DNA from: Micromonospora sp. M71_S20 | Lineage (GTDB): Bacteria > Actinomycetota > Actinomycetes > Mycobacteriales > Micromonosporaceae | NCBI RefSeq assembly: GCF_003664255.1 | Contig: NZ_RCCV01000001.1 | Span: 4,278,001-4,342,000, forward strand | Length of the DNA stretch: 64,000 bases | Direction: 5' to 3' | Part shown: positions 1-64,000 of the stretch, one piece after another | Position numbering within the stretch: the stretch's first letter is position 1 | How the letters are laid out: each line of letters begins with the position of its first letter | Notes under the pieces: generated by a model | The model's input: the letters and a program-made list of their open reading frames with translations, nothing else | What the model was told of the DNA's origin: nothing | The model's database searches: none | Program-made: the position numbers and the translations under genes

Positions 1-2
1 GG

Positions 3-866
3 CTCTACAAGTTCCTCGACTGCCTGGAGAGCCTCGGCTTCGTCGCGCGCAGCGAGCCCGGCGACGACATCGCCTCGGCCACGTACCGGACGGCACCCGG
101 CCTGCGCGACGCCGTCGCGGCGGTGGTCGGCCCGGACGCCATCGAGCGGGACCGGGACCGCTATCCCTGGCGGCGGCTGCACGGCCGGCTGGGCGAGAGC
201 CTGCGCGGCGAGGTCAGCATGGGCGACGACGACTTCGCCTGGCCGCCGAAGACCGACGAGCAGACCGCCGACTTCGAGCGCAGCATGGCCGTCGGTCTCG
301 GCCCGGTGATCGAGGCGGTGCACCGCAACGCCGACCGGCTGTGGCCGGGGCGGACGCGACTGCTGGACGTCGGCGGCGGGGACGGCACGCTCGCCGCGCA
401 CGTCCTCGACGACGCCCCGGGGCTGCGGGTCGACGTGTACAACCTGCCGGCGGTGGCGCCGCTGGTGGAGGCCACCCGGGCCCGCAGGGGGCACGCGGAC
501 CGGCTGGGGTTCGTCGGCGGCGACTTCCTCGCCGAGCCGCTGCCGTCGGGCTACGACGCGCTGGCGTTCGTCCGGGTGCTGCACGACTGGCCGAACGAGG
601 TCGCCCGCCGGCTGGTCGAGAAGGCGTACGCGGCCCTGGAGCCGGGCGGGATGCTGCTGATCTGCGAGGAGTTCCGCACCCCGGACCGGCTGGCGATGCA
701 GTTCTTCTGGAGCTACTTCCTCATCGGGGTCGACAGCTGCGTGAGCCGGCTGCGGGAGGTCGACTTCTACACCGGCCTGCTCAAGGAGGTCGGCTTCGAA
801 CGGGTGGCGGTGCTGCCCGGCGGCTGGGAGCTGGTCTGCGCGTACAAGCCGGGGACCGGGGGGTGA
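3..866 (+). CDS. SAM-dependent O-methyltransferase (5'-truncated by window edge)
   Basis: The reading frame is open from the first bases of the window, so the N-terminus lies outside; 287 residues are visible and the family usually has about 330-350. The visible start is the end of a winged-helix dimerisation domain. Then comes a class I methyltransferase fold with the SAM-binding glycine motif LDVGGGDGT, an acidic strand ending in YNLP, and LHDW, whose His is the catalytic base in plant-type (acetylserotonin/caffeate-like) O-methyltransferases. It probably methylates a hydroxyl on a small aromatic or polyketide-like molecule; the substrate cannot be read from the sequence. A strong hairpin follows its stop. 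Confidence 0.85.
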   Translation, partial: LYKFLDCLESLGFVARSEPGDDIASATYRTAPGLRDAVAAVVGPDAIERDRDRYPWRRLHGRLGESLRGEVSMGDDDFAWPPKTDEQTADFERSMAVGLGPVIEAVHRNADRLWPGRTRLLDVGGGDGTLAAHVLDDAPGLRVDVYNLPAVAPLVEATRARRGHADRLGFVGGDFLAEPLPSGYDALAFVRVLHDWPNEVARRLVEKAYAALEPGGMLLICEEFRTPDRLAMQFFWSYFLIGVDSCVSRLREVDFYTGLLKEVGFERVAVLPGGWELVCAYKPGTGG

Positions 867-903
867 AGCGCGCGCGGGGGCCGGGCCGGCTCCCGCGCCG
901 CGG

Positions 904-931
904 CGGCCCCGGCGTTTGACCGCCGGGGCCG
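904..931 (+). terminator. Hairpin terminator after methyltransferase
   Basis: A perfect 11-bp inverted repeat (904-914 with 921-931, six-base loop TTTGAC) lies 38 bp after the methyltransferase stop. There is no U-tract, as is usual for high-GC actinobacteria. Confidence 0.6.
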
Positions 932-973
932 GGGGAAGACCGTGCGCCCAGGGCCGATTCCCGAGGAGCGACG

Positions 974-1345
974 ATGGCGGACGCAGGACGGGCCAGGAAG
1001 GCCACCGGGGCGCGCAAGGCCCCGATGAAGCGGGCGGCGGCGGCGAAGAAGGTGGCGACGGCCACGAAGCGGGCCACCGGGGCGACCGCGGCCAAGTCTC
1101 CGGGTGAGAAGCCGACCGCGACGACCGCCCGCGTGGCCCGGAAGAAGGACACCTCGGCCACGGCGACCCCGGCCCGCGCCCGCAAGGCGCCCGCCACGGC
1201 CGCGCCGGCGAAGAAGGCGCCCGCGAAGAAGGCGGTGAAGGCCGCGGCGACCCGCGCCGGCGCGGCCTCGAAGACCTCGGCCCGCAAGGCCACGACCATG
1301 GAGTCGTTCGGCACCCGACGGGCGCCCCGGACGAGCGCCGGCTGA
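974..1345 (+). CDS. Histone H1-like Lys/Ala-rich basic protein
   Basis: This 123-residue protein is made almost wholly of Ala, Lys, Thr and Arg. It carries repeated AKKAPAKKA-like and ARKAP-like units, with only a short ordinary C-terminus (around MESFGTRRAP). Such composition is typical of bacterial H1-like DNA-binding proteins and of the basic tail of actinobacterial HU proteins, so a nucleoid-associated role is likely. No folded HU domain is present, so this would be a free tail. The ATG is preceded by GAGGAG (purine-rich ribosome site). Low-complexity composition makes homology assignment weak. Confidence 0.7.
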   Translation: MADAGRARKATGARKAPMKRAAAAKKVATATKRATGATAAKSPGEKPTATTARVARKKDTSATATPARARKAPATAAPAKKAPAKKAVKAAATRAGAASKTSARKATTMESFGTRRAPRTSAG

Positions 1346-1462
1346 CCCGGGAGGGCTGGGGCACGCCGGGCCCGGTCGCGGCGCGCCCGTCACCGGCGTC
1401 GGACCCGACCCCCGCGTGCCGCCCGGCCGGGGTCCGGACGCCGGCCGCGCCGGGCCGTCGGC

Positions 1463-1468
1463 CAGAAT
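1463..1468 (+). promoter_or_regulatory. -10-like hexamer giving a leaderless start
   Basis: CAGAAT lies exactly six bases before the GTG at 1475, and no Shine-Dalgarno sequence is present. Transcription would start at or next to the GTG. Confidence 0.4.
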
Positions 1469-1474
1469 GGGCCG

Positions 1475-1891
1475 GTGGCGAAGCGACCCCGCCGGCGGGC
1501 GGCCGACGACCCTGACCGGCCCTGCCCGTGCGGCTCCGGCCAGCCGTACGCCGGATGCTGCGGGCGGCTGCACCGGGGCGAGGCGGACGCGGCGACCGCC
1601 GAGGCGCTGATGCGCTCGCGGTACAGCGCCTTCGCCGTCGGCGACACCGCGTACCTGCTGCGCAGCTGGCACTCCTCGACCCGGCCGGGCCGGCTCGACC
1701 TCGACGCCGGCCAGCGCTGGACGGGCCTGGAGATCGTCGACACCGACCGGGGCGGGCTGTTCGACGCCACCGGCACCGTCGAGTTCCGGGCCCACCACCG
1801 CGCCGGCGGCCGGCCGGGTACGCAGACCGAGCGCAGCCGGTTCGTCCGTGAGGACGGCCGCTGGGTCTACCTCGACGCGCTGCCCGACTGA
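1475..1891 (+). CDS. YchJ-family SEC-C motif protein (UPF0225)
   Basis: A 138-residue protein. Near the N-terminus is the SEC-C zinc motif CPCGSGQPYAGCCG (about residues 17-30). It is followed by the NTF2-like YchJ domain with ALMRSRYSAF, a hallmark of the family. Length fits YchJ. The function is unknown; the Cys cluster implies Zn binding. The GTG start was chosen because the Cys motif needs it and a -10-like CAGAAT sits six bases upstream. It converges with gntK across a perfect hairpin. Confidence 0.88.
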   Translation: MAKRPRRRAADDPDRPCPCGSGQPYAGCCGRLHRGEADAATAEALMRSRYSAFAVGDTAYLLRSWHSSTRPGRLDLDAGQRWTGLEIVDTDRGGLFDATGTVEFRAHHRAGGRPGTQTERSRFVREDGRWVYLDALPD

Positions 1892-1893
1892 CC

Positions 1894-1923
1894 CCGGTCG
1901 CGGCGCCGGGGCACCGCGACCGG
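1894..1923. terminator. Bidirectional hairpin between ychJ-like gene and gntK
   Basis: CCGGTCGCGG (1894-1903) pairs perfectly with CCGCGACCGG (1914-1923) across a 10-base loop. It lies between two convergent stops, so it can serve both genes. Confidence 0.6.
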
Positions 1924-1930
1924 CACACGG

Positions 1931-2476
1931 TCAGCCGTTCGCGGTGATGCCCTTCGACAGGCCGAGCCGCCGCACCGCCGCCGAGACGAGCGCGTCCGGC
2001 GTCAGCGACACGTCGAGCACCAGCACCGACTCGTCTGGGTGGGGCCGTTCCAGGGTGGCCAGCTGCGACTGAAGCAGGCTCGCCGGCATGTAGTGCCCGG
2101 CACGCCCGGCCATCCGCTCCCGGATCACCTCGGCCGCACCGTCCAGGTGGACGAACTCGACGCTCGGCGGCCCCTGGCGCAGCACGTCGCGGTAGGTGCG
2201 CCGCAGCGCCGAGCAGGCCAGCACCGTCGACACGCCCTCGGCGGCGCGGGCGGCCATCCAGCCGGCCAGCTCGCGCAGCCAGGGCAGGCGGGCGGCGTCG
2301 TCCAGCGGTACGCCGGCACGCATCTGCGCCACGTGCTGCGGCGTGTGGAACTCGTCCGCCTCGGCGAAGGTCAGGCCGGTCGCGGCGGCGATGCCCAGGG
2401 CCACCGTGGTCTTGCCGGCCCCGGACACCCCCATCACGACGACGTGCCGCGTCGGGGACGCGCCCTCACCAGTCAT
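1931..2476 (-). CDS. gntK: Gluconokinase
   Basis: A 181-residue P-loop kinase that phosphorylates D-gluconate to 6-phosphogluconate in the cytoplasm. The Walker A motif GVSGAGKTT is at about residues 16-24. It is followed by the family's EADEFH and by [17 protein letters not shown], which is diagnostic of GntK/IdnK. Its ATG overlaps the end of the upstream dehydratase gene by 11 bp, so it is the last gene of the sugar-acid operon and is probably translationally coupled. It links gluconate to the pentose phosphate or Entner-Doudoroff route alongside the KDG kinase and aldolase. Confidence 0.93.
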
Positions 2477-3695
2477 GGACGGTGCCGTCCTGGAGCCGGT
2501 TGAACGGCAGGTAGGCCGGCACGTACGGGAACTTCGCGGCCGCCTCCTCGTCCAGCTCGACGCCGAGCCCGGGCTGCTCCCCGGGGTGCAGGTAGCCGTC
2601 GGTGAAGGTGAACGACTGCCGGAACACCTCGTTGGTGAGCGCCCCGTGCTGCATGTACTCCTGGATGCCGAAGTTGTGGATGGCCAGGTCCAGGTGCAGG
2701 GCGGCGGCCATGCCGACGGGCGAGATGTCGGTCGGCCCGTGGATGCCGGACTTGATCTGGTACTGGGCCGCGAAGTCGAGCAGCTTGCGCATGGCCGTGA
2801 TGCCGCCGGTGTGGGTGACGGCGGAGCGCACGTAGTCGATGAGCTGCTCGCGGATGAGCGTCTGGTAGTCCCAGACGGTGTTGAAGACCTCGCCGATCGC
2901 CAGCGGCGTGGTGGTGTGCTGGCGCACCAGCCGCAGCGCCTCCTGGTTCTCCGCCGGCGTGCAGTCCTCCAGCCAGAACAGGTCGTACGGCTCCAGCGCC
3001 TTGCCGAGCTTCGCCGCCTGGATGGGGGTCATCCGGTGGTGGCCGTCGTGCAGCAGCGGCAGCTCGGGGCCGAACTCGTTGCGGACCGCCTCGAACACGC
3101 CGGGCAGGTGACGCAGGTAGGAGCGGGTGTCCCAGTCCTCCTCGGCCGGCAGCGGGGTGCGCTGCGCCGGCTCGTAGTCGTAGCGCTTGCCGTCGGCGCT
3201 GGGCTGGGTGGCGACCCCGTACACGGCGTTGATGCCCGGCACCGAGGTCTGCACCCGGATCGAGCGGTAGCCCTGTTCGAGGTGCCGGCGGATCGAGTCG
3301 AACAGCTCCGGCAGGTCCCGGCCGGAGGCGTGCCCGTAGGCCATGATGCCGGTGCGCGACGCCCCGCCCAGCAGCTGGTACAGCGGCATGCCGGCGGCCT
3401 TGGCCTTGATGTCCCACAGGGCCACGTCGACCGCCGCGATGGCGGCCATGGTGACCGGCCCGCGACGCCAGTACGCCGAGCGGTAGAGGAACTGCCAGGC
3501 GTCCTCGATGCGGTGCGCGTCCCGGCCGATCAGCAGCGGGACGACGTGGTCGCGCAGGTACGAGGCGACCGAGAGTTCCCGTCCGTTGAGGGTGCCGTCG
3601 CCCAGGCCGGTGACGCCGTCCTCCGTGGTGATCTTCAGGGTGACGAAGTTGCGGTCGGGGCTGGAGACGATGACGTCAGCGGCGACGATCTTCAC
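2466..3695 (-). CDS. manD: RspA/ManD-type D-mannonate dehydratase (enolase superfamily)
   Basis: A 409-residue enolase-superfamily protein. It has a capping domain, then a TIM barrel with metal-ligand strands at [15 protein letters not shown] and AIGEVFN, and HTGGIT and [10 protein letters not shown] near the end, all typical of the RspA/ManD subgroup. ManD removes water from D-mannonate (or more slowly D-gluconate) to give 2-keto-3-deoxygluconate (KDG), the substrate of the kinase upstream. Some family members have little or no measurable dehydratase activity, so the exact substrate is uncertain. The GTG start follows an AAGAAAGG ribosome site. It sits 32 bp after the kdgK stop. Confidence 0.85.
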
Positions 3696-3727
3696 GGGGT
3701 GCCTTTCTTCTTCGGGGTGCTCGGCGG

Positions 3728-4681
3728 CTAGCGGAGGACGTCTCCGGCCTCGCGGCCGTCGAGGAGGGACAGTTCGGCGCGGCGTGGCAGCCCTTCCCAG
3801 TCGCCGGGGCTGGAGACCGCGAAGGCGCCGAGGGTGGCCGCGCGACGCAGCCGGCCGGCCAGGTCGAGACCGTCGAACCAGCCGGACAGGTAGCCGGCGG
3901 TGAACGCGTCCCCGGCGCCGACGGCGTCGACGGCGGTCACGGTCAGCGCCTCGGCGTGCCGCACCCCGTCGCGGGTGTGCGCGCGGGCGCCGTCGGCGCC
4001 CAGCTTGACCAGGACCGTGTCCACGCCGCGGCGCAGCAGGTCCGCCACGACGGTGGGCTCGTCGGCGCCGGGGTCGCCGACGAGGTCCAGCTCGTCGGCG
4101 GAGGCGACGACGGTCGAGGCGTACCCGGCCAGCGGGGTGAGCACCTCGCGGGCGGTGTCGCGGGACCAGAGGCGCTCGCGGTGGTTGACGTCGAGGCAGA
4201 CCGGGATGCCGGCGGCGACGGCGGCCTCGGCCGCCCACCGGGTGGCCGCGCGGGCGGCGTCGGACAGCGCCGGGGTGATGCCGCTCAGGTGCAGCATCCG
4301 CGCGCCGGCCGCCAGCGGCGCCCGCAGGTCGTCGACGCCGAGGGCGGAGCCGGCCGACCCGGCCCGGTGGTACTGCACCCGGGTCAGGTCGGCGGTGCGC
4401 CGCTCCAGGAACATCAGTCCGGTCGGCCGGTCCGGGTCGCGGGTCACGCCGTCGACGGCGACGCCCTCGGCGCGCAGTTGCCGCAGGACGTACTCGCCGA
4501 ACTCGTCGGCGCCGAGGCGGCCGATCCAGGCGGCGCGGTGGCCCAGCCGGGCCACCGCGACGGCCACGTTGGACTCGGCGCCGGCCAGGTGCATCGTCAG
4601 CGGTCCCCCGGCGGCGAGCGGGCCGGCCGAGCGCAGCGACACGAGGGCCTCGCCGACGGTGAGCAGGTCCGGTGCGGTCAT
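3728..4681 (-). CDS. kdgK: PfkB-family 2-keto-3-deoxygluconate kinase
   Basis: A 317-residue PfkB/ribokinase-fold sugar kinase. The N-terminal substrate lid region contains [15 protein letters not shown]. The C-terminal catalytic signature DAVGAGDAF (about residues 243-251) supplies the base Asp and anion hole. Between a dehydratase and a KDPG-type aldolase the expected reaction is phosphorylation of KDG (or 2-keto-3-deoxygalactonate). The start ATG overlaps the aldolase stop in an ATGA junction (4678-4681), indicating coupled translation. The sugar isomer cannot be told from sequence alone. Confidence 0.88.
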
Positions 4682-5316
4682 GACGCGGCCGGCTCCCGCA
4701 CGGCGGCGAGGTAGGTGCGCGCCCGCGCCCGCAGCGCGTCCAGGTCGCCGCCGGAGGCGGCGTCGCCGACCAGCGGGCCGCCGAGGCCGACCGCGATCGC
4801 GCCGGCCCGGAAGTAGCCGGGCACGTCGTCCAGGCCGACGCCGCCGACGGCGACGAACGGGATGTCCGGGAAGGGGTCGCGCACCGCCCTGAGGTACGCC
4901 GGGCCGCCGACCGACGCCGGGAACAGCTTGACCGCCGACGCCCCCATCCGCACCGCGGTGTACGCCTCGGTCGGGGTGAGCGCCCCGGCGGCGACCGGGA
5001 GGCCGCGGCGCGCCGCCTCGGCGATCGACTCGACCACGGCCGGCGTCACCACGAACTGCGCGCCTGCGGCGGCCACGTCGGCGACGTCGGCGGTGGTCAG
5101 CACCGTGCCGGCCCCGACCAGCGACCCGGCGGGGGCCGCCGCGCGCAGCGCCTCGATCGCCCCCGGGGCGTCCGGCGTGGTGAGGGCCACCTCGACGACG
5201 CGTACGCCCTCCTGGAGCAGCGCGGTGCCGGCGGCGATCGCGGCGGCGGTGTCGGTGCCGCGGATGATCGCGAGGATGCGGGCGGCGGTGAGTTCGGCGG
5301 TGAGGTTGACGGTCAT
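4678..5316 (-). CDS. eda: 2-dehydro-3-deoxy-phosphogluconate (KDPG/KDPGal) aldolase
   Basis: A 212-residue class I aldolase of the Eda/DgoA family, which splits KDPG (or the galacto form) into pyruvate and glyceraldehyde 3-phosphate. The catalytic features are in order: IIRG near residue 18, the Glu strand [14 protein letters not shown], and the Schiff-base Lys in AVKLFPAS, followed by the phosphate-binding [10 protein letters not shown]. Length is standard. It lies four bases after the dgoD stop and overlaps kdgK by four bases. Confidence 0.92.
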
Positions 5317-5320
5317 GTGA

Positions 5321-6469
5321 TCACCATTCCGCGTAGGAGCCGTCGCGGTGCCGCCACGTGGGGCTGCGCCACGCGTGCCCGCGCTTGTCCGCCGCCCGTA
5401 CGGCGTCTTCGTCGATCTCGATGCCGAGGCCGGGTGCCGTGAGCCGCTCGACGTACCCGTCGACGAACGTCAGCGGGGTCTTGTCGAGGCAGTAGTCGAG
5501 CACCTCGGCGCCGAGGTTGTAGTGGATGCCGATGCTCTGTTCCTGGATCAGGTAGTTCGGCGTGGCGAAGCCGACCTGGAGGCAGGCGGCGAGCGCGATC
5601 GGCCCGAGCGGGCAGTGCGGGGCGAGCTGCACGTCGTACACCTCGGCCAGCGCGGCGATCTTGCGGACCTCGGTGATGCCGCCGGCGTGCGAGAGGTCCG
5701 GCTGGGCCACCGCGATGCCGGCCTGGAGCACCGGCAGGAACTCCTGCCGGTTGTAGAGCCGCTCCCCCGTCGACACCGGCGTGGTGGTGGAACGGACGAA
5801 CTCGCCGATGAGGTGCGAGTTTTCCGGCACCACCGGCTCCTCCAGGAAGAACGGCCGGTACGGCTCGAGCAGCGGGGCGACCCGGCGGGCGGTGGCGAGG
5901 GTGAACCGGCCGTGGAAGTCGACCGCCACGTCCCGCTCGTCGCCGAGCACCTCGCGGGCGGCGGCCACCCGCTGCACCACGCCGTCGATCTCGGCGACGG
6001 ACGCGACGGCGCTCATCCGGCCGGAGGCGTTCATCTTCACGGCGGTCAGGCCGGTGGCGACGGCGGCGGCGATCTGGTCGCGTACCTCGCTCGGCTCGTC
6101 GCCGCCGACCCAGCCGTAGACCCGGATCCGGTCCCGGACCGGGCCGCCGAGCAGCTGGTGCACCGGCGCGCCGAAGTGCTTGCCGGCGATGTCCCACAGC
6201 GCCTGGTCGAGCCCGGCGACGGCGCTGGCCAGGATCGGCCCGCCCCGGTAGAACGAGCCCTTGGTCATGACCTGCCAGTGGTCCTCGATCCGCAGCGCGT
6301 CCCGGCCGTCGAGCAGCTCGCTGAGCTGCTCGACGGCGGTGCGGACGGTCTCGGACCGACCCTCGCAGGTCGCCTCGCCCCAGCCGACGATCCCGGAGGA
6401 CGTCTCGACCCGGACGAACAGCCAGCGCGGCGCGACGAGGAAGGTCTCCACCCGTTCGATCGTGGTCAC
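5321..6469 (-). CDS. dgoD: Galactonate dehydratase-type enolase superfamily enzyme
   Basis: A 382-residue mandelate-racemase-group protein. Visible features are the N-terminal cap, metal ligands at VAVDFHG, FFLEEPVVPEN and VSTGERLYN, and a catalytic His in APHCPLGP. This pattern and length match DgoD, which dehydrates D-galactonate to 2-keto-3-deoxy-D-galactonate. It is the second dehydratase of the operon; with the ManD-like enzyme it widens the range of aldonates converted to keto-deoxy acids. It starts eight bases after the second permease stop. Confidence 0.87.
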   Translation of the reverse strand: MTTIERVETFLVAPRWLFVRVETSSGIVGWGEATCEGRSETVRTAVEQLSELLDGRDALRIEDHWQVMTKGSFYRGGPILASAVAGLDQALWDIAGKHFGAPVHQLLGGPVRDRIRVYGWVGGDEPSEVRDQIAAAVATGLTAVKMNASGRMSAVASVAEIDGVVQRVAAAREVLGDERDVAVDFHGRFTLATARRVAPLLEPYRPFFLEEPVVPENSHLIGEFVRSTTTPVSTGERLYNRQEFLPVLQAGIAVAQPDLSHAGGITEVRKIAALAEVYDVQLAPHCPLGPIALAACLQVGFATPNYLIQEQSIGIHYNLGAEVLDYCLDKTPLTFVDGYVERLTAPGLGIEIDEDAVRAADKRGHAWRSPTWRHRDGSYAEW

Positions 6470-6476
6470 GGTGTCC

Positions 6477-7292
6477 TCAGCCCTTCGTGGCGCCGGCGGT
6501 GAGGCCGGAGACGACGTACTTCTGCACGAACAGGGCGATCAGCATGATCGGCAGGGTGACCACCGTGGCCGCCGCCATCAGGCCGCCCCAGTCGATGCTG
6601 GCGTAGCCGACGAAGTCGAAGATCGCCACCGGGAGCGTCTTGGTGTCGGCCCCGGAGAGCACGAGGGCGAACATGAAGTTGTTCCAGGAGAAGATGAACG
6701 ACAGGATGCCGGCGGTGGCGATGCCGGGCACCGACAGCGGCAGGGTGATCCGCCGGAACGCGCCGATGTGGGTCAGCCCGTCGACGAGCGCCGCCTCCTC
6801 GAGTTCGGCCGGCAGGCCGTCGAAGTAGCCCATCATGATGTAGACGATCAACGGCAGCGACACGAACATGTGGCTGAGGATCAGCACGGTGAACCCGCCG
6901 ACCATCTGCAGGTTCGAGAAGACGTAGTACCAGGGCACCAGCAGCGAGACGCCGGGGATGACCCGCGCCATGAGCACGACGAGCGCGGACTTCTTCATGT
7001 TGAAGCGGCTCATCGAGTACGCGGCGGGCACGCCGAGCAGCAGCGACAGCACGGTGGCCGCGAGCGCCACCCAGAGGCTGTTGCCGATGAACTGGACGTA
7101 GTTGGCCTGCTGGAGGACGTTGGAGTAGTTGTCCAGCGTCGGGGAGAAGACGAACGCCTTGTCGGTGTCGTAGATGTCGACGTTCGTCTTCAACGACGCG
7201 GCGACCATCCAGACCAGCGGCGCGATCAGCGCCAGCACCACGAGGACGAGGGCGACCGTCCGGAAGATCTTGTAAGGCCTGCGCAGCTTCAT
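6477..7292 (-). CDS. Sugar ABC transporter permease (MalG type)
   Basis: A 271-residue inner-membrane permease with six predicted helices. The cytoplasmic EAA loop ELEEAALVDGLTHIGAFRRI (about residues 180-200) contacts an ATPase. MalG/UgpE-type permeases pair with a MalF-type partner, here the gene just upstream with an ATGA overlap at 7289-7292. The start was set at the ATG in that overlap. No ATPase gene is present in the operon, so a shared MsiK-like ATPase is probably used. Cargo by context: an aldonate, uronate or sugar-acid oligomer. Confidence 0.9.
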   Translation of the reverse strand: MKLRRPYKIFRTVALVLVVLALIAPLVWMVAASLKTNVDIYDTDKAFVFSPTLDNYSNVLQQANYVQFIGNSLWVALAATVLSLLLGVPAAYSMSRFNMKKSALVVLMARVIPGVSLLVPWYYVFSNLQMVGGFTVLILSHMFVSLPLIVYIMMGYFDGLPAELEEAALVDGLTHIGAFRRITLPLSVPGIATAGILSFIFSWNNFMFALVLSGADTKTLPVAIFDFVGYASIDWGGLMAAATVVTLPIMLIALFVQKYVVSGLTAGATKG

Positions 7293-8239
7293 CGGTCCAT
7301 GCCCTTCTTGCGGTAGGTCAGGGCCCACATCACCCCGATGATGATCAGGAAGAAGATGATGAGGACGGTCGATGAGACGCCGTAGTCGTTGTAGTCGAAG
7401 CTGAGGCCGTAGGCGTACACGTTCAGGGTCTCCACCTCGTGGAACGACCCGCCGCCGCGCCCCTTGGTGGCGTACAGGATGTCGAAGGTCTTCAGGGCGT
7501 CGATGCCGCGCAGCAGGATCGCGACGATCACGGTGGGCATCAGCAGCGGCAGGGTGACGTGCCGGAACCGCTGCCAGGTGCTGGCGCCGTCGATCAGCGC
7601 CGCCTCCTGCGGCTCGTCGGACAGCGACGTCAGGCCGGCGAGCAGGATCAGCACGACCATCGGCGTCCACTGCCAGATGTCGATGAACATCGTCGTCGGC
7701 AGGGCCGAACTCTGCCCGGAGAGCCAGGGCTGGGGGCCGATGCCGACCCAGCCGAGCACCTGGTTCGCCATGCCGATGTTGGGATCGAAGATCAGCCGCC
7801 ACATCATGCCGACCGCGACCGGGGTGGCCACCAGCGGCAGGAGGATCGCGACCCGGACCCACTTCTCACCGCGGAACGGCCGCCACAGCAGCAGGGCGAT
7901 CGCCATGCCGAGGACGACCTCGAAGAAGAGCACGACGCCGGTGAAGAGCGCGGTGCGCCACACGGCCGGCCAGAACCGGTCGGTGTCGCCGAGCACGTCG
8001 AGGTAGTTCTGGATGCCGATGAACTCGCTCTCGGCGCGGACCGAGCCCTCGGCGTCGGTCAGGCTGAGGTACCCGGTCCACGCCACCGGAAAGACGATCA
8101 GCACGGCGACGAACAACATGGCGGGTGCCGCGAAGAGCCACTTGCGGTGCTCGTTGGCCCAGCGCGACCAGGCCGAGGTCTCCGGGGACGCCGGACGCGC
8201 CTCGGGCGCTCTTTTGACTGGTGTGGTGACGGCTGACAT
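7289..8239 (-). CDS. Sugar ABC transporter permease (MalF type)
   Basis: A 316-residue permease with a cytoplasmic N-terminal extension, one early transmembrane helix (about residues 34-55) and five more. It carries the EAA motif EPQEAALIDGASTWQRFR. It forms the heterodimeric channel with the downstream MalG-type protein. A strong stem-loop in the 76-bp gap before it may lower its expression relative to the binding protein. Confidence 0.9.
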   Translation of the reverse strand: MSAVTTPVKRAPEARPASPETSAWSRWANEHRKWLFAAPAMLFVAVLIVFPVAWTGYLSLTDAEGSVRAESEFIGIQNYLDVLGDTDRFWPAVWRTALFTGVVLFFEVVLGMAIALLLWRPFRGEKWVRVAILLPLVATPVAVGMMWRLIFDPNIGMANQVLGWVGIGPQPWLSGQSSALPTTMFIDIWQWTPMVVLILLAGLTSLSDEPQEAALIDGASTWQRFRHVTLPLLMPTVIVAILLRGIDALKTFDILYATKGRGGGSFHEVETLNVYAYGLSFDYNDYGVSSTVLIIFFLIIIGVMWALTYRKKGMDR

Positions 8240-8276
8240 CAGGTCTCCGGGTGGGTCAGGGCAGCGGCCCGACGCG

Positions 8277-8304
8277 GGTGGCGGAGCCGGTCGGCTCCGC
8301 CACC
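8277..8304 (-). other. Intra-operon stem-loop between binding protein and permeases
   Basis: GGTGGCGGAGCCG and its exact reverse complement are separated by two bases (effectively an 11-12-bp stem with a small loop). It follows the binding-protein stop by 12 bp. Similar hairpins in sugar ABC operons protect the binding-protein mRNA or partly terminate transcription, giving excess binding protein; that role is inferred here. Confidence 0.5.
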
Positions 8305-8315
8305 TGCGCTTCGGG

Positions 8316-9611
8316 CTACTTCGCCTCGTCGTCGAGGAACTTCTGGAACGCCTCGTTCGCCGCGTCCGCCGAGGCGGCCGCGTCCTTGCCGGTGATCGCG
8401 TCGACGATCGGCTGGCCGACGATCTCCCGGGCCTGGGCGACCTTCTCGACCAGCGGCCGGTCGTGGCCCACGCCGTTGGCGGTGCTGACCGTGGTGGCCT
8501 CGGCGAGGTCCTTCGGGTAGGTCGCCGCGCCCTCCGGGTTCTCCCAGACGGAGGTACGGGCGCTGGGCACGCCGGCCTTCTGCTGCGCCAGCGCCTGCTC
8601 CTTGCCGGCCGCCCACTGGATGAACTTCCAGGCGTTGTCCTGGTTCTTCGAGGCCTCGTTGACGCCGAGCGCCCAGGACGGGATGTTGTACGGCTTCGAG
8701 CCGGCCGGGCCGGCCGGGAAGGCCGCGAACCCGACGGTCTCGGAGACCTTCGACTTGGCCGGGTCGGTGGCGTTCTTGTAGAGCGAGTTGGCCTCGGTGT
8801 AGAAGGCCGCCTTGCCCTGGGTGAAGATCGCCATCGCCTCGGACCAGCTCATGTCGGTGCTGATGTTCTCCGGGCCGTGCTCACGCAGCAGCCCGCCGTA
8901 GTAGGCGTACGCCTGCTTGGCCTGCTCGCTGTTGATCGAGGCCTTGCCGTTGGCGTCGACGAAGTCGCCGCCGAAGCTGTAGAGGAAGCTGGAGAACTGG
9001 GTCACGGCGGCGGCCTTGCCGGTACGGGACACGAAGCCCGCCACGCCCGGGTTGTCCGCCTCGACCTTCGCCGCCTGCGCCTTGAGCTCGTCGAGAGTCT
9101 TCGGCGGGGCGGTGAAGCCGGACTTCTCCAGCAGGTCCTTGCGGTAGTAGAGGACCTCCTGCTCGGTGATGATCGGCACGCCGACCACCTTGTCCTCGTA
9201 CGTGGTGGCCTGCACCGGCCCGGACTGGAAGTCGGCGATCTCGAACGCGCTGTCCGACTTGCTCTTCTCGGTCAGGTCGGCGAGGTACTTGTTCTTGGCG
9301 AACAGCTTCCCCTCCTGCAGCGGCCGGTACATCATCACGTCCAGGTCGGTGGACCCGGCGTTCAGCTTGACGTTGTACTGGTCGGAGAGCTGGTCCTCAC
9401 CGAGCTGGGTGACCTCCACCTTCAGGCCCGACTGCTTCTCGAACTCCGGCAGGGCCTTCTTGATGTTCTCCGTCCAGACGTGGTTCACCAGCGTCACGCG
9501 AACGGTGTTCGAGCCGCCGGCGTCGTCCCCGCCGCCACCGCAGGCGGACAGGCCGAGGGCGACGACCATCGCCAGGGAAGTCCCAATAACTGATCGACGT
9601 CTCACGTCCAT
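8316..9611 (-). CDS. Sugar ABC transporter solute-binding lipoprotein
   Basis: A 431-residue extracellular binding protein of the family that includes maltose and multiple-sugar binders. The N-terminus has a basic region, a hydrophobic stretch and a lipobox LSAC with Cys at about residue 24, then a glycine-rich linker, so it is membrane-anchored on the outer face. It is the first gene of the minus-strand operon and diverges from the GntR regulator. Ligand is inferred from the enzymes as a sugar acid. Confidence 0.92.
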   Translation of the reverse strand: MDVRRRSVIGTSLAMVVALGLSACGGGGDDAGGSNTVRVTLVNHVWTENIKKALPEFEKQSGLKVEVTQLGEDQLSDQYNVKLNAGSTDLDVMMYRPLQEGKLFAKNKYLADLTEKSKSDSAFEIADFQSGPVQATTYEDKVVGVPIITEQEVLYYRKDLLEKSGFTAPPKTLDELKAQAAKVEADNPGVAGFVSRTGKAAAVTQFSSFLYSFGGDFVDANGKASINSEQAKQAYAYYGGLLREHGPENISTDMSWSEAMAIFTQGKAAFYTEANSLYKNATDPAKSKVSETVGFAAFPAGPAGSKPYNIPSWALGVNEASKNQDNAWKFIQWAAGKEQALAQQKAGVPSARTSVWENPEGAATYPKDLAEATTVSTANGVGHDRPLVEKVAQAREIVGQPIVDAITGKDAAASADAANEAFQKFLDDEAK

Positions 9612-9672
9612 CTCTCCTTATGCCGTGGCCGTGGCCGCCGCCCTGACGGGTGGGCCGCCACCTCGCGGTTTA

Positions 9673-9693
9673 CATCCGCTTAACAACCGGATG
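9673..9693. promoter_or_regulatory. Inverted repeat, candidate GntR operator
   Basis: CATCCG and CGGATG flank the nine-base spacer CTTAACAAC. The repeat lies midway between the divergent binding-protein and GntR genes, overlapping the candidate minus-strand -10 (TAGCAT, 9692-9697). It is the natural candidate site for the adjacent regulator. Confidence 0.45.
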
Positions 9694-9721
9694 CTAGGCC
9701 GAAAAAACAGATTTATACAAG
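9692..9721 (-). promoter_or_regulatory. Candidate promoter of the sugar-acid operon
   Basis: Read on the minus strand, TTGTAT (-35 like) is followed after 18 bases by TAGCAT (-10 like), about 80 bp before the binding-protein start. This is the only AT-rich stretch in the area. The -10 overlaps the inverted repeat at 9673-9693. Confidence 0.4.
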
Positions 9722-9738
9722 GGGTAGACCCAACTGAT

Positions 9739-10512
9739 ATGCTCCGTGACGTGAAATCGTCCTCCCCGGGGGCTGTGGCCGCCCAGCTCGCCCCTGTCGA
9801 GGCTGGCCTGCACGCACGCGTCCTCGATCGCCTCGGCACGGCCATCTGTGACGGTGAGCTGGCTCCCGGGTCGGTGCTCAACATCGACGACCTGGTCGAC
9901 CGCTACGCCGTGTCCCGCTCGGTCGTCCGCGAGGTGCTGCGGGTGCTCGCCTCGATCGGGTTCATCGAGACCCGTCGCCGCGTCGGGGTCATGATCCGCC
10001 CGTCGGAGGACTGGAACGTCTTCGATCCGCAGGTGATCCGCTGGCGGCTGGCCTCGGCCGGCCGCATCGTCCAGCTTCGTTCGATCACCGAGCTGCGGAC
10101 CGCCATCGAGCCGCACGCCGCCTGGCTGGCCGCCGGCCGCGTCGGCCACGACGAGGCAAGCGACCTGGTCGGTCTCGCGGCGAAGATGTGGGCCGCCGGC
10201 AAGGCCGGCGACGAGGAGCGCTTCCTCCAGCTCGACATAGAATTCCACCGCCGGATCCTCGTCGCCTCCGGCAACGAGATGTTCGTCCGGTTGCAGGACC
10301 TCATCGCGGAGGTGCTCACCGGCCGGCACCAGCACCACCTGATGCCGCACCACCCGCACGAGCAGGCCCTCCAGCTGCACGCCGAGGTGGCCCAGGCGAT
10401 CCAGCGGCGCGACGGCGAGCGCGCCCGGCGAGCCATGGTGCAGCTCATGGAGCAGGCCTTCGACGAGATGAGCTCGATCTGGGAGCAGACCGGCGAGACC
10501 GCTGGCGCCTGA
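9739..10512 (+). CDS. GntR-family (FCD domain) transcriptional regulator
   Basis: A 257-residue regulator. A winged-helix GntR domain spans about residues 15-90 (LVDRYAVSRSVVREVLRVLASIG contains the recognition helix). An all-helical FCD ligand domain follows, with metal-ligand residues in LDIEFHRRIL and LHAEVAQAI. FadR/FCD regulators often sense organic acids, including gluconate and hexuronate derivatives. It diverges from the sugar-acid transport and catabolic operon and most likely represses it until a sugar acid binds. The ATG was chosen because upstream in-frame codons lie antisense to the binding protein; an AAGGGG site lies about 14 bases before it. Confidence 0.9.
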   Translation: MLRDVKSSSPGAVAAQLAPVEAGLHARVLDRLGTAICDGELAPGSVLNIDDLVDRYAVSRSVVREVLRVLASIGFIETRRRVGVMIRPSEDWNVFDPQVIRWRLASAGRIVQLRSITELRTAIEPHAAWLAAGRVGHDEASDLVGLAAKMWAAGKAGDEERFLQLDIEFHRRILVASGNEMFVRLQDLIAEVLTGRHQHHLMPHHPHEQALQLHAEVAQAIQRRDGERARRAMVQLMEQAFDEMSSIWEQTGETAGA

Positions 10513-10736
10513 CCGCGACCCACCGACTCCCGCCCCACCCCCACGGTCCTGCCGTCCCGGCCTATGCTGGTGGCGGCGCCGTCCCGCGCCCCACCTCCTT
10601 CCCGGTGCCCACGCCACCGGCCCGCGGAGGCAAAGGGAGCCCCGTGCTCTCGGGACGCCGTGCCACATGCCCTTCTCCGGCGCGGTCGACGGGAGCGTGG
10701 GTCCCTGCGACCCGTGCCGTCGACAGGGAGCATGTG

Positions 10737-11456
10737 ATGACGCGCCACAAATCGTTCAAGAACCGGATCCGGGCCCGGATGGAAAAGACCGGCGAGAGCT
10801 ACACCACCGCCCGCCGGCAGTTGACCGTCCGGGCGAACGCCGCCGGGTCCGAGCCGTCGGCCACGCGGCCCGCGCCGGCGCAGCCGTCGCCCGCGACGGG
10901 CGCGACGGGGCAGACCGCACGGATCTCCGACGCGCTGGTCCGGGACCGCACCGGCCGCGGCTGGGACGAGTGGTTCGCCCTCCTCGACGCCTGGGGCGCC
11001 ACCGGGCGTACGCACACCGAGATCGCCCGCTGGCTGGTCACCACGCACGAAGTGTCCGGCTGGTGGGCGCAGAGCGTCACCGTCGGGTACGAGCAGACGC
11101 GCGGCCTGCGCGCCCCCGGTCAGCGGCGCGGGGGCGACTTCTCCGCCGCCGGCAGTCGGACGGTCGGCGTACCGGTGCAGCGGCTCTTCGACGCCTTCGC
11201 CGACGACGCGCTGCGCCGGCGGTGGCTGCCCGACGCGGCGGTCCGCGTCCGCACGTCCACCCCGGCGCGGACGTTCCGGGCCGACTGGGGCGACGGGCCG
11301 ACCCGGATCGTGGTGGGCTTCGCGGCCGTCGACGCGGCGAAGTCCCGGGTGTCCGTGCAGCACGAGAAACTGACCGGGGCGGAGCAGGCGGCCGAGCTGA
11401 AGGCGTACTGGCGCGACCGACTCGCCGCGCTCAAGGAGTTGCTGGAGGACCGCTGA
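10737..11456 (+). CDS. DUF4287 protein with SRPBCC (AHSA1-like) domain
   Basis: A 239-residue protein. The N-terminal basic segment, with ARMEKTGESYTTARRQL (about residues 13-29), is a DUF4287 signature. The middle (about 70-120) is a second short helical region with WDEWFALLDAWGA. The C-terminus (about 140-235) looks like an AHSA1/SRPBCC ligand-binding domain. The biochemical role is unknown. The start ATG follows GGGAG by six bases; a GTG one codon earlier is too close to that site. A candidate -10 (TATGCT, 10562-10567) lies far upstream. Confidence 0.8.
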   Translation: MTRHKSFKNRIRARMEKTGESYTTARRQLTVRANAAGSEPSATRPAPAQPSPATGATGQTARISDALVRDRTGRGWDEWFALLDAWGATGRTHTEIARWLVTTHEVSGWWAQSVTVGYEQTRGLRAPGQRRGGDFSAAGSRTVGVPVQRLFDAFADDALRRRWLPDAAVRVRTSTPARTFRADWGDGPTRIVVGFAAVDAAKSRVSVQHEKLTGAEQAAELKAYWRDRLAALKELLEDR

Positions 11457-11523
11457 GCAGTCCCGCAGCCTCGGCGACCACCAGTGGTCGTTCCCGCACC
11501 TTCCCTTCCGGCTGACGGGCGAC

Positions 11524-11561
11524 GGGCCCGGCGGCGGTCGCACTGGACCGCCGCCGGGCCC
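11524..11561. terminator. Bidirectional hairpin terminator
   Basis: A perfect 16-bp inverted repeat (11524-11539 with 11546-11561) with a six-base loop sits between two convergent genes, ending four bases from the MFS stop. Confidence 0.75.
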
Positions 11562-11564
11562 TGG

Positions 11565-12935
11565 TCAGCCGGTGAGCCGCGCCGGCCGGCGGCGGGCCGA
11601 GTGGCCGGAGCGGGTCACCAGCAGCAGCGCCACGATCAGGTACGGCACGGCGGCCACCGCGAACGCGACCCCGTTGCCGGCCCCGGTGGCGAGCAGGCCG
11701 TAGCCGCCGTAGACCGCGATGACCGTCACGTCGGTGGCCATCCCGGCCAGCGAGGTCACGGTGGCGCGGCTGCCCCCGCCGATCCGGGCCTGCAACCGGG
11801 CGTCGGCGAGCACGGTGGCGAGCTGGAAGCCGCAGAACGCGGCCGCGACCAGCGCGAAGCCGACCGGCCGGACGGACAGCGCCCCCGCGACCAGGGCCAG
11901 GGCCGACAGCGCCAGCAGGCCGGCGTACCCGCGGGCGGTCAGCCGCTCCCCCGCCGGGGCCAGCAGACCGCCCGCGGCCACCCCGAGCCAGGTGAGCAGG
12001 AGCAGCAGCGGCACGGTCGCCTCGCCGACGCCGGTGTCCCGGGCCAGCAGCGGGGTGTACTCGTCGAGGGCGCCCCAGACCGCCGCGACGACCGCGACCA
12101 GCAGCACCGCCGCGCGCACGGCCCGGTCGGCGTGGACCTCGGCGATCCCGGCGCGCAGGCTCGCCCACCAGCCGAGGTCCTCGTCGTCGTCCGCCCCGCC
12201 GTCGCGCCCGGTCCGGTCCGGTCCCCCGTCGGCCGCCACTACGGCGGCCGGGGCGGGCGCGGAGCCGACACCGGCGGGCGCGGAGCCGACACCGGCGGCC
12301 GGGGCGTCGGCCCTGCCGGGTGCGGCGTCGACGTCGGCGGGCGCGGGCGGGCGGTGTTCCGGGAGGCGGGTGGCGACGGCGGCGGCGAGCAGGCAGGCGA
12401 GCACGCTCGCCACACCGACGGCCGGGTAGCCGCCGACGGCGAACACGGGGCCGGCCAGCAGGATCGAGGCGAGCACCCCGATTGTCCCGGCCGTCTTCGC
12501 CCGGCCGATGACGCGGGCGTAGCGGCCGGCGGCGCCCAGGCGGTCGAGTTCGGTGAAGACCAGCGCCTCCAGCGTGCCGGAGGCGAGCGCCCCGCCGGCG
12601 CCCCAGAGCACGAAGCCGACGGCGAAGGCCGGGTACGAGGGCACGAGCACCCAGAGGGCGAAGCCGGCGGCGGTGACCACCGGCGCGAGGCTGAGCAGCA
12701 GCCGCCGGGAGACCGCGTCGGCGAAGGCGCCGGAGGGCACCTCCAGCATGATGCTGGCGGCCGACCAGATCACGAACAGCGACGAGATCTGCCACACCGA
12801 CAGGCCGGTGTCGCTGAACAGCAGCGCGTACAGCGGATAGAGCAGGACGAGTTCGCTGAGGAACGCGTACCCGTAGAGGGTGGCCGCCAGCCGGCGGACG
12901 CGCGCGTCGGACACGCGCGGAGGGTGGACAGTCAT
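11565..12935 (-). CDS. MFS transporter
   Basis: A 456-residue major facilitator with about twelve hydrophobic segments. A long hydrophilic loop between the two six-helix halves (about residues 195-265) is rich in Ala, Pro, Gly and Asp. The N-terminal half contains a typical MFS loop motif. Substrate is unknown; the overall layout resembles drug or metabolite exporters. The ATG follows GGAAGG. The central loop contains two copies of a short GVGSAPA unit. No partner genes are adjacent. Confidence 0.88.
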   Translation of the reverse strand: MTVHPPRVSDARVRRLAATLYGYAFLSELVLLYPLYALLFSDTGLSVWQISSLFVIWSAASIMLEVPSGAFADAVSRRLLLSLAPVVTAAGFALWVLVPSYPAFAVGFVLWGAGGALASGTLEALVFTELDRLGAAGRYARVIGRAKTAGTIGVLASILLAGPVFAVGGYPAVGVASVLACLLAAAVATRLPEHRPPAPADVDAAPGRADAPAAGVGSAPAGVGSAPAPAAVVAADGGPDRTGRDGGADDDEDLGWWASLRAGIAEVHADRAVRAAVLLVAVVAAVWGALDEYTPLLARDTGVGEATVPLLLLLTWLGVAAGGLLAPAGERLTARGYAGLLALSALALVAGALSVRPVGFALVAAAFCGFQLATVLADARLQARIGGGSRATVTSLAGMATDVTVIAVYGGYGLLATGAGNGVAFAVAAVPYLIVALLLVTRSGHSARRRPARLTG

Positions 12936-13085
12936 GGGACCTTCCCGTGGGGACGAAGCGGACGCCGGACGTACGGCGACCGCGGCGGCCCACGGCAGTG
13001 GCCCCTAGCAGTGCATCAACATCGCCACGTCATGCCCGCGATGGTAGCGGCGCCGGCCCGGGTCGTCACGCCCTTCGCCGGACAC

Positions 13086-13124
13086 CCGCCGGGGCGGGAT
13101 CCGATGAGGATCCCGCCCCGGCGG
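13086..13124 (-). terminator. Long perfect hairpin terminator
   Basis: A perfect 17-bp stem (13086-13102 with 13108-13124) with loop GATGA lies 11 bp past the stop of the mechanosensitive-channel-like gene and ends the kinase operon on the minus strand. Confidence 0.75.
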
Positions 13125-13134
13125 CGGTACGCGG

Positions 13135-14175
13135 TCAGCGGCGGCGCTGCTCGCCGTCCAGCGGCGGGATCACCATGGTGGCCTCGCTGTCCTCGCCCGC
13201 CGGGCGGGACGGGACGGTGGCCTCGCCCGAGGTGACCTGGGTGGCGGCCGGTTCGCCCTGCCGCGGCACCGGCACGGTCGGGTCGGTGTCGACGCGGGGA
13301 CCGGAGACCACCTGCGTGGCATCCGGGTCCGCCACGACGCGCGGGCCGGGAACCACCTGGGTGGCCTCCGGGTCCGTGTCGAGGCGCGGCCCGGCAACCA
13401 CCTGCGTGGCGTCCGGGTCGCCACCCACCGGGCCGCCGTCCGTGGCCGCCGCGGCGAGGTGAGCCTCGCTGTCGCGGCGTCCGGCCTGGTAGGCGCGCGC
13501 GTGCTCGGCGATCAGCTGCGACTCCCGCTCGGCCCGGCTCAGCCACGACTCCCAGCGGCTCTGCATGGGACGGACCAGCCCGCCGCCCACCCCGACGACG
13601 AGGATGCCACCGACGGTGGCCAGCACCGCGATCAGCACCGGAGTGGTGACCGCGGTGGCCACGCCGATCTGGTTGAGCGCGGCGATGACGCCCAGGCCGA
13701 GGATGAACACGGAGGCGACGGTGGCCAGGATCCGGCCGTACGACAGCCCGCCCAGGGCGCCGCTGATGATGTCCTTCACCGCGTTGGCGATGGCCGCGGC
13801 GACCACGACGATGACGATCGCGACGAAGGCGCGGGGCAGCCAGGCGATCACGCCCGCGATCAGGTCGGAGATCGGGTTCGGGCCCCAGATGCCGAAGGCC
13901 AGCTGGAGGGTCACCAGCAGCACCCCGTAGTAGGCGAGCTTGGCGACGATGTCGCTGGCGTCGTACCGGGAGCGGGCCAGGGCCCGCCGGATCCCGCCGC
14001 GTTCCACGGCACGGTCGAAGCCCACCCGCTCCAGCACCTTGTCCACGATCTTCAGCACGGCCTTGGCGATCAGCCAGCCGGCCACCAGGATCGCCACGAA
14101 GGCGACGGCCTTGGGCAGGAACAGCATCACCGACCGGAGGGCGTCCCCCACCGCGTCGCCGAAGTTCTCTCTCAT
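13135..14175 (-). CDS. MscS/CmpX-like membrane protein with Thr-bearing C-terminal repeats
   Basis: A 346-residue membrane protein with about four or five helices in the first 200 residues and a conserved TM-helix repeat architecture (YGVLLVTLQLAF, IVIVVVAAAIANAVKD) known from small mechanosensitive-channel-like proteins. The cytoplasmic C-terminus carries three 15-residue repeats of the form DP(D/E)ATQVV(x)GPR(x)4 (residues 253-297). Related T-containing motifs (AATQVT, EATVPS, EATMVI) follow. It is the third gene after a Ser/Thr kinase, so the repeated Thr residues are attractive phosphorylation sites (inference). The ATG follows GGAGG by seven bases. Confidence 0.82.
   Translation of the reverse strand: MRENFGDAVGDALRSVMLFLPKAVAFVAILVAGWLIAKAVLKIVDKVLERVGFDRAVERGGIRRALARSRYDASDIVAKLAYYGVLLVTLQLAFGIWGPNPISDLIAGVIAWLPRAFVAIVIVVVAAAIANAVKDIISGALGGLSYGRILATVASVFILGLGVIAALNQIGVATAVTTPVLIAVLATVGGILVVGVGGGLVRPMQSRWESWLSRAERESQLIAEHARAYQAGRRDSEAHLAAAATDGGPVGGDPDATQVVAGPRLDTDPEATQVVPGPRVVADPDATQVVSGPRVDTDPTVPVPRQGEPAATQVTSGEATVPSRPAGEDSEATMVIPPLDGEQRRR
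13285..13419 (-). repeat. Three tandem 45-bp coding repeats
   Basis: Three near-identical 45-bp units encode the 15-residue ATQVV repeats of the MscS-like protein. Confidence 0.8.
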
Positions 14176-14248
14176 CGGAATTCCTCCACACGGCATCCGG
14201 GTTCGTCCGGCCCGACCTACCCCCGGCGGCGGCCGGGGAAACGCCCCG

Positions 14249-15385
14249 TCAGCGGCGCCGGCAGTCGTAGGACACCGGGGTCTCGGCCTGCACCGGAGCC
14301 GGTGAGGTGATGTTGACCGTGGCCGTCTCGGTCGTGCTGCCCACGCCGCTGAAGGCCCAACGCAGCGTCAGCTCGACGGTGCGCTGGCCGCGCCCGACCC
14401 GCTCGGTCAGCAGGCTGCCGGGCGCGCTGCCGGTACGCAGCCACTGGTAGCGGATCTCCCCCGCCCGGCCGTTGGTCGACACGGTGGCGACCACGTCGAC
14501 GGTGACGTCGCACCGGTCACCCGCCGGCTGGGGCACCGCCACCGTCACACCCGTCACCTCCAACGGGCTGATCCGCTGCCAGAGGTAGAGGCCGACGACC
14601 GCGAGCAGCGCGACGGTCAGCAGGGTCGACAGCACCGAGGTCACCGTCCGCCACACCGGGCGCCGCCGTGGCGGCGCGGGCGCCGGCCACGCGGGCGCCG
14701 AGGGCGGGGTGGCCGGCACGCCCGGCCCGAACCGCACCTCCCCGCCGGGCACGGCGCCGGCAGCACCGGTGGGCCCGCCGGGTGCGGTACCGGCGGCCCC
14801 GGTGGGCCCGCCGAAGAGCGTCCCCGGGCCGAACCCGGTGGTACGCCCGGTCGCGGTCTCGTGCCCGGCTCCCGCGGCCGTCGCCCCCGGGCTCCGCTGC
14901 CCCGGAGCGGGGTGCGCCGCCGGCCACGGCCCGGTCCGCCCGCCCGGGGCGCGCTGCGGCGTCGTCGGCTCGCCGTAGGCCAGGTGCACGGTCGCCTCGC
15001 CCTGGGCCGGGTGCACGGTCGCCTCGTCGCGGGTCAGGCGCGCCGTGGGCTCGTCGCGGGTCAGGTGCACCGTCGCCTCGTCGCGGGTCGGGCGCGCCGT
15101 GGGCTGCCCGGTCACGCGGTGGACGGTCGGCTGCCCCGCGGCCGGGTACACGGTCGCGTCACCCGAGGCCAGACGCGCCGTCGGCTCCCCGGCGGCCAGG
15201 TACACGGTCGCGTCCCGCAAGGGCAGGTGCGTGGTCGGGCCGGCCGGTGGCTGCGGCCGGCGGACGTCGAAGCGGGCGGTCGCCGCGTCGTCGTCCGACT
15301 GCCGGTAGGTGGGCAGCGCCTCGGTCGGCTCGCCCGGCTGCCGGTGGGTGGGCAGGGCCTCGGTCGGGTCGTTCGGCTGGGTCAC
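14249..15385 (-). CDS. Membrane-anchored protein with threonine nonapeptide repeats
   Basis: A 378-residue protein of unrecognised family. Residues 1-150 are hydrophilic with about ten nine-residue repeats of the pattern (D/E/Q)(A/P)T(V/A)(Y/H/R)xxx(G/D) (about residues 58-141). A Gly/Pro/Ala-rich linker follows. One transmembrane helix lies near residues 245-265 (TVLSTLLTVALLAVVGLYLW). The last 110 residues form an extracellular beta-rich domain with two Cys. This is an inside-out single-pass topology. The GTG start has GGAGGG eight bases upstream. It begins 46 bp after the kinase gene and probably belongs to the same operon, so the cytoplasmic repeats may be kinase targets. Confidence 0.75.
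   Translation of the reverse strand: MTQPNDPTEALPTHRQPGEPTEALPTYRQSDDDAATARFDVRRPQPPAGPTTHLPLRDATVYLAAGEPTARLASGDATVYPAAGQPTVHRVTGQPTARPTRDEATVHLTRDEPTARLTRDEATVHPAQGEATVHLAYGEPTTPQRAPGGRTGPWPAAHPAPGQRSPGATAAGAGHETATGRTTGFGPGTLFGGPTGAAGTAPGGPTGAAGAVPGGEVRFGPGVPATPPSAPAWPAPAPPRRRPVWRTVTSVLSTLLTVALLAVVGLYLWQRISPLEVTGVTVAVPQPAGDRCDVTVDVVATVSTNGRAGEIRYQWLRTGSAPGSLLTERVGRGQRTVELTLRWAFSGVGSTTETATVNITSPAPVQAETPVSYDCRRR
14963..15214 (-). repeat. About nine imperfect 27-bp coding repeats
   Basis: The units encode the nine-residue Thr repeats of the preceding gene. They are visible in DNA as recurring GCCTCGTCGCGGGTCAGG-like blocks. Confidence 0.75.
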
Positions 15386-15431
15386 GGCGGCCCGCCCTCC
15401 GTCGTCGTGGTCGGCATCCGGGTGTCCGGGC

Positions 15432-17066
15432 TCAGCCCGGGGTGCAGGACGGGTACAGCGTCACGTGGACCGGCGAGCCCTCGGGCGAGGCGTTGCCGGC
15501 CTCGTCCACGGCGACGACCCGGACCGGGATCCGGGTGCTGGTGGCCGGCCGGGGCAGGTCGCCGAGCACGCCCCGGAACGACCCGCGCCCACCGGACGCC
15601 ATGGCCACCTCGGTGGTGCGGCCGTCCAGCGTGTACCGGAAGCTCACCCTCAGCTTCCCAGCCGCCGTACGGTCGTCGGAGACGACCGCGGAGATCGTGC
15701 TGGACGTGGGCCCGTACGGGCAGCCCCGGGGATCGAGTCCGGTCGGGTCGGCCGCGACCCGCCCGACGGAGGGCGCGACGGTGTCCGCCGGCGCGGCGCT
15801 GGTGCTGGGCGGCGCGCTCGGCGAGGCGGGCGCGGACGTGGTCGTGGTCGTGGTCGGCGTGCCGGCCGGCTCCGGTGCCGCCGTCGTGGCGGCCGGGGCG
15901 ACGGGAGGGGTCGGCGTGGGCGTCGTCCCGGCCGCCGGGGTGGGCGGCGCGACGGCCGACGCGGACGGCGTGCCCGTCGGCTCCGTCGGCGCCTCGGGTG
16001 CGGCCGGCCCGGCGGCGGGCAGCGGCTCGTCGCGGCCGGCGTAGGCGAGCCCGGCGCCGCCGAGCAGCAGCGCCGCCGCCAGCCCGCCGCCGACCAGCGC
16101 CGCGCGGGCCCGGCCGGATCGCCGCCACGTCCACCGGCCCGACCCCTCGCCGAACGCGGTGCTGGCCAGGCTGGTGGCCCCGCCGGTGCCGTCGGGGAAC
16201 GGGAAGAGGGCGGCGAGCAGGGCCGCCCGCCGGGCCAGCTCGCGCAGGCCGCGCTCCTCCCACCGCTGCCCGTACGCGTCGGCCGCCATCCGCTCCAGCA
16301 GGGCGAGGAAGACCTGGGCGGGTTGCGGTCGCTCGGCCGGTTGCTTGGCCATGCCGTGCCGCAGCAGGTCGTGCACCGGCACGGGAGCGGGTTCGGTGGG
16401 GATCGGCGCGCGGGCGTGCTGCTGGCGCAGGGTGATCAGGTCCCGCCCGTCGAAGGGCGGCCGGCCGGTGAGGCACTCGTAGAAGGTGGCGGTCGCCGCG
16501 TAGATGTCGCAGGCCGGGCTCGCCGGGGCGCCCGTCCACTGCTCGGGCGCCATGTAGCGGGGAGTGCCGGTGACGCTGACCCCGGAGCTCTCGCCCACCG
16601 GCATGGCGATGCCGAAGTCGGCCAACTTGCTGGTGCCCTCGGCGGTGACCAGCACGTTCTCCGGCTTGTAGTCGCGGTGCACGACGCCCCGGGCGTGCGC
16701 CGCGCCGAGCCCGGCCAGCGAGCCCTTGAGGACGCAGAGCGCCGACTCCGGCGTCGTCGGTCCGTGCGCGCGCAGCATCTGCCGCAGCGACACGCCGTTG
16801 ACCAGCTCCATGACGATCGCCGCGCCGCCGGGCGACTCGACGTACTCGTAGAGGCGGGAGACGTGCGGGTCGTCGATCCCGGCCAGCAGCCGGGCCTCGG
16901 CGCGGAACGCGGTGCGGAACGCCGGATCGGCGCCGATCCCGCCGGTGAGGTACTTGATCGCGACCGGTGTGCCGGTCGCGTCGTGCACGGCGAGGTCCAC
17001 CCGGCCGGACGCGCCCGCGCCGAGCTGCCGCACCGGGCGGTAGCCGGAGACCTGCCAGCCGGTCAC
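15432..17066 (-). CDS. Transmembrane Ser/Thr protein kinase (PknB/Hanks type)
   Basis: A 544-residue receptor kinase. Residues 8-270 form a Hanks-type domain with glycine loop LGAGASGRV, catalytic Lys in VAIKYL, HRDYKPENV (catalytic Asp), DFG in KLADFGIA and activation-loop end GTPRYMAPEQW. All key residues are present, so it should be active. A juxtamembrane segment leads to one helix (about 318-341), then a Pro/Thr/Ala-rich stalk and a C-terminal extracellular domain (about 425-544) with an Ig-like look and two Cys; PASTA domains are absent. The GTG start has GGAGG seven bases upstream. The two following genes encode Thr-repeat proteins, probable substrates. Confidence 0.92.
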   Translation of the reverse strand: MTGWQVSGYRPVRQLGAGASGRVDLAVHDATGTPVAIKYLTGGIGADPAFRTAFRAEARLLAGIDDPHVSRLYEYVESPGGAAIVMELVNGVSLRQMLRAHGPTTPESALCVLKGSLAGLGAAHARGVVHRDYKPENVLVTAEGTSKLADFGIAMPVGESSGVSVTGTPRYMAPEQWTGAPASPACDIYAATATFYECLTGRPPFDGRDLITLRQQHARAPIPTEPAPVPVHDLLRHGMAKQPAERPQPAQVFLALLERMAADAYGQRWEERGLRELARRAALLAALFPFPDGTGGATSLASTAFGEGSGRWTWRRSGRARAALVGGGLAAALLLGGAGLAYAGRDEPLPAAGPAAPEAPTEPTGTPSASAVAPPTPAAGTTPTPTPPVAPAATTAAPEPAGTPTTTTTTSAPASPSAPPSTSAAPADTVAPSVGRVAADPTGLDPRGCPYGPTSSTISAVVSDDRTAAGKLRVSFRYTLDGRTTEVAMASGGRGSFRGVLGDLPRPATSTRIPVRVVAVDEAGNASPEGSPVHVTLYPSCTPG

Positions 17067-17275
17067 GCGTCCACCTCCCCGCCCCCGGGGGCGGTGGAGC
17101 CGCCTCCGGTGGTCATTGTGGTCGCGGGAGCCGGCGCGGCCATCGGCGCAACGGCTGTTTCCGGCCCCCGTACGTCCGGGGCGTCCCGGCGGGTGGCGGC
17201 ATGGTCGGTTACGGACACACGCCACTGGTACCACCCGCCGGCAAGCGTGCCGCCCTCCCGCCCGGTTGGCTGCAC

Positions 17276-17281
17276 TAAGGT
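17276..17281 (+). promoter_or_regulatory. -10 hexamer of histidine kinase gene (leaderless)
   Basis: TAAGGT ends seven bases before the GTG at 17289, the classic spacing for leaderless transcription in actinobacteria. It is also part of the short palindrome TGCACTAAGGTGCA. Confidence 0.45.
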
Positions 17282-17288
17282 GCAGGCC

Positions 17289-18890
17289 GTGGGCAGCGAG
17301 GCGACTCCCGAGGCAGCGACCCGACGGCCGATGACGACCCGTCGGTGGCTCACTGTCCTGTTGCTGACGATGACCGCCCTGGTCCTGCTCGGCGGGGGCG
17401 CCGGCGCCGCCGCGCTGCGGCACACCGCCGCCGTCTCCAACCACCTCGCCGACCGGGTCGCTCCGGCCCGTACGGCCGTCGGCCAGCTCGACAGCGGCCT
17501 GCTCGCCCAGGCGGCGGCCGTACGCGGCCACGTCGTCACGGCCGATCCGCGGTTCCTCGACTCGTACCGGCAGAGCGTCGAGAGCGAACGCGCGACCATC
17601 TCCCGGCTGCGCGGGCTGCTCGCCGACGAGCCGGCGGCGCTGGGCGACCTGGACCGGGCGCAGCGGCTGGCCGACCGCTGGCGCACGGAGTTCGCCGAGC
17701 GCCTGGTCGCCTCCCGGCAGGCCGGTGGGACGCCGGAGGAGCTGGCGCCGCTGGTGACCGGGGACGCGGAGACCTTCGCGGCGGTGCGCGCCGAGCTGAC
17801 CCGGCTCGTCGGCCGCCTCGACGGGATCCGGGACACCGGCCGGGACGACCTCGACAGCGCCCGGGCGCTGCGGGACCTGACCTTCGTGGCGATCCTGGCG
17901 GCCCTGCTGCTGTGCGGGATCGTCGGATCCGTGCTGGTGCGCACGCGGGTGCTGCGGCCGCTGGACCGGCTGGGCGCCTCGGTGCGGCAGGTGGCCGGCG
18001 GCGACTTCCGGCACCGGCTGCGGCCCGACGGCCCGGCCGACATCGCCCGGCTGACCAGCGACGTGGAGACGATGCGCCGCACCGTGGTGGAGGCGTGGGA
18101 GCGCAGCCAGCACGACCGGGACGCCCTGGAACAGCAGGCGGCCGAGCTGCGCCGCTCCAACGAGGACCTGGAGCAGTTCGCGTACGTCGCGTCGCACGAC
18201 CTTCAGGAGCCGCTGCGCAAGGTGGCGTCGTTCTGCCAGATGCTGGAGCGCCGCTACGCCGACCAGCTCGACGACCGGGCCCGGCAGTACATCGGCTTCG
18301 CCGTCGACGGGGCGAGCCGGATGCAGGAGCTGATCAGTGATCTGCTCACGTTCTCCCGGATCGGCCGGGTCTACGGCGACCTGCGGGAGGTCGACCTGGC
18401 CGAGGTGTTCACGCAGGCCGAGGCGAACCTGTCCCGGGCGGTGGAGGAGTCCGGCGCGACGATCACCCGCGACCCGCTGCCCACCGTGCGGGGCGAGCCG
18501 ACCCTGCTGACCATGCTGTGGCAGAACCTGCTGGGCAACGCGGTCAAGTTCCGCAGCCCCGAGCGGACGCCGCTGATCCGGGTGACGGTGACGGACACCG
18601 GGGAGGCGTGGTCCTTCGCCGTCGAGGACAACGGCATCGGCATCGACCCCCGGTACGCCGAGAAGATCTTCGTCATCTTCCAACGCCTGCACCCCCGGGG
18701 CGCGTACCCGGGCACCGGCATCGGGCTCGCGGTGTGCAAGAAGGTCGTCGAGTTCCACGGCGGCACATTGAGCCTGGACGAGGGGTACCGCGACGGGACC
18801 CGCTTCGTGTTCACGATGCCGCGGCTGCCGACGGCGGTCGTACCCGCGCAAGCGGGCGAGCCGGCCGCGGAGTCGGCGGCCGGGATCTGA
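17289..18890 (+). CDS. Orphan sensor histidine kinase
   Basis: A 533-residue membrane kinase. Helix 1 (about 20-43) and helix 2 (about 197-217) bracket a mostly helical extracellular sensor of about 150 residues, resembling a CHASE3-like bundle. A HAMP region runs to about 270. The HisKA box is QFAYVASHDLQEPL (phospho-acceptor His near 303). The ATPase domain has NLLGNAVKF, DNGIGI and GTGIGLAVCKKVVE. All catalytic motifs are intact. No response-regulator gene is adjacent, so it is an orphan. The GTG is placed by the -10 hexamer; an ATG 14 codons later is the alternative. It is divergent from the Ser/Thr kinase gene. Confidence 0.9.
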   Translation: MGSEATPEAATRRPMTTRRWLTVLLLTMTALVLLGGGAGAAALRHTAAVSNHLADRVAPARTAVGQLDSGLLAQAAAVRGHVVTADPRFLDSYRQSVESERATISRLRGLLADEPAALGDLDRAQRLADRWRTEFAERLVASRQAGGTPEELAPLVTGDAETFAAVRAELTRLVGRLDGIRDTGRDDLDSARALRDLTFVAILAALLLCGIVGSVLVRTRVLRPLDRLGASVRQVAGGDFRHRLRPDGPADIARLTSDVETMRRTVVEAWERSQHDRDALEQQAAELRRSNEDLEQFAYVASHDLQEPLRKVASFCQMLERRYADQLDDRARQYIGFAVDGASRMQELISDLLTFSRIGRVYGDLREVDLAEVFTQAEANLSRAVEESGATITRDPLPTVRGEPTLLTMLWQNLLGNAVKFRSPERTPLIRVTVTDTGEAWSFAVEDNGIGIDPRYAEKIFVIFQRLHPRGAYPGTGIGLAVCKKVVEFHGGTLSLDEGYRDGTRFVFTMPRLPTAVVPAQAGEPAAESAAGI

Positions 18891-18912
18891 GAGCCTTGCC
18901 CGCCGCCCCGGA

Positions 18913-19767
18913 TCAGGCCTGCGGGCGCCGGTGGCCGTCACCGGGCACCGGCGCGGCGGGTTCCGGCCGCCCGACCGGCGGGCGCTCCGCCGCCGGTGGC
19001 TCCGCACCCCGGGTGAACTTGTCGAAGAAGCGCAGCAGCTCCACCGGGAACGGCATCACCAGGGTGCTGTTCTTCTCCGCCGCCACGTCCACCACCGTCT
19101 GCAACAGCCGCAACTGGTAGGCCCCCGGCGTGCTCGCCATCGCCCGGGAGGCGTCGGCGAGCCGGCGGGACGCCTGGTACTCGCCGTCGGCGGCGATCAC
19201 CCGGGCGCGGCGTTCGCGTTCCGCCTCGGCCTGGCGGGACATCGACCGTTTCATCCCCTCGGGCAGCGCGACGTCCTTGACCTCGACCCGCTCGATCAGC
19301 AGCCCCCACGGCCCCTCCGTCGGCGCGTCGATGACCGCCTTCAGCTCGGCGTTGACCCGGTCCCGGTCGCCGAGCACGGTGTCCAGGTCGGCCTTGCCGA
19401 TCACCGAACGCAAGGCGGTCTGTGCCACCTGGAGCACGGCCGAGGGGTAGTCGCGAACGTTGACCAGCGCCTTCACCGGGTCGACGACCCGGTAGTAGAC
19501 CACCGCGTCGACGGTGAGGGTGACGTTGTCCCGGGTGATCGCCCCCTGCGGAGGCACACCGATGACGGTCGTCTGCATGCTGACCCGGACCATCCGGTCG
19601 GCGACCGGGACGATCAGCCGCAGGCCGGGCTCCCGGACCGGCGTCAGCACCCGGCCGAAGCGGAAGACGACGCCGCGCTGGTACTGCTGCACCAGCCGGA
19701 CGCTCAGCGCGCCGACGAGAGCCAGGAGCGCGGCCACGATCACCACGCCGACCACGACCGCTTCCAC
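18913..19767 (-). CDS. SPFH/Band 7 protein (slipin/stomatin-like)
   Basis: A 284-residue protein with one N-terminal membrane helix (about 2-22), then a prohibitin-homology domain starting at YQRGVVFRFGRV. It contains VDAVVYYRV and a coiled-coil region rich in Arg and Glu (RQAEAERERRARVIAA), typical of slipins. Such proteins oligomerise and organise membrane microdomains. No NfeD-type partner gene is adjacent. The C-terminal tail is Pro/Ala-rich. The stop lies only 22 bp from the convergent histidine kinase stop. Confidence 0.92.
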   Translation of the reverse strand: MEAVVVGVVIVAALLALVGALSVRLVQQYQRGVVFRFGRVLTPVREPGLRLIVPVADRMVRVSMQTTVIGVPPQGAITRDNVTLTVDAVVYYRVVDPVKALVNVRDYPSAVLQVAQTALRSVIGKADLDTVLGDRDRVNAELKAVIDAPTEGPWGLLIERVEVKDVALPEGMKRSMSRQAEAERERRARVIAADGEYQASRRLADASRAMASTPGAYQLRLLQTVVDVAAEKNSTLVMPFPVELLRFFDKFTRGAEPPAAERPPVGRPEPAAPVPGDGHRRPQA

Positions 19768-19860
19768 GGCACCCCCGATCCGAACGGCTCCCCGGCCGCC
19801 CCTTTCCCGCTGCGGCTGGAAGTAGTCCCGGCACCGCCGGTGGCCGGCCGGCCCGTCGGA

Positions 19861-21096
19861 TCAGCCCGCCGACCCGCCGCCGTCGATCCTGCGGGCGGCC
19901 ACCAGCGCGATCCCGCACGCCGCGACGGCGCTCAGCGGGGCGACGAGGAAGCCGACGGTGACCTCCCCCGTGGCGTCCAGCAGCGCGCCGGCCACCGCCG
20001 CGCCGCCCGCGCTGCCGACCGAGAACGCCGTCGCCGCCCAGGCGAACGCCTCGGCCACCGTGCCGGCGGGCGCCACGTCGTCGATCGCGAGGAAGGCGAT
20101 GGTCAGCAGTGCCGGAAGCGCGAGTCCGCTGACGGCCATCAGCACCAGCATCACGGCCGGGGCCGGGGTGAGCAGCAACGGCAGGTAGCCGACGGCGAAG
20201 ACCCCGACCGCGCGCGGCAGGGTGGCGTACCGGCGCAGGCCGCCGAAGCGTACGTAGAGCAGGCCGCCGACCAGCGCCCCGGTGGCCTGCGCGGCGAGCA
20301 GCCAGCCCGCCCAGGAGCGGGCCCCGGCGGACTCGGCGTACCCGGTCGCGGCGACGGTCACGCTGCCCACCGCCGCGCCGACCAGCAGCAGCGCCCCCAG
20401 AACCAGCCGGAGCCGGTTGGCGCGCAGCGGCCCGGCCCAGTGGCGTACCGCCGGCTCGCCGCGCCAGCGGCGGACCGCGTCGGTCGTGGCGAACCACGCG
20501 GTGCCGGCGGCCTGGAAGAGCGCGGCGGCGGCCAGACCGCCGCTCGGGCCGGCCAGGCCCACGCCGGCGAGCGTGACCACCGGGCCGAGGATGAAGATCG
20601 TCTCCTGCACGGCGATGTCCAGGGTGTACGCGGTCTGCACCCGGTGCGCGGGGAGCAGGTCGCGCCAGAGCACCCGCAGGCACGACTCGAAGGGTGGCGC
20701 GCCCGCCCCGGCCAGGGCGGCGGCGAACACGGTCACCGGCAGGTTGACGTGTGCGGCGGTGAGCGCGAAGCCGATCGTCGACGCCGTCACGGCCAGCCAC
20801 AGCACCGGCGGCTGCCGCCAGCGCTGCGCCAGCCGGGCGAGCATCGGCTGGCCCACGGCGGTGCCGGCGGTGAACGCGCCGACCAGCAGGCCCGCGACGG
20901 TCAGCGTCATCGTCTCCCGGGCGAAGACGAGCAGGGCCAGCGGGGCGGCGCCCAGCGGAATCCGGCCGAGCAGGCTGGCCGCCAGGACCCGGGCGGTCTG
21001 CGGCGCCCGCAGCACGGCGAGGGCGGAGGTGTCGGTGGGGTCGGTGGGCGCGAGATCGGTGGGCGGTACGAGCTGGCGGTGATCGGGTCCGGGCAT
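19861..21096 (-). CDS. MFS transporter
   Basis: A 411-residue protein with twelve hydrophobic segments. The first half shows the short MFS motif around GQPMLARLAQRWRQ (equivalent of the conserved loop 2-3), and the two halves are of equal length. It resembles drug-efflux or sugar-efflux-like MFS proteins; substrate unknown. The ATG has GGGAG nine bases upstream. It may be downstream of the small leaderless gene at 21156-21257 in one transcript (60-bp gap). Confidence 0.88.
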   Translation of the reverse strand: MPGPDHRQLVPPTDLAPTDPTDTSALAVLRAPQTARVLAASLLGRIPLGAAPLALLVFARETMTLTVAGLLVGAFTAGTAVGQPMLARLAQRWRQPPVLWLAVTASTIGFALTAAHVNLPVTVFAAALAGAGAPPFESCLRVLWRDLLPAHRVQTAYTLDIAVQETIFILGPVVTLAGVGLAGPSGGLAAAALFQAAGTAWFATTDAVRRWRGEPAVRHWAGPLRANRLRLVLGALLLVGAAVGSVTVAATGYAESAGARSWAGWLLAAQATGALVGGLLYVRFGGLRRYATLPRAVGVFAVGYLPLLLTPAPAVMLVLMAVSGLALPALLTIAFLAIDDVAPAGTVAEAFAWAATAFSVGSAGGAAVAGALLDATGEVTVGFLVAPLSAVAACGIALVAARRIDGGGSAG

Positions 21097-21155
21097 GACT
21101 GGACGCTCCCAAGGCGTGGCGGAGATGGACCGGGGTCGGCGGAGTGCCGGGCCGG

Positions 21156-21257
21156 TCAGGGAACGTAGTCGGAGCGGTCGTGGCCGTCGCCGTACAGCGG
21201 AAGGTCCGGGGTGACCCAGCGACCGTGCGCGGTGGCGACGGCATGCGGCGGGGTCAC
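21156..21257 (-). CDS. 33-residue hypothetical protein with leaderless start
   Basis: A tiny gene starting GTG and ending in a hydrophilic Asp/Tyr-rich stretch (GDGHDRSDYVP). About 30 of its 34 codons end in G or C, as real genes here do. A -10 hexamer TAGACT (21265-21270) lies exactly seven bases before the GTG. No family is recognised. It precedes the MFS gene by 60 bp on the same strand, so it might be a regulatory leader or a small protein in its own right. Confidence 0.4.
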   Translation of the reverse strand: MTPPHAVATAHGRWVTPDLPLYGDGHDRSDYVP

Positions 21258-21384
21258 GGTAGGCAGTCTAGACCCGCACGCCGCCACCGCTGGGGCCAGC
21301 CGGATCGAATTGGACCTCGCTGCGGCACCACCCGTGCTCCCTACGATGACGGCCCACGACTCGCCGCACCGCCGGGAGGACGTC

Positions 21385-22077
21385 ATGCGGGAGCGCTTCG
21401 CCGACCTGTCCACGCCGCTGATCGCCGACGCCTGCGTACGCCTCGGCGTGCCCCCGCGCGCGGCACCGGCCGGGATCCGGGCGGTCGTCCCCGGTCACCG
21501 CCTCGTGGGCCGGGCGCTGCCGGTGCGCCACCACGGCAGCGTGGACGTGTTCCTGGAGGCGTACGGCAGCGCCGCCCCCGGTGACGTCCTCGTCATCGAC
21601 AACGGCGGCCGGAGCGACGAGGCATGCGTCGGGGACCTGGCGGTGCTGGAGGGCGTCGCGGCCGGGATCGCCGGCCTCGTCGTCTGGGGCCTGCACCGGG
21701 ACACGCCGGAGCTGGTGGAGATCGGCCTGCCCGTCTTCAGCTACGGCAGCCTCCCGGCGGGCCCCGCCCGTCTCGACCCGCGGGAGCCGGAGACGCTCAC
21801 CAGCGCCCGGGTCGGGCCGCACCTGGTGACCGCCGACGACCTCGTCGTCGCCGACGACGACGGGGTGTTGTTCCTGCCCGCCGGGCGCGCCCCTGAGCTG
21901 TTCGCGACGGCGGAGCGCATCGGGACCGTCGAGCGGGTCCAGGCGCGGCGGATCCGCGCCGGGGAGACGCTGCGGGAGCAGACCTCCTTCGCCGACTACC
22001 TGGCCCGCCGCGCCGCCGACCCCGCCCTCACCTTCCGGCAGCACCTGCGGCAGGTCGGCGGGGCGATCGAGGAGTGA
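21385..22077 (+). CDS. RraA-like / HMG aldolase family protein
   Basis: A 230-residue protein of the RraA/4-hydroxy-4-methyl-2-oxoglutarate aldolase superfamily. It has LSTPLIADACVRLG near the start, the GDVLVIDNGG loop and VVWGLHRD, equivalent to the conserved G-x-x-R-D metal/substrate site. Members cleave pyruvate from 4-hydroxy-2-oxo acids or bind RNase E, and many have unknown roles. With no ring-cleavage genes nearby, the function here stays open. The ATG follows GGGAGG; a -10-like TACGAT (21340-21345) lies about 40 bp upstream. Confidence 0.82.
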   Translation: MRERFADLSTPLIADACVRLGVPPRAAPAGIRAVVPGHRLVGRALPVRHHGSVDVFLEAYGSAAPGDVLVIDNGGRSDEACVGDLAVLEGVAAGIAGLVVWGLHRDTPELVEIGLPVFSYGSLPAGPARLDPREPETLTSARVGPHLVTADDLVVADDDGVLFLPAGRAPELFATAERIGTVERVQARRIRAGETLREQTSFADYLARRAADPALTFRQHLRQVGGAIEE

Positions 22078-22140
22078 GCCCCGGCCGGAGGGCGCGTGAG
22101 GGTGGTCATAGCGGCTGGACGGCCCACCCTGGCGGGCTGC

Positions 22141-22146
22141 TAGCCT
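22141..22146 (+). promoter_or_regulatory. -10 hexamer of the SAM-IV-controlled operon
   Basis: TAGCCT places the transcription start near 22153, just before the riboswitch core; TGGACG 19 bases upstream is a weak -35. Confidence 0.4.
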
Positions 22147-22150
22147 CGTC

Positions 22151-22275
22151 GGCAGGTCATGAGCGCCAGCGTCAAGCCCCGGCTCGCTGGCCGGCAACCC
22201 TCGTCCGCGCAGGGGTGCCCCGGGTGAGGACCAGGCACCGGAGCGGCTCCGGTGCAAGCGCGGCCTGGTTCCCAG
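22151..22275 (+). ncRNA. SAM-IV riboswitch
   Basis: The segment from GGTCATGAGCGCCAGCGTCA onward has the conserved core of actinobacterial SAM-IV riboswitches in the right order: CATGAGCGCCAGC, GTCAAGCCCCGGC, GCTGGCCGGCAACCCTC, GGGGTGCCCCGGGTGA and GGACCAGGC. It is followed by a small hairpin (CACCGGAG/CTCCGGTG). It binds S-adenosylmethionine and typically lowers expression of sulfur or methionine genes. Here it precedes a leader peptide and an amino-acid ABC transporter. It was recognised from sequence pattern; a covariance-model search would settle it. Confidence 0.85.
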
Positions 22276-22298
22276 GTCGGCACCGACCGAGGAGAGCC

Positions 22299-22430
22299 AT
22301 GTCCATCCGCATCTGCGCCCCACCGGCGGTTCCCGCCGTGGCCCCGACGTCGCCGGCGCTGACCCGGCGCCGCCACATCGACATGATGCGGGTCTGCGCC
22401 ACCTCCTGTCGCCCCGGCGACGCGCGCTAG
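22299..22430 (+). CDS. 43-residue leader peptide with RRxHID-type motif and Cys codons
   Basis: A short gene with a good ribosome site (GAGGAGAG) just after the riboswitch. The second half, RRRHIDMMRVCATSC, matches the actinobacterial putative leader-peptide family found before sulfur-compound transporters (pattern RRxHIDLxRVxxxxC). Three Cys codons in total, two near the end, would let translation sense cysteinyl-tRNA supply. It ends 109 bp before the binding-protein gene, a stretch that contains a hairpin. Confidence 0.75.
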   Translation: MSIRICAPPAVPAVAPTSPALTRRRHIDMMRVCATSCRPGDAR

Positions 22431-22463
22431 CCGCGCCACCCCTTCTTTCCAGGACACATCCCA

Positions 22464-22488
22464 GCGGTACGCCCACCGGGCGCACCGC
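22464..22488 (+). promoter_or_regulatory. Possible attenuator hairpin after leader peptide
   Basis: GCGGT-A-CGCCC and GGGCG-C-ACCGC pair around ACC, giving a ten-pair stem with one internal mismatch. It lies 33 bases after the leader-peptide stop and before the binding-protein gene. Confidence 0.35.
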
Positions 22489-22539
22489 CGGCGCCGCACG
22501 CCCGTGCCCGCCGCCGGAACACCTCGTTCGGAGACACCT

Positions 22540-23394
22540 GTGCGAATCCTTTCCTCCCTCATCCGGGCCGCCGCCCTCGGCGTGGCCGCCGTCCTCGCCG
22601 CCACCACCCTGACCGCCTGCGGCGACGACGCGGCCGGCGCGGCCGACAACCCGTACGGCCTGCTCCAGCCGGGCGTGCTGCGCGCCGGCACGCTCACCGA
22701 CGCCCCGCCGAACGTCTACCTCAAGGACGGCAGGTTCACCGGCTTCGACAACGACCTGCTCACCGCGGTCGCCGCGAAGGTCGGCCTGAAGGTGGAGTTC
22801 GTCGGCACGGACTTCTCCGCCCTGCTCTCCCAGGTCAACAACCGCAAGTTCGACGTCGGCAGCTCCTCGATCACGATCACCGAGGCGCGGAAGAAGACCG
22901 TCGACTTCGGCAACGGCTACGACTTCGGCCACTTCGGACTCGACGTGCCGGCCGGCTCGTCGATCACCGGATTCGACCAGCTCGCCGGCAAGCGGGTCGT
23001 GGTCGTGCAGGGCACCGTCCAGGACGACTACGCCACCGGCGAGGGGCTCGACCCGGTCCGGGTGCCCGACTACAACGGCGCGATCAACCAGCTCAAGGCC
23101 GGCACGGCCGACGCCTGGATCGCCCCGGCCGAGATCGGCGACAAGTCGGCCGCCGACAGCGGCGGCAAGATCACCGTGGCGGCCAAGCTGCTCAGCCCGG
23201 CCCCCACGGCGTACGCGTTCGCCAAGGGCAACGACAAGCTGCGCGAGGCGCTCGACAAGGGCCTCGACGAGGTGATCGCGGACGGCACGTGGAGCCGCCT
23301 GCAGGCCCAGTACTACCCGGGCCGCCCGATCCCGGCCGACTTCACGCCGGGCAGCGGCACGGTGCCGGTGCCGTCGGCGTCGGCCACCTCCTGA
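22540..23394 (+). CDS. Amino-acid ABC transporter substrate-binding lipoprotein
   Basis: A 284-residue binding protein of the family that includes cystine, glutamine and other polar amino-acid binders. Lipobox LTAC has Cys near residue 28. The ligand domain begins with LRAGTLTDAPP and includes FTGFDNDLLTAVAAKVGLKVEF and VQGTVQDDYA. The SAM-IV riboswitch and Cys-containing leader argue for cystine, cysteine or methionine as cargo (inference). The GTG is five bases after GGAGA. It is the first structural gene of a complete three-gene importer. Confidence 0.9.
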   Translation: MRILSSLIRAAALGVAAVLAATTLTACGDDAAGAADNPYGLLQPGVLRAGTLTDAPPNVYLKDGRFTGFDNDLLTAVAAKVGLKVEFVGTDFSALLSQVNNRKFDVGSSSITITEARKKTVDFGNGYDFGHFGLDVPAGSSITGFDQLAGKRVVVVQGTVQDDYATGEGLDPVRVPDYNGAINQLKAGTADAWIAPAEIGDKSAADSGGKITVAAKLLSPAPTAYAFAKGNDKLREALDKGLDEVIADGTWSRLQAQYYPGRPIPADFTPGSGTVPVPSASATS

Positions 23395-23434
23395 GACGTA
23401 CGGACGACGAGCGAGCGGGGCGGTGGGAGCGACG

Positions 23435-24214
23435 ATGGATCCGTTGAGCACCCTGTGGGAGACCTTCTTCGACGCAGACTCCATGCGCGAGGCGCTGCCC
23501 GAGATGCTGACGGTGGGGCTGCCCAACACGCTGATCCTGGCGATCTCCGCCGCCCTGCTCGGCTCGGTGCTCGGCATGGCGCTGGCCGTCGCCGGCATCT
23601 CGCGTACCCGGTGGTTGCGGTGGCCGGCGCGGGTCTACACCGACGTGTTCCGTGGCCTGCCCGCCGCGGCGACGATCCTGCTCATCGGGGTCGGCCTGGC
23701 GCCGCTGGGCATGCAGGTGTGGGGACCCAACCCATATCCCCTGGGCATCCTGGCGCTGTCGCTGATCGCGGCGGCCTACATCGGCGAGATCTTCCGCTCC
23801 GGCATCCAGTCGGTGGAGGCCGCGCAGCTGGAGGGGGCCCGGGCGCTGGGCCTGTCCTGGGGCGAGGCGATGCGCCTGGTGATCGTCCCGCAGGGGATCC
23901 GGCGGGTGCTGCCGGCCTGGGTGAACCAGCTGATCGCGCTCATCAAGGACTCCAGCCTGGTCTACTTCCTCGGCCTGCTGGCCAGCCAGCGGGAGCTGTT
24001 CCGCATCGGGCAGGACTACGCGGCGAACACCGGCAACCAGTCCGCGCTGCTGCTCGCCGGGCTGTTCTACCTGACCCTGACGGTTCCGCTGACGCACGCC
24101 GTCAACTGGATCGACCGGCGGTTGCGGCACGGCCGGCAGGCCACCGCGCCGGGTGACGCCGACGACGACCTCGACCTGGCGCTGCCGGGTGCCGCGGGAG
24201 GGAACCAGCGATGA
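23435..24214 (+). CDS. Amino-acid ABC transporter permease (HisM/GlnP type)
   Basis: A 259-residue permease with five or six helices. The family's N-terminal GLPNTLILAISAALLGSVLG segment and EAA loop EGARALGLSWGEAMRLVIVPQ are present. A single permease gene suggests a homodimeric channel. The ATG has GGGAG five bases before it; an earlier GTG (23423) contains that site and is disfavoured. It ends in an ATGA overlap with the ATPase gene. Confidence 0.92.
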   Translation: MDPLSTLWETFFDADSMREALPEMLTVGLPNTLILAISAALLGSVLGMALAVAGISRTRWLRWPARVYTDVFRGLPAAATILLIGVGLAPLGMQVWGPNPYPLGILALSLIAAAYIGEIFRSGIQSVEAAQLEGARALGLSWGEAMRLVIVPQGIRRVLPAWVNQLIALIKDSSLVYFLGLLASQRELFRIGQDYAANTGNQSALLLAGLFYLTLTVPLTHAVNWIDRRLRHGRQATAPGDADDDLDLALPGAAGGNQR

Positions 24215-24954
24215 GCATCGACACCACGACGTCGGTGAGCCTGAGCGTCCGCGACGTGCACCTGGCCTTCGGGTCGCACCGGGTGCTGCGCGGGGTGGAC
24301 CTGGACGTGGCACGCGGGGCGACGGCCTGCGTGATCGGCCCGTCCGGGTCGGGCAAGTCCACCCTGCTGCGCACGATCAACCGCCTGATCGAGCCCGACC
24401 GCGGCGACGTGCTGCTGGACGGGCGCAGCGTGCTGGGCGACGACCCGGACGCCCTGCGGCAGCGGATCGGCATGGTCTTCCAGCAGTTCAACCTCTTCCC
24501 GCACATGAGCGTGCTGCGCAACGTCACCCTCGCGCTGCGCCGGATCCGCAGGCTCGGTGAGGACGAGGCGGTGGCCGTCGCCCGCGAGCACCTGGAGCTG
24601 GTGGGGCTCGCGGCCAAGGCCGACGCCCGCCCGGCGCACCTGTCCGGCGGGCAGCAGCAGCGGGTCGCGATCGCCCGCGCGCTGGCGTTGCGCCCGCAGG
24701 TGATGCTCTTCGACGAGGCGACCTCCGCCCTGGACCCGGAGCTGGTCAAGGGCGTGCTCGGGCTGATGGCCGAGCTGTCCGCCGGCGGCATGACGATGGT
24801 GGTGGTCACCCACGAGATGGGTTTCGCCCGCGAGGTCGCCGACACCGTGGCGTTCATGGATCGCGGGGTGGTGCTGGAGGCCGGCGAGCCGGCCGCGATC
24901 TTCGAGCGGGCCGAGCACCCCCGGCTGCGCCGCTTCCTCTCCCAGGTGCTCTAG
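24211..24954 (+). CDS. Amino-acid ABC transporter ATPase (GlnQ type)
   Basis: A 247-residue ATP-binding subunit. Walker A GPSGSGKST (about 44-52), Q-loop MVFQQFNLFPHM, signature LSGGQQQR, Walker B VMLFDEATSALDPE and switch His in VVTHEMGFA are all intact and typical of polar amino-acid importers. It lacks the extra C-terminal NIL domain of MetN, so it is not a canonical MetNIQ methionine importer. Start ATG overlaps the permease stop. Confidence 0.94.
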   Translation: MSIDTTTSVSLSVRDVHLAFGSHRVLRGVDLDVARGATACVIGPSGSGKSTLLRTINRLIEPDRGDVLLDGRSVLGDDPDALRQRIGMVFQQFNLFPHMSVLRNVTLALRRIRRLGEDEAVAVAREHLELVGLAAKADARPAHLSGGQQQRVAIARALALRPQVMLFDEATSALDPELVKGVLGLMAELSAGGMTMVVVTHEMGFAREVADTVAFMDRGVVLEAGEPAAIFERAEHPRLRRFLSQVL

Positions 24955-25008
24955 CGCCGAGCCGGTCACGTCGGTGGGCCGACCCGTCCGGCGCCGTAGG
25001 TCTCGTCC

Positions 25009-25710
25009 TCAACGCGTGGGTAGGCTCCGCAGTTCCGCGGTGAGCTGTTCGAGGTACTCGGGTGGCCCGGCCTCGGCGAACCACAGCCAGAGTTCGGCGG
25101 CGTGGATCGGCAACCAGGCCCGGACGGTGGCCGGGTCCGCTCCGTAGCCCTCGACGAGGACGTCGAACGACCGCGGGTCCTTCCGCGCGGCGCCCCAGGC
25201 CGCACGCGACAGTTCTCTGAGCGGGTCGCCGAGGTGGGCCGCCTCCCAGTCGATGACGGCCGTGATGTCGCCGTTCGCGGCGAGGAGGTTTCCGTCGGTC
25301 CAGTCGCCGTGACAGAACACCGGGCGACCGGCCGGTGGAACGGCGAGCGGAAGCGGGGGGCCGCCGGCGTCGCGGTAGCGGCGGACGATCAGCGCGTCGT
25401 CCGGCGCGGCCGGCAGCCCGTCAGGTGGCGGCAGCTCGTGGAGCCGACGGAGCAGTGTCGCCGAGGCACGGAGGCCGTCGAGTCGCACGTCGGCGTTTTC
25501 GCTGTCCAGTCGTTCACCCGGCATGAGCGTCATGAGGATCGAGCCCGGCCTGACCTCGACGAGCTCGGGAACCGGCATGCCCGTGTCAGCGAGCGCCCGC
25601 AGGGCGAGCACCTCCGTATCGTGGCGGGAGGGTTGCGTCATCCGCTTCTCGACCAGGCGGCGCCCCTCGCGCTCCACCAGCCGGACGTGACCGACCGCTC
25701 CCTGCCGCAT
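25009..25710 (-). CDS. Aminoglycoside phosphotransferase-like (APH) kinase
   Basis: A 233-residue protein of the APH/choline-kinase fold. The catalytic Brenner motif FCHGDWTDGNLL contains the base Asp, and ITAVIDWEAAHLGDPLREL carries the metal-binding Asp. Invariant Lys is in LVEKRM. The real substrate is unknown; few members confer drug resistance. The start was placed at an ATG with a -10-like CAGGAT six bases upstream; an in-frame GTG at 25770 is the alternative. Confidence 0.8.
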   Translation of the reverse strand: MRQGAVGHVRLVEREGRRLVEKRMTQPSRHDTEVLALRALADTGMPVPELVEVRPGSILMTLMPGERLDSENADVRLDGLRASATLLRRLHELPPPDGLPAAPDDALIVRRYRDAGGPPLPLAVPPAGRPVFCHGDWTDGNLLAANGDITAVIDWEAAHLGDPLRELSRAAWGAARKDPRSFDVLVEGYGADPATVRAWLPIHAAELWLWFAEAGPPEYLEQLTAELRSLPTR

Positions 25711-25842
25711 CCCGCCATCCTGCCAGGCGCGGAGGCTGGCGTACCGCCGAGTCTTGGCAATATCCTCCACTGCACACGCGATGCCTGGAGTTCCTTTTCA
25801 TGGGGCCGCCCCGCCCCCACCTCCGGCCGCAGAGGAGATGCC

Positions 25843-26973
25843 ATGCACGTCGAGAATTCCGCAGTGGACCGTCGGACCCTGCTGCGGGCCGGCCTCGGCG
25901 CCGCCACGGTCGCGGTCGTCGGCAGCCAACTCGCCCTCCCGTCCGCCGCGCAGGCGGACCCCGGCACCGATCTGGACTGGATCTACAGCTGCGACGAGTG
26001 GGGCGCGCGCCCACCGGCGGACCCGCTGGCGGTCAGCGCCATCCCCACCAACAAGATCATCGTGCACCACATGGCGTTCCCGAACGTCACCGACTACTCC
26101 GAGGCGCAGGCGGTCAAGCTGGCCCGCGACTGCCAGGACCTGCACATGGACGGCAACGGCTGGTCCGACACCGGCCAGCACTTCACCATCAGCCGCGGCG
26201 GATACGTCATGGAGGGACGCCGGGGCAGCCTGGAGCGGCTGCGGGCCGGCGACCGGCAGATGATCTCGGCGCACTGCCCGGGCGAGAACGGCCGGGCCAT
26301 CGGCATCGAGAACGAGGGCACGTACGTCACCGAGACGCCGCCGGAGGCCCTGCTGGACTCGCTGGTCACGCTCTGCGCGACCATCTGCCGGCGGTACGGG
26401 CTGCACGCCCACGACATCTTCGGCCACTGGGACTTCCGCACCACGCTGTGTCCCGGCGCCGCCTTCTACGGGCAGTTCCCCGCCCTGCGCCGCCGGGTCT
26501 TCGAGGCGCTCGGCACCGACCTCGCCGACGTGCCGGCCCGCCGCTGGCCGGACCTGTGGCGCTTCGTCGGTTCCCCCTCCGTCCGGGTGGTGCAGTACCT
26601 GCTGGCCCACCGCGGCTACACCGTGCCGGTCAACAGCGTCTTCGACGCCGCCACCGTCGCCGCGGTGCAGGACTGGCAGTTCCGCAACGGAATTCCGGTC
26701 GACGTCGACGCCACCCTCACCGCGCCCACCTGGGAGACCCTGGTGCCGGAGCTGGGCAGGGACGCCACCGGCCTCCCGGTCACCGCCGTGCAGTTCCTGC
26801 TGAACTTCCGGGGCCACCCCGGGGTCACCGTCACCGGCGAGTACGACCACCCGACCAAGACGGCCGTCAAGGACGTCCAGCGCAGCCACGGCCTGCCGGC
26901 CCACGGCAAGCTGGACGTCGACACCTGGTGCGCGCTCGTCGGCGGCGTCGTACGCCGGTCGTTCCGCCACTGA
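25843..26973 (+). CDS. Tat-exported N-acetylmuramoyl-L-alanine amidase with peptidoglycan-binding domains
   Basis: A 376-residue secreted cell-wall hydrolase. The twin-arginine signal DRRTLLRAG is followed by a hydrophobic region ending SAAQA (about residue 38). The amidase_2/PGRP fold has zinc ligands in KIIVHHMAF and near FGHWDFRTTLCPG, and an Ig-like N-terminal strand DEWGARPP. Two C-terminal peptidoglycan-binding repeats follow (about 240-300 and 305-370). It cleaves the amide between MurNAc and the stem peptide. The ATG has GAGGAG upstream. Confidence 0.92.
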   Translation: MHVENSAVDRRTLLRAGLGAATVAVVGSQLALPSAAQADPGTDLDWIYSCDEWGARPPADPLAVSAIPTNKIIVHHMAFPNVTDYSEAQAVKLARDCQDLHMDGNGWSDTGQHFTISRGGYVMEGRRGSLERLRAGDRQMISAHCPGENGRAIGIENEGTYVTETPPEALLDSLVTLCATICRRYGLHAHDIFGHWDFRTTLCPGAAFYGQFPALRRRVFEALGTDLADVPARRWPDLWRFVGSPSVRVVQYLLAHRGYTVPVNSVFDAATVAAVQDWQFRNGIPVDVDATLTAPTWETLVPELGRDATGLPVTAVQFLLNFRGHPGVTVTGEYDHPTKTAVKDVQRSHGLPAHGKLDVDTWCALVGGVVRRSFRH

Positions 26974-26980
26974 CCACCGC

Positions 26981-27020
26981 CGCCGGCCCGTGGGGGCGCA
27001 CCGCCCCCGGCGGGCCGGCG
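26981..27020 (+). terminator. Hairpin terminator after amidase
   Basis: CGCCGGCCCG-T-GGGGGCG pairs with CGCCCCC-GG-CGGGCCGGCG across three bases, 17 pairs with one small internal loop, eight bases after the amidase stop. Confidence 0.65.
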
Positions 27021-27094
27021 AAACGCGGCGCACCTCGCCCCCGCCAGGCTCCTGATCTGCGACGATGAGTCCGTCACGACCGGAGGAGGGTGCT

Positions 27095-27508
27095 GTGGCG
27101 TCTCGACTCAACCCGTACTTCAGCTTCCCGGGCAACGCACGGGAGGCGATGGAGTTCTACCACCGCGTGTTCGGCGGTTCGCTGTCGATGGACACCTTCG
27201 GCTCGATGGGCACCGACGATCCCGCGCTGGCCGACAAGATCATGCACGCGATGCTGGAGACCGACCGGGGCTTCACCCTGATGGGCTCGGACACCGCGCC
27301 CGGCATGGAGCACGACCCCGGCACCAACGTCTCCGTCAGCCTCAGCGGCGACGACGCCGACGACCTGCGCGGCTACTGGGAGAAGCTCACCGAGGGCGGC
27401 ACGGTGACCGTGCCCCTGGAGAAGCAGATGTGGGGCGACGAGTTCGGCATGTGCGTCGACCGCTTCGGCATCGGCTGGATGGTGAACATCGGCCAGCCCC
27501 GGGGCTGA
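27095..27508 (+). CDS. VOC-family PhnB-like protein
   Basis: A 137-residue vicinal-oxygen-chelate fold protein of the PhnB/YjdN glyoxalase-like group. Hallmarks are LNPYFSFPGNAREAMEFYHRVFGG at the start, an internal pseudo-repeat, and FGMCVDRFGIGWMVNI at the end. Enzymatic activity is usually unknown in this group. The GTG follows GGAGGAGGG by four bases. Confidence 0.9.
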   Translation: MASRLNPYFSFPGNAREAMEFYHRVFGGSLSMDTFGSMGTDDPALADKIMHAMLETDRGFTLMGSDTAPGMEHDPGTNVSVSLSGDDADDLRGYWEKLTEGGTVTVPLEKQMWGDEFGMCVDRFGIGWMVNIGQPRG

Positions 27509-27551
27509 CGAGGTGTAGCGGCGGCGTGAGCGGGTAGGGACCGCTGTCCGA

Positions 27552-27588
27552 CGGGCCCGGGCGGCACCTGACCGGTGCCCCCGGCCCG
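27552..27588 (+). terminator. Imperfect hairpin after VOC gene
   Basis: A GC-rich stem of about 14 pairs with a mismatch (GGCACC/GGTGCC core, four-base loop) lies 43 bp after the stop. Confidence 0.35.
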
Positions 27589-28084
27589 CAGCCGCCGGCC
27601 GGAGGGGTGCACCCGATGCTGTCGACGCTTGCGCAGCCGCACCCTGGGGCTGGCCCGGTACGGCTGCTGGAAGCACCTGCACCGGCTCGCGGAGGGGATG
27701 TTCTCCGCGGCGGCGCTCTTCACGGAACACCGCCTGCCGGAGGTGCTCAGCGGACTGCCCCGCGACAACGCCCACCCGCACCCCGGCGTCTACCCGGACT
27801 CCTGCTCGCCGCAGGCCTGGTCCGCCAGCGCGGTCGTCGCGCTGATCCAGGCGCTGCTGGCGCTGCGCCCGGCCGCGCCGCTGCGGGCGATCTTCGTCGA
27901 CCCGCACCTGCCGGAGTGGCTGCCGGACCTCGCGCTGGAGGGCGTGCGGGTCGGCGGCCGCACCGTCGACCTGACCGTCCGACGTGGGCGCGGCGGGCGT
28001 ACGTCGCTGCGGGCCCGGGGCGACCGGATCGCGGTGATCCGCCGGCCCACGCTCCAGGCCTCGGCGACCCGCCGCCGGTCCTGA
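27575..28084 (+). pseudogene. C-terminal remnant of an amylo-alpha-1,6-glucosidase-like protein
   Basis: About 147 codons from 27645 encode only the end of an (alpha/alpha)6-barrel glycosidase of the glycogen-debranching-like family. Landmarks are a helix before LAEGMFSAAALF, HRLPEVLSGL, YPDSCSPQAWSASAVVALIQALL and the closing beta-strand LPEWLPDLALEGVRVGGRTVDL. The first roughly 500 residues, including the catalytic acids, are absent, and the upstream DNA is non-coding. The intact family member begins at 62942. It is probably a degraded gene; expression as a free domain is unlikely. Confidence 0.65.
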
Positions 28085-28138
28085 CCGCCCGGGCCCGGTC
28101 GGCGCAGCGCGGAAGGCGGCGGACGCGGCCGTCAGGGC

Positions 28139-28144
28139 TAGGAT
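28139..28144 (+). promoter_or_regulatory. -10 hexamer of GAF-SpoIIE phosphatase gene
   Basis: TAGGAT lies six bases before the GTG at 28151, with no ribosome-binding site between them. Confidence 0.4.
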
Positions 28145-28150
28145 CCGGTG

Positions 28151-29371
28151 GTGGCCGATCAGGGGCTCATCCAGGACGACGAACGGTTGCGCCGCCTCGA
28201 GGCCGTGACCGACGCGACGCTGTCCCGCCTCGACGCGGCCGACCTCTTCGACGAGCTCCTCGACCGCGTCCGGGACCTGCTCGACGTCGACACGGCGGCC
28301 ATCCTCATGCTGGACACGCACTCCCAGCAGCTCGTGGCCACCGCGGCCAAGGGGCTGGAGGAGGAGGTCCGGCAGGGCTTCCGCGTCTCCGTGGGCCGTG
28401 GGTTCGCCGGCCGGATCGCCCTGACCCGGCGGCCGGTGCTCGTCGAGGAGGTCACCTCCGACGTCGTGGTCAACCCGGTCCTGCTGGCGATGGGGCTGCG
28501 GTCGCTGCTGGGCGTGCCGATGTTCGCCCGGGGCGAGCTGATCGGCGTGCTGCACGTCGGCACGCTGGGCCGACGCCGGTTCACCACCGACGACGTACGC
28601 CTGCTGGAGCTGGTCGCCGACCGGGCCAGCCTGGCCAACCTCGCCCGGTCCCACAATCTCGACCACAACGCCGCCCTCGCCCTGCAACGCAGCCTGCTGC
28701 CGACCCAGCTGCCCAGCCTGCCGGGCCTGGACATGGCCGCCCGGTACGTGCCCGGGCACGTCGCCGGAATCGGCGGCGACTGGTACGACGTGTTCGTCCT
28801 GCCCTCGGGCTGGCTGGGCCTGGTCATCGGCGACGTGTCGGGCCACGGCCTGCAGTCGGCCGTGATCATGGGGCGCATCCGCAGCGCGCTGCGCGCCTAC
28901 GCGCTGGTCTGCGACGACCCGGCGGAGGCGTTGACGCTCCTCGACCGCAAGGTCGGCCACTTCGAGGCCGGGAACCTCACCACGGCGCTCTACGCCATGG
29001 TCTCCCCCGACCGGACCCGCATCCGGCTCTCCTCCGCCGGGCACCTGCGCCCCGTCCTCGCCGCGCCGGGCCAGCCGGGCGCACCCGTCCCGGTCCACGC
29101 CGACCCCCCGCTCGGTACGGGCCGCCGGCCGCCGCCCCGACAACAGGCGGAGGTGGACTTCCCGCCGGGCGCGGTGCTCGTCTGCTTCACCGACGGCCTC
29201 GTCGAACGCCGCCACGAGGTCATCGACGTCGGTCTCGAGCAGCTCGTCGGCGTGGTCCGCCCGGCTCCGGCCGAGGAGGTGTGCGCCACTATCATGGACG
29301 CCCTCGGCGCCGAGCGGCCGACCGACGACATCGCCATGCTGGTCGTCCACCGTCTCCTGACGCCGGGCTGA
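28151..29371 (+). CDS. GAF-domain SpoIIE-type PP2C phosphatase
   Basis: A 406-residue cytoplasmic protein. The GAF domain spans about residues 20-165, then a SpoIIE/RsbU phosphatase with motifs GGDWYDVF, GDVSGHG, SSAGHLRPV, FTDGLVERR and TDDIAMLV that supply the metal-binding Asp residues. Such proteins dephosphorylate anti-sigma-factor antagonists in partner-switching stress pathways, with the GAF domain as sensor. No anti-sigma or antagonist gene is adjacent. A second GTG one codon upstream (28148) is possible; the -10 spacing favours 28151. Confidence 0.9.
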   Translation: MADQGLIQDDERLRRLEAVTDATLSRLDAADLFDELLDRVRDLLDVDTAAILMLDTHSQQLVATAAKGLEEEVRQGFRVSVGRGFAGRIALTRRPVLVEEVTSDVVVNPVLLAMGLRSLLGVPMFARGELIGVLHVGTLGRRRFTTDDVRLLELVADRASLANLARSHNLDHNAALALQRSLLPTQLPSLPGLDMAARYVPGHVAGIGGDWYDVFVLPSGWLGLVIGDVSGHGLQSAVIMGRIRSALRAYALVCDDPAEALTLLDRKVGHFEAGNLTTALYAMVSPDRTRIRLSSAGHLRPVLAAPGQPGAPVPVHADPPLGTGRRPPPRQQAEVDFPPGAVLVCFTDGLVERRHEVIDVGLEQLVGVVRPAPAEEVCATIMDALGAERPTDDIAMLVVHRLLTPG

Positions 29372-29392
29372 TCCGGCGGGGCCGCTGCCGTC

Positions 29393-29412
29393 CGCCGCTC
29401 CCGGGAGCGGCG
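29393..29412 (+). terminator. Palindromic hairpin after phosphatase gene
   Basis: A perfect 20-bp palindrome (CGCCGCTCCC and its complement) lies 22 bp after the stop. Confidence 0.45.
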
Positions 29413-29485
29413 TCCGGGTCGGCGACGCCGGCCGCGTGACCGCCGGCCCGTTTGGCGGGAGGCGATCGCGGAAAGAGTGGCGGGC

Positions 29486-31069
29486 ATGAAGTGGGCAAGC
29501 CGAGCCGTACCCGCCGCCGTCGCCGCCGTCGCCGCCGTCGCGGCCCTGGCCGCACGCGACCTGATCCAGCGCGAGCACGCGTTGCTGCGTACCTTCCCGG
29601 TCCTCGGCCGGGCCCGGTACCTGCTGGAGTCCATCGGGCCGGAGTTGCGCCAGTACATCGTCGCGGGCAACAACGAGGAGCGGCCGTTCACCCGCGACCA
29701 GCGCCGCTGGGTGTACGCGTCGGCGAAGCAGCAGAACAACTACTTCGGCTTCGGTACCGACAACGACATCGAGTTCACGCCCGGATATCCGATCATCAAG
29801 CACCGCACCTTCGGTCGGGCCGTCCCGCCGTCGACGCCGGGCGCCGGACACGACGTGCGGCTGCCGTGCGCCAAGGTGCTCGGCGCCGCGCGGGGACGTG
29901 CCCACGCGTTCCGGCCCGAGTCGGTGGTGAACATCTCCGGGATGAGCTTCGGCTCGTTGTCCGGCAACGCCGTCGAGGCGCTCAACCGGGGCGCCGCCCT
30001 GGCCGGCTGCCTGCAGAACACCGGCGAGGGCGGGCTGTCGCCGTACCACCGCAAGGGCGGTGACCTGGTCTTCCAGATCGGCACCGCGTACTTCGGCTGC
30101 CGCGACGAACGCGGCCGGTTCAGCCTCGACCGGCTCAAGGACCTGGTCGCCGGCGCGCCGGTACGGGCGCTGGAGATCAAGCTCAGCCAGGGTGCCAAGC
30201 CCAGCCTTGGCGGCCTGCTGCCGGCGGCCAAGGTCTCCGCGGAGATCGCGGCGACCCGGGGCATCCCGCAGGGACGCGACTGCGTCAGCCCGTCGCGGCA
30301 CGCCGAGTTCTCCGACTGCGACAGCCTGCTCGACTGGGTGGAGCTGCTCGCCGCCGAGACCGGCCTGCCGGTCGGCATCAAGTCCGCGGTGGGCGACCTC
30401 GGCTTCTGGGAGGAGCTCACCACCCTGATGCGCGACACCGGGCGTGGGGTCGACTTCGTGACCGTCGACGGTGGCGAGGGCGGCACCGGCGCCGCGCCGC
30501 TGATCTTCACGGACTCGGTGTCGCTGCCGTTCCAACAGGGCTTCGCCCGGGTCTACAAGGTCTTCGCCGAGCACGACCTGCACGAGCAGGTGGTGTTCGT
30601 CGGCGCCGGCAAGCTCGGCCTGCCCGACAACGCGGTGGTGGCGTTCGCGCTCGGCTGCGACATGGTCAACGTGGGCCGGGAGGCGATGCTGGCGATCGGC
30701 TGCATCCAGGCCCAGAAGTGCCACACCGACACCTGCCCCACCGGCGTCGCCACCCAGAACCCGTGGCTCGCCCGGGGCGTGGACCCGGGCTCGAAGTCCG
30801 TCCGCGCCGCCAACTACGTCCGGACGCTGCGCCGGGACCTGGTCAAGGTCGCCGAGGCCTGCGGCGTCGAGCACCCGGGCCTCATCGACACCGACTCGAT
30901 CGAGGTCCTCGACGGCCGGACCGCCTCGCACCCCCTGCACGAGGTGTACGGCTACCGTCCCGAGTGGGGGCTGCCGTCCGCCGCCGACCGGGCGCAGATC
31001 GTCCGGCTGATGACGGCGGAGGCCCCCCAGGGCGGCACCGCCCCACCCTCGCCGACCGCGATGTCCTGA
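29486..31069 (+). CDS. FMN-binding glutamate synthase-family protein (GltB-like domain)
   Basis: A 527-residue protein with an N-terminal hydrophobic segment rich in Ala and Val (likely membrane anchor), then the FMN/TIM-barrel domain of glutamate synthase. Landmarks are NISGMSFGSLSGNAVEALN, NTGEGGLSPYH, the FMN-contact region FVTVDGGEGGTGAAPL, and CHTDTCPTGVATQ, the Fe-S cysteine loop of GltB. Amidotransferase and GXGXG domains are missing, so it is a stand-alone synthase domain of unknown substrate. ATG chosen with upstream GGAAAG; a GTG three codons earlier is possible. Confidence 0.88.
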   Translation: MKWASRAVPAAVAAVAAVAALAARDLIQREHALLRTFPVLGRARYLLESIGPELRQYIVAGNNEERPFTRDQRRWVYASAKQQNNYFGFGTDNDIEFTPGYPIIKHRTFGRAVPPSTPGAGHDVRLPCAKVLGAARGRAHAFRPESVVNISGMSFGSLSGNAVEALNRGAALAGCLQNTGEGGLSPYHRKGGDLVFQIGTAYFGCRDERGRFSLDRLKDLVAGAPVRALEIKLSQGAKPSLGGLLPAAKVSAEIAATRGIPQGRDCVSPSRHAEFSDCDSLLDWVELLAAETGLPVGIKSAVGDLGFWEELTTLMRDTGRGVDFVTVDGGEGGTGAAPLIFTDSVSLPFQQGFARVYKVFAEHDLHEQVVFVGAGKLGLPDNAVVAFALGCDMVNVGREAMLAIGCIQAQKCHTDTCPTGVATQNPWLARGVDPGSKSVRAANYVRTLRRDLVKVAEACGVEHPGLIDTDSIEVLDGRTASHPLHEVYGYRPEWGLPSAADRAQIVRLMTAEAPQGGTAPPSPTAMS

Positions 31070-31128
31070 CCGTCCGCGACGCGCCGCACGAGTACGCCCG
31101 GAGTTCCTGGCCGCCGCGGGCGGACGCC

Positions 31129-31134
31129 TAGCAT
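31129..31134 (+). promoter_or_regulatory. -10 hexamer of DUF2809 gene
   Basis: TAGCAT ends seven bases before the ATG at 31142, implying a leaderless mRNA. Confidence 0.45.
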
Positions 31135-31141
31135 CGCCGGA

Positions 31142-31546
31142 ATGTCGATCACCCCTCGGCGGTGCCGGATCCTGATGCTCGCCGCGGCCGTCCTCTTCGT
31201 GCTCGTCGCCCTCGTCGTGCGGGCGGCGGCCGGCGGCGGCGTCGAACAGCACTCCGGCACCGCGCTGTACGCCTGCGTGGTCTGGGCCGGCGTGTTGTTC
31301 CTCCGGCCGCGGCTGTCGCCGCCGGTGGCCGGCGCGGTCGCGGTCGCCTTCTGCTGGGCGGTGGAGTTGTCGCAGTTGACCGGGGTACCGGCGGGGCTGT
31401 CGGCGCGCAGCCCGCTGGCGCGGCTCGCGCTCGGGGCGCAGTTCGACCCGGTCGATCTCGCCTGGTACCCGGTCGGGGTACTGCCGCTGGTGGCGGTGCA
31501 TTGGATCGTCGCCGTCCGCGCCCGGCGTCGGCGGCCCACGGGGTGA
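31142..31546 (+). CDS. DUF2809 membrane protein
   Basis: A 134-residue protein with four hydrophobic helices. The pattern VAVAFCWAVELSQL and FDPVDLAWYPVGVLPLVAVHW near the end is typical of DUF2809. Function is unknown; VanZ-like relatives share this layout. It follows the GltB-like gene by 72 bp and has its own leaderless-type promoter. Confidence 0.82.
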   Translation: MSITPRRCRILMLAAAVLFVLVALVVRAAAGGGVEQHSGTALYACVVWAGVLFLRPRLSPPVAGAVAVAFCWAVELSQLTGVPAGLSARSPLARLALGAQFDPVDLAWYPVGVLPLVAVHWIVAVRARRRRPTG

Positions 31547-31591
31547 GCGGGCGGCGCCGTTAATGGCGCGCGTCGGGTGCACGACCGCACC

Positions 31592-31597
31592 TATCGT
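31592..31597 (+). promoter_or_regulatory. -10 hexamer of GNAT gene
   Basis: TATCGT lies six bases before the GTG at 31604; no ribosome-binding site is visible. Confidence 0.45.
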
Positions 31598-31603
31598 GGC
31601 CCG

Positions 31604-32128
31604 GTGCTGATCAGACGCGAGACCCCCGCCGACATCAACGCGATCCGGGCGGTGCACCTGGCCGCCTTCGCCGACCCGCAGAAGCCGGACGCCGTACCCG
31701 TCGAGGCGGGGCTGGTGGACGCGCTGCGGGCCGACGACGGGTGGCTGCCGGCCCTCTCCCTCGTCGCGGCGGACGACGCCGGGCGGGTGGTCGGGCACGT
31801 GGTGTGCACCCGGGGCCGGGTCGCCGGCGAGCCGGTCGCGCTGGGGTTGGGTCCGCTCGGCGTGCTGCCGGCCTGGCAGCGGCGCGGGGTCGGCTCCGCG
31901 CTGATGCACGCGGTGCTCGGCGCGGCCGACGCGCGCGAGGAGGCCCTGGTGGTGCTGCTCGGGCACCCCGACTACTACCCGCGCTTCGGGTTCCGCCCGG
32001 CGGTCGACCTCGGCGTCACCCCGCCGCAGCCGTGGGGGCCGCGCCACTTCATGGCCCGGCCGCTGAGCGCCTGGCGGTCGTCGATCCGGGGCGCGTTCGC
32101 CTACGCCCGCCCGTTCGACGAGTTGTAG
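31604..32128 (+). CDS. GNAT-family N-acetyltransferase
   Basis: A 174-residue acetyl-CoA-dependent transferase of the YhbS-like subgroup. It begins [22 protein letters not shown]. It shows [22 protein letters not shown], the motif A pyrophosphate loop (Q/R-x-x-G-x-G/A), and the YhbS hallmark [18 protein letters not shown]. Substrate unknown. The leaderless GTG is favoured over a longer upstream frame because the -10 hexamer sits six bases before it. Confidence 0.9.
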
Positions 32129-32256
32129 GCGCTGGCCGCCCTCGCCGTCGCCGCCACCCCGCCGCCGCGCCGGTCGGTCGCGCGGCCCCGGCGCCTCCGG
32201 GGATGCCCGCCCGGCGGTGTTCGGGCAGGTCAGCGCCGCCGTGGCGGGCTTCTGTG

Positions 32257-32270
32257 CGAACATGTGTTCG
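32257..32270 (+). promoter_or_regulatory. LexA/SOS box overlapping the dinB start
   Basis: CGAACATGTGTTCG is a perfect palindrome fitting the Gram-positive/actinobacterial SOS consensus CGAAC-N4-GTTCG. It overlaps both the presumed -10 (GAACAT, 32258-32263) and the first base of the GTG at 32270, so bound LexA would block initiation directly. Confidence 0.85.
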
Positions 32271-33457
32271 TGTCGCGAGAGGCCAGCATCCTGCACGCCG
32301 ACCTGGACGCGTTCTACGCGTCGGTCGAGCAGCGGGACGATCCGCGCCTGCGCGGCCGGCCGGTGATCGTCGGCGGGGGCGTGGTCCTGGCGTGCAGCTA
32401 CGAGGCGAAGGCCCGGGGCGTCCACAGCGCGATGGGCGGCCGGCAGGCCCGGCGGCTCTGCCCCGAGGCGATCGTCGTGCCGCCGAGGATGGCGGCCTAC
32501 ACGGCGGCGAGCCGCGCGGTGTTCGAGATCTTCCGGCGCACCACCCCGATCGTCGAGGGGCTCTCCATCGACGAGGCGTTCCTCGACGTGGGCGGCCTGC
32601 GCCGGCTGGTCGGCCCGCCCGCCGACGTCGCCGCCCGGTTGCGCCGGGAGGTACGCGAGGGGGTCGGCCTGCCGATCACGGTGGGCGTGGCCCGCACGAA
32701 GTTCCTCGCCAAGGTGGCCAGCGGCGTCGCCAAGCCCGACGGCCTGCTGGTCGTCCCGCCGGACGGGGAGCTGGCGTTCCTGCACCCGTTGCCGGTGGAG
32801 CGGCTGTGGGGCGTCGGGCCGGTGACCGCGACGAAGCTGCGCGAGCGACGCGTCCGTACGGTCGGGCAGGTCGCCCGCCTCGGCGAGGCGACGCTGGTCT
32901 CGCTGCTCGGCGCGGGCGCCGGTCGGCACCTGCACGCCCTGGCGCACAACCGCGACCCCCGGCCGGTGCAGGTCGGCCGCCGGCGCGGGTCGATGGGCGC
33001 GCAGCACGCCCTCGCCCCCGTCCCGCACTCCCCCGCCGAACTGGAGGCGGTCCTCGCCGGCCTGGTCGACCGGGTGACCAGGCGGATGCGGGCGGCGACG
33101 CGGGCCGGCCGGACGGTGACGCTGCGCCTGCGGTTCGGCGACTACAGCCGCGCGACCCGCTCCCGCACGGTGGCCAAGGCGACCGCCGACACGGCCCCGC
33201 TGCTCGCCGCGGCGCGGGCGCTGCTGCGGACGGCGCTGCCCGAGATCGAACGGCGGGGCGTGACCCTGCTCGGCGTGTCGGTCGGGAACCTGGACGACTC
33301 CCCCGTCCAGCCGCCGCTGCCGTTCGACCGCGATCCGGGGGCGGACCTGGACGCGGCCGTGGACGCGGTGCGCGACCGGTTCGGGTCCGGGGCGCTCACC
33401 CGGGCGGTGCTGCTCGGCCGGGACCCCGGCCTGGAGATGCCGCTGCTGCCGGACTGA
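32270..33457 (+). CDS. dinB: DNA polymerase IV (Y-family)
   Basis: A 395-residue translesion polymerase. Catalytic acids are in LHADLDAFYASVE (palm motif) and LSIDEAFLDV, and the steric-gate and finger region includes ACSYEAKARGVHSAMG. HhH region VERLWGVGPVTATKLRERRVRTVG and a little-finger domain with VTLRLRFGDYSRATRSR follow. No beta-clamp motif is obvious at the C-terminus. The GTG six bases after the -10 inside the SOS box is favoured; a GTG two codons earlier would lie within the box. Confidence 0.94.
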   Translation: MSREASILHADLDAFYASVEQRDDPRLRGRPVIVGGGVVLACSYEAKARGVHSAMGGRQARRLCPEAIVVPPRMAAYTAASRAVFEIFRRTTPIVEGLSIDEAFLDVGGLRRLVGPPADVAARLRREVREGVGLPITVGVARTKFLAKVASGVAKPDGLLVVPPDGELAFLHPLPVERLWGVGPVTATKLRERRVRTVGQVARLGEATLVSLLGAGAGRHLHALAHNRDPRPVQVGRRRGSMGAQHALAPVPHSPAELEAVLAGLVDRVTRRMRAATRAGRTVTLRLRFGDYSRATRSRTVAKATADTAPLLAAARALLRTALPEIERRGVTLLGVSVGNLDDSPVQPPLPFDRDPGADLDAAVDAVRDRFGSGALTRAVLLGRDPGLEMPLLPD

Positions 33458-33530
33458 GCGACGGGCCCGACCCAGCCGCGGGACTGCCCTGGCCCTCGGG
33501 CGGGGAACGGTGTCGGCCCGGCACGGGTGT

Positions 33531-34850
33531 TCAGTAGGCGTCCGGCCGGTCAGGATGCCGGTCGTAGACGTCCGGCACGCCGTCCCGGTCGCGGTCGACG
33601 GCCTCCGCCTCGCAGACCTGCCGGTGCAGGCGGCTCCGGGCGCGCAGGACCACGGAGGCGAACAGCGCCGAGAGCAGGGACCCGGTGAGCACGGCCACCT
33701 TGACGTGGTCGTCCCGCTCACTGCCCACCCCGAAGGCCAACTCGCCGACGAGCAGCGAGACGGTGAAGCCGATGCCGCCGAGCAGCGACAGGCCGAACAC
33801 GTCGAGCCAGTTGAGGCCCTCGTCCGGATGGGCACGGGTGAACCGGGAAACCAGCCAGGTGGCACCCATGATGCCGACCGGTTTGCCGACGAGCAGACCG
33901 ATGACGATGCCGATCGCCACCCGGTCGCTGAGCGCGGTCGCCAGGCCGGTCAGGCCCCCCACCGCGACCCCGGCAGAGAAGAACGCGAAGACCGGCACCG
34001 CGACGCCGGCGGAGATCGGGCGGAACCGGCGCTCGAAGTGCTCGGCCAGTCCTGGCCCGGTGCCCGGTCCCCCGGCGGCGTCGCTGCGGACGACCGGGAC
34101 GGTGAAGGCCAGCAGGACCCCCGCCACGGTGGCGTGCACCCCCGACTCGTGCACCAGCACCCAGGTCAGGGCCGCGAGTGGGAGCAGCAGCCACCAGGAC
34201 CGGACGCGACGCTGCACCAACAGACCGAAGACCGCCAGCGGGGCCAGGGCGCCGAGCAACGGCACGACCGACAGGTCGGTGGTGTAGAAGACGGCGATGA
34301 TCACGATGGCGATCAGGTCGTCGACGACCGCGAGGGTGAGCAGGAAGGTACGCAGCGCGGGCGGAAGGAACCGGCCGACCACGGCGAGCACAGCCAGCGC
34401 GAAGGCGATGTCGGTCGCCGTCGGGATCGCCCAGCCCTTCGCCGCGTCGCCGCCGGCGATCAGGTGGTAGAGCAGGGCCGGCACCAGCACGCCGCCACAG
34501 GCCGCCGCCACCGGGACCACCGCGCGACGCGGATCCCGCAGGTCCCCCGCCACGAACTCACGTTTGAGTTCGAGCCCGGCGACGAAGAAGAAGACGGCCA
34601 GCAGGCCGTCGGTCGCCCAGGTGGCCATGCTGAGGTCGAGGTGCAGGAAGGCGGGTCCGGCGCGGAAGTCCCGCAACGCCTGGTAGTGCTCCACCCAGGG
34701 TGAGTTGGACCAGAGCAGCGCCACCAGCGCCCCGACGAGCAGAAGCGCCCCGCCCACCGTCTCCCGGCGCAGGATGGCAGTGATGCGGCTGGTCTCCGCC
34801 CACGATCGCCGGGCGAACAGGCTGCCACGGCGCCGACCGGCGTCGGTCAC
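33531..34850 (-). CDS. nhaA: Na+/H+ antiporter NhaA
   Basis: A 439-residue antiporter exchanging Na+ for H+ across the inner membrane. It has eleven or twelve helices and conserved [26 protein letters not shown] and [17 protein letters not shown], whose paired Asp residues bind the cation, plus a C-terminal [15 protein letters not shown]. Length is larger than E. coli NhaA (388). The C-terminal tail ends in an Asp-rich [19 protein letters not shown] stretch resembling a type-3 thrombospondin calcium loop. The GTG start has GAGGAG upstream. Confidence 0.93.
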
Positions 34851-35177
34851 GGGGTCTCCTCGTCCGAAGGGGCCGGGTCGTCCATCGCCGACCGCACCAC
34901 CCGGAAGACCGGAGCCACCCCCGTGCGCCGTAAGCCCGGGACGCCCGCATCCGGTCGGCGCCAGCAGAGTGGTACCCGTCCGGGACTGGTCGAACCCTCG
35001 TCGTGCGCGCACACCACAGCCGGCGCTCCACCCCGCGCGAGCGCCGCCGCGTCGGTGGGTCGGACGGTGTGCGCCGACAACTGGCCTCGCCTGCGGACGC
35101 GGTGGCCTACCCGCGGCGACCGGGGGTAGTCAGCCGCATGACCCGTCCGCCCGCACCGACCACGCCGGGAGGCCGCC
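34851..35177. other. Intergenic region between nhaA and usp-like gene
   Basis: These 327 bp separate divergent genes. I find ribosome sites at both ends and no convincing coding sequence, RNA fold or perfect repeat. The promoters of both genes should lie here but no -35/-10 pair stands out. Confidence 0.4.
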
Positions 35178-35804
35178 GTGGCTGAGCTGGGACTGGCCCT
35201 GCTGGCGATCGTGGCCTGGCTGGTTGCCGGGCTGGTCACCGCAGCGGTCTTCGTGACCCGTGGTGGGCACCGCAACCTGCTCTGGTATCTCGTCGGAGGC
35301 CTGCTCGGGCCGCTGTTCATCCCGATCGCCGCCGAGCGCGGCCGGGCCGATCCGCAGCGGGTCGACGTCCGGGCGCCGGCGCCGGCGCCGGCGCGGTCCG
35401 GCCTGCGCGTGCTGGTCGGCCTGGACGGCTCGCCCGACTCCGACCGCGCGCTGCGCGCCGTCGCTCACGCGTTGGGCGGCACGGCCGGCGAGTTGGTGCT
35501 GGTCACCGTGACCGACCCGGACGTGGTCGACATCCAGGCGGACGAAGAGCACCAGCGGGCCCGACTACTGCTCGACGAGGCCGCCCGTAACCTGCCGGAC
35601 GAGCTGCCCACTCCCAGCACGGAGGTGGTGTCGGGTCATCCGGCCGACGCTCTCCTGGCAGTCGCCGAGGCGCGGGACGTGGACCTCTTGGTGATCGGAA
35701 GGCGGGGCCACGGGCTCGACGAGAAGCTGCTGGGCAACGTGGCGGAGGATCTGGCGCACCGCAGCTCCCGAGCGGTGCTGCTGGGCAGCCTCCCCGGTCG
35801 CTGA
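35178..35804 (+). CDS. Universal stress protein with N-terminal membrane segments
   Basis: A 208-residue fusion. Residues 1-50 form two hydrophobic helices separated by a short loop (TRGGHRN). After a Pro/Ala linker, residues 74-205 form a Usp domain with LRVLVGLDGSPDSDRALRAV, DLLVIGRRGHG and a C-terminal strand SSRAVLLG. The ATP-binding loop is close to, but one residue shorter than, the G-x2-G-x9-G(S/T) rule. Usp proteins help in stress survival; membrane tethering is uncommon. The GTG has GGGAGG five bases upstream. Confidence 0.88.
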   Translation: MAELGLALLAIVAWLVAGLVTAAVFVTRGGHRNLLWYLVGGLLGPLFIPIAAERGRADPQRVDVRAPAPAPARSGLRVLVGLDGSPDSDRALRAVAHALGGTAGELVLVTVTDPDVVDIQADEEHQRARLLLDEAARNLPDELPTPSTEVVSGHPADALLAVAEARDVDLLVIGRRGHGLDEKLLGNVAEDLAHRSSRAVLLGSLPGR

Positions 35805-35955
35805 TCGGCGTTTCCCCGGCCGGATCGCGGGTAGGCCCGCCTCACCGCCTCGGGCGACGCGGAGCGACGGCGGGAGGACCTCGGGCGGCCTTCGGCTCCC
35901 ACGCCTCGCATGAGCGATGGCCCGCACCGCACGCTGGCCAAGCTGGACGTCGGAG

Positions 35956-35988
35956 CGGGAGTGCGGGGTCGGTGACCACGCACTCCCG
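35956..35988. terminator. Bidirectional hairpin between usp-like and M14 genes
   Basis: CGGGAGTGCG (35956-35965) pairs perfectly with CGCACTCCCG (35979-35988), with an inner GGTC/GACC extension. It lies 14 bp from the carboxypeptidase stop. Confidence 0.6.
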
Positions 35989-36001
35989 TCCCGGTGCGCG
36001 G

Positions 36002-38434
36002 TCAGCCCGCCGGCGGCACGGCGGTGCCCTTGCGGTAGTTGCGGCCGTTGCCGTCGGGGCGGTAGTTGTTCTCGACGTTGCCCGCCGAGTCCACCGAGAA
36101 CCAGTGGATCCGCGTTCCCGTTGGGACGGTCAGCGTCTCCCCGCCCTCCCGGATGCCCGCCGAGCCGTAGAGCTTCGACGCGTACGTGGGGGCGGCCCGG
36201 TCGAGGGTGTAGAAGACGGCGGCCGGCTCGCTGGTGGAGAACGTCACGTCCACCGTGCCGGGCGTCGCGCCGGGCGCGACCGCCAGCGTGCTGCGCGGCC
36301 GGGTCCGGTCCCTGGCGAAGTCCCGGGCCACCCGCATCAGCTCGACCAGGCCGTTGGCGAACTCCAGCGTCTCGGCGTGCGCCTCGTCCCACTCCGGCTG
36401 GAAGGAGGTGCCGACCTCGAAGTTCCAGGCGTAGATGCCGTACCTGTACCAGAGCATGTCCCCGGAGTTGCCGGCCGCCGAGTAGAGCACGTCGGAGATC
36501 GGGCCGGTGCGCGCCGGGGTCACCGCCATGTTGCGGTGCCGCTTGATGGCGGCCAGGATCCGCGACGAGGCGCCCCAGAACGCCGACTCCTCGGCGAGCG
36601 TCGGCCGGGGCGCGGAGACGCGGTCGGGCAGCGCGTACGCCCCCGGCGACCACATGAAGTAGTTGCCCGAGGAGTGCAGGTTCATCGAGAACCTGATGTT
36701 CGGCCGGGATGCCAGCCAGTCGAGATTGCGGTTCTCGGGCTCGGACAGCTCGCCCGGCCCGGCGTACGTGCCGCTGGTGCAGTTCGCCGACGCCCCCGAG
36801 TAGCCGTCGAAGAGGCTGTACTCGGTGTAGTTGCGGTTGTTGTCCACGCCCCAGGAGTTGCGGGCCAGGAAGTCGGCCGCCCCGTTCGTCGGGCAGTGGT
36901 TGGTCATGTTCTTGCGCTGCGAGTTGAAGTCGTAGAAGGAGTAGTGGCCGCCGTCGGGGTTGACCGAGGGGGCGATCCAGATGTCGAGGCTGTCCAGCAG
37001 CTGCCGGGTCCGCCCGTCGTGGGCGTAGTTGCGCAGCAGCCGCTCGGCGGTCTCGACGGTCACCAGCGGCGGCACCCACTCGCGGGCGTGTTCCTGCGCG
37101 TACGCGAGCACGCCGAGCTTCGAGCCGTCCCGGTGCTTGCCGATGCGGATGGCGTACACCGGGTGCGGGTCGCGGGAGACGCTCGCCGGCGCGCTCAGAC
37201 CGTCGCTGAGCGGGGTCCGCGCGGCCGGCGCGACCACGCCGCCGCCCGGGCTGCCCCGATAGGTGTACGCCCGCACGAGCGTCCCGGCGCCGGCGTTGAG
37301 CGCCGCGACGACCTGGGCGGCGGTGCTGGTCACCGCGCCGTCGCCGTCGGTACCCAGGGTGACCCGGACGGCCTCGCCGGCGACGGTCACCGACAGCGGC
37401 GCGTCCGCCGCGCCCGGGTCGACCAGTTCCACGGAGACGTCGTTGCCGCCCTCGTGCCCCCAGGCCAGGGAGTCCACCGCGACGCGGCTGTCGGTGGCGG
37501 TGCCCAGCACCGCCTGGGCGTGCCGTCGGTAGCCGTTGGTCCGGTACGGCAGCTCGACGACCTCGGCCAGCCGGGGGAACTCGGCCGCCAGCTGATGGAT
37601 CCGCCCGTACAGCTCGGTCGGCGTCAGGTAGCTGGTGACGAAGTCCTTCTGGTAGCCCGGCCCCTCGGGGCCGTCGCCGGGGGTGGGAAGCCACTCCCGC
37701 ACCTGGGCCACGGCGACGTCGCCGGTCGGGCTGGTGATGCGGATCCGGTCGGGCCGGCTGGTCACCTGCGCGGCCCCACGGTGGTACAGGTAGACGCCGG
37801 CGTCGACGAAACGGGAGATCGTCTGCGTACCGCCGGAGCCGATCTCGGTGCCCGGGCCGCTGTCCCGCTCGACGGTGAGGGCGTCGGCGGCGGTCTGGCC
37901 CTGCGCCCACTTCGCCTCGACGGAGAGGACCTGGCTCGTTCCGGAGGTGTAGTAGTCCGCCCGGATGATCTTGACGTCGGACGCGGCGGCGGTGGCCGGA
38001 CCGCGCGCCGCGGCGGCGAACTCGCGGTTCCGCGCGACGTGCCCGGCGATGGTCGCCTCGCGTTCCGCCACCCGGGCCCGGGCGTCGGCGGGACGGTGCA
38101 GCACCTCGCCGAGGGTGAAACCGGCCCTGGTCAGCGCCGCGGCCTCGCTGGCGGTGACGACCGCGTGCGCGACGACCCCGTCCCCGGTCCGGGTCACGTG
38201 GTGGTCGAGGTCGACGCCGGTGGCGACGAGGGCGTCCAGTTGGGCGGTGCCGGCGAGCAGCACCTCGACGACGTTCGCCTCCTCGTCGGCGACCCGGACC
38301 AGCTCGACCGGGGGTCCTGCGGCGGGCACGACGGCCGAGGCCGGGCTGACCAGCAGCACCGCGGCCGTGGCGGCGGCGAGCGCGGCCGGGACGGGGAGGC
38401 GGCGTCGCCACCGGGGAGTCAGGGGATCACGCAT
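36002..38434 (-). CDS. Secreted M14 zinc carboxypeptidase
   Basis: An 810-residue exported enzyme. The signal peptide has an RWRRR basic region and ends SPASA (about residue 34). A long N-terminal pro-region follows, then the M14 domain with zinc ligands in YAQEHAREWVPP (about 445-456) and NLHSSGN (about 583), SVNPDGGHYS, and the catalytic Glu in WNFEVGTSF. A beta-sandwich C-terminus (about 700-810; STLAVAPGATPGTVDVTF) resembles a chitobiase/FN3-like accessory domain. It removes C-terminal amino acids from peptides outside the cell. The ATG has AAGGG upstream; a promoter is visible at 38661-38690. Confidence 0.92.
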   Translation of the reverse strand: MRDPLTPRWRRRLPVPAALAAATAAVLLVSPASAVVPAAGPPVELVRVADEEANVVEVLLAGTAQLDALVATGVDLDHHVTRTGDGVVAHAVVTASEAAALTRAGFTLGEVLHRPADARARVAEREATIAGHVARNREFAAAARGPATAAASDVKIIRADYYTSGTSQVLSVEAKWAQGQTAADALTVERDSGPGTEIGSGGTQTISRFVDAGVYLYHRGAAQVTSRPDRIRITSPTGDVAVAQVREWLPTPGDGPEGPGYQKDFVTSYLTPTELYGRIHQLAAEFPRLAEVVELPYRTNGYRRHAQAVLGTATDSRVAVDSLAWGHEGGNDVSVELVDPGAADAPLSVTVAGEAVRVTLGTDGDGAVTSTAAQVVAALNAGAGTLVRAYTYRGSPGGGVVAPAARTPLSDGLSAPASVSRDPHPVYAIRIGKHRDGSKLGVLAYAQEHAREWVPPLVTVETAERLLRNYAHDGRTRQLLDSLDIWIAPSVNPDGGHYSFYDFNSQRKNMTNHCPTNGAADFLARNSWGVDNNRNYTEYSLFDGYSGASANCTSGTYAGPGELSEPENRNLDWLASRPNIRFSMNLHSSGNYFMWSPGAYALPDRVSAPRPTLAEESAFWGASSRILAAIKRHRNMAVTPARTGPISDVLYSAAGNSGDMLWYRYGIYAWNFEVGTSFQPEWDEAHAETLEFANGLVELMRVARDFARDRTRPRSTLAVAPGATPGTVDVTFSTSEPAAVFYTLDRAAPTYASKLYGSAGIREGGETLTVPTGTRIHWFSVDSAGNVENNYRPDGNGRNYRKGTAVPPAG

Positions 38435-38838
38435 GTGTCCGCCCTTCTGGTGTCGGCAGGGTGGCCGGACGGGATGGCCGAAGGGCCGCCCGGGTTGCGC
38501 GGCTGCGCCCCGTCGGTCGCGCGTGCACGACCGCGCGTCGCGACACGGCGGAGGAGAGTCGGTGGTGTCCGGTTGCGACGGACCGACGCCGCCGGGCGCG
38601 CAAGCGTCGTCGGGCTGGTGGACGAGAGGCCGTTCCGGCCGAGATCGGTGGACTGGAGTCATCCTCAACGCACACAAAGCGATATGTCAATCCTCGTCGA
38701 TGTCCCGGCCGCGCCGCCGGTGGACCCGCGAGCCGCACTGCGGCCGGCGGTGAGTAGGTGTGCTCACGCCCTGCCTGAAGGCCGCCCACATACTTACCCG
38801 AGCAGCGTGGACCGGCCCGCGGGAAGAAGGCGACACAC
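38435..38838. other. Divergent intergenic region, M14 gene and small membrane protein gene
   Basis: These 404 bp hold the M14 promoter on the minus strand and the promoter of the gene at 38839. A short AT-richer stretch near 38661-38695 stands out. No gene or RNA family was recognised. Confidence 0.45.
38661..38690 (-). promoter_or_regulatory. SigA-like promoter of the M14 carboxypeptidase
   Basis: On the minus strand TTGACA (38690-38685) is followed after 18 bases by GAGGAT (38666-38661). The perfect -35 is rare in this window. It predicts a leader of about 220 nt before the start codon. Confidence 0.5.
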
Positions 38839-39318
38839 ATGACCAAGCCGCACCGACTGACGTTGCCGACCACCGCGCTCGTCCTGGTGCTCGGCACACC
38901 GGTGGCTTCCTGGTGGCTCATCGGCGACCTGACCAACGACGAGGCCCGACGACTCGCCGCCGAGGGCGTCGAGTTGGACTACGCGATCCGGCCGGTGAGC
39001 CTCGGCCCGGCGGGCGACCGGATCGTCGGCGTCCTGGCGTGCGTCGGCGTCGTCGTCGCGCTCGCCTGGTTGCTCCGGGCCACCGCACGCCGCCGTCTCG
39101 ACCCCCGGTGGTGGTGGGTGCTGGTGCCGCTCGTCGGAGCCGGCGTCCTCGTCGGCCTCGCCTGGCGGGTGCTGACCGCCGGAGGAATCGGCGCCAACAT
39201 CGGCGCGGGGCTCATGGTCGTCGCAGGTGGGCCGGCGCTGACGGTCCTGCTGATCGTCGCCGCCGTCGCGGCAATGCGGATGCGCCGGCCGCGACGAGGC
39301 CCGGACGCCTCCGAGTGA
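38839..39318 (+). CDS. Small hypothetical membrane protein
   Basis: A 159-residue protein with four predicted helices (about 10-28, 60-80, 93-112 and 125-148). A short hydrophilic, Asp/Glu-containing loop lies between helices 1 and 2 and an Arg-rich loop between 2 and 3. I recognise no family. The first helix could act as a signal anchor. It is monocistronic, with AAGAAGG upstream of the ATG and a weak hairpin after the stop. Confidence 0.7.
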   Translation: MTKPHRLTLPTTALVLVLGTPVASWWLIGDLTNDEARRLAAEGVELDYAIRPVSLGPAGDRIVGVLACVGVVVALAWLLRATARRRLDPRWWWVLVPLVGAGVLVGLAWRVLTAGGIGANIGAGLMVVAGGPALTVLLIVAAVAAMRMRRPRRGPDASE

Positions 39319-39319
39319 C

Positions 39320-39343
39320 GACGGGCCCCTGTCCTCGCCCGTC
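39320..39343 (+). terminator. Short hairpin after 38839-39318 gene
   Basis: GACGGGC pairs with GCCCGTC across ten bases immediately after the stop; a modest candidate. Confidence 0.35.
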
Positions 39344-39463
39344 CCGCGGCCGGCGGCAGGGCTCCGCAGACCTACTCCGCAGCCTGGAAGGGTGTCGAGG
39401 TTTCGTCGGCGTGGAAACTGGAGAAACTGAAGATCGCACCTGCGCTCAAGGGGGATCAAACTC

Positions 39464-39796
39464 GTGTCAGACACCACCGACCGGTCCGACCGTCAGGCAG
39501 ACCGTCCCGCCGAGGTGACCGACCCGTTGCTGTGGAAGCTCGCCCTGGACGTGGCCGACGCCCACGAACCGGACGGGGACGGGGGGTGCCGCAACCTGCT
39601 CTGCGCGGGCCAGGCCTGGCCCTGCCCGGCCTGGAACAACGCCCAGCGCGCCCTGCGCATGGCCCGGTCCGACTCCGGGCAGTCGTCGCCGCACGCGGTG
39701 CGGCCGGCTGGCGGCCAGGGCCGCTCGGACAGGTCCGCCGCCGGGTTGGCGCAGCGCACCCGGCCGAACGACCCCCGGGCCGCGTCGGCGGCCTAG
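39464..39796 (+). CDS. Hypothetical protein with CRNLLCAG-type Cys motif
   Basis: A 110-residue protein. The centre (about residues 21-66: DPLLWKLALDVADAHEP, then CRNLLCAGQAWPCPAWNNAQRAL) matches a small actinobacterial hypothetical family that has three cysteines close together. These could bind metal or form a disulfide. The tail is Ser/Pro/Arg-rich. Function unknown. The GTG follows a GGGGG run by nine bases. A perfect hairpin follows. Confidence 0.72.
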   Translation: MSDTTDRSDRQADRPAEVTDPLLWKLALDVADAHEPDGDGGCRNLLCAGQAWPCPAWNNAQRALRMARSDSGQSSPHAVRPAGGQGRSDRSAAGLAQRTRPNDPRAASAA

Positions 39797-39826
39797 CGCT
39801 TCAGCCGCAGATCGGGGCAACCTAGG

Positions 39827-39858
39827 TCGCGGACGGAGCAGCGCGCCCGTCCGCGACA
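39827..39858. terminator. Bidirectional hairpin terminator
   Basis: GTCGCGGACGG (39827-39837) and CCGTCCGCGAC (39848-39858) form a perfect 11-bp stem between convergent genes. Confidence 0.65.
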
Positions 39859-39896
39859 CGAACGGCGGCCGTCGGAGCGGGCGACCGGACAGGCCC

Positions 39897-40784
39897 CTAC
39901 TGCGGACCGGTGAAGTCCTCGGCGTGGTCGCGGGCCCACTGGGCGTAGGTCAGGGCGGACCGGCCCAGCAGGTGCCGGACGGTGTCGGTGACCGGCTCGG
40001 GTTGCGCGACCATCGCCGCGTGGCCGGCGATGATGCCGGCGGCCACGCCAGCCGGCATCGAAGGGAAGAGCTCGGCGGCGGCCTGTGCGGAGTCCATCTC
40101 CTCGAAACGCAGCGTCCGGCCGAGCGCGGCACCGATCGCCGCGAGCTGCTCGACCTGCGTCAGCTGCTCGGGGCCGGTCAGGTGGTAGGCCCTGCGGTGG
40201 TGCCGGTCGTCCGTCAGCAACCGCGCTGCCACCGCCCCGAGGTCCGCCTCGTGCACCAGGGCCCGGCTGGCCTGGGGCACGAACCACCGCAGGACGTCCG
40301 ACCGCCGGATCTGCGGCGCCCACGCCAGGGTGTTCGCGGCGAAACCGCTGGAGCGCAGGAACGCGTACTCGGCGGCCGACCCTGCGATCAGGGCCTCCAC
40401 ATGGGCGTGGGAGCCCATGATGGTCCCGTCCGGCTCAGCGGCGCCGTCCGGGTCGTCCGGTACGCCGTGGGCGGACAGGTAGACGACGCGCCCGACCCGC
40501 TCGGCCAGCGTCGCCACCAACCGACCGGCCGCCCGGTCGGCGGTGACCGACGGGAAGACGAGGAACAGCGCATCCACACCGTCCAGGGCGGCGCTCAGGC
40601 CGTCGGGCACGGCGAGATCACCGCCGACCACCTCCACCTGCGGTCCCAGGACCACCGATGCCCTCGCCGGATCGCGGGACAGCACGCGCACCCGCACGTC
40701 CCCCGCGCCGACGAGCCGGGCGACGACCTGCCCACCCACCCGCCCGGTCCCCCCGGTCACCAGTACCGTCCGCCGCACGCTCAT
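39897..40784 (-). CDS. NmrA-like NAD(P)-binding oxidoreductase
   Basis: A 295-residue atypical short-chain dehydrogenase. The Rossmann motif TGGTGRVGGQVV is at residues 9-20, with LSRDPARA as the NADP-selective region. YLSAHGV and FLRSSGFAANTL replace the classical YxxxK, as in NmrA/QOR2-type sensors and reductases. Such proteins reduce quinones or sense NADPH. The ATG at 40784 is preferred over a GTG three codons earlier because AGGAC lies about ten bases upstream. A MerR-type promoter precedes it. Confidence 0.88.
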   Translation of the reverse strand: MSVRRTVLVTGGTGRVGGQVVARLVGAGDVRVRVLSRDPARASVVLGPQVEVVGGDLAVPDGLSAALDGVDALFLVFPSVTADRAAGRLVATLAERVGRVVYLSAHGVPDDPDGAAEPDGTIMGSHAHVEALIAGSAAEYAFLRSSGFAANTLAWAPQIRRSDVLRWFVPQASRALVHEADLGAVAARLLTDDRHHRRAYHLTGPEQLTQVEQLAAIGAALGRTLRFEEMDSAQAAAELFPSMPAGVAAGIIAGHAAMVAQPEPVTDTVRHLLGRSALTYAQWARDHAEDFTGPQ

Positions 40785-40825
40785 ACCGACCACGTCCTGT
40801 CCGCTCGATCAGCTCTGACGTGTCG

Positions 40826-40856
40826 ACGGTAGAAGTTGAAGTGGGCTTGAGAGCAA
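40826..40856 (-). promoter_or_regulatory. MerR-type promoter with 19-bp spacer
   Basis: On the minus strand TTGCTC (40856-40851) and TACCGT (40831-40826) are 19 bp apart. The spacer has the CTCAAG...CTTCAACTT repeat typical of MerR-family operators. The start codon of the NmrA-like gene lies 41 bp downstream. Confidence 0.55.
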
Positions 40857-40924
40857 GCGCCGGCGAGGCCGTGCCCGGTCGGATCCACCCGCCGGTGACA
40901 GGGACCACCTGGGATGGGGCGACG

Positions 40925-41569
40925 TCAGTCGTCGACTCCGGCACCGCGATCGGGTGCGCTCATGTCCCCCGTTTCGGGCGTGCCATCCGCGAACCCGTAG
41001 CGCAGGTACACGGTGCCCCTCGGATTGGCTACCGGCGGTTCGAGGAGGGTGAGGTTCGTGGGCACCGCGCCACCGTCGAACACCTTCTTGCCGACGCCGA
41101 GCACGATCGGGTGCACCCAGAGGTCGAGCCGGTCGAAGAGCTTCTCGCGCAGGAGGGTCTGCACCAGGTTCAGGCTCCCGACGACCTTCACGTGCTCGTG
41201 CCGGTCACGGATCTCACGCACCGCGCCGGCCAGGTCCGGACCGAGCTGGGTGGACCCGGCCCACGAGAGGTCGGGCCTGCCGCGGGAGGCCACGTACTTC
41301 GGGACCCTGTTGAAGATCGTGGCGATCTCGTCGTCCTCGCCGCCCTCCTGGTGCGGCCAGTGGGCGGCGAAGATGTCGTACGTCCGGCGGCCGAGCAGGA
41401 GGGCGTCCGTGCCCTCGTACGCGGCACCGACCTGTGCGCCGGCGACCTCGTCCAGCAGGGGCGCCTGCCAGCCGCCGAACGGGAACCCCACCGGGTCCTC
41501 GTCGGGGCCGCCGGGCGCCTGCCCGACGAGGTCGAGGGTCGCGAACAGTTCGATGTGGATGAGGCCCAT
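40925..41569 (-). CDS. Dihydrofolate reductase/RibD C-terminal family protein
   Basis: A 214-residue protein of the RibD-C/YyaP group. It begins with an ELFATLDLVGQAPGG strand-loop and contains GRRTYDIFAAHWP, VVGSLNLVQTLL (nucleotide site) and DLWVHPIVLGVGKKVFD. The fold binds NADPH; true folate or riboflavin activity is doubtful for stand-alone members. It is 141 bp downstream of the NmrA-like gene's start on the opposite side and does not share its promoter. Confidence 0.87.
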   Translation of the reverse strand: MGLIHIELFATLDLVGQAPGGPDEDPVGFPFGGWQAPLLDEVAGAQVGAAYEGTDALLLGRRTYDIFAAHWPHQEGGEDDEIATIFNRVPKYVASRGRPDLSWAGSTQLGPDLAGAVREIRDRHEHVKVVGSLNLVQTLLREKLFDRLDLWVHPIVLGVGKKVFDGGAVPTNLTLLEPPVANPRGTVYLRYGFADGTPETGDMSAPDRGAGVDD

Positions 41570-41678
41570 GCCTTGCTCCCGGTGAGTTGGTCGGCTCGGT
41601 CGGGAGGTGGACCCGTGGGCGCCGGCACGGTGCCCTGCTCACGCCACCAGGCCGGGGCGCCGCACCGGCACTTCCCGC

Positions 41679-42341
41679 TCACGATAGATCACAGTACGCG
41701 CCCAGACCGGGTGGCCGTCCCGCGTCGCCGTAGCGCGCGAAGATCTCCTGGACGGCGGTCAACTCGTCGCCCTCGTCAGCGTCGACGTACCAGCCGTGCT
41801 CCGTGTCCGCGACGACGGCCTCCGGGGTGACGAAGTCCTGGCCGAAACGGTAGACGTCCAGGCAGTAGACGAACTCGGACCCGATCATCGGGTCGACGCC
41901 GGTCCGGTCGCAGTGGTCCAGCAGGCCTTCGGCGACCCGCCACTGCTCGCCGTCGAACCAGAACACGCCGCAGGCCCAGTGGATCGTCCGGCCGGTCGGC
42001 ACATCCGTGACGTTGCCGGCCGCGTTGCTCGCCGGACGGTCGCGCACCAGGCGGACCAGGTCCTCGGGGACGTCGCCGTAGAGCGCCTCCTGCGCGGCGT
42101 ACTGGTCCCAGCCCACGCTCAGATCCGCCTCGGGACCGAACGTCAGCAGCAGGGCCCGCCCGTCGGCGAGGAAGTGCCAGAGGGTCGACTGCCCACCGTT
42201 GTCGTCCCAGGCGAAGCGCTCCGCCGCGTCGACCATCGTCGGCTTGTGGAAGGTGAGCTCGCTGACGATCGCGGCGCGCCGGCGCACCTCACGGATCGGA
42301 GTGACGCGGAGCGCGTGCCAGGTCTCGTCCACGGGCAGCAT
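41679..42341 (-). CDS. Hypothetical protein, about 220 residues
   Basis: A soluble, acidic protein (pattern TLWHFLADGRALLLTFGPEA, FWFDGEQWRVAEGLLDHC). The first 60 residues resemble a DUF-type N-terminal strand-helix module seen in actinobacterial hypotheticals, but I cannot name a family. The visible ATG (42341) has no ribosome site. A GTG three codons later (42332) lies exactly seven bases after a -10-like TACCAT (42345-42340) and may be the true leaderless start. Confidence 0.7.
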   Translation of the reverse strand: MLPVDETWHALRVTPIREVRRRAAIVSELTFHKPTMVDAAERFAWDDNGGQSTLWHFLADGRALLLTFGPEADLSVGWDQYAAQEALYGDVPEDLVRLVRDRPASNAAGNVTDVPTGRTIHWACGVFWFDGEQWRVAEGLLDHCDRTGVDPMIGSEFVYCLDVYRFGQDFVTPEAVVADTEHGWYVDADEGDELTAVQEIFARYGDAGRPPGLGAYCDLS

Positions 42342-42497
42342 GGTAGCCACCGCAGGGGCAACGGCCGTGCGCGCGGATCTCAGTGTCCGGCCGGAGGGTT
42401 CCGGTGTCCGGGAACCGGTCGGACGGCATGGCCTTTCCGCAGCCTGGTCTACGTAGGCACAAGCGCGGGGAGAGCCCCGTCCGGCCAGAGGAGAGCC

Positions 42498-43445
42498 ATG
42501 CTGAAGAAGAGATGGGCGGTAGTAGCCCTCGCCGCCGTGGTCGTCGGTACCGCGGCGCCTCCGGTGGGGCCGGCGGCTGCCGCGACGGCTCAGGACCGAC
42601 CCGCCGCCGGAGACACGGCACCAGCCGGTCATCGGCCCACGAGCGTGACGGTCCCCGCGGCCGGCGCCGCGGCCGGCGCGACTCCCACGGTCGGCACCAA
42701 CGCGATCTTCGGTCCCGACACGCGGGTGCCGGTCAGCCCGACCACCATGTTTCCCGCCAGGGCCACCGTCCGGTTGACGTTCCCCGGCGGCCAGTGCACC
42801 GGCTTCATGATCAGCGAACGTACGGTCGCGACCGCCGGCCACTGCGTGCACTCCGGGGGCTCGCGCGGCGCCTGGCGTACCAACATCGTCGCGTACCCGG
42901 GGCACGACGGCACGACGGCGCCCTTCGGCTCGTGCGCGGCGGTCCGGCTCTTCGCCCCCTCGGGCTGGACCGGCTCGATCTACGCCCCCACCCCCGCCGA
43001 CCCGGCCTACGACTACGGCGCGGTGCAGCTCAACTGCGCGATCGGCACCAGGACCGGCTGGCTCGGCCTCGGCTACCCGAGTCAACCCGTGACCGGATCC
43101 TGCACGTCGACCCAGGGATACCCGCTCGACCGATCCGGACAGTGGGCGAGCAAGGACGTCATCCGTGCCGAGAGCACGAGCTTCCTCTACGTCCGGCACC
43201 CCCTCGTCGGCGGGCAGGAGGGCAGCCCCGTCTTCTACACGCCCGACCCGGACGACTGGTGCCCGACGCCGCCGCGGCTGGTGAACCCGTGCCCGTGCCC
43301 GCCGCCACCGGACTGCGTGTGCCCGACCCCGGCGGTGCTGGGGATCCTCGCCCGCGGACCGTACGGCGCCGGACCCGGCGCCACCAACAACATCGTCACC
43401 CGGATCACGGCGCCGGTCGTCAACAACTTCATGCAGTGGCGTTGA
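42498..43445 (+). CDS. Secreted trypsin/V8-like protease homologue lacking the catalytic Ser
   Basis: A 315-residue exported S1-family protein. The signal peptide ends near AAAAT (about residue 30) and a short pro-region follows. The His site is intact (VATAGHCV, His near 115) and the Asp site plausible (YDYGAVQL). The serine loop, normally G-N-S-G-S-P-V, reads G-Q-E-G-S-P-V near residue 240, so Glu replaces the nucleophile. A Cys/Pro-rich insertion (CPCPPPPDCVCP) follows before the last strand. It may be a pseudoprotease or use the later Ser. AGAGGAGAG precedes the ATG. Confidence 0.85.
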   Translation: MLKKRWAVVALAAVVVGTAAPPVGPAAAATAQDRPAAGDTAPAGHRPTSVTVPAAGAAAGATPTVGTNAIFGPDTRVPVSPTTMFPARATVRLTFPGGQCTGFMISERTVATAGHCVHSGGSRGAWRTNIVAYPGHDGTTAPFGSCAAVRLFAPSGWTGSIYAPTPADPAYDYGAVQLNCAIGTRTGWLGLGYPSQPVTGSCTSTQGYPLDRSGQWASKDVIRAESTSFLYVRHPLVGGQEGSPVFYTPDPDDWCPTPPRLVNPCPCPPPPDCVCPTPAVLGILARGPYGAGPGATNNIVTRITAPVVNNFMQWR

Positions 43446-43459
43446 CCTCTTCCACGAGT

Positions 43460-43500
43460 CGCTCCCGGGGCGGGGACGGCAGGCCGTCGCCCCGGGAGCG
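43460..43500. terminator. Strong bidirectional hairpin terminator
   Basis: A perfect 13-bp outer stem (43460-43472 with 43488-43500) encloses a second GACGGC/GCCGTC stem. It lies between convergent protease and STAND genes. Confidence 0.75.
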
Positions 43501-43515
43501 CGCCTCGGCGCCTGT

Positions 43516-45996
43516 TCAGAAGGACTGTGCGGGCTCGGAGCGCAGCCGGTCCCGGACCTGCTCGGCGTCCAGGTGGCCCAACTGCTCCAGGATCTCCAGC
43601 GCACCGCGCCAGGCGCGGTGGGCGAGGTCCGGCGCACCGGCGGCGCGGTGGCTGTCGCCGAGATGGGTGAGCGTCGTGGCCTCGTAGTAGCGCTCCGCCG
43701 CCTCCCGCCACAGCGCGAGCGCGTTCTCGTAGCAGCGGATCGCCTCCGCCTGCTGCTCCAGCTGGTAGTGCACGTAGCCGAGACTGTCCCAGGTGTGCGC
43801 CTGCCAGTACCGGTTGCCGACCCGCTGTTGCAGGACCAGCGCCCGCGTGCAGTTGTCGAGCGCCTGCTGGTAGTTGCCGAGCTGGCTGTGGTACCAGCCG
43901 ATGTTGTTCAGCGCGTTCGCCTGCCCGTTGGTGTTCTCCCCCGCCGCGAACAGGCCGAGTGCCTGCTGCGCGTGATGGAGCGCCTGCTCGTAGCGGCCCA
44001 GGCGCTCGGCCAGGATGCCGAGGTTGAGGTGGGCCCGTGCGCTCCCGACGGCATTGCCGAGTTCGGTGTAGAGCCGGAGCGACCGGTGCAGGTGCGCATG
44101 GGCCTGGTCGTGGTCCTCCAGCCGCAGGCAGGCCACGGCCCGGTTGCGGTGGGCGCGGGCCTGACCGTCCCGGTCGGCCACCCGTGACGCGGCGCGCAGC
44201 GCCCGCTCCTGGACCACCAGCTGTTCCTGCCACGCGCCGAGGCGATCGAGGTACGTGTTGACGGCCCAGGCCAGCTGCCAGGCGTGCGTATCGAACCGGG
44301 CGTCCGTGGCGAGGCCGACCACGGCCAGGAGCACCCGGTGCTCCGTGGTGAGCCAGCGCCACGCCTCCGCCCGGTCCCTGACCGCGGTGACCGTTGTGCC
44401 CGTGCGGGCCGGGGCGGGGTCGATCGGGTCCCGCTGGTCGTAGAGGAGCAGATCCGCGGCGTGGGCGGTGTGCAGGTAGCAGTCGAGGAGCCGGCCGAGC
44501 GCCTGCGCGCGTGCCTCCTCGGGCTCGTGCCCGGCGACCAGCTCGGCCGCGTACGCGCGCAGGAGGTCGTGCAGGACGTACCTCTCCGGGAGCTGCTCGG
44601 AGACCAGGTTCGCGCGGACGAGCGCCGCCATGGTCCGGCCCGCCTCCGCCACGGGCACGCCGGCGAGGCTCGCGAGCGCCGGCACGGAGACGTCCGGCCC
44701 GGGGTGTAGTCCGAGCAGCCGGAACGCCCGTGCCGAGGTCGCGTCCAGACTGCGGTACGACCACGAGAAGACCGTGCGGATGTCGGTGGCCGCGTCGCCG
44801 TAGCTGAACCGGTCGAGACCGCCCTGCCGCGTCAGCTCGTCCGCGAGCCGGCCGAGGCTGAGGCCCGGTTGGGCGGCGGCCCGTCCCGCCACGATGGCCA
44901 GCGCGAGCGGCAGCCCCGCCGCCGCGTCGACGATCCGGTTCGCCGCATCCGGCTCGTTCTCCACCCGGTCCGTGCCGAGTCGCCGGGACAGCAACTCGTA
45001 CGCCTCCGTCCGCGACAGCGGGTCGAGGACGAGCGGACGTGCCCCTTCGATGGTGACCAGCCCCGGCAGGTGCCCACGGCTGGTGACCACCACCAGGCAG
45101 CCCGGCGAGCCGGGCAGCAGCGGGCGGACCTGGTCGGCGTCGCCGGCGTTGTCGAGCAGTACGAGCACACGCCGGCCCGTCAGCAGGCTGCGGAACAGCG
45201 CCGAGCGGGCGTCCGGTCCCGCCGGGACGCGTAGCGCCGGCACGCCGAGAGCTTCGAGGAACTCGCGGAGCACCTCCGCCGGGTTCGTCGCCGGCCCGGT
45301 GGCGTCGAACCCGCGGAGGTTGACGTAGAGCTGCCCGTCGGGGAAGTGGTCGGCGACCTGGTGCGCCCAGCCGACCGCCAGGGTCGTCTTGCCGACGCCG
45401 GCCGTGCCGCTGATCAGGCAGATCGTCGTCGTGCCCGGTGCACCGTGCATGTGCGGCAGCAGGCCGGCCAGCCCGGCGAGCGCCGCCCGGCGACCCACGA
45501 AACACGGTACGGCCGTCGGCAGTTGCCGGGGCGTCACGAGTTCGAGGACGCCCGTCGGTCGGTCGGTGGGCAACGGCGGTGACGACGGCTCGGGCCCTCC
45601 GGCCGACGTGCTACCGCCGCTGGAGCGGCGGCCCAACTGGGTGTGGGCGGCGGCCCGCAGCCGGTCCTCCGTACGGGCGGCGTCGGCGATCCTGAGCAGC
45701 CGCCAGTGTGCCGCATCCCAGTGACTCATCTCCGCCAGCTCGGCCGGCAGTCGGATACCGGCTCGGTCGGCGTGCGCCAGGCAGGCCTCGACGAAGGCGA
45801 CGACGAAGGGCCACTCGGGCAGTGACTTGGCGTTCAGCTTGTCGCTCAACGTCGAGCGCGCCAGCGGCTGACGCAGCGCTGTCGAGATGGCGACCAACGT
45901 GTTCAACGACGGGGCCCCGGAGAGCTGCCGGAGGCGCCTGAGTTCACCGACGAACCAGGCCAACGCCTCCTGCGCCTCCCGGCCCGGTTCGCTCAT
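43516..45996 (-). CDS. STAND (NB-ARC) ATPase with TPR repeats
   Basis: An 826-residue signalling ATPase. The N-terminus (about 1-80) is a helical XRE-like module (LVAISTALRQPLARSTLSDKLN). An NB-ARC domain follows from about 165, with Walker A GTAGVGKTTLA near 200, Walker B VLVLLDN, RNBS-B-like VVTSRGHLPGL and a GLPLAL motif. A winged-helix region is next, and then six or more tetratricopeptide repeats (about 600-800) beginning LGRYEQALHHAQQALGLF. AfsR-like proteins share this plan but have a SARP DNA-binding domain that is absent here. A regulator or signalling switch is likely. The ATG has GGAGAGG eight bases upstream. Confidence 0.87.
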   Translation of the reverse strand: MSEPGREAQEALAWFVGELRRLRQLSGAPSLNTLVAISTALRQPLARSTLSDKLNAKSLPEWPFVVAFVEACLAHADRAGIRLPAELAEMSHWDAAHWRLLRIADAARTEDRLRAAAHTQLGRRSSGGSTSAGGPEPSSPPLPTDRPTGVLELVTPRQLPTAVPCFVGRRAALAGLAGLLPHMHGAPGTTTICLISGTAGVGKTTLAVGWAHQVADHFPDGQLYVNLRGFDATGPATNPAEVLREFLEALGVPALRVPAGPDARSALFRSLLTGRRVLVLLDNAGDADQVRPLLPGSPGCLVVVTSRGHLPGLVTIEGARPLVLDPLSRTEAYELLSRRLGTDRVENEPDAANRIVDAAAGLPLALAIVAGRAAAQPGLSLGRLADELTRQGGLDRFSYGDAATDIRTVFSWSYRSLDATSARAFRLLGLHPGPDVSVPALASLAGVPVAEAGRTMAALVRANLVSEQLPERYVLHDLLRAYAAELVAGHEPEEARAQALGRLLDCYLHTAHAADLLLYDQRDPIDPAPARTGTTVTAVRDRAEAWRWLTTEHRVLLAVVGLATDARFDTHAWQLAWAVNTYLDRLGAWQEQLVVQERALRAASRVADRDGQARAHRNRAVACLRLEDHDQAHAHLHRSLRLYTELGNAVGSARAHLNLGILAERLGRYEQALHHAQQALGLFAAGENTNGQANALNNIGWYHSQLGNYQQALDNCTRALVLQQRVGNRYWQAHTWDSLGYVHYQLEQQAEAIRCYENALALWREAAERYYEATTLTHLGDSHRAAGAPDLAHRAWRGALEILEQLGHLDAEQVRDRLRSEPAQSF

Positions 45997-46100
45997 CCGC
46001 TGCACCTCTCCGCGCCGGACGAGCCTATCAATCCATCAAGGATTCACGATGTCCTGCTCGGACCCGCGACGCGGGCGCCGACGGCCGCGCAACGGCCGGG

Positions 46101-46126
46101 TGGCCGGCCCCGGGCGGGGCCGGCCA
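46101..46126 (-). terminator. Hairpin terminator after alpha-amylase gene
   Basis: A perfect 11-bp stem (46101-46111 with 46116-46126) and four-base loop lie nine bases past the amylase stop on the minus strand. Confidence 0.65.
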
Positions 46127-46134
46127 CGGTTGCG

Positions 46135-48555
46135 TCAACGCCAGGTGTCGGTGCGGGTGTGGGTGCCGCCCGCCGGGGTGGTGAAGCTCCGGTTGCCGCC
46201 GGCCTCCCAGGTGACGGAGCCGTCGGGGTTCTTCTTCAGGTACTTGTACTCGACGGCGGTGTTCGGCGGCAGGCTGACGGTGGCCCGCCAGACCGGGTAG
46301 TCGGCCGGGGACAGCGCGACGGCGTTCGCGGGGTTCCAGCCGCCGAGGGCGGGGAGGTTGCCGACGACGTACACGTCCTGGCCGAAGGAGGTGGTGGCGG
46401 TGGCGTGGAAGGAGGTGGCGACCGGCCCGGCGGTGTCGCCGCGGAAGGTCTCGGTGACGGTGTGGCTGCCGCCCGCCGGGGTGGTCAGGCTCCGGTTCGC
46501 GCCGGACTCCCAGGTGACGGCGCCGGCTGCGGTCTTCTTGATGAACTTGTACTCCACGTTGGCGGAGCGGGGCAGGTCGACCACGCCGCGGAACACCCCG
46601 CCGGCGGCGGGCAGCCGTACCGCGTTCGCCGGCGCCCAGTTGCCCAGCGCCGCGACGCCGCCGACGACGTAGACCTCCTGGCCGGCGGTCACGGTCGCGG
46701 TGACGGTGAAGGTCGTGGCGACGGTGTCGCCGACGGGCCCCGGCACGTAGGTGTCGGTCCGGGTCGTCGTCCCGCCGGCCGGCGTGGTGAAGGTGCGGCT
46801 GGTGGCCTCCTGCTCTACCACCGTGGTGCCGCTCTTGACCAGGTACCGGTAGGAGACGGCGGTGGCCGCCGGCAGGTCCACCGTCGCGGTCCAGGCGCCG
46901 GTGCCGGTACGGGTCAGCGGCACGGAGGCGGTCGGGTCGCCGTTGCCGAGCGCCGGGGTGTCGCCCACGACGTGCAGCGTCCGGTCGGCGGGCAGCGAGG
47001 CGGCGGCGGTGAACGTGGTGGCCACCTTGGCGGCGGGGCCGCCACGGGCGTTGGCGTGGATGGCGACCGCGCCGTTGGCGGGGATGGTGACGGTGGCCCG
47101 GCCGCCGGTCACGGTGACCGTGGCGCCGGTGCATCCGGCGGCGGTGGCGGCGCCGGAGATGACGTCGCAGTACGCGCCGTCGGCGAGGCCGGTGACGAAC
47201 TGGGCGGTGCTGGCGGCGCCGGAGTCGTTGATGCCGATCCACCCGCGATCGCCCCGGTGGAAGCCGATGACGTTGCTGTTGACGACCGTGAAGTCCGAGA
47301 TGCTCTTGACGGCCCGGGCGGTGTTGGCCCAGCCGACCATGCCCTTGATGCCGGTGGACCGGGTCAGGCAGGTCCAACCGTCGCCGCAGACGGTGTCGGT
47401 CACGTGGCCGCTGCCGGTGGCCGGCGGCGACTGGTTGCGGTTCGACCAGGTGAAGCTGTCGTAGACCGAGGGCTTGCCGTGCGGGTACGCCAGCGCGAAG
47501 TAGTTGGCCAGGGTGTAGTCGCTGCCGTTCTTGTAGGACAGCACCACCCCGTCGCGCTCCAGGTCGTGGTTGGTGACCATGGCGAAGACGTTGGCGCCGG
47601 GCGCGTCGAGGTTCCAGTTCGGGATGTTCGCGAGGTTCGCGATCGAGCCCTGGAAGCTGGACCTGAGGCCCTTGGCGTAGGCGAAGTCGAGCACGTCGCC
47701 GTTGCCGATGAAGGCGCGGGCCTTGAGCGCGTCGTTCGAGGCGCCGTCGAAGATCTCCTGGGCGACGTACGGGCGCCTGTTCTCCGCGACCGTGTTGTCC
47801 AGTCTGCCGAGGATGGCCGCGAAGTCGGCCTTCTTGACGTGCTTGACCGCGTCGACGCGGAACCCGTCCACGCCCAGCCCGATCAGGTCGTTGAGGTAGG
47901 CGGCGATCTTGTCGCGGACCTGCTCCTTCTCGGTGTACAGGTCCGACAGGGAGAGCAGTTCGCAGCTGGTCACCTGGGACTCGTTGTTCCAGTCGGTGAT
48001 GCCGCCGGAGGTCGGGCAGTTGTCGCCGGGGTGGTGGAAGTCGCCGTGGCCGTACGGCACCGCCGGGTAGCCGTAGCCGGTGAAGGTGGTGCCGGCGTAG
48101 CCGACGGTGCCGGCGGGGTTGTTGACGCCGGCCATGTGGTTGACGACCGCGTCGACGTAGACGCGTACGCCGGCGGCGTGGCACGCGGTGACCATGGCGG
48201 CGAACTGCTGGCGGTTGCCGAACCGGCTCTCCAGCTTGTAGGACACCGGCTGGTACACCTCGTACCAGGGGTGGACCCCGTCGGCGCTGGTGGGCAGGCT
48301 GACCGACTCCTGCGGCGGCGCGACCTGGACCGCGCCGTAGCCCGCCGGGCCGAGGTGGTCGGTGCAGGCCGCGGCGACGGAGTTCCAGTTCCACTCCCAC
48401 AGGTTGGCCGTCACCTCGCTGTCGTTGAGCGCGACGGCGGCATGGGCGGGGGCGGCGGCGGTCGCCACGACCGGGGTGGCGCCGGACGCGACGACGGCGG
48501 CGGCGAGGAGCAGGCGGGGGATGCGGGCGCGCAGGGGCGGTTTCGATCGTGCCAT
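46135..48555 (-). CDS. Secreted alpha-amylase (GH13) with three starch-binding domains
   Basis: An 806-residue exported enzyme cleaving internal alpha-1,4 bonds of starch. The signal peptide ends around APAHA (about residue 39). The GH13 barrel has VDAVVNH, the nucleophile in GFRVDAVKH, the acid/base Glu in AQEIFDG and the third Asp in VTNHD. After an all-beta domain come three tandem CBM20 modules (about 505-605, 612-705 and 710-806), each with a TFTVTA-like start, a VVG(D/N/G)xxALG motif and an EYKF/KYLKK strand. One CBM20 is usual; three imply tight granule binding. Two palindromic operators lie upstream. Confidence 0.94.
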   Translation of the reverse strand: MARSKPPLRARIPRLLLAAAVVASGATPVVATAAAPAHAAVALNDSEVTANLWEWNWNSVAAACTDHLGPAGYGAVQVAPPQESVSLPTSADGVHPWYEVYQPVSYKLESRFGNRQQFAAMVTACHAAGVRVYVDAVVNHMAGVNNPAGTVGYAGTTFTGYGYPAVPYGHGDFHHPGDNCPTSGGITDWNNESQVTSCELLSLSDLYTEKEQVRDKIAAYLNDLIGLGVDGFRVDAVKHVKKADFAAILGRLDNTVAENRRPYVAQEIFDGASNDALKARAFIGNGDVLDFAYAKGLRSSFQGSIANLANIPNWNLDAPGANVFAMVTNHDLERDGVVLSYKNGSDYTLANYFALAYPHGKPSVYDSFTWSNRNQSPPATGSGHVTDTVCGDGWTCLTRSTGIKGMVGWANTARAVKSISDFTVVNSNVIGFHRGDRGWIGINDSGAASTAQFVTGLADGAYCDVISGAATAAGCTGATVTVTGGRATVTIPANGAVAIHANARGGPAAKVATTFTAAASLPADRTLHVVGDTPALGNGDPTASVPLTRTGTGAWTATVDLPAATAVSYRYLVKSGTTVVEQEATSRTFTTPAGGTTTRTDTYVPGPVGDTVATTFTVTATVTAGQEVYVVGGVAALGNWAPANAVRLPAAGGVFRGVVDLPRSANVEYKFIKKTAAGAVTWESGANRSLTTPAGGSHTVTETFRGDTAGPVATSFHATATTSFGQDVYVVGNLPALGGWNPANAVALSPADYPVWRATVSLPPNTAVEYKYLKKNPDGSVTWEAGGNRSFTTPAGGTHTRTDTWR

Positions 48556-48647
48556 GACAGGGAGACCTTCTTCCGGGGACGAAGAGGCACTGACGAGAGG
48601 GGACGGCCGTCCGCGTAGCAAAGACAATGCTCGATCGACGGCAGGCT

Positions 48648-48663
48648 CTGCAATACCTTGCAG
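48648..48663. promoter_or_regulatory. Palindromic operator upstream of alpha-amylase
   Basis: CTGCAA-TACC-TTGCAG is a perfect inverted repeat about 93 bp before the amylase ATG. It resembles the TTGCA-type LacI-family (MalR-like) sites known upstream of actinomycete amylase genes. Confidence 0.6.
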
Positions 48664-48732
48664 CAAACTTCTCGAAATTTCATGGCAACACTGTCGACAC
48701 CTCCGACAGGGCTCGTGCATAACCCGCAAAAG

Positions 48733-48773
48733 CCACGAGGCCGACGATCCATGGTGGATCGTCGGCTTCGTGG
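48733..48773 (-). terminator. Rho-independent-like terminator of the catabolic operon
   Basis: An 18-bp stem with one mismatch (48733-48750 with 48756-48773) and loop ATGGT is followed on the minus strand by CTTTTGC, a short U-tract. It lies 55 bp past the ROK kinase stop and ends the eight-gene operon. Confidence 0.75.
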
Positions 48774-48774
48774 T

Positions 48775-48790
48775 CTGCAAATACTTGCAA
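48775..48790. promoter_or_regulatory. Second TTGCA-type palindrome upstream of alpha-amylase
   Basis: CTGCAA-ATAC-TTGCAA repeats the operator at 48648-48663 with one change. The two are 127 bp apart, a spacing that could support DNA looping. The second lies beyond the terminator of the neighbouring operon. Confidence 0.5.
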
Positions 48791-48827
48791 GGGTCGGCGC
48801 GCCCGACGGCGGCGCCGGCCGGGCCGG

Positions 48828-49757
48828 TCAGCGGGGTGTCGGCACCGCCTCGCGGGCGAGGATGACCGCGCCGAGCAACGCGGCGTCGTCGGCGAAGCGC
48901 GACAGCACCACCTCCGGCGGGTACGGCAGGACCGCCGCCATCCGCTCCCCCAGCAGGCCGCGGATCAACGCGTTGCCGGCCACCCCGCCGACCAGCACCA
49001 CCCGCTGCGGGTCGAGGAGCAGGCAGCAGGTGACCAGGTGCCGGGCCAGCTCGTCCGCCCGGGCGGTCAGCGCGTCGCGGGCCGGGCCGGGCCGCTCGGC
49101 GGCGGCGGCCAGCCCCCGCGCCCCGCCCGGCACGCCGAGCGACTCGGCGAGCCGGTCCAGCGCCCGGCCGGAGAAGCCCAGCTCCAGCATCGTGCCCGGC
49201 CACGGGCCACCGGCCACGGCGTACCCGATCTCACCGGCCGCCCCGTGATGACCGGCCAGCACCGACCCGCGGACCGTGACCGCCGCCGCCACGCCGGTGC
49301 CCAGGCCCACCACCAGGCCGGGGTCGGCGTCGCGCAGCGCGCCGAGCCGCAGCTCGGCCAGGGCGGCGGCGTTGAGGTCGTTGTCGACCGCCACCGCCGG
49401 CGCCGCCAACCGGTCCCGGACCGCGTCGGCCAGGCGCAGCCCGTCCCAGCCGGGCACGTTCGGGGCCAGGTCGATGCCGTCGGAGCGGACCACGCCGGGC
49501 GAGGCGATCCCGGCCGCCGCGACCGGCGCGCCGACCTCCCCCACCAGCTTCGCGGCCAGCTCCAGCGCCCGGTCCAGGGCCTGCGGGGCACCCCGCTCGG
49601 CGTACGTCGGCACCCGCTCGCGGGCCAGCAGCCGGCCCTCGCCGTCGGCCACCCCGACCGCCATCTTGGTGCCGCCGAAGTCGATGCCGAGCAGCACGCC
49701 CGCATCGCCGGCCGGCGGCGCGGACTGGGCGGCCCGACCGGCCAGTCGCACGCTCAC
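48828..49757 (-). CDS. ROK-family sugar kinase-like protein
   Basis: A 309-residue ROK protein. The phosphate-1 motif LGIDFGGTKMAVGV is at about residues 22-35, the catalytic Asp in VDNDLNAAALAEL, and GLGTGVAAAVTV and GHHGAAGEIGYAV follow. The zinc-binding CxCGxxGC cysteine motif usual in ROK kinases is missing; the segment reads GGPWPG instead. It is probably a kinase for the sugar or sugar-like product of the operon. It is the last gene, 40 bp after the lyase stop. Confidence 0.88.
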   Translation of the reverse strand: MSVRLAGRAAQSAPPAGDAGVLLGIDFGGTKMAVGVADGEGRLLARERVPTYAERGAPQALDRALELAAKLVGEVGAPVAAAGIASPGVVRSDGIDLAPNVPGWDGLRLADAVRDRLAAPAVAVDNDLNAAALAELRLGALRDADPGLVVGLGTGVAAAVTVRGSVLAGHHGAAGEIGYAVAGGPWPGTMLELGFSGRALDRLAESLGVPGGARGLAAAAERPGPARDALTARADELARHLVTCCLLLDPQRVVLVGGVAGNALIRGLLGERMAAVLPYPPEVVLSRFADDAALLGAVILAREAVPTPR

Positions 49758-49797
49758 CGAACCACCTCCATGCCCCCGGCCGCCGCGTCCCGCGCGC

Positions 49798-51255
49798 TCA
49801 TCGGGCCGCCCCCTGCGCGGCGACCGCGTCCAGCGCCTCGTCGGCGGCGGCGAGGCGGTCGCGGACGGCGGCCAGCCGGCCGGCGACGGTGTCGAACGTG
49901 CCGCGCAGCACCGCCACCTGGGCGCGCACCGCGGCCGCGCCGGGGCCGTCGACCTGGGCGCGGTCGAGCACCAGCTCCGGGCGTACGGCGGCGGCGATCA
50001 GGTCGGCGACGGCGTCGTCGTCGAGCCCGTCGGCGATCTGATCCGCCGCCGCCCGGACGGTCTGCGCGGTCCAGGTGGCCGGGGCCCCGCCCCGGACCAG
50101 CCGGCCGACCACCGAGTGGGCGGCCCGGAACGGCACCCCGTGCCGGGTCAGCGCGTCGGCCGCGGCGGTGGTGGTGGCGCCGGAGGCGACGATCTCCTCG
50201 GCCGACGGCGGCTCCAGCGGCTCGATCTCAGCGAGGAAGCCGCCGAGCAGGGCGAAGAACCGGTCGGTGCGGTCGTTGCTCTCCCAGAGCCGCACCTGAA
50301 CGTCGGTGGTCGCGTTGTTGGAGTCCTCCCACCAGGCGGCGCCGACGTTGTTGAGCACGCTGGCGGCGTCGGCGGCGGTGGCCCCGGCCATCGAGACGAG
50401 GTGCTCCAGCACCACCGGGTTGCGCTTCTGCGGCATGATGCTGCTGCCCTGGGTGAAGTCGCCGGGCGTGGTCACCCAGCGCCAGCTCAGCCAGTCCATC
50501 AGGGTGCGGGCCAGCCGGGCGCCGGTCGCGAGGGCCTGGGCGTTGAGGGTGCCGACCCGCACGAGGTGGTCGGCGCCGGCCACCGCCTCGTACGAGTTGG
50601 TGACCAGGCCGTCGAAGCCGAGCAGCTCGGCCACCCGGGCGGGGGCGATGTCCAGGTCGGTGCCCGCGAAGGCGCAGGAGCCCAGCGGCGAGGTGTTGAG
50701 CTGGTCGATCAGGTCGGCGTAGGCGACGGCCTCACCGGCGAGGGCCTCGGCGTAGCCGGCGAGGGCGTGCCCGATGGTGGTGGGCTGCGCCGGCCGGCGG
50801 TGGGTGTAGCCGGTGATCACCACATCGGCGTAGCGGTGCGCGGAGTCCAGGGCGGTCGCGCCGGTCGCGAGCACCCGGTCCAGAACCCCGAGGAGCTGGT
50901 CGCGCAGCAGCATCCGGAACACCCCGGCGTCGAGGTCGTTGCGGCTGCGGGCCATCTGCACGTCGAGCTCGGAGGTGGGGATGCCGCACGCCTGCGCCAG
51001 CCGCTTCTCCATCAGGTAGTAGGTGTCCTCGAACGTGCCGTCGAACTCCGGCGCGCCGGCGGTGTCGGCGCGCAGTTCGGCCAGCCCGCGCAGCAGCCGG
51101 GCGCCCCGCTCGGCGGGGACCAGCCCCTGCTCGGTCAGCATCACCACGTGGGCCTGACTCGCCCGCACCATCGCCGGGAAGAGGTACCCGACGTGGTGGT
51201 CGTAGGTCGGCCGGAGGTGGTGCCGCTGGTAGGTGGTCAGCGCGGGTGTGCTCAT
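49798..51255 (-). CDS. Argininosuccinate lyase-like enzyme (ASL/fumarase superfamily)
   Basis: A 485-residue lyase. It carries the superfamily signature GSSIMPQKRNP with the catalytic Ser, GYTHRRPAQP holding the acid His, and QMARSRNDLDAG equivalent to the ASL substrate loop (GRSRND). These enzymes cleave C-N bonds with release of fumarate. Context (operon with an importer, hydrolases and a sugar-type kinase; no other arg genes) argues against arginine biosynthesis. A role in splitting an N-succinyl or N-substituted substrate is inferred. It starts 64 bp after the amidohydrolase stop. Confidence 0.82.
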   Translation of the reverse strand: MSTPALTTYQRHHLRPTYDHHVGYLFPAMVRASQAHVVMLTEQGLVPAERGARLLRGLAELRADTAGAPEFDGTFEDTYYLMEKRLAQACGIPTSELDVQMARSRNDLDAGVFRMLLRDQLLGVLDRVLATGATALDSAHRYADVVITGYTHRRPAQPTTIGHALAGYAEALAGEAVAYADLIDQLNTSPLGSCAFAGTDLDIAPARVAELLGFDGLVTNSYEAVAGADHLVRVGTLNAQALATGARLARTLMDWLSWRWVTTPGDFTQGSSIMPQKRNPVVLEHLVSMAGATAADAASVLNNVGAAWWEDSNNATTDVQVRLWESNDRTDRFFALLGGFLAEIEPLEPPSAEEIVASGATTTAAADALTRHGVPFRAAHSVVGRLVRGGAPATWTAQTVRAAADQIADGLDDDAVADLIAAAVRPELVLDRAQVDGPGAAAVRAQVAVLRGTFDTVAGRLAAVRDRLAAADEALDAVAAQGAAR

Positions 51256-51318
51256 GACGGTCTCTACTTCCTTCCGTGCCGGGCGTGGCGTCGTGCGCCG
51301 AGCCCGGGCGTCAGCCGG

Positions 51319-52272
51319 TCAGTCGTCCAGGCCGAGCAGGCGCTCGGCGTTCCCGGCGAAGATCGCGCGTAGGTGCTCGTCGGGCAGCCCCAGCTCGCGG
51401 CAGATCCGCAGCTGGTCGTCGAGGTAGCGGGTGACGTACCCGCGCGGGAACCACGACGAGTCGCTGCCGAACACGATGCGGTGCGGGCCGATGGTCTCGT
51501 AGCAACGCCGGAACAGCTCGTCCAGCGTCAGCTTGTAGGGCATCCAGCGCACCCACTGGTTCGACCCGGAGGTGTCGACGTGGATGTTCGGGCAGCCCCA
51601 CGCGGCGAAGAGCAGGTCCTGCACGTGCTGGACGCCGAAGTGCGGCACCACCACGGCCAGCTCGGGAAAGCGGCGGGCCATCCGGGCCAGCTCGTCCGGG
51701 CCGCCGTACCGGCCGTGGGACAGGCCGCCCGCGCTGCCGTAGTGGCCGATGTGGATCAGCACCGGCACGCCGAGGCGCTGGGCGGTGCCCCAGAGCGGAT
51801 CGAGGGCCTCGTCGTCGAGCGGGCCGCGCAGCAGCGGGGCGAAGAGCTTCAGCCCGCGCAGGCCCCGCTCGGTGACGGCGCGTTCCAGCTCGGCGGCGGC
51901 GTCCGCGCCGTACGGGTCGTGGTGGGCGAAGCCGAGCAGCAGGTCGGGGTGGCGGTCCACCACGTCGGCGACGGTGTCGTTGCCGCCGCCGGTGACGAAG
52001 ACCGCCCGGCGCACGTTCACCGCGCGCAGTTCCTCGGCCCAGCGGTCCGCCTCGTCCTGCCAGCGCGCGGCGGGCGGCTCCGGGTCGGGGAAGCCCCACG
52101 CCTGCCGCCACCGCCGCGCGTACGGGGCGGAGCCGGCGGCCCGTACGGCCTGCTCGTGCTCGCCGCCGGGGTGCATGTCGGCGGCGTGCTCGCAGGCCCG
52201 GATCGTCTCGTCGGCGCCGATGCGGAAGTGCAGGTGGAAGTCGACGACGTCCAGTCCGCGGTCGACGGTCAA
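51319..52272 (-). CDS. Amidohydrolase-family (ACMSD-like) metal hydrolase or decarboxylase
   Basis: A 317-residue TIM-barrel enzyme of the amidohydrolase_2 group. Metal-ligand motifs in order: DFHLHF (HxH), LGFAHHDPYG, VLIHIGHYG, VVVPHFG and the final FGSDSSWF Asp. Members decarboxylate aromatic acids or hydrolyse lactones. The start was set at TTG (52272) overlapping the upstream TGA (TTGA) with GGAGG just before it; there is no in-frame ATG or GTG near. Confidence 0.82.
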   Translation of the reverse strand: MTVDRGLDVVDFHLHFRIGADETIRACEHAADMHPGGEHEQAVRAAGSAPYARRWRQAWGFPDPEPPAARWQDEADRWAEELRAVNVRRAVFVTGGGNDTVADVVDRHPDLLLGFAHHDPYGADAAAELERAVTERGLRGLKLFAPLLRGPLDDEALDPLWGTAQRLGVPVLIHIGHYGSAGGLSHGRYGGPDELARMARRFPELAVVVPHFGVQHVQDLLFAAWGCPNIHVDTSGSNQWVRWMPYKLTLDELFRRCYETIGPHRIVFGSDSSWFPRGYVTRYLDDQLRICRELGLPDEHLRAIFAGNAERLLGLDD

Positions 52273-53192
52273 GGCGCCTCCTCGGGCTCGGGCCCACCGG
52301 CGGTCGCGTCGGTGGGCAGCGGGGCGTCGGTGGGCGGGGCGGGCGGCGGGGCGGCCACCCAGGCGGCGACGACCTCGCGCAGCCGGCTGCCGGCCAGCTG
52401 CCGGACCCGCCGACCGGCCTCCTCGCCGGCCAGCGAGATGTGCCCGGACCAGCCCTGCCACGGGTCGGGCCGGGACTCCACCAGGACGTACGGGTGGGTC
52501 ACCGGCAGCTTCGGCTTCGGCGGCAGGTCGGCGACCGCGTCTAGGCGGACCGCGTCGGGGTCGAAGCCGAGCACGCCGGAGGTCTCGTACGCCCCGCCGT
52601 GCCCGCGCGCCGGCAGCGGCCCGTACAGCTCGGCGGTCTCGGCCGGGGTGACCAGCTGGAACCAGTTGACCAGCAGCAGGCTCGCCGTGCGCCGCCCGGA
52701 GACCCACTCCATGGCGGCCCGGACCGTCGACATGTTCGCGTCGTGTCCGTTGACGATCAGCAGCCGGGGGAACCCGGCGGCCACGATCCCCTCGATCACG
52801 TCGGCGAGGTAGCCGACCGCGATCTCCGGCCGGATCGCCACGGTGCCGGGCCACGGCCGGGTCTGGCCGGGGCAGGCGGCGTACGGCACGGCGGGGAAGA
52901 GGACCCCGCGCGGGCCCGCCGCCGTCGCGCGCCCGCCGGCCGGGGTGGTCGCGGTGCCGTCCGGGGTGCCGCCGCCGGACGGCACCGCGCCGTCGCCGGG
53001 GATCGCGCTCTCGGCGGCGAAGCCCTCGGCGAGGATCAGGTCGGTGCCGAGCGGCAGGTGCGGGCCGTGCCACTCGACCGCGCCGACCGGGAGCACCGCG
53101 AAGTCCGCCGCCTCGGCGACCGCCGCGAGTTCCCCGCCGGGGATCCGGGCGGCGGGGACCAGCCCGCCGCCCGCCGGCCAGGCCGCGCTCAC
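52269..53192 (-). CDS. Creatininase-family amidohydrolase
   Basis: A 307-residue hydrolase of the creatininase/MftE/formamide-hydrolase group. Metal sites: VLPVGAVEWHGPHLPLGTD, LLIVNGHDANMSTV and GHGGAYETSG (typical GHAGxxETS). The sequence between about 70 and 105 is a Gly/Pro-rich insertion absent from relatives. It likely opens a cyclic amide or removes a formyl/amide group from the operon's substrate. The GTG start overlaps the permease stop as GTGA. Confidence 0.85.
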   Translation of the reverse strand: MSAAWPAGGGLVPAARIPGGELAAVAEAADFAVLPVGAVEWHGPHLPLGTDLILAEGFAAESAIPGDGAVPSGGGTPDGTATTPAGGRATAAGPRGVLFPAVPYAACPGQTRPWPGTVAIRPEIAVGYLADVIEGIVAAGFPRLLIVNGHDANMSTVRAAMEWVSGRRTASLLLVNWFQLVTPAETAELYGPLPARGHGGAYETSGVLGFDPDAVRLDAVADLPPKPKLPVTHPYVLVESRPDPWQGWSGHISLAGEEAGRRVRQLAGSRLREVVAAWVAAPPPAPPTDAPLPTDATAGGPEPEEAP

Positions 53193-54982
53193 GCCGTCCA
53201 CCGGGCCGCCTCCCGACTGGAACGCCGGCCGCCTTCCAGCCGGCCGGAGACCACCATCACCACGAAGATCAGGACAACCTGGAGCATGCCGTACGCGGCG
53301 GCGGTGCCGACCTCGAACGAGTACATCCGGTTGTTGATCTCCACGGAGATCGGCGCGGTCTCGGAGGTGTAGATCAGCACCGAGGCGACGAACTCGCCGA
53401 CGCCGTGCACGAAGGCGAGCAGCGCGCCGGCCACCACACCGGGCAGCATCAGCCGCAGGGTGACCGTGCCGAACGCCCGCCACCAGGACGCGCCCAGGTT
53501 GCGCGCGGCCTCCTCCAGCGACGGGTCGATCTGCGCCAGGGTGGCCGAGCTGGACCGGAACACCAGCGGCAGGAACCGCACGAAGTACGCCAGCGGCATG
53601 ATCCAGAAGGTGCCGATCAGCACCTGCCCGAAGCTGAACGCGTTGCCCGTGCTGAACGCCGAGATCAGGTTGATCGCCACCACCGTGCCGGGCAACGCCC
53701 AGGCCAGCATGACCGCCACGTCCAGCAGGCCCCGGCCGCGGAAGTCCAGCCGGCGCACCGCGTACGCGATGAGCACGCCGACGACGACGCAGGCGACGGT
53801 GGCGATGAGGCTCATCTGCAGCGAGTTGAGGATCGGCTGGAACGCCGCCGGATCGGAGAAGATCGTGACGAAGTTCTGCGTGGTGTACGCCGCCGGGATG
53901 ACCTCGGTGGTCCAGGAGCCGTCCTGGGAGAACGCGACCAGGGCGATGGTCGCCACCGGCGCGAGCAGGACCGCGGTGGCCAGGACCGAGGCGGCCAGGG
54001 CGAGCCACTTGCCCAGCGGGTTGGTGATCTCGCGGCGGTGCGCGGCGACGCCCTTGGACTGCGAGCGGTAGCTGCGCCGCCCCTCGTACCAGCGCATGCC
54101 GAGCAGGAACAGCACCGAGACCACGCCGAGCACCGAGGCGTACGTGGAGGCCATCGGCAGGTCGCCGTTGGTGCGGTTGATGTAGATCTGCATGGTCATC
54201 GTCTGGTCCACCCCGAACAGCAGCGGGGCGGTGTACGACGCCAGCGAGGTCATGAACACCAGCAGCGAGGCGGAGACCAGCGCCGGGGTGAGCATCGGCA
54301 GCAGCACCGTGCGCCACACGCGGACCCGGCCGGCGCCCAGGTTGTACGCCGCCTCCTCCACCGACGGGTCCATCCCCGACAGCGCGGCCGAGGCGGAGAG
54401 GTAGAAGTACGGATACATGGTGAAGGTGTGCACGACCAGCACACCGGCGATGCCGCTGAACGGCAGCACCGGGTTCTCGGCGCCGAAGAGCTGCTGGAGG
54501 CCCCGCGGCAGGATGCCGGTCTCGCTGTAGAGCAGCTGGAACGAGATCGCCCCGATCAGCGGCGGCAGCGCCGCCGGCACCAGGATGATCGCCTCGATCA
54601 GCTTGCGGCCGGGAAACGAGAAGCGCTTGAGCAGGAAGGCCATCGCCACGCCCACGACGCCGCAGAGCAGCACGCTGGCCGCGGAGATGATCAGCGAGGT
54701 GACCAGGGAGGACCGGGCCACGCCCCCGCCGGTGACGAAGCTGCCGTAGTTCTCCACGCCGTCCACGCCGACGCTCTCGGCGAAGGTGGCGAACATCGGC
54801 TGCACCACGTACCCGAAGAGGATCAGGGCGAGCGGGAAGACCAGGACGTACGGGAACCAGCGCGAGCCGGTGCCGCCGGCGAACCGGTCGGCGAGGCGGC
54901 GGCGCGGGCCGCGCGGCGGCGTCGGCTCGCCGGTGATCGGGGCGACGGTGGCCGGGCTGGGGGTGGCGGGGATGGTGCTCAC
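53189..54982 (-). CDS. Fused ABC permease (Fe/2-aminoethylphosphonate/thiamine type)
   Basis: A 597-residue protein with two permease halves in one chain, each with about six helices and its own EAA motif (DPSVEEAAYNLGAGRVRVWRTV and DPSLEEAARNLGASWWRAFGTV). This two-in-one layout is typical of FbpB/ThiP-type transporters. It forms the channel for the binding protein at 56145. The GTG start overlaps the ATPase stop (GTGA). Confidence 0.93.
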   Translation of the reverse strand: MSTIPATPSPATVAPITGEPTPPRGPRRRLADRFAGGTGSRWFPYVLVFPLALILFGYVVQPMFATFAESVGVDGVENYGSFVTGGGVARSSLVTSLIISAASVLLCGVVGVAMAFLLKRFSFPGRKLIEAIILVPAALPPLIGAISFQLLYSETGILPRGLQQLFGAENPVLPFSGIAGVLVVHTFTMYPYFYLSASAALSGMDPSVEEAAYNLGAGRVRVWRTVLLPMLTPALVSASLLVFMTSLASYTAPLLFGVDQTMTMQIYINRTNGDLPMASTYASVLGVVSVLFLLGMRWYEGRRSYRSQSKGVAAHRREITNPLGKWLALAASVLATAVLLAPVATIALVAFSQDGSWTTEVIPAAYTTQNFVTIFSDPAAFQPILNSLQMSLIATVACVVVGVLIAYAVRRLDFRGRGLLDVAVMLAWALPGTVVAINLISAFSTGNAFSFGQVLIGTFWIMPLAYFVRFLPLVFRSSSATLAQIDPSLEEAARNLGASWWRAFGTVTLRLMLPGVVAGALLAFVHGVGEFVASVLIYTSETAPISVEINNRMYSFEVGTAAAYGMLQVVLIFVVMVVSGRLEGGRRSSREAARWTA

Positions 54983-56052
54983 GGCCGCACCACCCACATC
55001 CGCTCCCGGTTCAGCCGCAGGCCGACCTGGTCGCCGGCGGCGATTCCGGCCGGCACGTCGATCGCGGCGACCTGCACCGGCTCGCCGGCCACGTCGACCA
55101 CGAGGTTGGTGGCCATGCCGGTGAACTCCACCTCGGTGACCCGGCCGGGCAGCGCGCCCGCCTCGGTGGCCGAGGTCAGCCCGATGTGCTCGGGACGGAC
55201 GGAGACCAGCGCGGTGTCGCCCTGGCGCAGGCCGTGGTCCGTCGGGGCGGGCGCGGTGATCTCGCCGCCGGCGGGCAGCCCCACGGTGACGGTCTGCGCG
55301 GCGGCGGCGACGACCGGGAGGCTGAGCACGTTGCTGCGGCCGATGAAGCGGGCCACGAAGCTGGTCGCCGGGCGGTGGTAGATCTCCTGCGGGGCGCCGA
55401 TCTGCTGCACCCGGCCGGACTGCATGACCGCGATCCGGTCCGACATGGCCATCGCCTCGGCCTGGTCGTGGGTGACGTAGATGGAGGTGGTGCCGGCCTC
55501 GCGCTGGATGCGGCGGATCTCGACGCGGGTCTCCTCGCGCAGCTTGGCGTCGAGGTTCGACAGCGGCTCGTCGAGCAGCAGGGTGCGGGGCCGGATCACC
55601 AGCGCCCGGGCCAGGGCGACGCGCTGCTGCTGGCCGCCGGAGAGCTCGTCGATGCGCCGGTCGCCGTAGCCGGCGAGGTGCACCTGGCCGAGCGCCTCCT
55701 CGACCCGCCGCCGCGCCTCGACCCGGCCGACCTTGCGGATCTTCAGTCCGTACGCGACGTTCTGCGCGACGCTCATGTGCGGGAAGAGCGCGTAGTTCTG
55801 GAACACCATGCCGGTGTCGCGCTTGTTCGGCGGCCGGCGGGTGACGTCCTCGGTGCCGAACCGGATCCGGCCGGAGGTGGGGAAGTAGAACCCCGCCACC
55901 ATGCGCAGGGTGGTGGTCTTGCCGCAGCCGCTCGGGCCGAGCAGCGTGAAGAACTCCCCGGCGGCGATGGTGATGTCGACGTCGTCCACGGCCGCGGTGT
56001 CGCCGCCGCGCGCGAAGCGCTTGCTCACCGACTCGAGCGTGACATCGATCAT
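54979..56052 (-). CDS. ABC transporter ATPase (PotA/FbpC type)
   Basis: A 357-residue ATPase. Walker A GPSGCGKTT (about 39-47), Q-loop VFQNYALFPH, signature LSGGQQQR, Walker B LLLDEPLSNLDAKL and His-switch YVTHDQAEAM are intact. A C-terminal TOBE domain (about 285-357) is seen. FbpC/PotA-type ATPases serve iron, polyamine, phosphonate and sulfate importers. The ATG has GAGAGGAC upstream. Confidence 0.94.
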   Translation of the reverse strand: MIDVTLESVSKRFARGGDTAAVDDVDITIAAGEFFTLLGPSGCGKTTTLRMVAGFYFPTSGRIRFGTEDVTRRPPNKRDTGMVFQNYALFPHMSVAQNVAYGLKIRKVGRVEARRRVEEALGQVHLAGYGDRRIDELSGGQQQRVALARALVIRPRTLLLDEPLSNLDAKLREETRVEIRRIQREAGTTSIYVTHDQAEAMAMSDRIAVMQSGRVQQIGAPQEIYHRPATSFVARFIGRSNVLSLPVVAAAAQTVTVGLPAGGEITAPAPTDHGLRQGDTALVSVRPEHIGLTSATEAGALPGRVTEVEFTGMATNLVVDVAGEPVQVAAIDVPAGIAAGDQVGLRLNRERMWVVRP

Positions 56053-56144
56053 GAGGTCCTCTCCTTCGTGCGGTACCGGACCTGGACGGTCGTCAGGTGG
56101 GGGCGCGGGGGCGGGACCGGCCCGCCCCCGAAACGCCCGGGCGG

Positions 56145-57197
56145 TCAGCCCTTGTTCTTGATCTGGCCGTTCCAGTGGTTGATCCACTCGGTCTCGTTCT
56201 TGCCGATCACGTCCCAGTTGACGTCCAGCGGCTTGAGGTTGAGCTGGGCCAGCCACTCCGGCTTCTCGGCGATGTCCACGGCCGGGATCTGGTAGTAGTC
56301 CTTGGCCAGGTCGGCGCGGAGCTTGTCGTCGAAGAGGAACTCCATGAACTTCTGGGCGCCGGTGGTGTTGCCGCCCTTGACCGCGGCGATGCCGTCGACC
56401 AGCACCGGGGCGCCGGAGGCGGGCATCACGTAGCCGAACGGCATGTTCGACTGGTTGGCCTGGAGCAGGACGTCCTGGAGGTTCCAGGCGCTGAGCACGC
56501 CCTGCTGGCGGGAGAGCTTCAGGTAGAGGTCGGTCGGGTTGGCCGCGTACGCGCCGGTGTTGGCGTCGAGCTTCTTGAGCCAGTCGTAGCCGGGCTGCGG
56601 GTTGCTGCCGTCCGGGGACTGCCGCATGATCATCGCGGCGTAGATCGACCGCATCGTGCCGGACGCGGCCACGTCCCGGATGATGATCTTGTCCTTCCAC
56701 TCCGGCTTCAGCAGGTCGTCCCAGTCCTTCGGGGCCTGCTCCGGGGTGAGTGCCTTGTTGTTGTACATGATGACCTCGGGGAGCAGGATCTCCCCGAACC
56801 AGCGGCCCTCGGCGTCCTTGTACTTCGGGTCCATCTTGCCGGCGAACGCCGGCTGCCAGGAGGTCAGCAGGTCCTCGCCGGCGCCGGCGGAGAGCCCCTG
56901 CTGGGTGCCGCCCCACCAGACGTCGGCCTGCGGGTTGGCCTTCTCGGCCCGGACCCGCTCCAGGATCTCCTGGGCGCCCAGGTTGAGGATCTCGACCTTG
57001 CCCTTGTACTCGGGGTACTTGGCGGTGAACTGGTCCACGACGTAGGTGGAGACCTTCTTGTCGCGGGCCGTGTAGATGGTCAGCTTCTCGGCGCTCGCGC
57101 CGCCGGCCGCGTCGTCGCCACCACCGCCGCCGCCACAGGCGGTGCCGGCGGCGAGCACGGTGGCGAGCGCACCGGCGAGGAGAAGTCGACGTCTCAT
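56145..57197 (-). CDS. ABC transporter binding lipoprotein (FbpA/PhnS-like)
   Basis: A 350-residue type-2 binding protein. Lipobox AGTAC has Cys near residue 21, with a Gly-rich linker. The mature part starts KLTIYTARDKK and includes ADVWWGGTQQGLSAG, LLPEVIMYNNKAL, KIIIRDVAASGTM and YVMPASGAPVLVDGIAAV, as in ferric or 2-aminoethylphosphonate binding proteins. Iron-binding Tyr pairs are not obvious, so a small organic anion is as likely. The ATG has GGAGG six bases upstream. It is second in the operon. Confidence 0.9.
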   Translation of the reverse strand: MRRRLLLAGALATVLAAGTACGGGGGGDDAAGGASAEKLTIYTARDKKVSTYVVDQFTAKYPEYKGKVEILNLGAQEILERVRAEKANPQADVWWGGTQQGLSAGAGEDLLTSWQPAFAGKMDPKYKDAEGRWFGEILLPEVIMYNNKALTPEQAPKDWDDLLKPEWKDKIIIRDVAASGTMRSIYAAMIMRQSPDGSNPQPGYDWLKKLDANTGAYAANPTDLYLKLSRQQGVLSAWNLQDVLLQANQSNMPFGYVMPASGAPVLVDGIAAVKGGNTTGAQKFMEFLFDDKLRADLAKDYYQIPAVDIAEKPEWLAQLNLKPLDVNWDVIGKNETEWINHWNGQIKNKG

Positions 57198-57246
57198 GGG
57201 GTACCTCCGAGGGTGTGGGGAGAACTGCGGTGTGCGTGGTGTGTGG

Positions 57247-58410
57247 TCAAGGGGTCGGCAGCAGGGTGGGCATGCCGGCGGCAGCCGCGGAGAGGGCGTA
57301 GCTGACCGCCCCGTGCAGCACCGCCCGGTCGCCGAGCACGGCCCGGCGCACCTCGGTGGTGCTCGGTGCGGCTGCGGCGACCAGCGCCTGGAGCCGGTCG
57401 ACGGCGGCGTCGTCGAGGTGGGCGGCCGCCCCGCTGAGCAGCACCCGCCCGGGGTCGACGACGCAGACGCAGGAGACGATGAGCCGCGACCAGGCCGTGA
57501 GCACGTCGTCCAGGTAGGCGGCGGCCCGGTCGTCGATGGCCGCCAGCGCGACCAGGTCGGCCACGGGCGAGTCCGGCCGCCGCCCGGGAGCCAGTGCCAC
57601 CATCCGCTCGGCGATGGCGTTCTCCGACCAGCGGGCCTCGAACGGGCCGATCCCGTCGTGGCCCCGGTCGGTCGGGTCCAGCGGAAGGAAACCGACCTCG
57701 CCGGCGGCCCCGCCGGCACCCCGGCGGACCTGCCCGTCGAGCACCAGGCCGGCGCCGATGCCGTCGGCCACGTGCAGCAGCAGCAGGTCGGCGACGTCGC
57801 TGCCCGCGCCGACCGCGTGCTCGCCGGCCGCCATCAGGTTCACGTCGTTGTCCACCACCACCGGCACCCCGAGCCGCCGTTGCACCGACTCCCCCACCGG
57901 CCGCCCCTCGACGAGGCCGACCGAGGGGGCCAGGCGCACGGCGCCGCCGGTGGAGACGCCGGGCGCGGCGATGGCCACCCCGCGCAGCGCCGGCAGCCCG
58001 TCACCGGCCAGCTCGGGCACCGAGCGGCAGATGGTGTCGACGATGTCGCCGGCGAGCCGGACCGCACGGTGGGCGATGACGGCGCCGTCGCTGTCGGCGA
58101 TCTCGCAGCTGATCCGGGACGGCTCCAGGGAGACGGCGGCGACCAGTTCGGCCCGGGGGTTGAACTCCAGCATCGCCCGGGGGCGGCCGGTGCGGGAGGT
58201 CCCGGGGCCGCGCTCGATGAGGTACCCCTCGGCGATCAGCTCGCGCACGAGCGGGGTGAGCGTGGCGGGGCTCAACCCGGTGAGCTCGGTCAGCTCGGCG
58301 CGGGAGAGCACCCGCACCTGGCGGGCGGTGGAGATCACGGACAACCGCTTGATCTCCTTCGACCGCTCCCGGCTCACCGGGCTCGTTGGTGGCGTCACCA
58401 CGTCTGTCAC
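57247..58410 (-). CDS. ROK-family transcriptional repressor
   Basis: A 387-residue repressor. An N-terminal MarR-like winged helix (about 20-80, LSRAELTELTGLSPATLTPLVRELI) is joined to a ROK sugar-binding domain with VVDNDVNLMA and GAGGAAGEVGFLP. The Cys zinc motif is absent. As the first gene of the operon and next to a 21-bp palindrome it very probably regulates itself and the seven following genes. The GTG at 58410 lies six bases after a -10-like TAGGAA, suggesting a leaderless mRNA. Confidence 0.9.
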   Translation of the reverse strand: MTDVVTPPTSPVSRERSKEIKRLSVISTARQVRVLSRAELTELTGLSPATLTPLVRELIAEGYLIERGPGTSRTGRPRAMLEFNPRAELVAAVSLEPSRISCEIADSDGAVIAHRAVRLAGDIVDTICRSVPELAGDGLPALRGVAIAAPGVSTGGAVRLAPSVGLVEGRPVGESVQRRLGVPVVVDNDVNLMAAGEHAVGAGSDVADLLLLHVADGIGAGLVLDGQVRRGAGGAAGEVGFLPLDPTDRGHDGIGPFEARWSENAIAERMVALAPGRRPDSPVADLVALAAIDDRAAAYLDDVLTAWSRLIVSCVCVVDPGRVLLSGAAAHLDDAAVDRLQALVAAAAPSTTEVRRAVLGDRAVLHGAVSYALSAAAAGMPTLLPTP

Positions 58411-58416
58411 ACTTCC

Positions 58417-58445
58417 TTCCTACGGCGAACGAACTATCGAGTCAA
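58417..58445 (-). promoter_or_regulatory. Promoter of the eight-gene ROK-regulated operon
   Basis: On the minus strand TTGACT (58445-58440) and TAGGAA (58422-58417) are 17 bp apart, with the GTG start codon six bases after the -10. Confidence 0.6.
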
Positions 58446-58466
58446 GTAACGAAACCGTCTCGTTAC
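58446..58466. promoter_or_regulatory. Candidate ROK repressor operator
   Basis: GTAACGA-N7-TCGTTAC is a perfect 7+7 inverted repeat that abuts the -35 of the ROK operon promoter. It is the best operator candidate for the adjacent ROK repressor. Confidence 0.65.
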
Positions 58467-58574
58467 CTTGCGGCCTCCTTCGTGAGCAGCAGAAACGCCC
58501 TCCCTGCGGGCCTCGCCGAGGCCGCCGGACGGGCGCGCTCACCGCCAGCGACACCCCGCCTGGCGGGGAGTTAG

Positions 58575-58595
58575 TTTCTTTCGCAAATAAAGAAA
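58575..58595. promoter_or_regulatory. TTTCTTT-N7-AAAGAAA inverted repeat upstream of PIG-L gene
   Basis: A perfect 7+7 repeat in an AT-rich stretch ends 15 bp before the -35 of the PIG-L promoter. It may be an operator for a ROK- or LacI-type regulator. Confidence 0.45.
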
Positions 58596-58609
58596 GACCT
58601 TGCAAAGCA

Positions 58610-58639
58610 TTGACGGGCCACCGCGCCGGTCCCTAGCGT
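58610..58639 (+). promoter_or_regulatory. Promoter of secreted PIG-L deacetylase
   Basis: TTGACG (58610-58615) and TAGCGT (58634-58639) are 18 bp apart. CTTGCAAAG, a TTGCAA-centred palindrome, overlaps just before the -35. Predicted leader is about 180 nt. Confidence 0.6.
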
Positions 58640-58824
58640 CACCGGGCGAAGGCCTTCCAGTGTGTACGGACCCCCGTGCCGCTGCGTACCCCGGTGACGC
58701 CGGCGCTCCTCTGCCCGGCGCCCCTGCCCCGCCCTCTCACCGTCCGACCGCGACCCCACGTCGACGCCCCGCGTCCGACGTCGCCGGCCGCTGCGCGGAC
58801 CTCGCGTCACGCGAAAGGATCTGC

Positions 58825-61521
58825 ATGCGTCTCAAGGCGTTCCTGCTACCCACGGCGCTCGCCCTGGCCCTGTCCGGGACACCGGCCGTGGCCCTCGCCG
58901 CCCCCTCCGACGCCCGGCCGACCGACGCCGTCGACCTGGACGTCCTCTTCGTCAGCGCACACCCCGACGACGAGGCCGGCAGCCTCGCCACCCTCGGCCA
59001 GTGGAAGGAGAAGCACGGCGCCAAGGCCGGCGTCGTCACGATCACCCGCGGCGAGGGCGGCGGCAACGCCGTCGGCCTGGAGGAGGGGCCGCCGCTGGGC
59101 ATCATCCGCGAGCGCGAGGAGCGCACCGCGATCGGCCGCGCCGGGGTGGAGAACCTGTACAACCTCGACCGCGTCGACTTCTGGTACACCGCATCCGCGC
59201 CCCTGTCGGAGCAGATCTGGGGGCACGACGACACCCTGGCCCAGATCGTCCGGGTGATCCGGCAGACCCGGCCCGAGATCGTCATGACGATGAACCCGTC
59301 GCCCACGCCCGGCAACCACGGCAACCACCAGCAGGCCGCCCGCTTCGCCGCCGAGGCGTTCCACGCCGCCGCCGACCCGAAGGCCTTCCCCGAGCAGGTC
59401 ACCAAGGAGGGGCTCAAGCCGTTCCGGGCGGCGAAGTTCCTGCGTACCGGCGGCACCGGCAGCTCGTCGACCGGGCCGCAGTGCGCCACCGGCTTCGTGC
59501 CGGCCGTCCCGACCGACCAGGTGTTCGGCGTCTGGGAGGGCACGCGCAGCGCCGGCGGCAAGACCTGGGCCGAGGTCGAGGTCGACGCCCGCCGGGACTA
59601 CGTGACCCAGGGCTGGGCCAACACCGCCGCCGCCCCCACCGACCCGGCGAAGATCCGCTGCGACTTCTACACGCTTGTCGACAGCCGCGTCCCGTACGAC
59701 CCGGCGGACACCTCCCCCGAGGCGATCCTGCGCGGCTCGGTGCTGCCCCCGGCGGCCGGCGGGCTGCCCGGCGGCACCGAGCTCTACCTGACCGCCGACC
59801 GGTTCGACCTCGCCCCCGGGCAGAGCGTCGAGGTCACCGCGCACGTGCGGGCGCCTCGCAACCGGGCACTCACCTCGCCCCGGGTCTCGCTGCGGCTGCC
59901 GCAGGGCTGGACCGCCGTCGGTTCCGGTGCCGTGCGCGGCGCCGTACCGGCCGGCAAGGAGCGGACCGTCACCTTCACCGTGACCGTTCCCGCCGGCGCC
60001 GACACCAACGAGCAGCACCTCGTCGGCGCGTCCCTGACCACCGGGCAGGGCACCGGCCGTACGGACCGCGCGGTCCGGGTGGTCGCCGACGTGCGCGGCA
60101 CCCTGGAGCCGCTGCCCGAGGTGGGGCTGTTCCGCACCTGGGCCGGCGACAGCGGCTACCCGCAGCTGGACACCCTGATCAAGCCGGTGCTGACCATCGG
60201 CTCCGGCAAGAGTCGGACGGTCCGGGTCGACCTGCGCAACCACGGCGAGACCGCCCAGAGCGGCACGGTCGCCCTCGGTCTGCCGGCCGGCTTCACCGCC
60301 GACGCGGCGACGAAGAGCTACGCCGCCCTGGCGCCGGGCGCCACGGGGGCGGTCACCTTCACCGTCACCAACAGCGACGCCAGCCTGCCGACCGCCAACG
60401 AGGGTGGCGACGGCGGCGACTACGGGATCACCATCACCACCACCAGCGCCGCCGGCAGCACCGTGGAGACCGGCGCCCTGGAGATCGTGCCGACCAGCGA
60501 GGTGCCGCACGCCGGGCACGACCACGCCGTCGACGGGGTGGCCTCCCCCGGCGAGTACCCCGGCGAGGAGCTGGACCTGTCCCGCATCTGGGAGGGGCAG
60601 GCCACCACCGGGCAGGACGCCTCGGCCACCGGCCGGATCGCCTTCACCGAGGACGCGCTCGTCGTGTTCGTGCAGGTCACCGACGACGTGCTCGGCAAGA
60701 AGGTGGTGCCGCAGGACTGCAAGCGGCAGCGGCGCACCGACAGCGTGGAGATCATCGTCGACCCGAAGGGGAACTCGACGGACACCTCCACCGTGTTCAA
60801 GGCGGGCATCTTCCCGGTCACCGACGACCCCGCCAGCGGCGACCCGCCGTGCTGGCAGCGCGACGCCGACAACCGGCAGGGACCGGGCGCCACGACCGCC
60901 CCGGGGATGACCGTCGTCAGCAAGGTCACCGCGCCGTACGCCGGCTACACCATCGAGGCGCGCATCCCGTTCGCGGTGCTGCCCGACGCCATCGACCCGG
61001 CGCGGATGGGCTTCAACGTGCTGGTGTACGACTCGGACACCCAGGACCTCAGCTCCCAGTCGCGGCTGGGCTGGTCCACCTTCACCGGCGTCCGGGCCGA
61101 CCCGTACCGGTACGGCCTGGTCACCCTGCCCGGCCTCACCCCGGCCCAGCGGCAGCCCAGCGCCCCGGTCTTCCCGGACACCGCCGCCCGCAGCGTGCAC
61201 AGCCCGCAGACCATCGCGCAGTCGGCGGTGGACGGCGTGGCTCCGGCCGCCGTCGCCCGCCTGCCCGAGCGGGCGCTGCGGCTGACCGGCCAGCGGCAGG
61301 TGGCCGGTGGCGTGCAGGTGACCGTCCGGGCCGACCGCGCCGGCACGGTGTACCTGCACACCGCCGACGGCGACCGGTCGCTCGGTGAGCGTTCGGTGCA
61401 GGTGCGCTCCGGCCGCCCGGTCACCGTCCTGGTGCCGGTCGCCGGTGGCACGCCCACCTCGGTCCTGGCCGCCTTCGAGGCCGACGGTGCCGCGCTCGCC
61501 CGCCAGGTCCCGCTGACCTGA
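58825..61521 (+). CDS. Secreted PIG-L-family deacetylase with C-terminal sugar-binding-like domain
   Basis: An 898-residue exported zinc enzyme. The signal peptide ends ALAAP (about residue 26). The PIG-L/MshB-type domain has zinc motif AHPDDE at about 45-50 and the third ligand His in GNHGNHQQAA. Beta-sandwich NEW3-like domains follow (about 310-560), then a CBM9/DOMON-like domain (about 570-760; DSVEIIVDPKG, TIEARIPFAVL). PIG-L enzymes remove acetyl from GlcNAc-linked compounds. Large secreted forms probably act on extracellular glycans. The ATG has AAAGGA upstream. Confidence 0.88.
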   Translation: MRLKAFLLPTALALALSGTPAVALAAPSDARPTDAVDLDVLFVSAHPDDEAGSLATLGQWKEKHGAKAGVVTITRGEGGGNAVGLEEGPPLGIIREREERTAIGRAGVENLYNLDRVDFWYTASAPLSEQIWGHDDTLAQIVRVIRQTRPEIVMTMNPSPTPGNHGNHQQAARFAAEAFHAAADPKAFPEQVTKEGLKPFRAAKFLRTGGTGSSSTGPQCATGFVPAVPTDQVFGVWEGTRSAGGKTWAEVEVDARRDYVTQGWANTAAAPTDPAKIRCDFYTLVDSRVPYDPADTSPEAILRGSVLPPAAGGLPGGTELYLTADRFDLAPGQSVEVTAHVRAPRNRALTSPRVSLRLPQGWTAVGSGAVRGAVPAGKERTVTFTVTVPAGADTNEQHLVGASLTTGQGTGRTDRAVRVVADVRGTLEPLPEVGLFRTWAGDSGYPQLDTLIKPVLTIGSGKSRTVRVDLRNHGETAQSGTVALGLPAGFTADAATKSYAALAPGATGAVTFTVTNSDASLPTANEGGDGGDYGITITTTSAAGSTVETGALEIVPTSEVPHAGHDHAVDGVASPGEYPGEELDLSRIWEGQATTGQDASATGRIAFTEDALVVFVQVTDDVLGKKVVPQDCKRQRRTDSVEIIVDPKGNSTDTSTVFKAGIFPVTDDPASGDPPCWQRDADNRQGPGATTAPGMTVVSKVTAPYAGYTIEARIPFAVLPDAIDPARMGFNVLVYDSDTQDLSSQSRLGWSTFTGVRADPYRYGLVTLPGLTPAQRQPSAPVFPDTAARSVHSPQTIAQSAVDGVAPAAVARLPERALRLTGQRQVAGGVQVTVRADRAGTVYLHTADGDRSLGERSVQVRSGRPVTVLVPVAGGTPTSVLAAFEADGAALARQVPLT

Positions 61522-61527
61522 CCGGAC

Positions 61528-61573
61528 CGGGACGGGCCCCTGCCATCCGCGCGGACGGCAGGGGCCCGTCCCG
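61528..61573. terminator. Very strong bidirectional hairpin
   Basis: A perfect 17-bp stem (61528-61544 with 61557-61573) encloses a small second palindrome TCCGCGCGGA. It lies between convergent PIG-L and TauE/SafE genes. Confidence 0.75.
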
Positions 61574-61620
61574 TTGCCGGGGTCGATCTTCCTGCCGTCG
61601 GCCTGGCGGGAGCGCGCCGT

Positions 61621-62382
61621 CTACAGGACGTTGCGCCCCAGCAGGAACAGCCCGAAGGCCACCCCGAACGCGACGACCACCGCCCTGAGCGGGCCACCGG
61701 GAAGCCTGCGGAGCAGCCGTGCCCCGACGTAGCCGCCGACGACGGTGGCCGGGGCCAGGATCGCCACGCCCGCCCAGTTGACGGTGCCGAAGAGGACGAA
61801 GAGCACCACCGCCGTCAACGAGATGACGGCCGACAGCAGGTTCTTGAAGGCGACCGTCCGGGTGAGCGGTTCGCGCTGCAGGAGCGCCAGGCCGGCGATC
61901 AGGACGATGCCGAACCCCGCGCCGATGTAGCCGCCGTAGACGCCGCTCAGGGCGACGGACACCTGAAGGGCCGCCGGGTGTTCCCGCCCGTGCCGCAGGA
62001 CGGAGCGCCGGGCCAGGCCGTCCAGCCGGCCCCGCAGACCGAGGACGGCCGACGCGGCGATCACCAGGAACGGCACGATCGCGTCGAAGACGCGGCTCGG
62101 CGTCACCAGCAGCAGCACCGACCCGGCGACGCCGCCGACGACCGCCGCGGGCAGGACACGCCGGACGTCCCCGCGGGGCGGCAGGTCCCGGTATCCTCCG
62201 GCGACGCTGGCCACGTTGCCGGGAAAGACGGCGACGGTACTGGTCAGCTTGGCGGTGAGCGGCGGTATGCCGGCGGCGATCAGCGCCGAGAAGGCGATCA
62301 GGGAACCGCCGCCCGCGACCGCGTTGAAGGCACCCGTGGCGACACCGGCGGCGACGAGCAGCGTCGCCTGGATGGGATCCAT
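61621..62382 (-). CDS. TauE/SafE-family (TSUP) membrane permease
   Basis: A 253-residue protein with eight predicted helices in two similar halves. The halves start GVATGAFNAVAGGGSLIAFSAL and GVYGGYIGAGFGIVLIAGLAL, both with the Gly-rich TSUP motif. The family moves sulfite, sulfonates or other organic anions. No sulfur-metabolism genes are adjacent. The ATG is used; a -10-like TAGCCT lies eight bases upstream, so the mRNA may be leaderless. Confidence 0.88.
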   Translation of the reverse strand: MDPIQATLLVAAGVATGAFNAVAGGGSLIAFSALIAAGIPPLTAKLTSTVAVFPGNVASVAGGYRDLPPRGDVRRVLPAAVVGGVAGSVLLLVTPSRVFDAIVPFLVIAASAVLGLRGRLDGLARRSVLRHGREHPAALQVSVALSGVYGGYIGAGFGIVLIAGLALLQREPLTRTVAFKNLLSAVISLTAVVLFVLFGTVNWAGVAILAPATVVGGYVGARLLRRLPGGPLRAVVVAFGVAFGLFLLGRNVL

Positions 62383-62577
62383 CGGGTCCCAGGCTAGTGG
62401 CGATGCCGGGCGTTGGGGCGGGTGTCGGCCGGGCCGCCCCACGCACCAGGGCGGGGCGGTTCAGGGCCGGCCGGCGGCGAGCGCGGCCCGGCGGCGCCGC
62501 GTCGGCGAAGTTCACCTTCTCCGGGTGAGGCGGTAGCGGCGTTTCCGGGGAATGGTGGCCGGTGAGGAGGGATCGCG
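62383..62577. other. Intergenic region between TauE/SafE and SCP2-like genes
   Basis: 195 bp between divergent genes. A GAGGAGGG ribosome site is near the right end. A weak promoter pair (TTCACC, then TAGCGG 17 bp later, about 62512-62540) precedes the SCP2 gene. No repeat stands out. Confidence 0.35.
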
Positions 62578-62949
62578 ATGGCGGATGCCACCCAGGATTT
62601 CTTCCACGGCCTCGCGCGCCGTGGGCACGACCGCCGGCTGAGGAGCATCGACGAGGGCAGCGTGCGCTTCGACATCAGCCGCGAAGGCCGTACCGACCAC
62701 TGGCTGGTCTCCATCGACAAGGGCGACATCAGGGTCACCGAGGAGACGACCGGCGGGGACGCGGTCGTCGAGGCGGACCGGGCGGTGTTCGACCGGATCG
62801 CCAGCGGGGAGGCGTACTTCCTGACCACCGTGCTGCGCGGCGAGGCGTCCGTGGCGGGCAGCCCCCGGCTCTTCGCGACCGTCCGGAAGCTGTTTCCGCC
62901 GCCGCCCACGTCCCGGTCGACGCGTCACCGGGGAGGCGGCCATGGGTGA
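62578..62949 (+). CDS. SCP2-like sterol-binding domain protein
   Basis: A 123-residue protein of the SCP2/YhbT-like fold. Hallmarks are VRFDISREGRTDHWLVSIDKGDI, TGGDAVVEADRAVFDRIASGE and the closing RGEASVAGSPRLFATVRKLFP. It has a hydrophobic tunnel for lipids in other members. It overlaps the following glycosidase gene by eight bases (ATG inside the last codons), so the two are co-translated. Other actinobacterial glycosidase genes of this type also follow an SCP2 gene (general recollection, not verified here). Confidence 0.85.
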   Translation: MADATQDFFHGLARRGHDRRLRSIDEGSVRFDISREGRTDHWLVSIDKGDIRVTEETTGGDAVVEADRAVFDRIASGEAYFLTTVLRGEASVAGSPRLFATVRKLFPPPPTSRSTRHRGGGHG

Positions 62950-64000
62950 CGACCAGGTGGGCATCCTGGACGGCACGACCTTCGTGGTCTGTGACCGGGC
63001 GGGCGACATCGTCCCGTCGCCCGACACCCCGCTCGGCCTGTTCGCCCACGACACGCGCCTGCTGTCGAAGTGGGTGCTGACGATCGACGGGGAGCGGTTG
63101 AGCACCCTCGCCATCGACGACATCCACTACTTCGAGAACCGCTTCTACCTGGTCCCCGGCCACCAGGACGTCTACGTCAACAGCACGCTCTCGGTGCGGC
63201 GGGTGCACACGCTCGACGCCGGCCTGCACGAGGAGCTGAGCATCATCAACCACGACGGCCGGCCGGTCGACCTGACCGTCCGGGTCGAGGTGGACGCCGA
63301 CTTCGCGGACATCTTCGAGGTCAAGGACGCGACGGCGCGGAAGAAGGGCCGGCACTACCGGCGCGTCGACGACGGACGCCTCGTCCTCGGCTACCAGCGG
63401 GAGCGGTTCAGGCGGGAGACGATCGTCTCCGCGACGACGCCGGCGGAACTGGACGAGGACGGGCTGACGCTCAGGGTCCATCTCGAACCGCACAGCACGT
63501 GGCGGACCAGGCTGACCGCCGAGCCGGACCTCCCGATGCCACGAGGGCTGGAGCGGCTCACGATCCCGGGGCGGGCGCGCACCCCCGACAAGGAGCGTCG
63601 GCTCAAGGACTGGCTGGCGGAGGCGCCCCGGCTGGAATCCGACTTCGAGCCCCTGCGCGGCGCGTACCGGCGCAGCCTCATCGACCTGGCCGCGCTGCGG
63701 TTCAGCCCCTTCCTCGCCGAGGACCGGAGCGTGCCGGCCGCCGGCCTGCCCTGGTTCATGAGCCTGTTCGGCCGGGACAGCATCCTCACCAGCCTCCAGG
63801 CGCTGCCGTTCGCGCCCGACCTCGCCGCCACCACCCTCAAGGTGCTCGCGTTCCGGCAGGGCAGCCGGGTCGACGACTTCCGGGAGGAGGAGCCCGGCCG
63901 GATCCTGCACGAGATGCGGTACGGGGAGATGAGCGTGTTCGAGGAGACCCCGCACACGCCCTACTTCGGCAGCGCCGACGCCACTCCCCTGTTCCTGGTG
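62942..64000 (+). CDS. Glycogen-debranching-type glycosidase (3'-truncated by window edge)
   Basis: 353 residues are visible and the frame is open to the window end. The N-terminal GDE-N domain begins ILDGTTFVVCDRAGDI and has GLFAHDTRLLSKWVL and the long beta-sandwich with FENRFYLVPG. The start of the (alpha/alpha)6 catalytic domain is at about 240 (AYRRSLIDLAALRF, GLPWFMSLFGRDSILTSLQAL). Family full length is about 700 residues. It probably hydrolyses alpha-1,6 branches of glycogen or related glycans. The ATG lies within the SCP2-like gene's end. Confidence 0.88.
   Translation, partial: MGDDQVGILDGTTFVVCDRAGDIVPSPDTPLGLFAHDTRLLSKWVLTIDGERLSTLAIDDIHYFENRFYLVPGHQDVYVNSTLSVRRVHTLDAGLHEELSIINHDGRPVDLTVRVEVDADFADIFEVKDATARKKGRHYRRVDDGRLVLGYQRERFRRETIVSATTPAELDEDGLTLRVHLEPHSTWRTRLTAEPDLPMPRGLERLTIPGRARTPDKERRLKDWLAEAPRLESDFEPLRGAYRRSLIDLAALRFSPFLAEDRSVPAAGLPWFMSLFGRDSILTSLQALPFAPDLAATTLKVLAFRQGSRVDDFREEEPGRILHEMRYGEMSVFEETPHTPYFGSADATPLFLV

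Follow-up and report, generated by a model that had tools for sequence, protein, structure and literature searches.

The window is a 64,000-nucleotide stretch of the Micromonospora sp. M71_S20 genome. Eight genes, all on the minus strand, are tightly packed within positions 48828–58410, where gene calls confirm the single-strand cluster described in an initial annotation of the sequence. The families named in that annotation also agree with Pfam (ROK, SBP_bac_6, ABC_tran with TOBE_2, two BPD_transp_1 stretches, Creatininase, Amidohydro_2, and Lyase_1 with ASL_C2). The genes had been described as mostly linked by stop/start overlaps; overlaps do occur at three of the seven junctions (19 bp between ATPase and permease, 4 bp each between permease and creatininase and between creatininase and amidohydrolase), but the remaining junctions are gapped by 40–92 bp. 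The two proposed boundaries were recovered as well. A strong hairpin with CTTTT directly 3' of it lies just after the last gene, although it was not among the terminators listed by a simple terminator scan, and a 21-bp near-palindrome lies upstream of the repressor gene (Table 1).

Table 1. Genes and other features of the locus, in window coordinates
Feature	Position	Strand	Details
ROK-family transcriptional repressor	57247..58410	-	387 aa; PF00480 99 bits; best NCBIfam model NagC, 82 bits, below the cut-off of 650
ABC importer solute-binding protein	56145..57197	-	350 aa; SBP_bac_6 76.7 bits
ABC importer ATPase with TOBE domain	54979..56052	-	357 aa; PF00005, PF08402
ABC importer fused double permease	53189..54997	-	602 aa; two BPD_transp_1 stretches
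Creatininase-family metal hydrolase, predicted pathway amide hydrolase	52269..53192	-	307 aa; PF02633 143.8 bits
Amidohydro_2 family protein, putative alternative hydrolase	51319..52272	-	317 aa, TTG start; PF04909 131.7 bits
ASL-family lyase, predicted fumarate release from glucosamine conjugate	49798..51255	-	485 aa; PF00206 111 bits, PF14698
ROK-family sugar kinase, predicted glucosamine 6-kinase	48828..49757	-	309 aa; PF00480 115 bits
Divergent PIG-L deacetylase-family protein	58825..61521	+	898 aa; PF02585 78 bits, PF10633 (NPCBM_assoc), PF06452 (CBM9-like)
Candidate operator, 21-bp near-palindrome	58446-58466	.	between repressor and PIG-L gene
Terminator-type hairpin after kinase gene	about 48733-48773	-	fold -38.3 kcal/mol, z -7.8; position worked out from fold

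The near-palindrome recurs, with at most four changes, in 12 of 65 repressor upstream regions versus 1 of 1300 single-base shuffles. The 12 include three genomes counted twice, which leaves nine, and all belong to the M-type group (Micromonosporaceae, Jiangella-type, and similar genomes); among the 65 upstream regions compared, only those of near relatives showed the candidate operator. A ninth gene, missed by the initial annotation and outside the eight-gene span, encodes the divergent PIG-L protein. This gene should be counted as part of the locus and gives the strongest hint at the substrate. Its place next to the operon is conserved in Micromonosporaceae and Jiangella-type genomes, and PIG-L accompanies the lyase in 31 of the 39 distinct M-type loci that could be assessed.

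The lyase is placed in the ASL superfamily by its Lyase_1 match and by the signature SSxMPQKxN. It scores 218.2 bits to the argH equivalog model TIGR00838, below the cut-off of 279.5, which two members of its clade reach (L108, 321.8; L142, 307.2) and a third just misses (L102, 277.9). In the tree, a branch (93/79) that is present in 92% of 200 bootstrap trees separates 39 lyase rows from the rest; this branch uniting the window-type lyases is not fully supported. The extended signature SSxMPQK[RK]NPVxxEH is found in all 39 clade rows (21 with the neighborhood seen) and in none of the 15 other rows. Because the fumarate-site motifs are intact in the window lyase and throughout its clade, the enzyme should release fumarate, a motif-based prediction that supports the initial proposal. 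Its arginine side departs from ArgH, with NPV instead of the N[P/A]D that follows KK and a DSNN loop instead of D[LM]QE. Another ASL-family gene of the genome (L158) groups with T. thermophilus ArgH (99/94).

The substrate first suggested for the locus was an EDDS-like or other aminopolycarboxylate chelator, and EDDS lyase is in fact the best solved match of the window lyase, with 162 bits versus 140 bits for the best ArgH. However, in the tree the EDDS lyase row (6g3d), a partial sequence on a long branch, groups with ArgH-type rows (80/89), apart from the window clade. At two positions occupied by V and H in the window clade, EDDS lyase also has D and Q, residues named D290 and Q159 in PMC12363623. 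There would be no sensible role in EDDS degradation for sugar kinases, NagB, or PIG-L. The tree, the active-site residues, and the amino-sugar neighbors together lead us to reject chelators, which are now scarcely credible substrates.

Comparison of neighborhoods identifies the operon as the actinobacterial form of a putative catabolic module that Chloroflexota, Deinococcus, and Alphaproteobacteria carry as well. The module has an ASL-family lyase at its center with an ABC importer, usually a ROK repressor, and often a sugar kinase, whose family differs from case to case; its amide hydrolase varies among PIG-L, creatininase-type, and Amidohydro_2 proteins. Lyase and creatininase genes occur together in 42 distinct M-type loci with gene order kept. 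The initial view of a single catabolic gene unit with import is supported. Literature searches found no published description of this gene module, just as the initial annotation knew of no pathway with this exact set.

Relatives from the scan of genome contigs are the best 80 of 206 found. Class and family searches were even draws in which the lyase (E 1e-90) was matched in 10 of 394 genomes and in 26 of 200, and neighborhoods were fetched for 20 places from these matches. A search for PRK06705 orthologues in the phylum of genome G637 covered 43 genomes, without any control match. Among plasmid records, 271 had an ASL-family match; 16 ASL regions and one amidohydrolase region were opened first and six more later, a selection that is not a random draw and includes near copies (Aminobacter three times, Loktanella twice). 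A sugar ABC importer lies beside or near the lyase in 11 of the first 16 ASL regions, the others being four different systems (L145, L152, L154, and L157) and one unannotated region (L143).

The window PIG-L protein scores above the PF02585 cut-off of 28.2, and the only NCBIfam models that match it are BshB1 (44.6 bits), Mca (36.4), and MshB (35.2), below their cut-offs of 182.5, 277, and 224, respectively. Judged by eye, its N terminus looks like a secretion signal, and the protein is probably secreted. In Deinococcus, the lyase is accompanied by a protein of the same PIG-L, NPCBM_assoc, and CBM9 architecture; Deinococcus has, in addition, a shorter PIG-L protein that resembles MshB (160 bits; cut-off 224). 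PIG-L is also present in 10 of 15 opened alphaproteobacterial regions, and all 21 plasmid records that carry the module's large PIG-L, from 10 genera, hold the lyase too. None of the 16 S-type neighborhoods and none of the 12 C-type neighborhoods that bear the lyase contain PIG-L. As a separate observation, an EamA/DMT gene comes right after PIG-L in five of the 10 opened alphaproteobacterial PIG-L clusters, the two EamA genes that were scored match a model for general amino-acid transporters at 42–43 bits, and one gene in the L147 cluster is annotated as a cysteine dioxygenase, with no NCBIfam match; a cysteine link drawn from these neighbors is suggestive only.

The other two hydrolases differ in their constancy. 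A creatininase-family gene is found in all 42 distinct M-type loci; the window protein falls within Pfam Creatininase and scores 71 bits to TIGR04448, below the cut-off of 235. The Amidohydro_2 gene is missing from 17 of the same 42. Decarboxylation as a core step is rejected because the amidohydrolase is dispensable, and the carboxyl removal initially proposed is not needed. The window Amidohydro_2 protein matched no NCBIfam family at E 0.001 and so has no curated ACMSD-type equivalog match. The nearest solved folds to its AlphaFold model (pLDDT 85) are Amidohydro_2-type decarboxylases and uncharacterized relatives, at a TM of about 0.6 and 17% identity; the model indicates only the superfamily. 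This protein may do something else, since the fetched stretch (5.6–21 kb, some ending at contig ends) lacks a lyase in 31 of the 43 C-type loci that have the amidohydrolase. The 15 opened alphaproteobacterial regions, for which the PLSDB gene tables are incomplete, have neither an annotated amidohydrolase nor an annotated creatininase. An inositol link was also discarded, the IolN (creatininase) and IolC (PfkB) matches being weak and far below cut-offs.

The solute-binding protein scores 88 bits to PhnS2 (TIGR03261; cut-off 392.8), and among solved chains the closest to it in sequence, at 82 bits, is that of a pyridoxal-5-phosphate binding protein. Phosphonate import is rejected, with scores below both the PhnS2 and PhnS cut-offs. 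The window ROK kinase lies below every NCBIfam kinase cut-off listed. Other forms of the module have PfkB or BadF kinases in its place; in seven of 12 lyase-bearing C-type loci, the surroundings of the lyase yielded no ROK, PfkB, or BadF gene, and four of the 15 opened alphaproteobacterial regions have no annotated kinase.

Separate lineages have glucosamine-6-phosphate deaminases of two unrelated folds, NagB and SIS-type, within the cluster. All six Arthrobacter-type loci with NagB show a 4-bp overlap between it and the Amidohydro_2 gene; the one scored gives 281 bits to a NagB subfamily and 209.3 to TIGR00502, below the cut-off of 236.9. NagB is next to a ROK gene in Paroceanicella, and in two Loktanella records it lies beside the PIG-L gene; these NagB proteins exceed the same cut-off (L155, 242.1; L166, 250.9; L169, 251.6). 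In Roseomonas, a SIS-type NagB-II-like gene follows in the cluster (313 bits; NF046059 cut-off 430), and SIS-type genes are present in four Saccharopolyspora/Saccharomonospora loci, three of which scored 187.5, 195.3, and 184.7 bits against the same cut-off. No such deaminase was found in the 42 distinct M-type loci. In the genome of the window, NagB-I was not found by a search that matches eight of 14 control genomes, and the only SIS proteins score 193 and 130 bits against NagB-II, well short of its cut-off of 430, the second of them being probably GlmS; the NagB-II model matches in all 14 controls. The initial proposal of a kinase step and a sugar-linked substrate is supported, and the NagB and PIG-L neighbors point to an amino sugar.

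On balance, the operon and the divergent PIG-L gene probably encode a pathway that breaks down an N-acylated glucosamine conjugate, a reading we hold with moderate confidence. PIG-L would remove the N-acyl group outside the cell, and/or the creatininase-family and Amidohydro_2 enzymes would do so inside. The conjugate would be taken up by the ABC importer under control of the ROK repressor, and the lyase would eliminate its C4-dicarboxylate half as fumarate to leave free glucosamine. The ROK kinase would then produce glucosamine-6-phosphate, from which a deaminase would form fructose-6-phosphate and ammonia; in the window's genome this last enzyme would be encoded elsewhere, if at all. Several observations count against this reading: no deaminase was found in the M-type loci, PIG-L is missing from the S-type and lyase-bearing C-type neighborhoods, the window PIG-L scores below its curated cut-offs, some loci show no kinase near the lyase, many C-type loci with the amidohydrolase show no lyase, and the lyase branch is incompletely supported. 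The reading also gives no reason for the retention of PIG-L, creatininase, and amidohydrolase side by side in Micromonospora.

The simplest known substrate would be glucosaminyl-malate, the scaffold of bacillithiol, in which the lyase would cleave a C–O bond; we offer this tentatively, as somewhat short of an even chance. Bacillithiol is not known to be a marine nutrient, which counts against the proposal given that marine bacteria carry the module. The review PMC4360819 gives bacillithiol as Cys-GlcN-malate, reaching 3.5–5.2 mM in stationary phase, and BshB as the GlcNAc-malate deacetylase. Three loci without the lyase have a glycosidase-family gene (GH4 twice, GH125-like once) alongside kinase-type genes, an importer, and the amidohydrolase, as though the lyase otherwise filled the role of a glycosidase. 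An ASL-family enzyme turned glucosaminyl-malate lyase, performing sugar–acid C–O elimination in a module spread over phyla with interchangeable deacylases and kinases, is a comparably tentative idea.

The same three loci argue against an arrangement in which PIG-L or the creatininase or amidohydrolase frees glucosamine and an N-substituted aspartate that the lyase then splits. We know of no natural glucosamine amide of this kind. The arrangement would keep the lyase in ordinary C–N chemistry, and EDDS lyase, one of the solved enzymes nearest to it, acts on N-substituted aspartates (PMC12363623). It seems to us very unlikely.

An Amadori or Heyns compound is another unlikely substrate. Here, a sugar-asparagine or sugar-aspartate would be deamidated by the creatininase or amidohydrolase, and C–N cleavage by the lyase would give fumarate and an amino sugar that is then phosphorylated and deaminated. 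The cleavage of N-substituted aspartates is classic ASL-family chemistry, and an amino-sugar product and NagB would fit, but only for the Heyns form because NagB acts on 2-amino-2-deoxy sugars. The Salmonella fructose-asparagine pathway likewise employs a kinase, FraD, together with the deglycase FraB. This scheme leaves PIG-L beside the lyase in three phyla unexplained, however, and the 15 opened alphaproteobacterial clusters have no annotated creatininase or amidohydrolase for the amide removal. It is rather unlikely, though less so, that the substrate is some other conjugate of an amino sugar, for instance a glycoside of N-acylglucosamine bearing a different acid aglycone, or that lineage-specific substrates are handled on a common importer–lyase frame. 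Hydrolase, kinase, and transporter families do vary by lineage, and some loci have no nearby kinase or hydrolase. Against this, the lyase signature is the same throughout (the 39 clade rows and all six further rows), which argues for one shared reaction.

If the glucosamine-conjugate reading is true, the genes that such clusters list under "argH," "PIG-L deacetylase," and "ROK family protein" would belong to a mis-annotated catabolic pathway, and false argH calls in arginine reconstructions would be corrected. It would also provide a breakdown route for the scaffold of a major low-molecular-weight thiol; our literature search found no paper on catabolism or degradation of the bacillithiol scaffold. 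The lyase reaction would be new to the ASL family and readily assayed by fumarate absorbance.

Among known systems, ArgH shares with the window lyase the fold family, the SRND, TH, and SSxMPQK motifs, and the expected fumarate release, but the window lyase is below the argH cut-off and has a replaced arginine-side loop. EDDS lyase (Chelativorans; PDB 6g3d-6g3i, 6rx8), for which we know of no amino-sugar context, has the ASL family and SRNDL in common but sits on a separate branch with other residues at the amine side. The nag operon for GlcNAc catabolism has a similar ROK repressor, kinase, and NagB-type end game; NagA, however, is not among the module's annotated neighbors, and an ASL-family lyase with PIG-L, creatininase, or amidohydrolase is found instead. 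The Salmonella fra operon resembles the module in import, kinase, and amino-group chemistry on a sugar–amino acid compound, but it uses an asparaginase and a deglycase and is not known to include an ASL-family lyase. Finally, bacillithiol biosynthesis (BshA/BshB/BshC) and the amidases Mca and Bca involve the PIG-L family and an N-acylglucosamine linked to malate (or inositol), as proposed here. Those enzymes make or recycle the thiol, whereas here the lyase, kinase, and deaminase would consume its scaffold.

The eight minus-strand genes described in the initial annotation are present as one array with the domains it named, and both proposed boundaries stand, a 21-bp near-perfect palindrome on the upstream side of the repressor gene and, after the kinase gene, a strong hairpin followed by a short run of T residues. 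The genes had also been described as mostly linked by stop/start overlaps; three of the seven junctions do overlap (by 19, 4, and 4 bp), but the remaining ones are gaps of 40–92 bp. The TTGCAAGTATTTGCA stretch upstream of the neighboring alpha-amylase gene resembles, by eye, the sequence upstream of the PIG-L gene on the other flank.

Coordinates of features in the window and of two genes in alphaproteobacterial clusters
Feature	Position	Strand	Remarks
SAM-IV riboswitch	22155–22266	+	100.8 bits
NB-ARC/TPR protein	43519–46005	-	
Alpha-amylase	about 46138–48750	-	Lies just past the downstream end of the operon; three starch-binding (CBM20) stretches
Eight-gene operon	48828–58410	-	ROK repressor, SBP, ATPase, permease, creatininase-family, Amidohydro_2, ASL-family lyase, ROK kinase
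PIG-L protein	58825–61521	+	898 aa; divergent from the repressor; PIG-L, NPCBM_assoc, and CBM9-like domains
Gene annotated cysteine dioxygenase	L147:297–950		In one cluster
AidB-like lactonase-family gene (MBL fold)	L148:6121–6969		Terrarubrum; just upstream of the permeases, at the usual SBP place

Three of the catabolic enzymes have NCBIfam matches, and all three fall short of the curated equivalog and subfamily cut-offs: the lyase scores 218 bits against 279.5 for argH, the creatininase 71 against 235, and the kinase 81 against 260 for ROK glucokinase. The Amidohydro_2 enzyme has no NCBIfam match. The reaction must therefore be read from context.

An important part of that context is the ninth gene, for the PIG-L protein. 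Its N-terminus looks signal-like by eye, and its sole NCBIfam matches are BshB1 (44.6 bits), Mca (36.4), and MshB (35.2), all below cut-off. The substrate of these families is an N-acylglucosamine linked to malate or inositol, according to PMC4360819. Homologues adjoin the operon at 75–90% identity in near Micromonospora relatives and at about 49–54% in less closely related loci, from Micromonosporaceae and of the Jiangella type. Among M-type loci, the form of the operon seen in the window, 44 were tallied and 42 are distinct (L124 repeats L060 and L126 repeats L061). A PIG-L gene is found in 31 of these and is absent from the fetched stretch in 8, and the contig ends on the PIG-L side in 3 (L029, L059, L140); the gene of L060/L124 and L123 lies at the opposite end, past the kinase gene. 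The whole genome of the window strain holds five PIG-L genes.

The M form runs repressor-SBP-ATPase-permease-creatininase-lyase-ROK kinase, with the amidohydrolase inserted ahead of the lyase in 25 of the 42 distinct loci and missing from 17. In a genus sample of 37 genomes, 12 have a close lyase orthologue, 9 of them with the amidohydrolase, and none has the amidohydrolase without the lyase. Two same-genus genomes, G007 (L016, L034) and G025 (L035), carry short lyase fragments (70–94% identity across 56–88 residues) and the 19.5 kb examined holds no close orthologue of any further operon gene; these are probable remnants of a lost operon. As output by the search, the lyase match of G014 (L028/L058) is interrupted by a single in-frame stop.

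The S form, from Saccharopolyspora, Saccharomonospora, Actinomadura, Arthrobacter, and Cryobacterium, has lyase-PfkB kinase-amidohydrolase in all 16 loci and neither creatininase nor PIG-L. A repressor is visible in 14, the sequences of L085 and L086 starting within the cluster. In six loci the last 4 bp of the amidohydrolase gene also belong to NagB; a SIS gene takes the place of NagB in four, and six have neither.

The C form comprises 43 amidohydrolase-bearing loci from Chloroflexota, Bacillota MAGs, and others; a lyase is also present in 12, none of these with PIG-L nearby, and no lyase is seen in 31. The typical lyase-bearing order is amidohydrolase-sugar SBP-permease-permease-lyase (L102 is ordered differently, and the lyase of L082 lies farther away). 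A BadF/NagK-like kinase occurs in 16 of the 43, including one locus with a lyase (L116), and any ROK or BadF hit is found in 5 of the 12 lyase-bearing loci. PfkB and GH4 occur together in two C loci, L117 and L120, which are amidohydrolase clusters without lyase and have GH4 next to the PfkB kinase gene. L118, also without lyase, has a GH125-like gene and two ROK genes, and its genome matches the searched ASL-family model at only 27.7 bits.

The module extends beyond Actinobacteria. In Alphaproteobacteria, 15 of 27 lyase-bearing plasmid records were opened, and all 15 have a sugar SBP and two permeases with the lyase and an ABC ATPase after it, the SBP of L148 lying apart from the lyase cluster on the opposite strand. 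A ROK regulator is found in 12, PfkB or ROK at the kinase position in 11 (the long ROK protein of L155 and Loktanella, 360–403 aa, could be a second regulator instead of a kinase), PIG-L in 10, and GlcN-6-P deaminase in 4. A large PIG-L (E 1e-60) occurs in 21 of 72,556 plasmid records, across 10 genera with Aminobacter contributing 9 records, and all 21 fall within the 27 lyase records (E 1e-100). The divergent arm in Loktanella reads ROK-PIG-L-NagB, and in Paroceanicella the NagB and ROK genes overlap by 4 bp. A Deinococcus plasmid has the order ROK-lyase-PIG-L/CBM9-sugar ABC-short PIG-L-PfkB, and a second Deinococcus (L149) only the lyase and sugar ABC. An EamA/DMT transporter gene lies directly 3' of PIG-L in 5 of 10 opened clusters (L142, L147, L151, L165, L168); together with the annotated cysteine dioxygenase, it possibly hints at cysteine as the acyl group released. 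On a Streptomyces plasmid (L145), an ASL-family gene outside the clade of the window lyase sits amid NRPS, ATP-grasp, cysteine-synthase-like, and kinase genes, probably a biosynthetic setting.

The lyase clade comprises 39 rows that a branch with 93/79 support, recovered in 92% of 200 bootstrap trees, sets apart from the rest. The neighborhood was seen for 21 (the window, 9 C-type, 9 alphaproteobacterial, and 2 Deinococcus); the other 18 are proteins only, 11 from or near groups with loci seen and 7 not. All 39, and six of six further alphaproteobacterial lyases, share SSxMPQK[RK]NPVxxEH, and D-x-[NQV]-[ND] replaces the ArgH-type loop D[LM]QE in 38; neither feature occurs in 15 other ASL-family rows. 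Of the fumarate site, the 39 retain both the SRND and the TH motif. L108 and L142 are annotated argH because they reach the TIGR00838 cut-off. EDDS lyase, cited in the initial annotation in connection with its EDDS-like candidate substrates (residues as given in PMC12363623), groups with ArgH instead (80/89). Since the rows outside the clade include several long branches and the EDDS row is partial, the tree is good but not final.

Three clues bear on the substrate. GlcN-6-P deaminases of two folds stand with the lyase in separate lineages (in three records NagB scores above the curated cut-off), which points to GlcN-6-P as the end of the pathway. The presence of PIG-L beside the lyase in three phyla points to an N-acylated glucosamine bearing something at another position, and the intact fumarate site of the ASL-family enzyme indicates exit of that substituent as fumarate. 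In nearly all loci the lyase has PIG-L, creatininase, or amidohydrolase nearby (exceptions are L148, L150, L155, L156, and L167 among the opened alphaproteobacteria, and Deinococcus L149), and this near-constant hydrolase slot weakly suggests that creatininase and amidohydrolase are N-deacylases. The amidohydrolase could instead be a decarboxylase or C–C hydrolase; its model places it only near Amidohydro_2-type decarboxylases.

Catabolism of an N-acylated glucosamine conjugate is overall the best reading, and we consider it somewhat favored, a confidence lowered slightly because 7 of the 12 lyase-bearing C loci show no kinase. Also counted against it are the 31 of 43 C loci that show no lyase, the lack of PIG-L in the S and C forms, and the window strain's genome, which has no NagB-I and only weak SIS candidates (193 and 130 bits against 430, from a model that detects 14 of 14 controls).

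Our literature search found no paper describing this gene set, though subscription papers outside the search may contain one, and none on bacillithiol catabolism or degradation; the part of PMC12826064 dealing with bacillithiol describes no such pathway. Under the glucosamine conjugate reading, the choice of substrate rests on parsimony, and the leaving half would be malate, not aspartate. If the substrate is glucosaminyl-malate, PIG-L, lyase, kinase, and NagB would form a complete route, and Loktanella has all four gene types together. By known chemistry, glucosaminyl-malate, the scaffold of bacillithiol (Cys-GlcN-malate), satisfies the deaminase, PIG-L, and fumarate clues alike.
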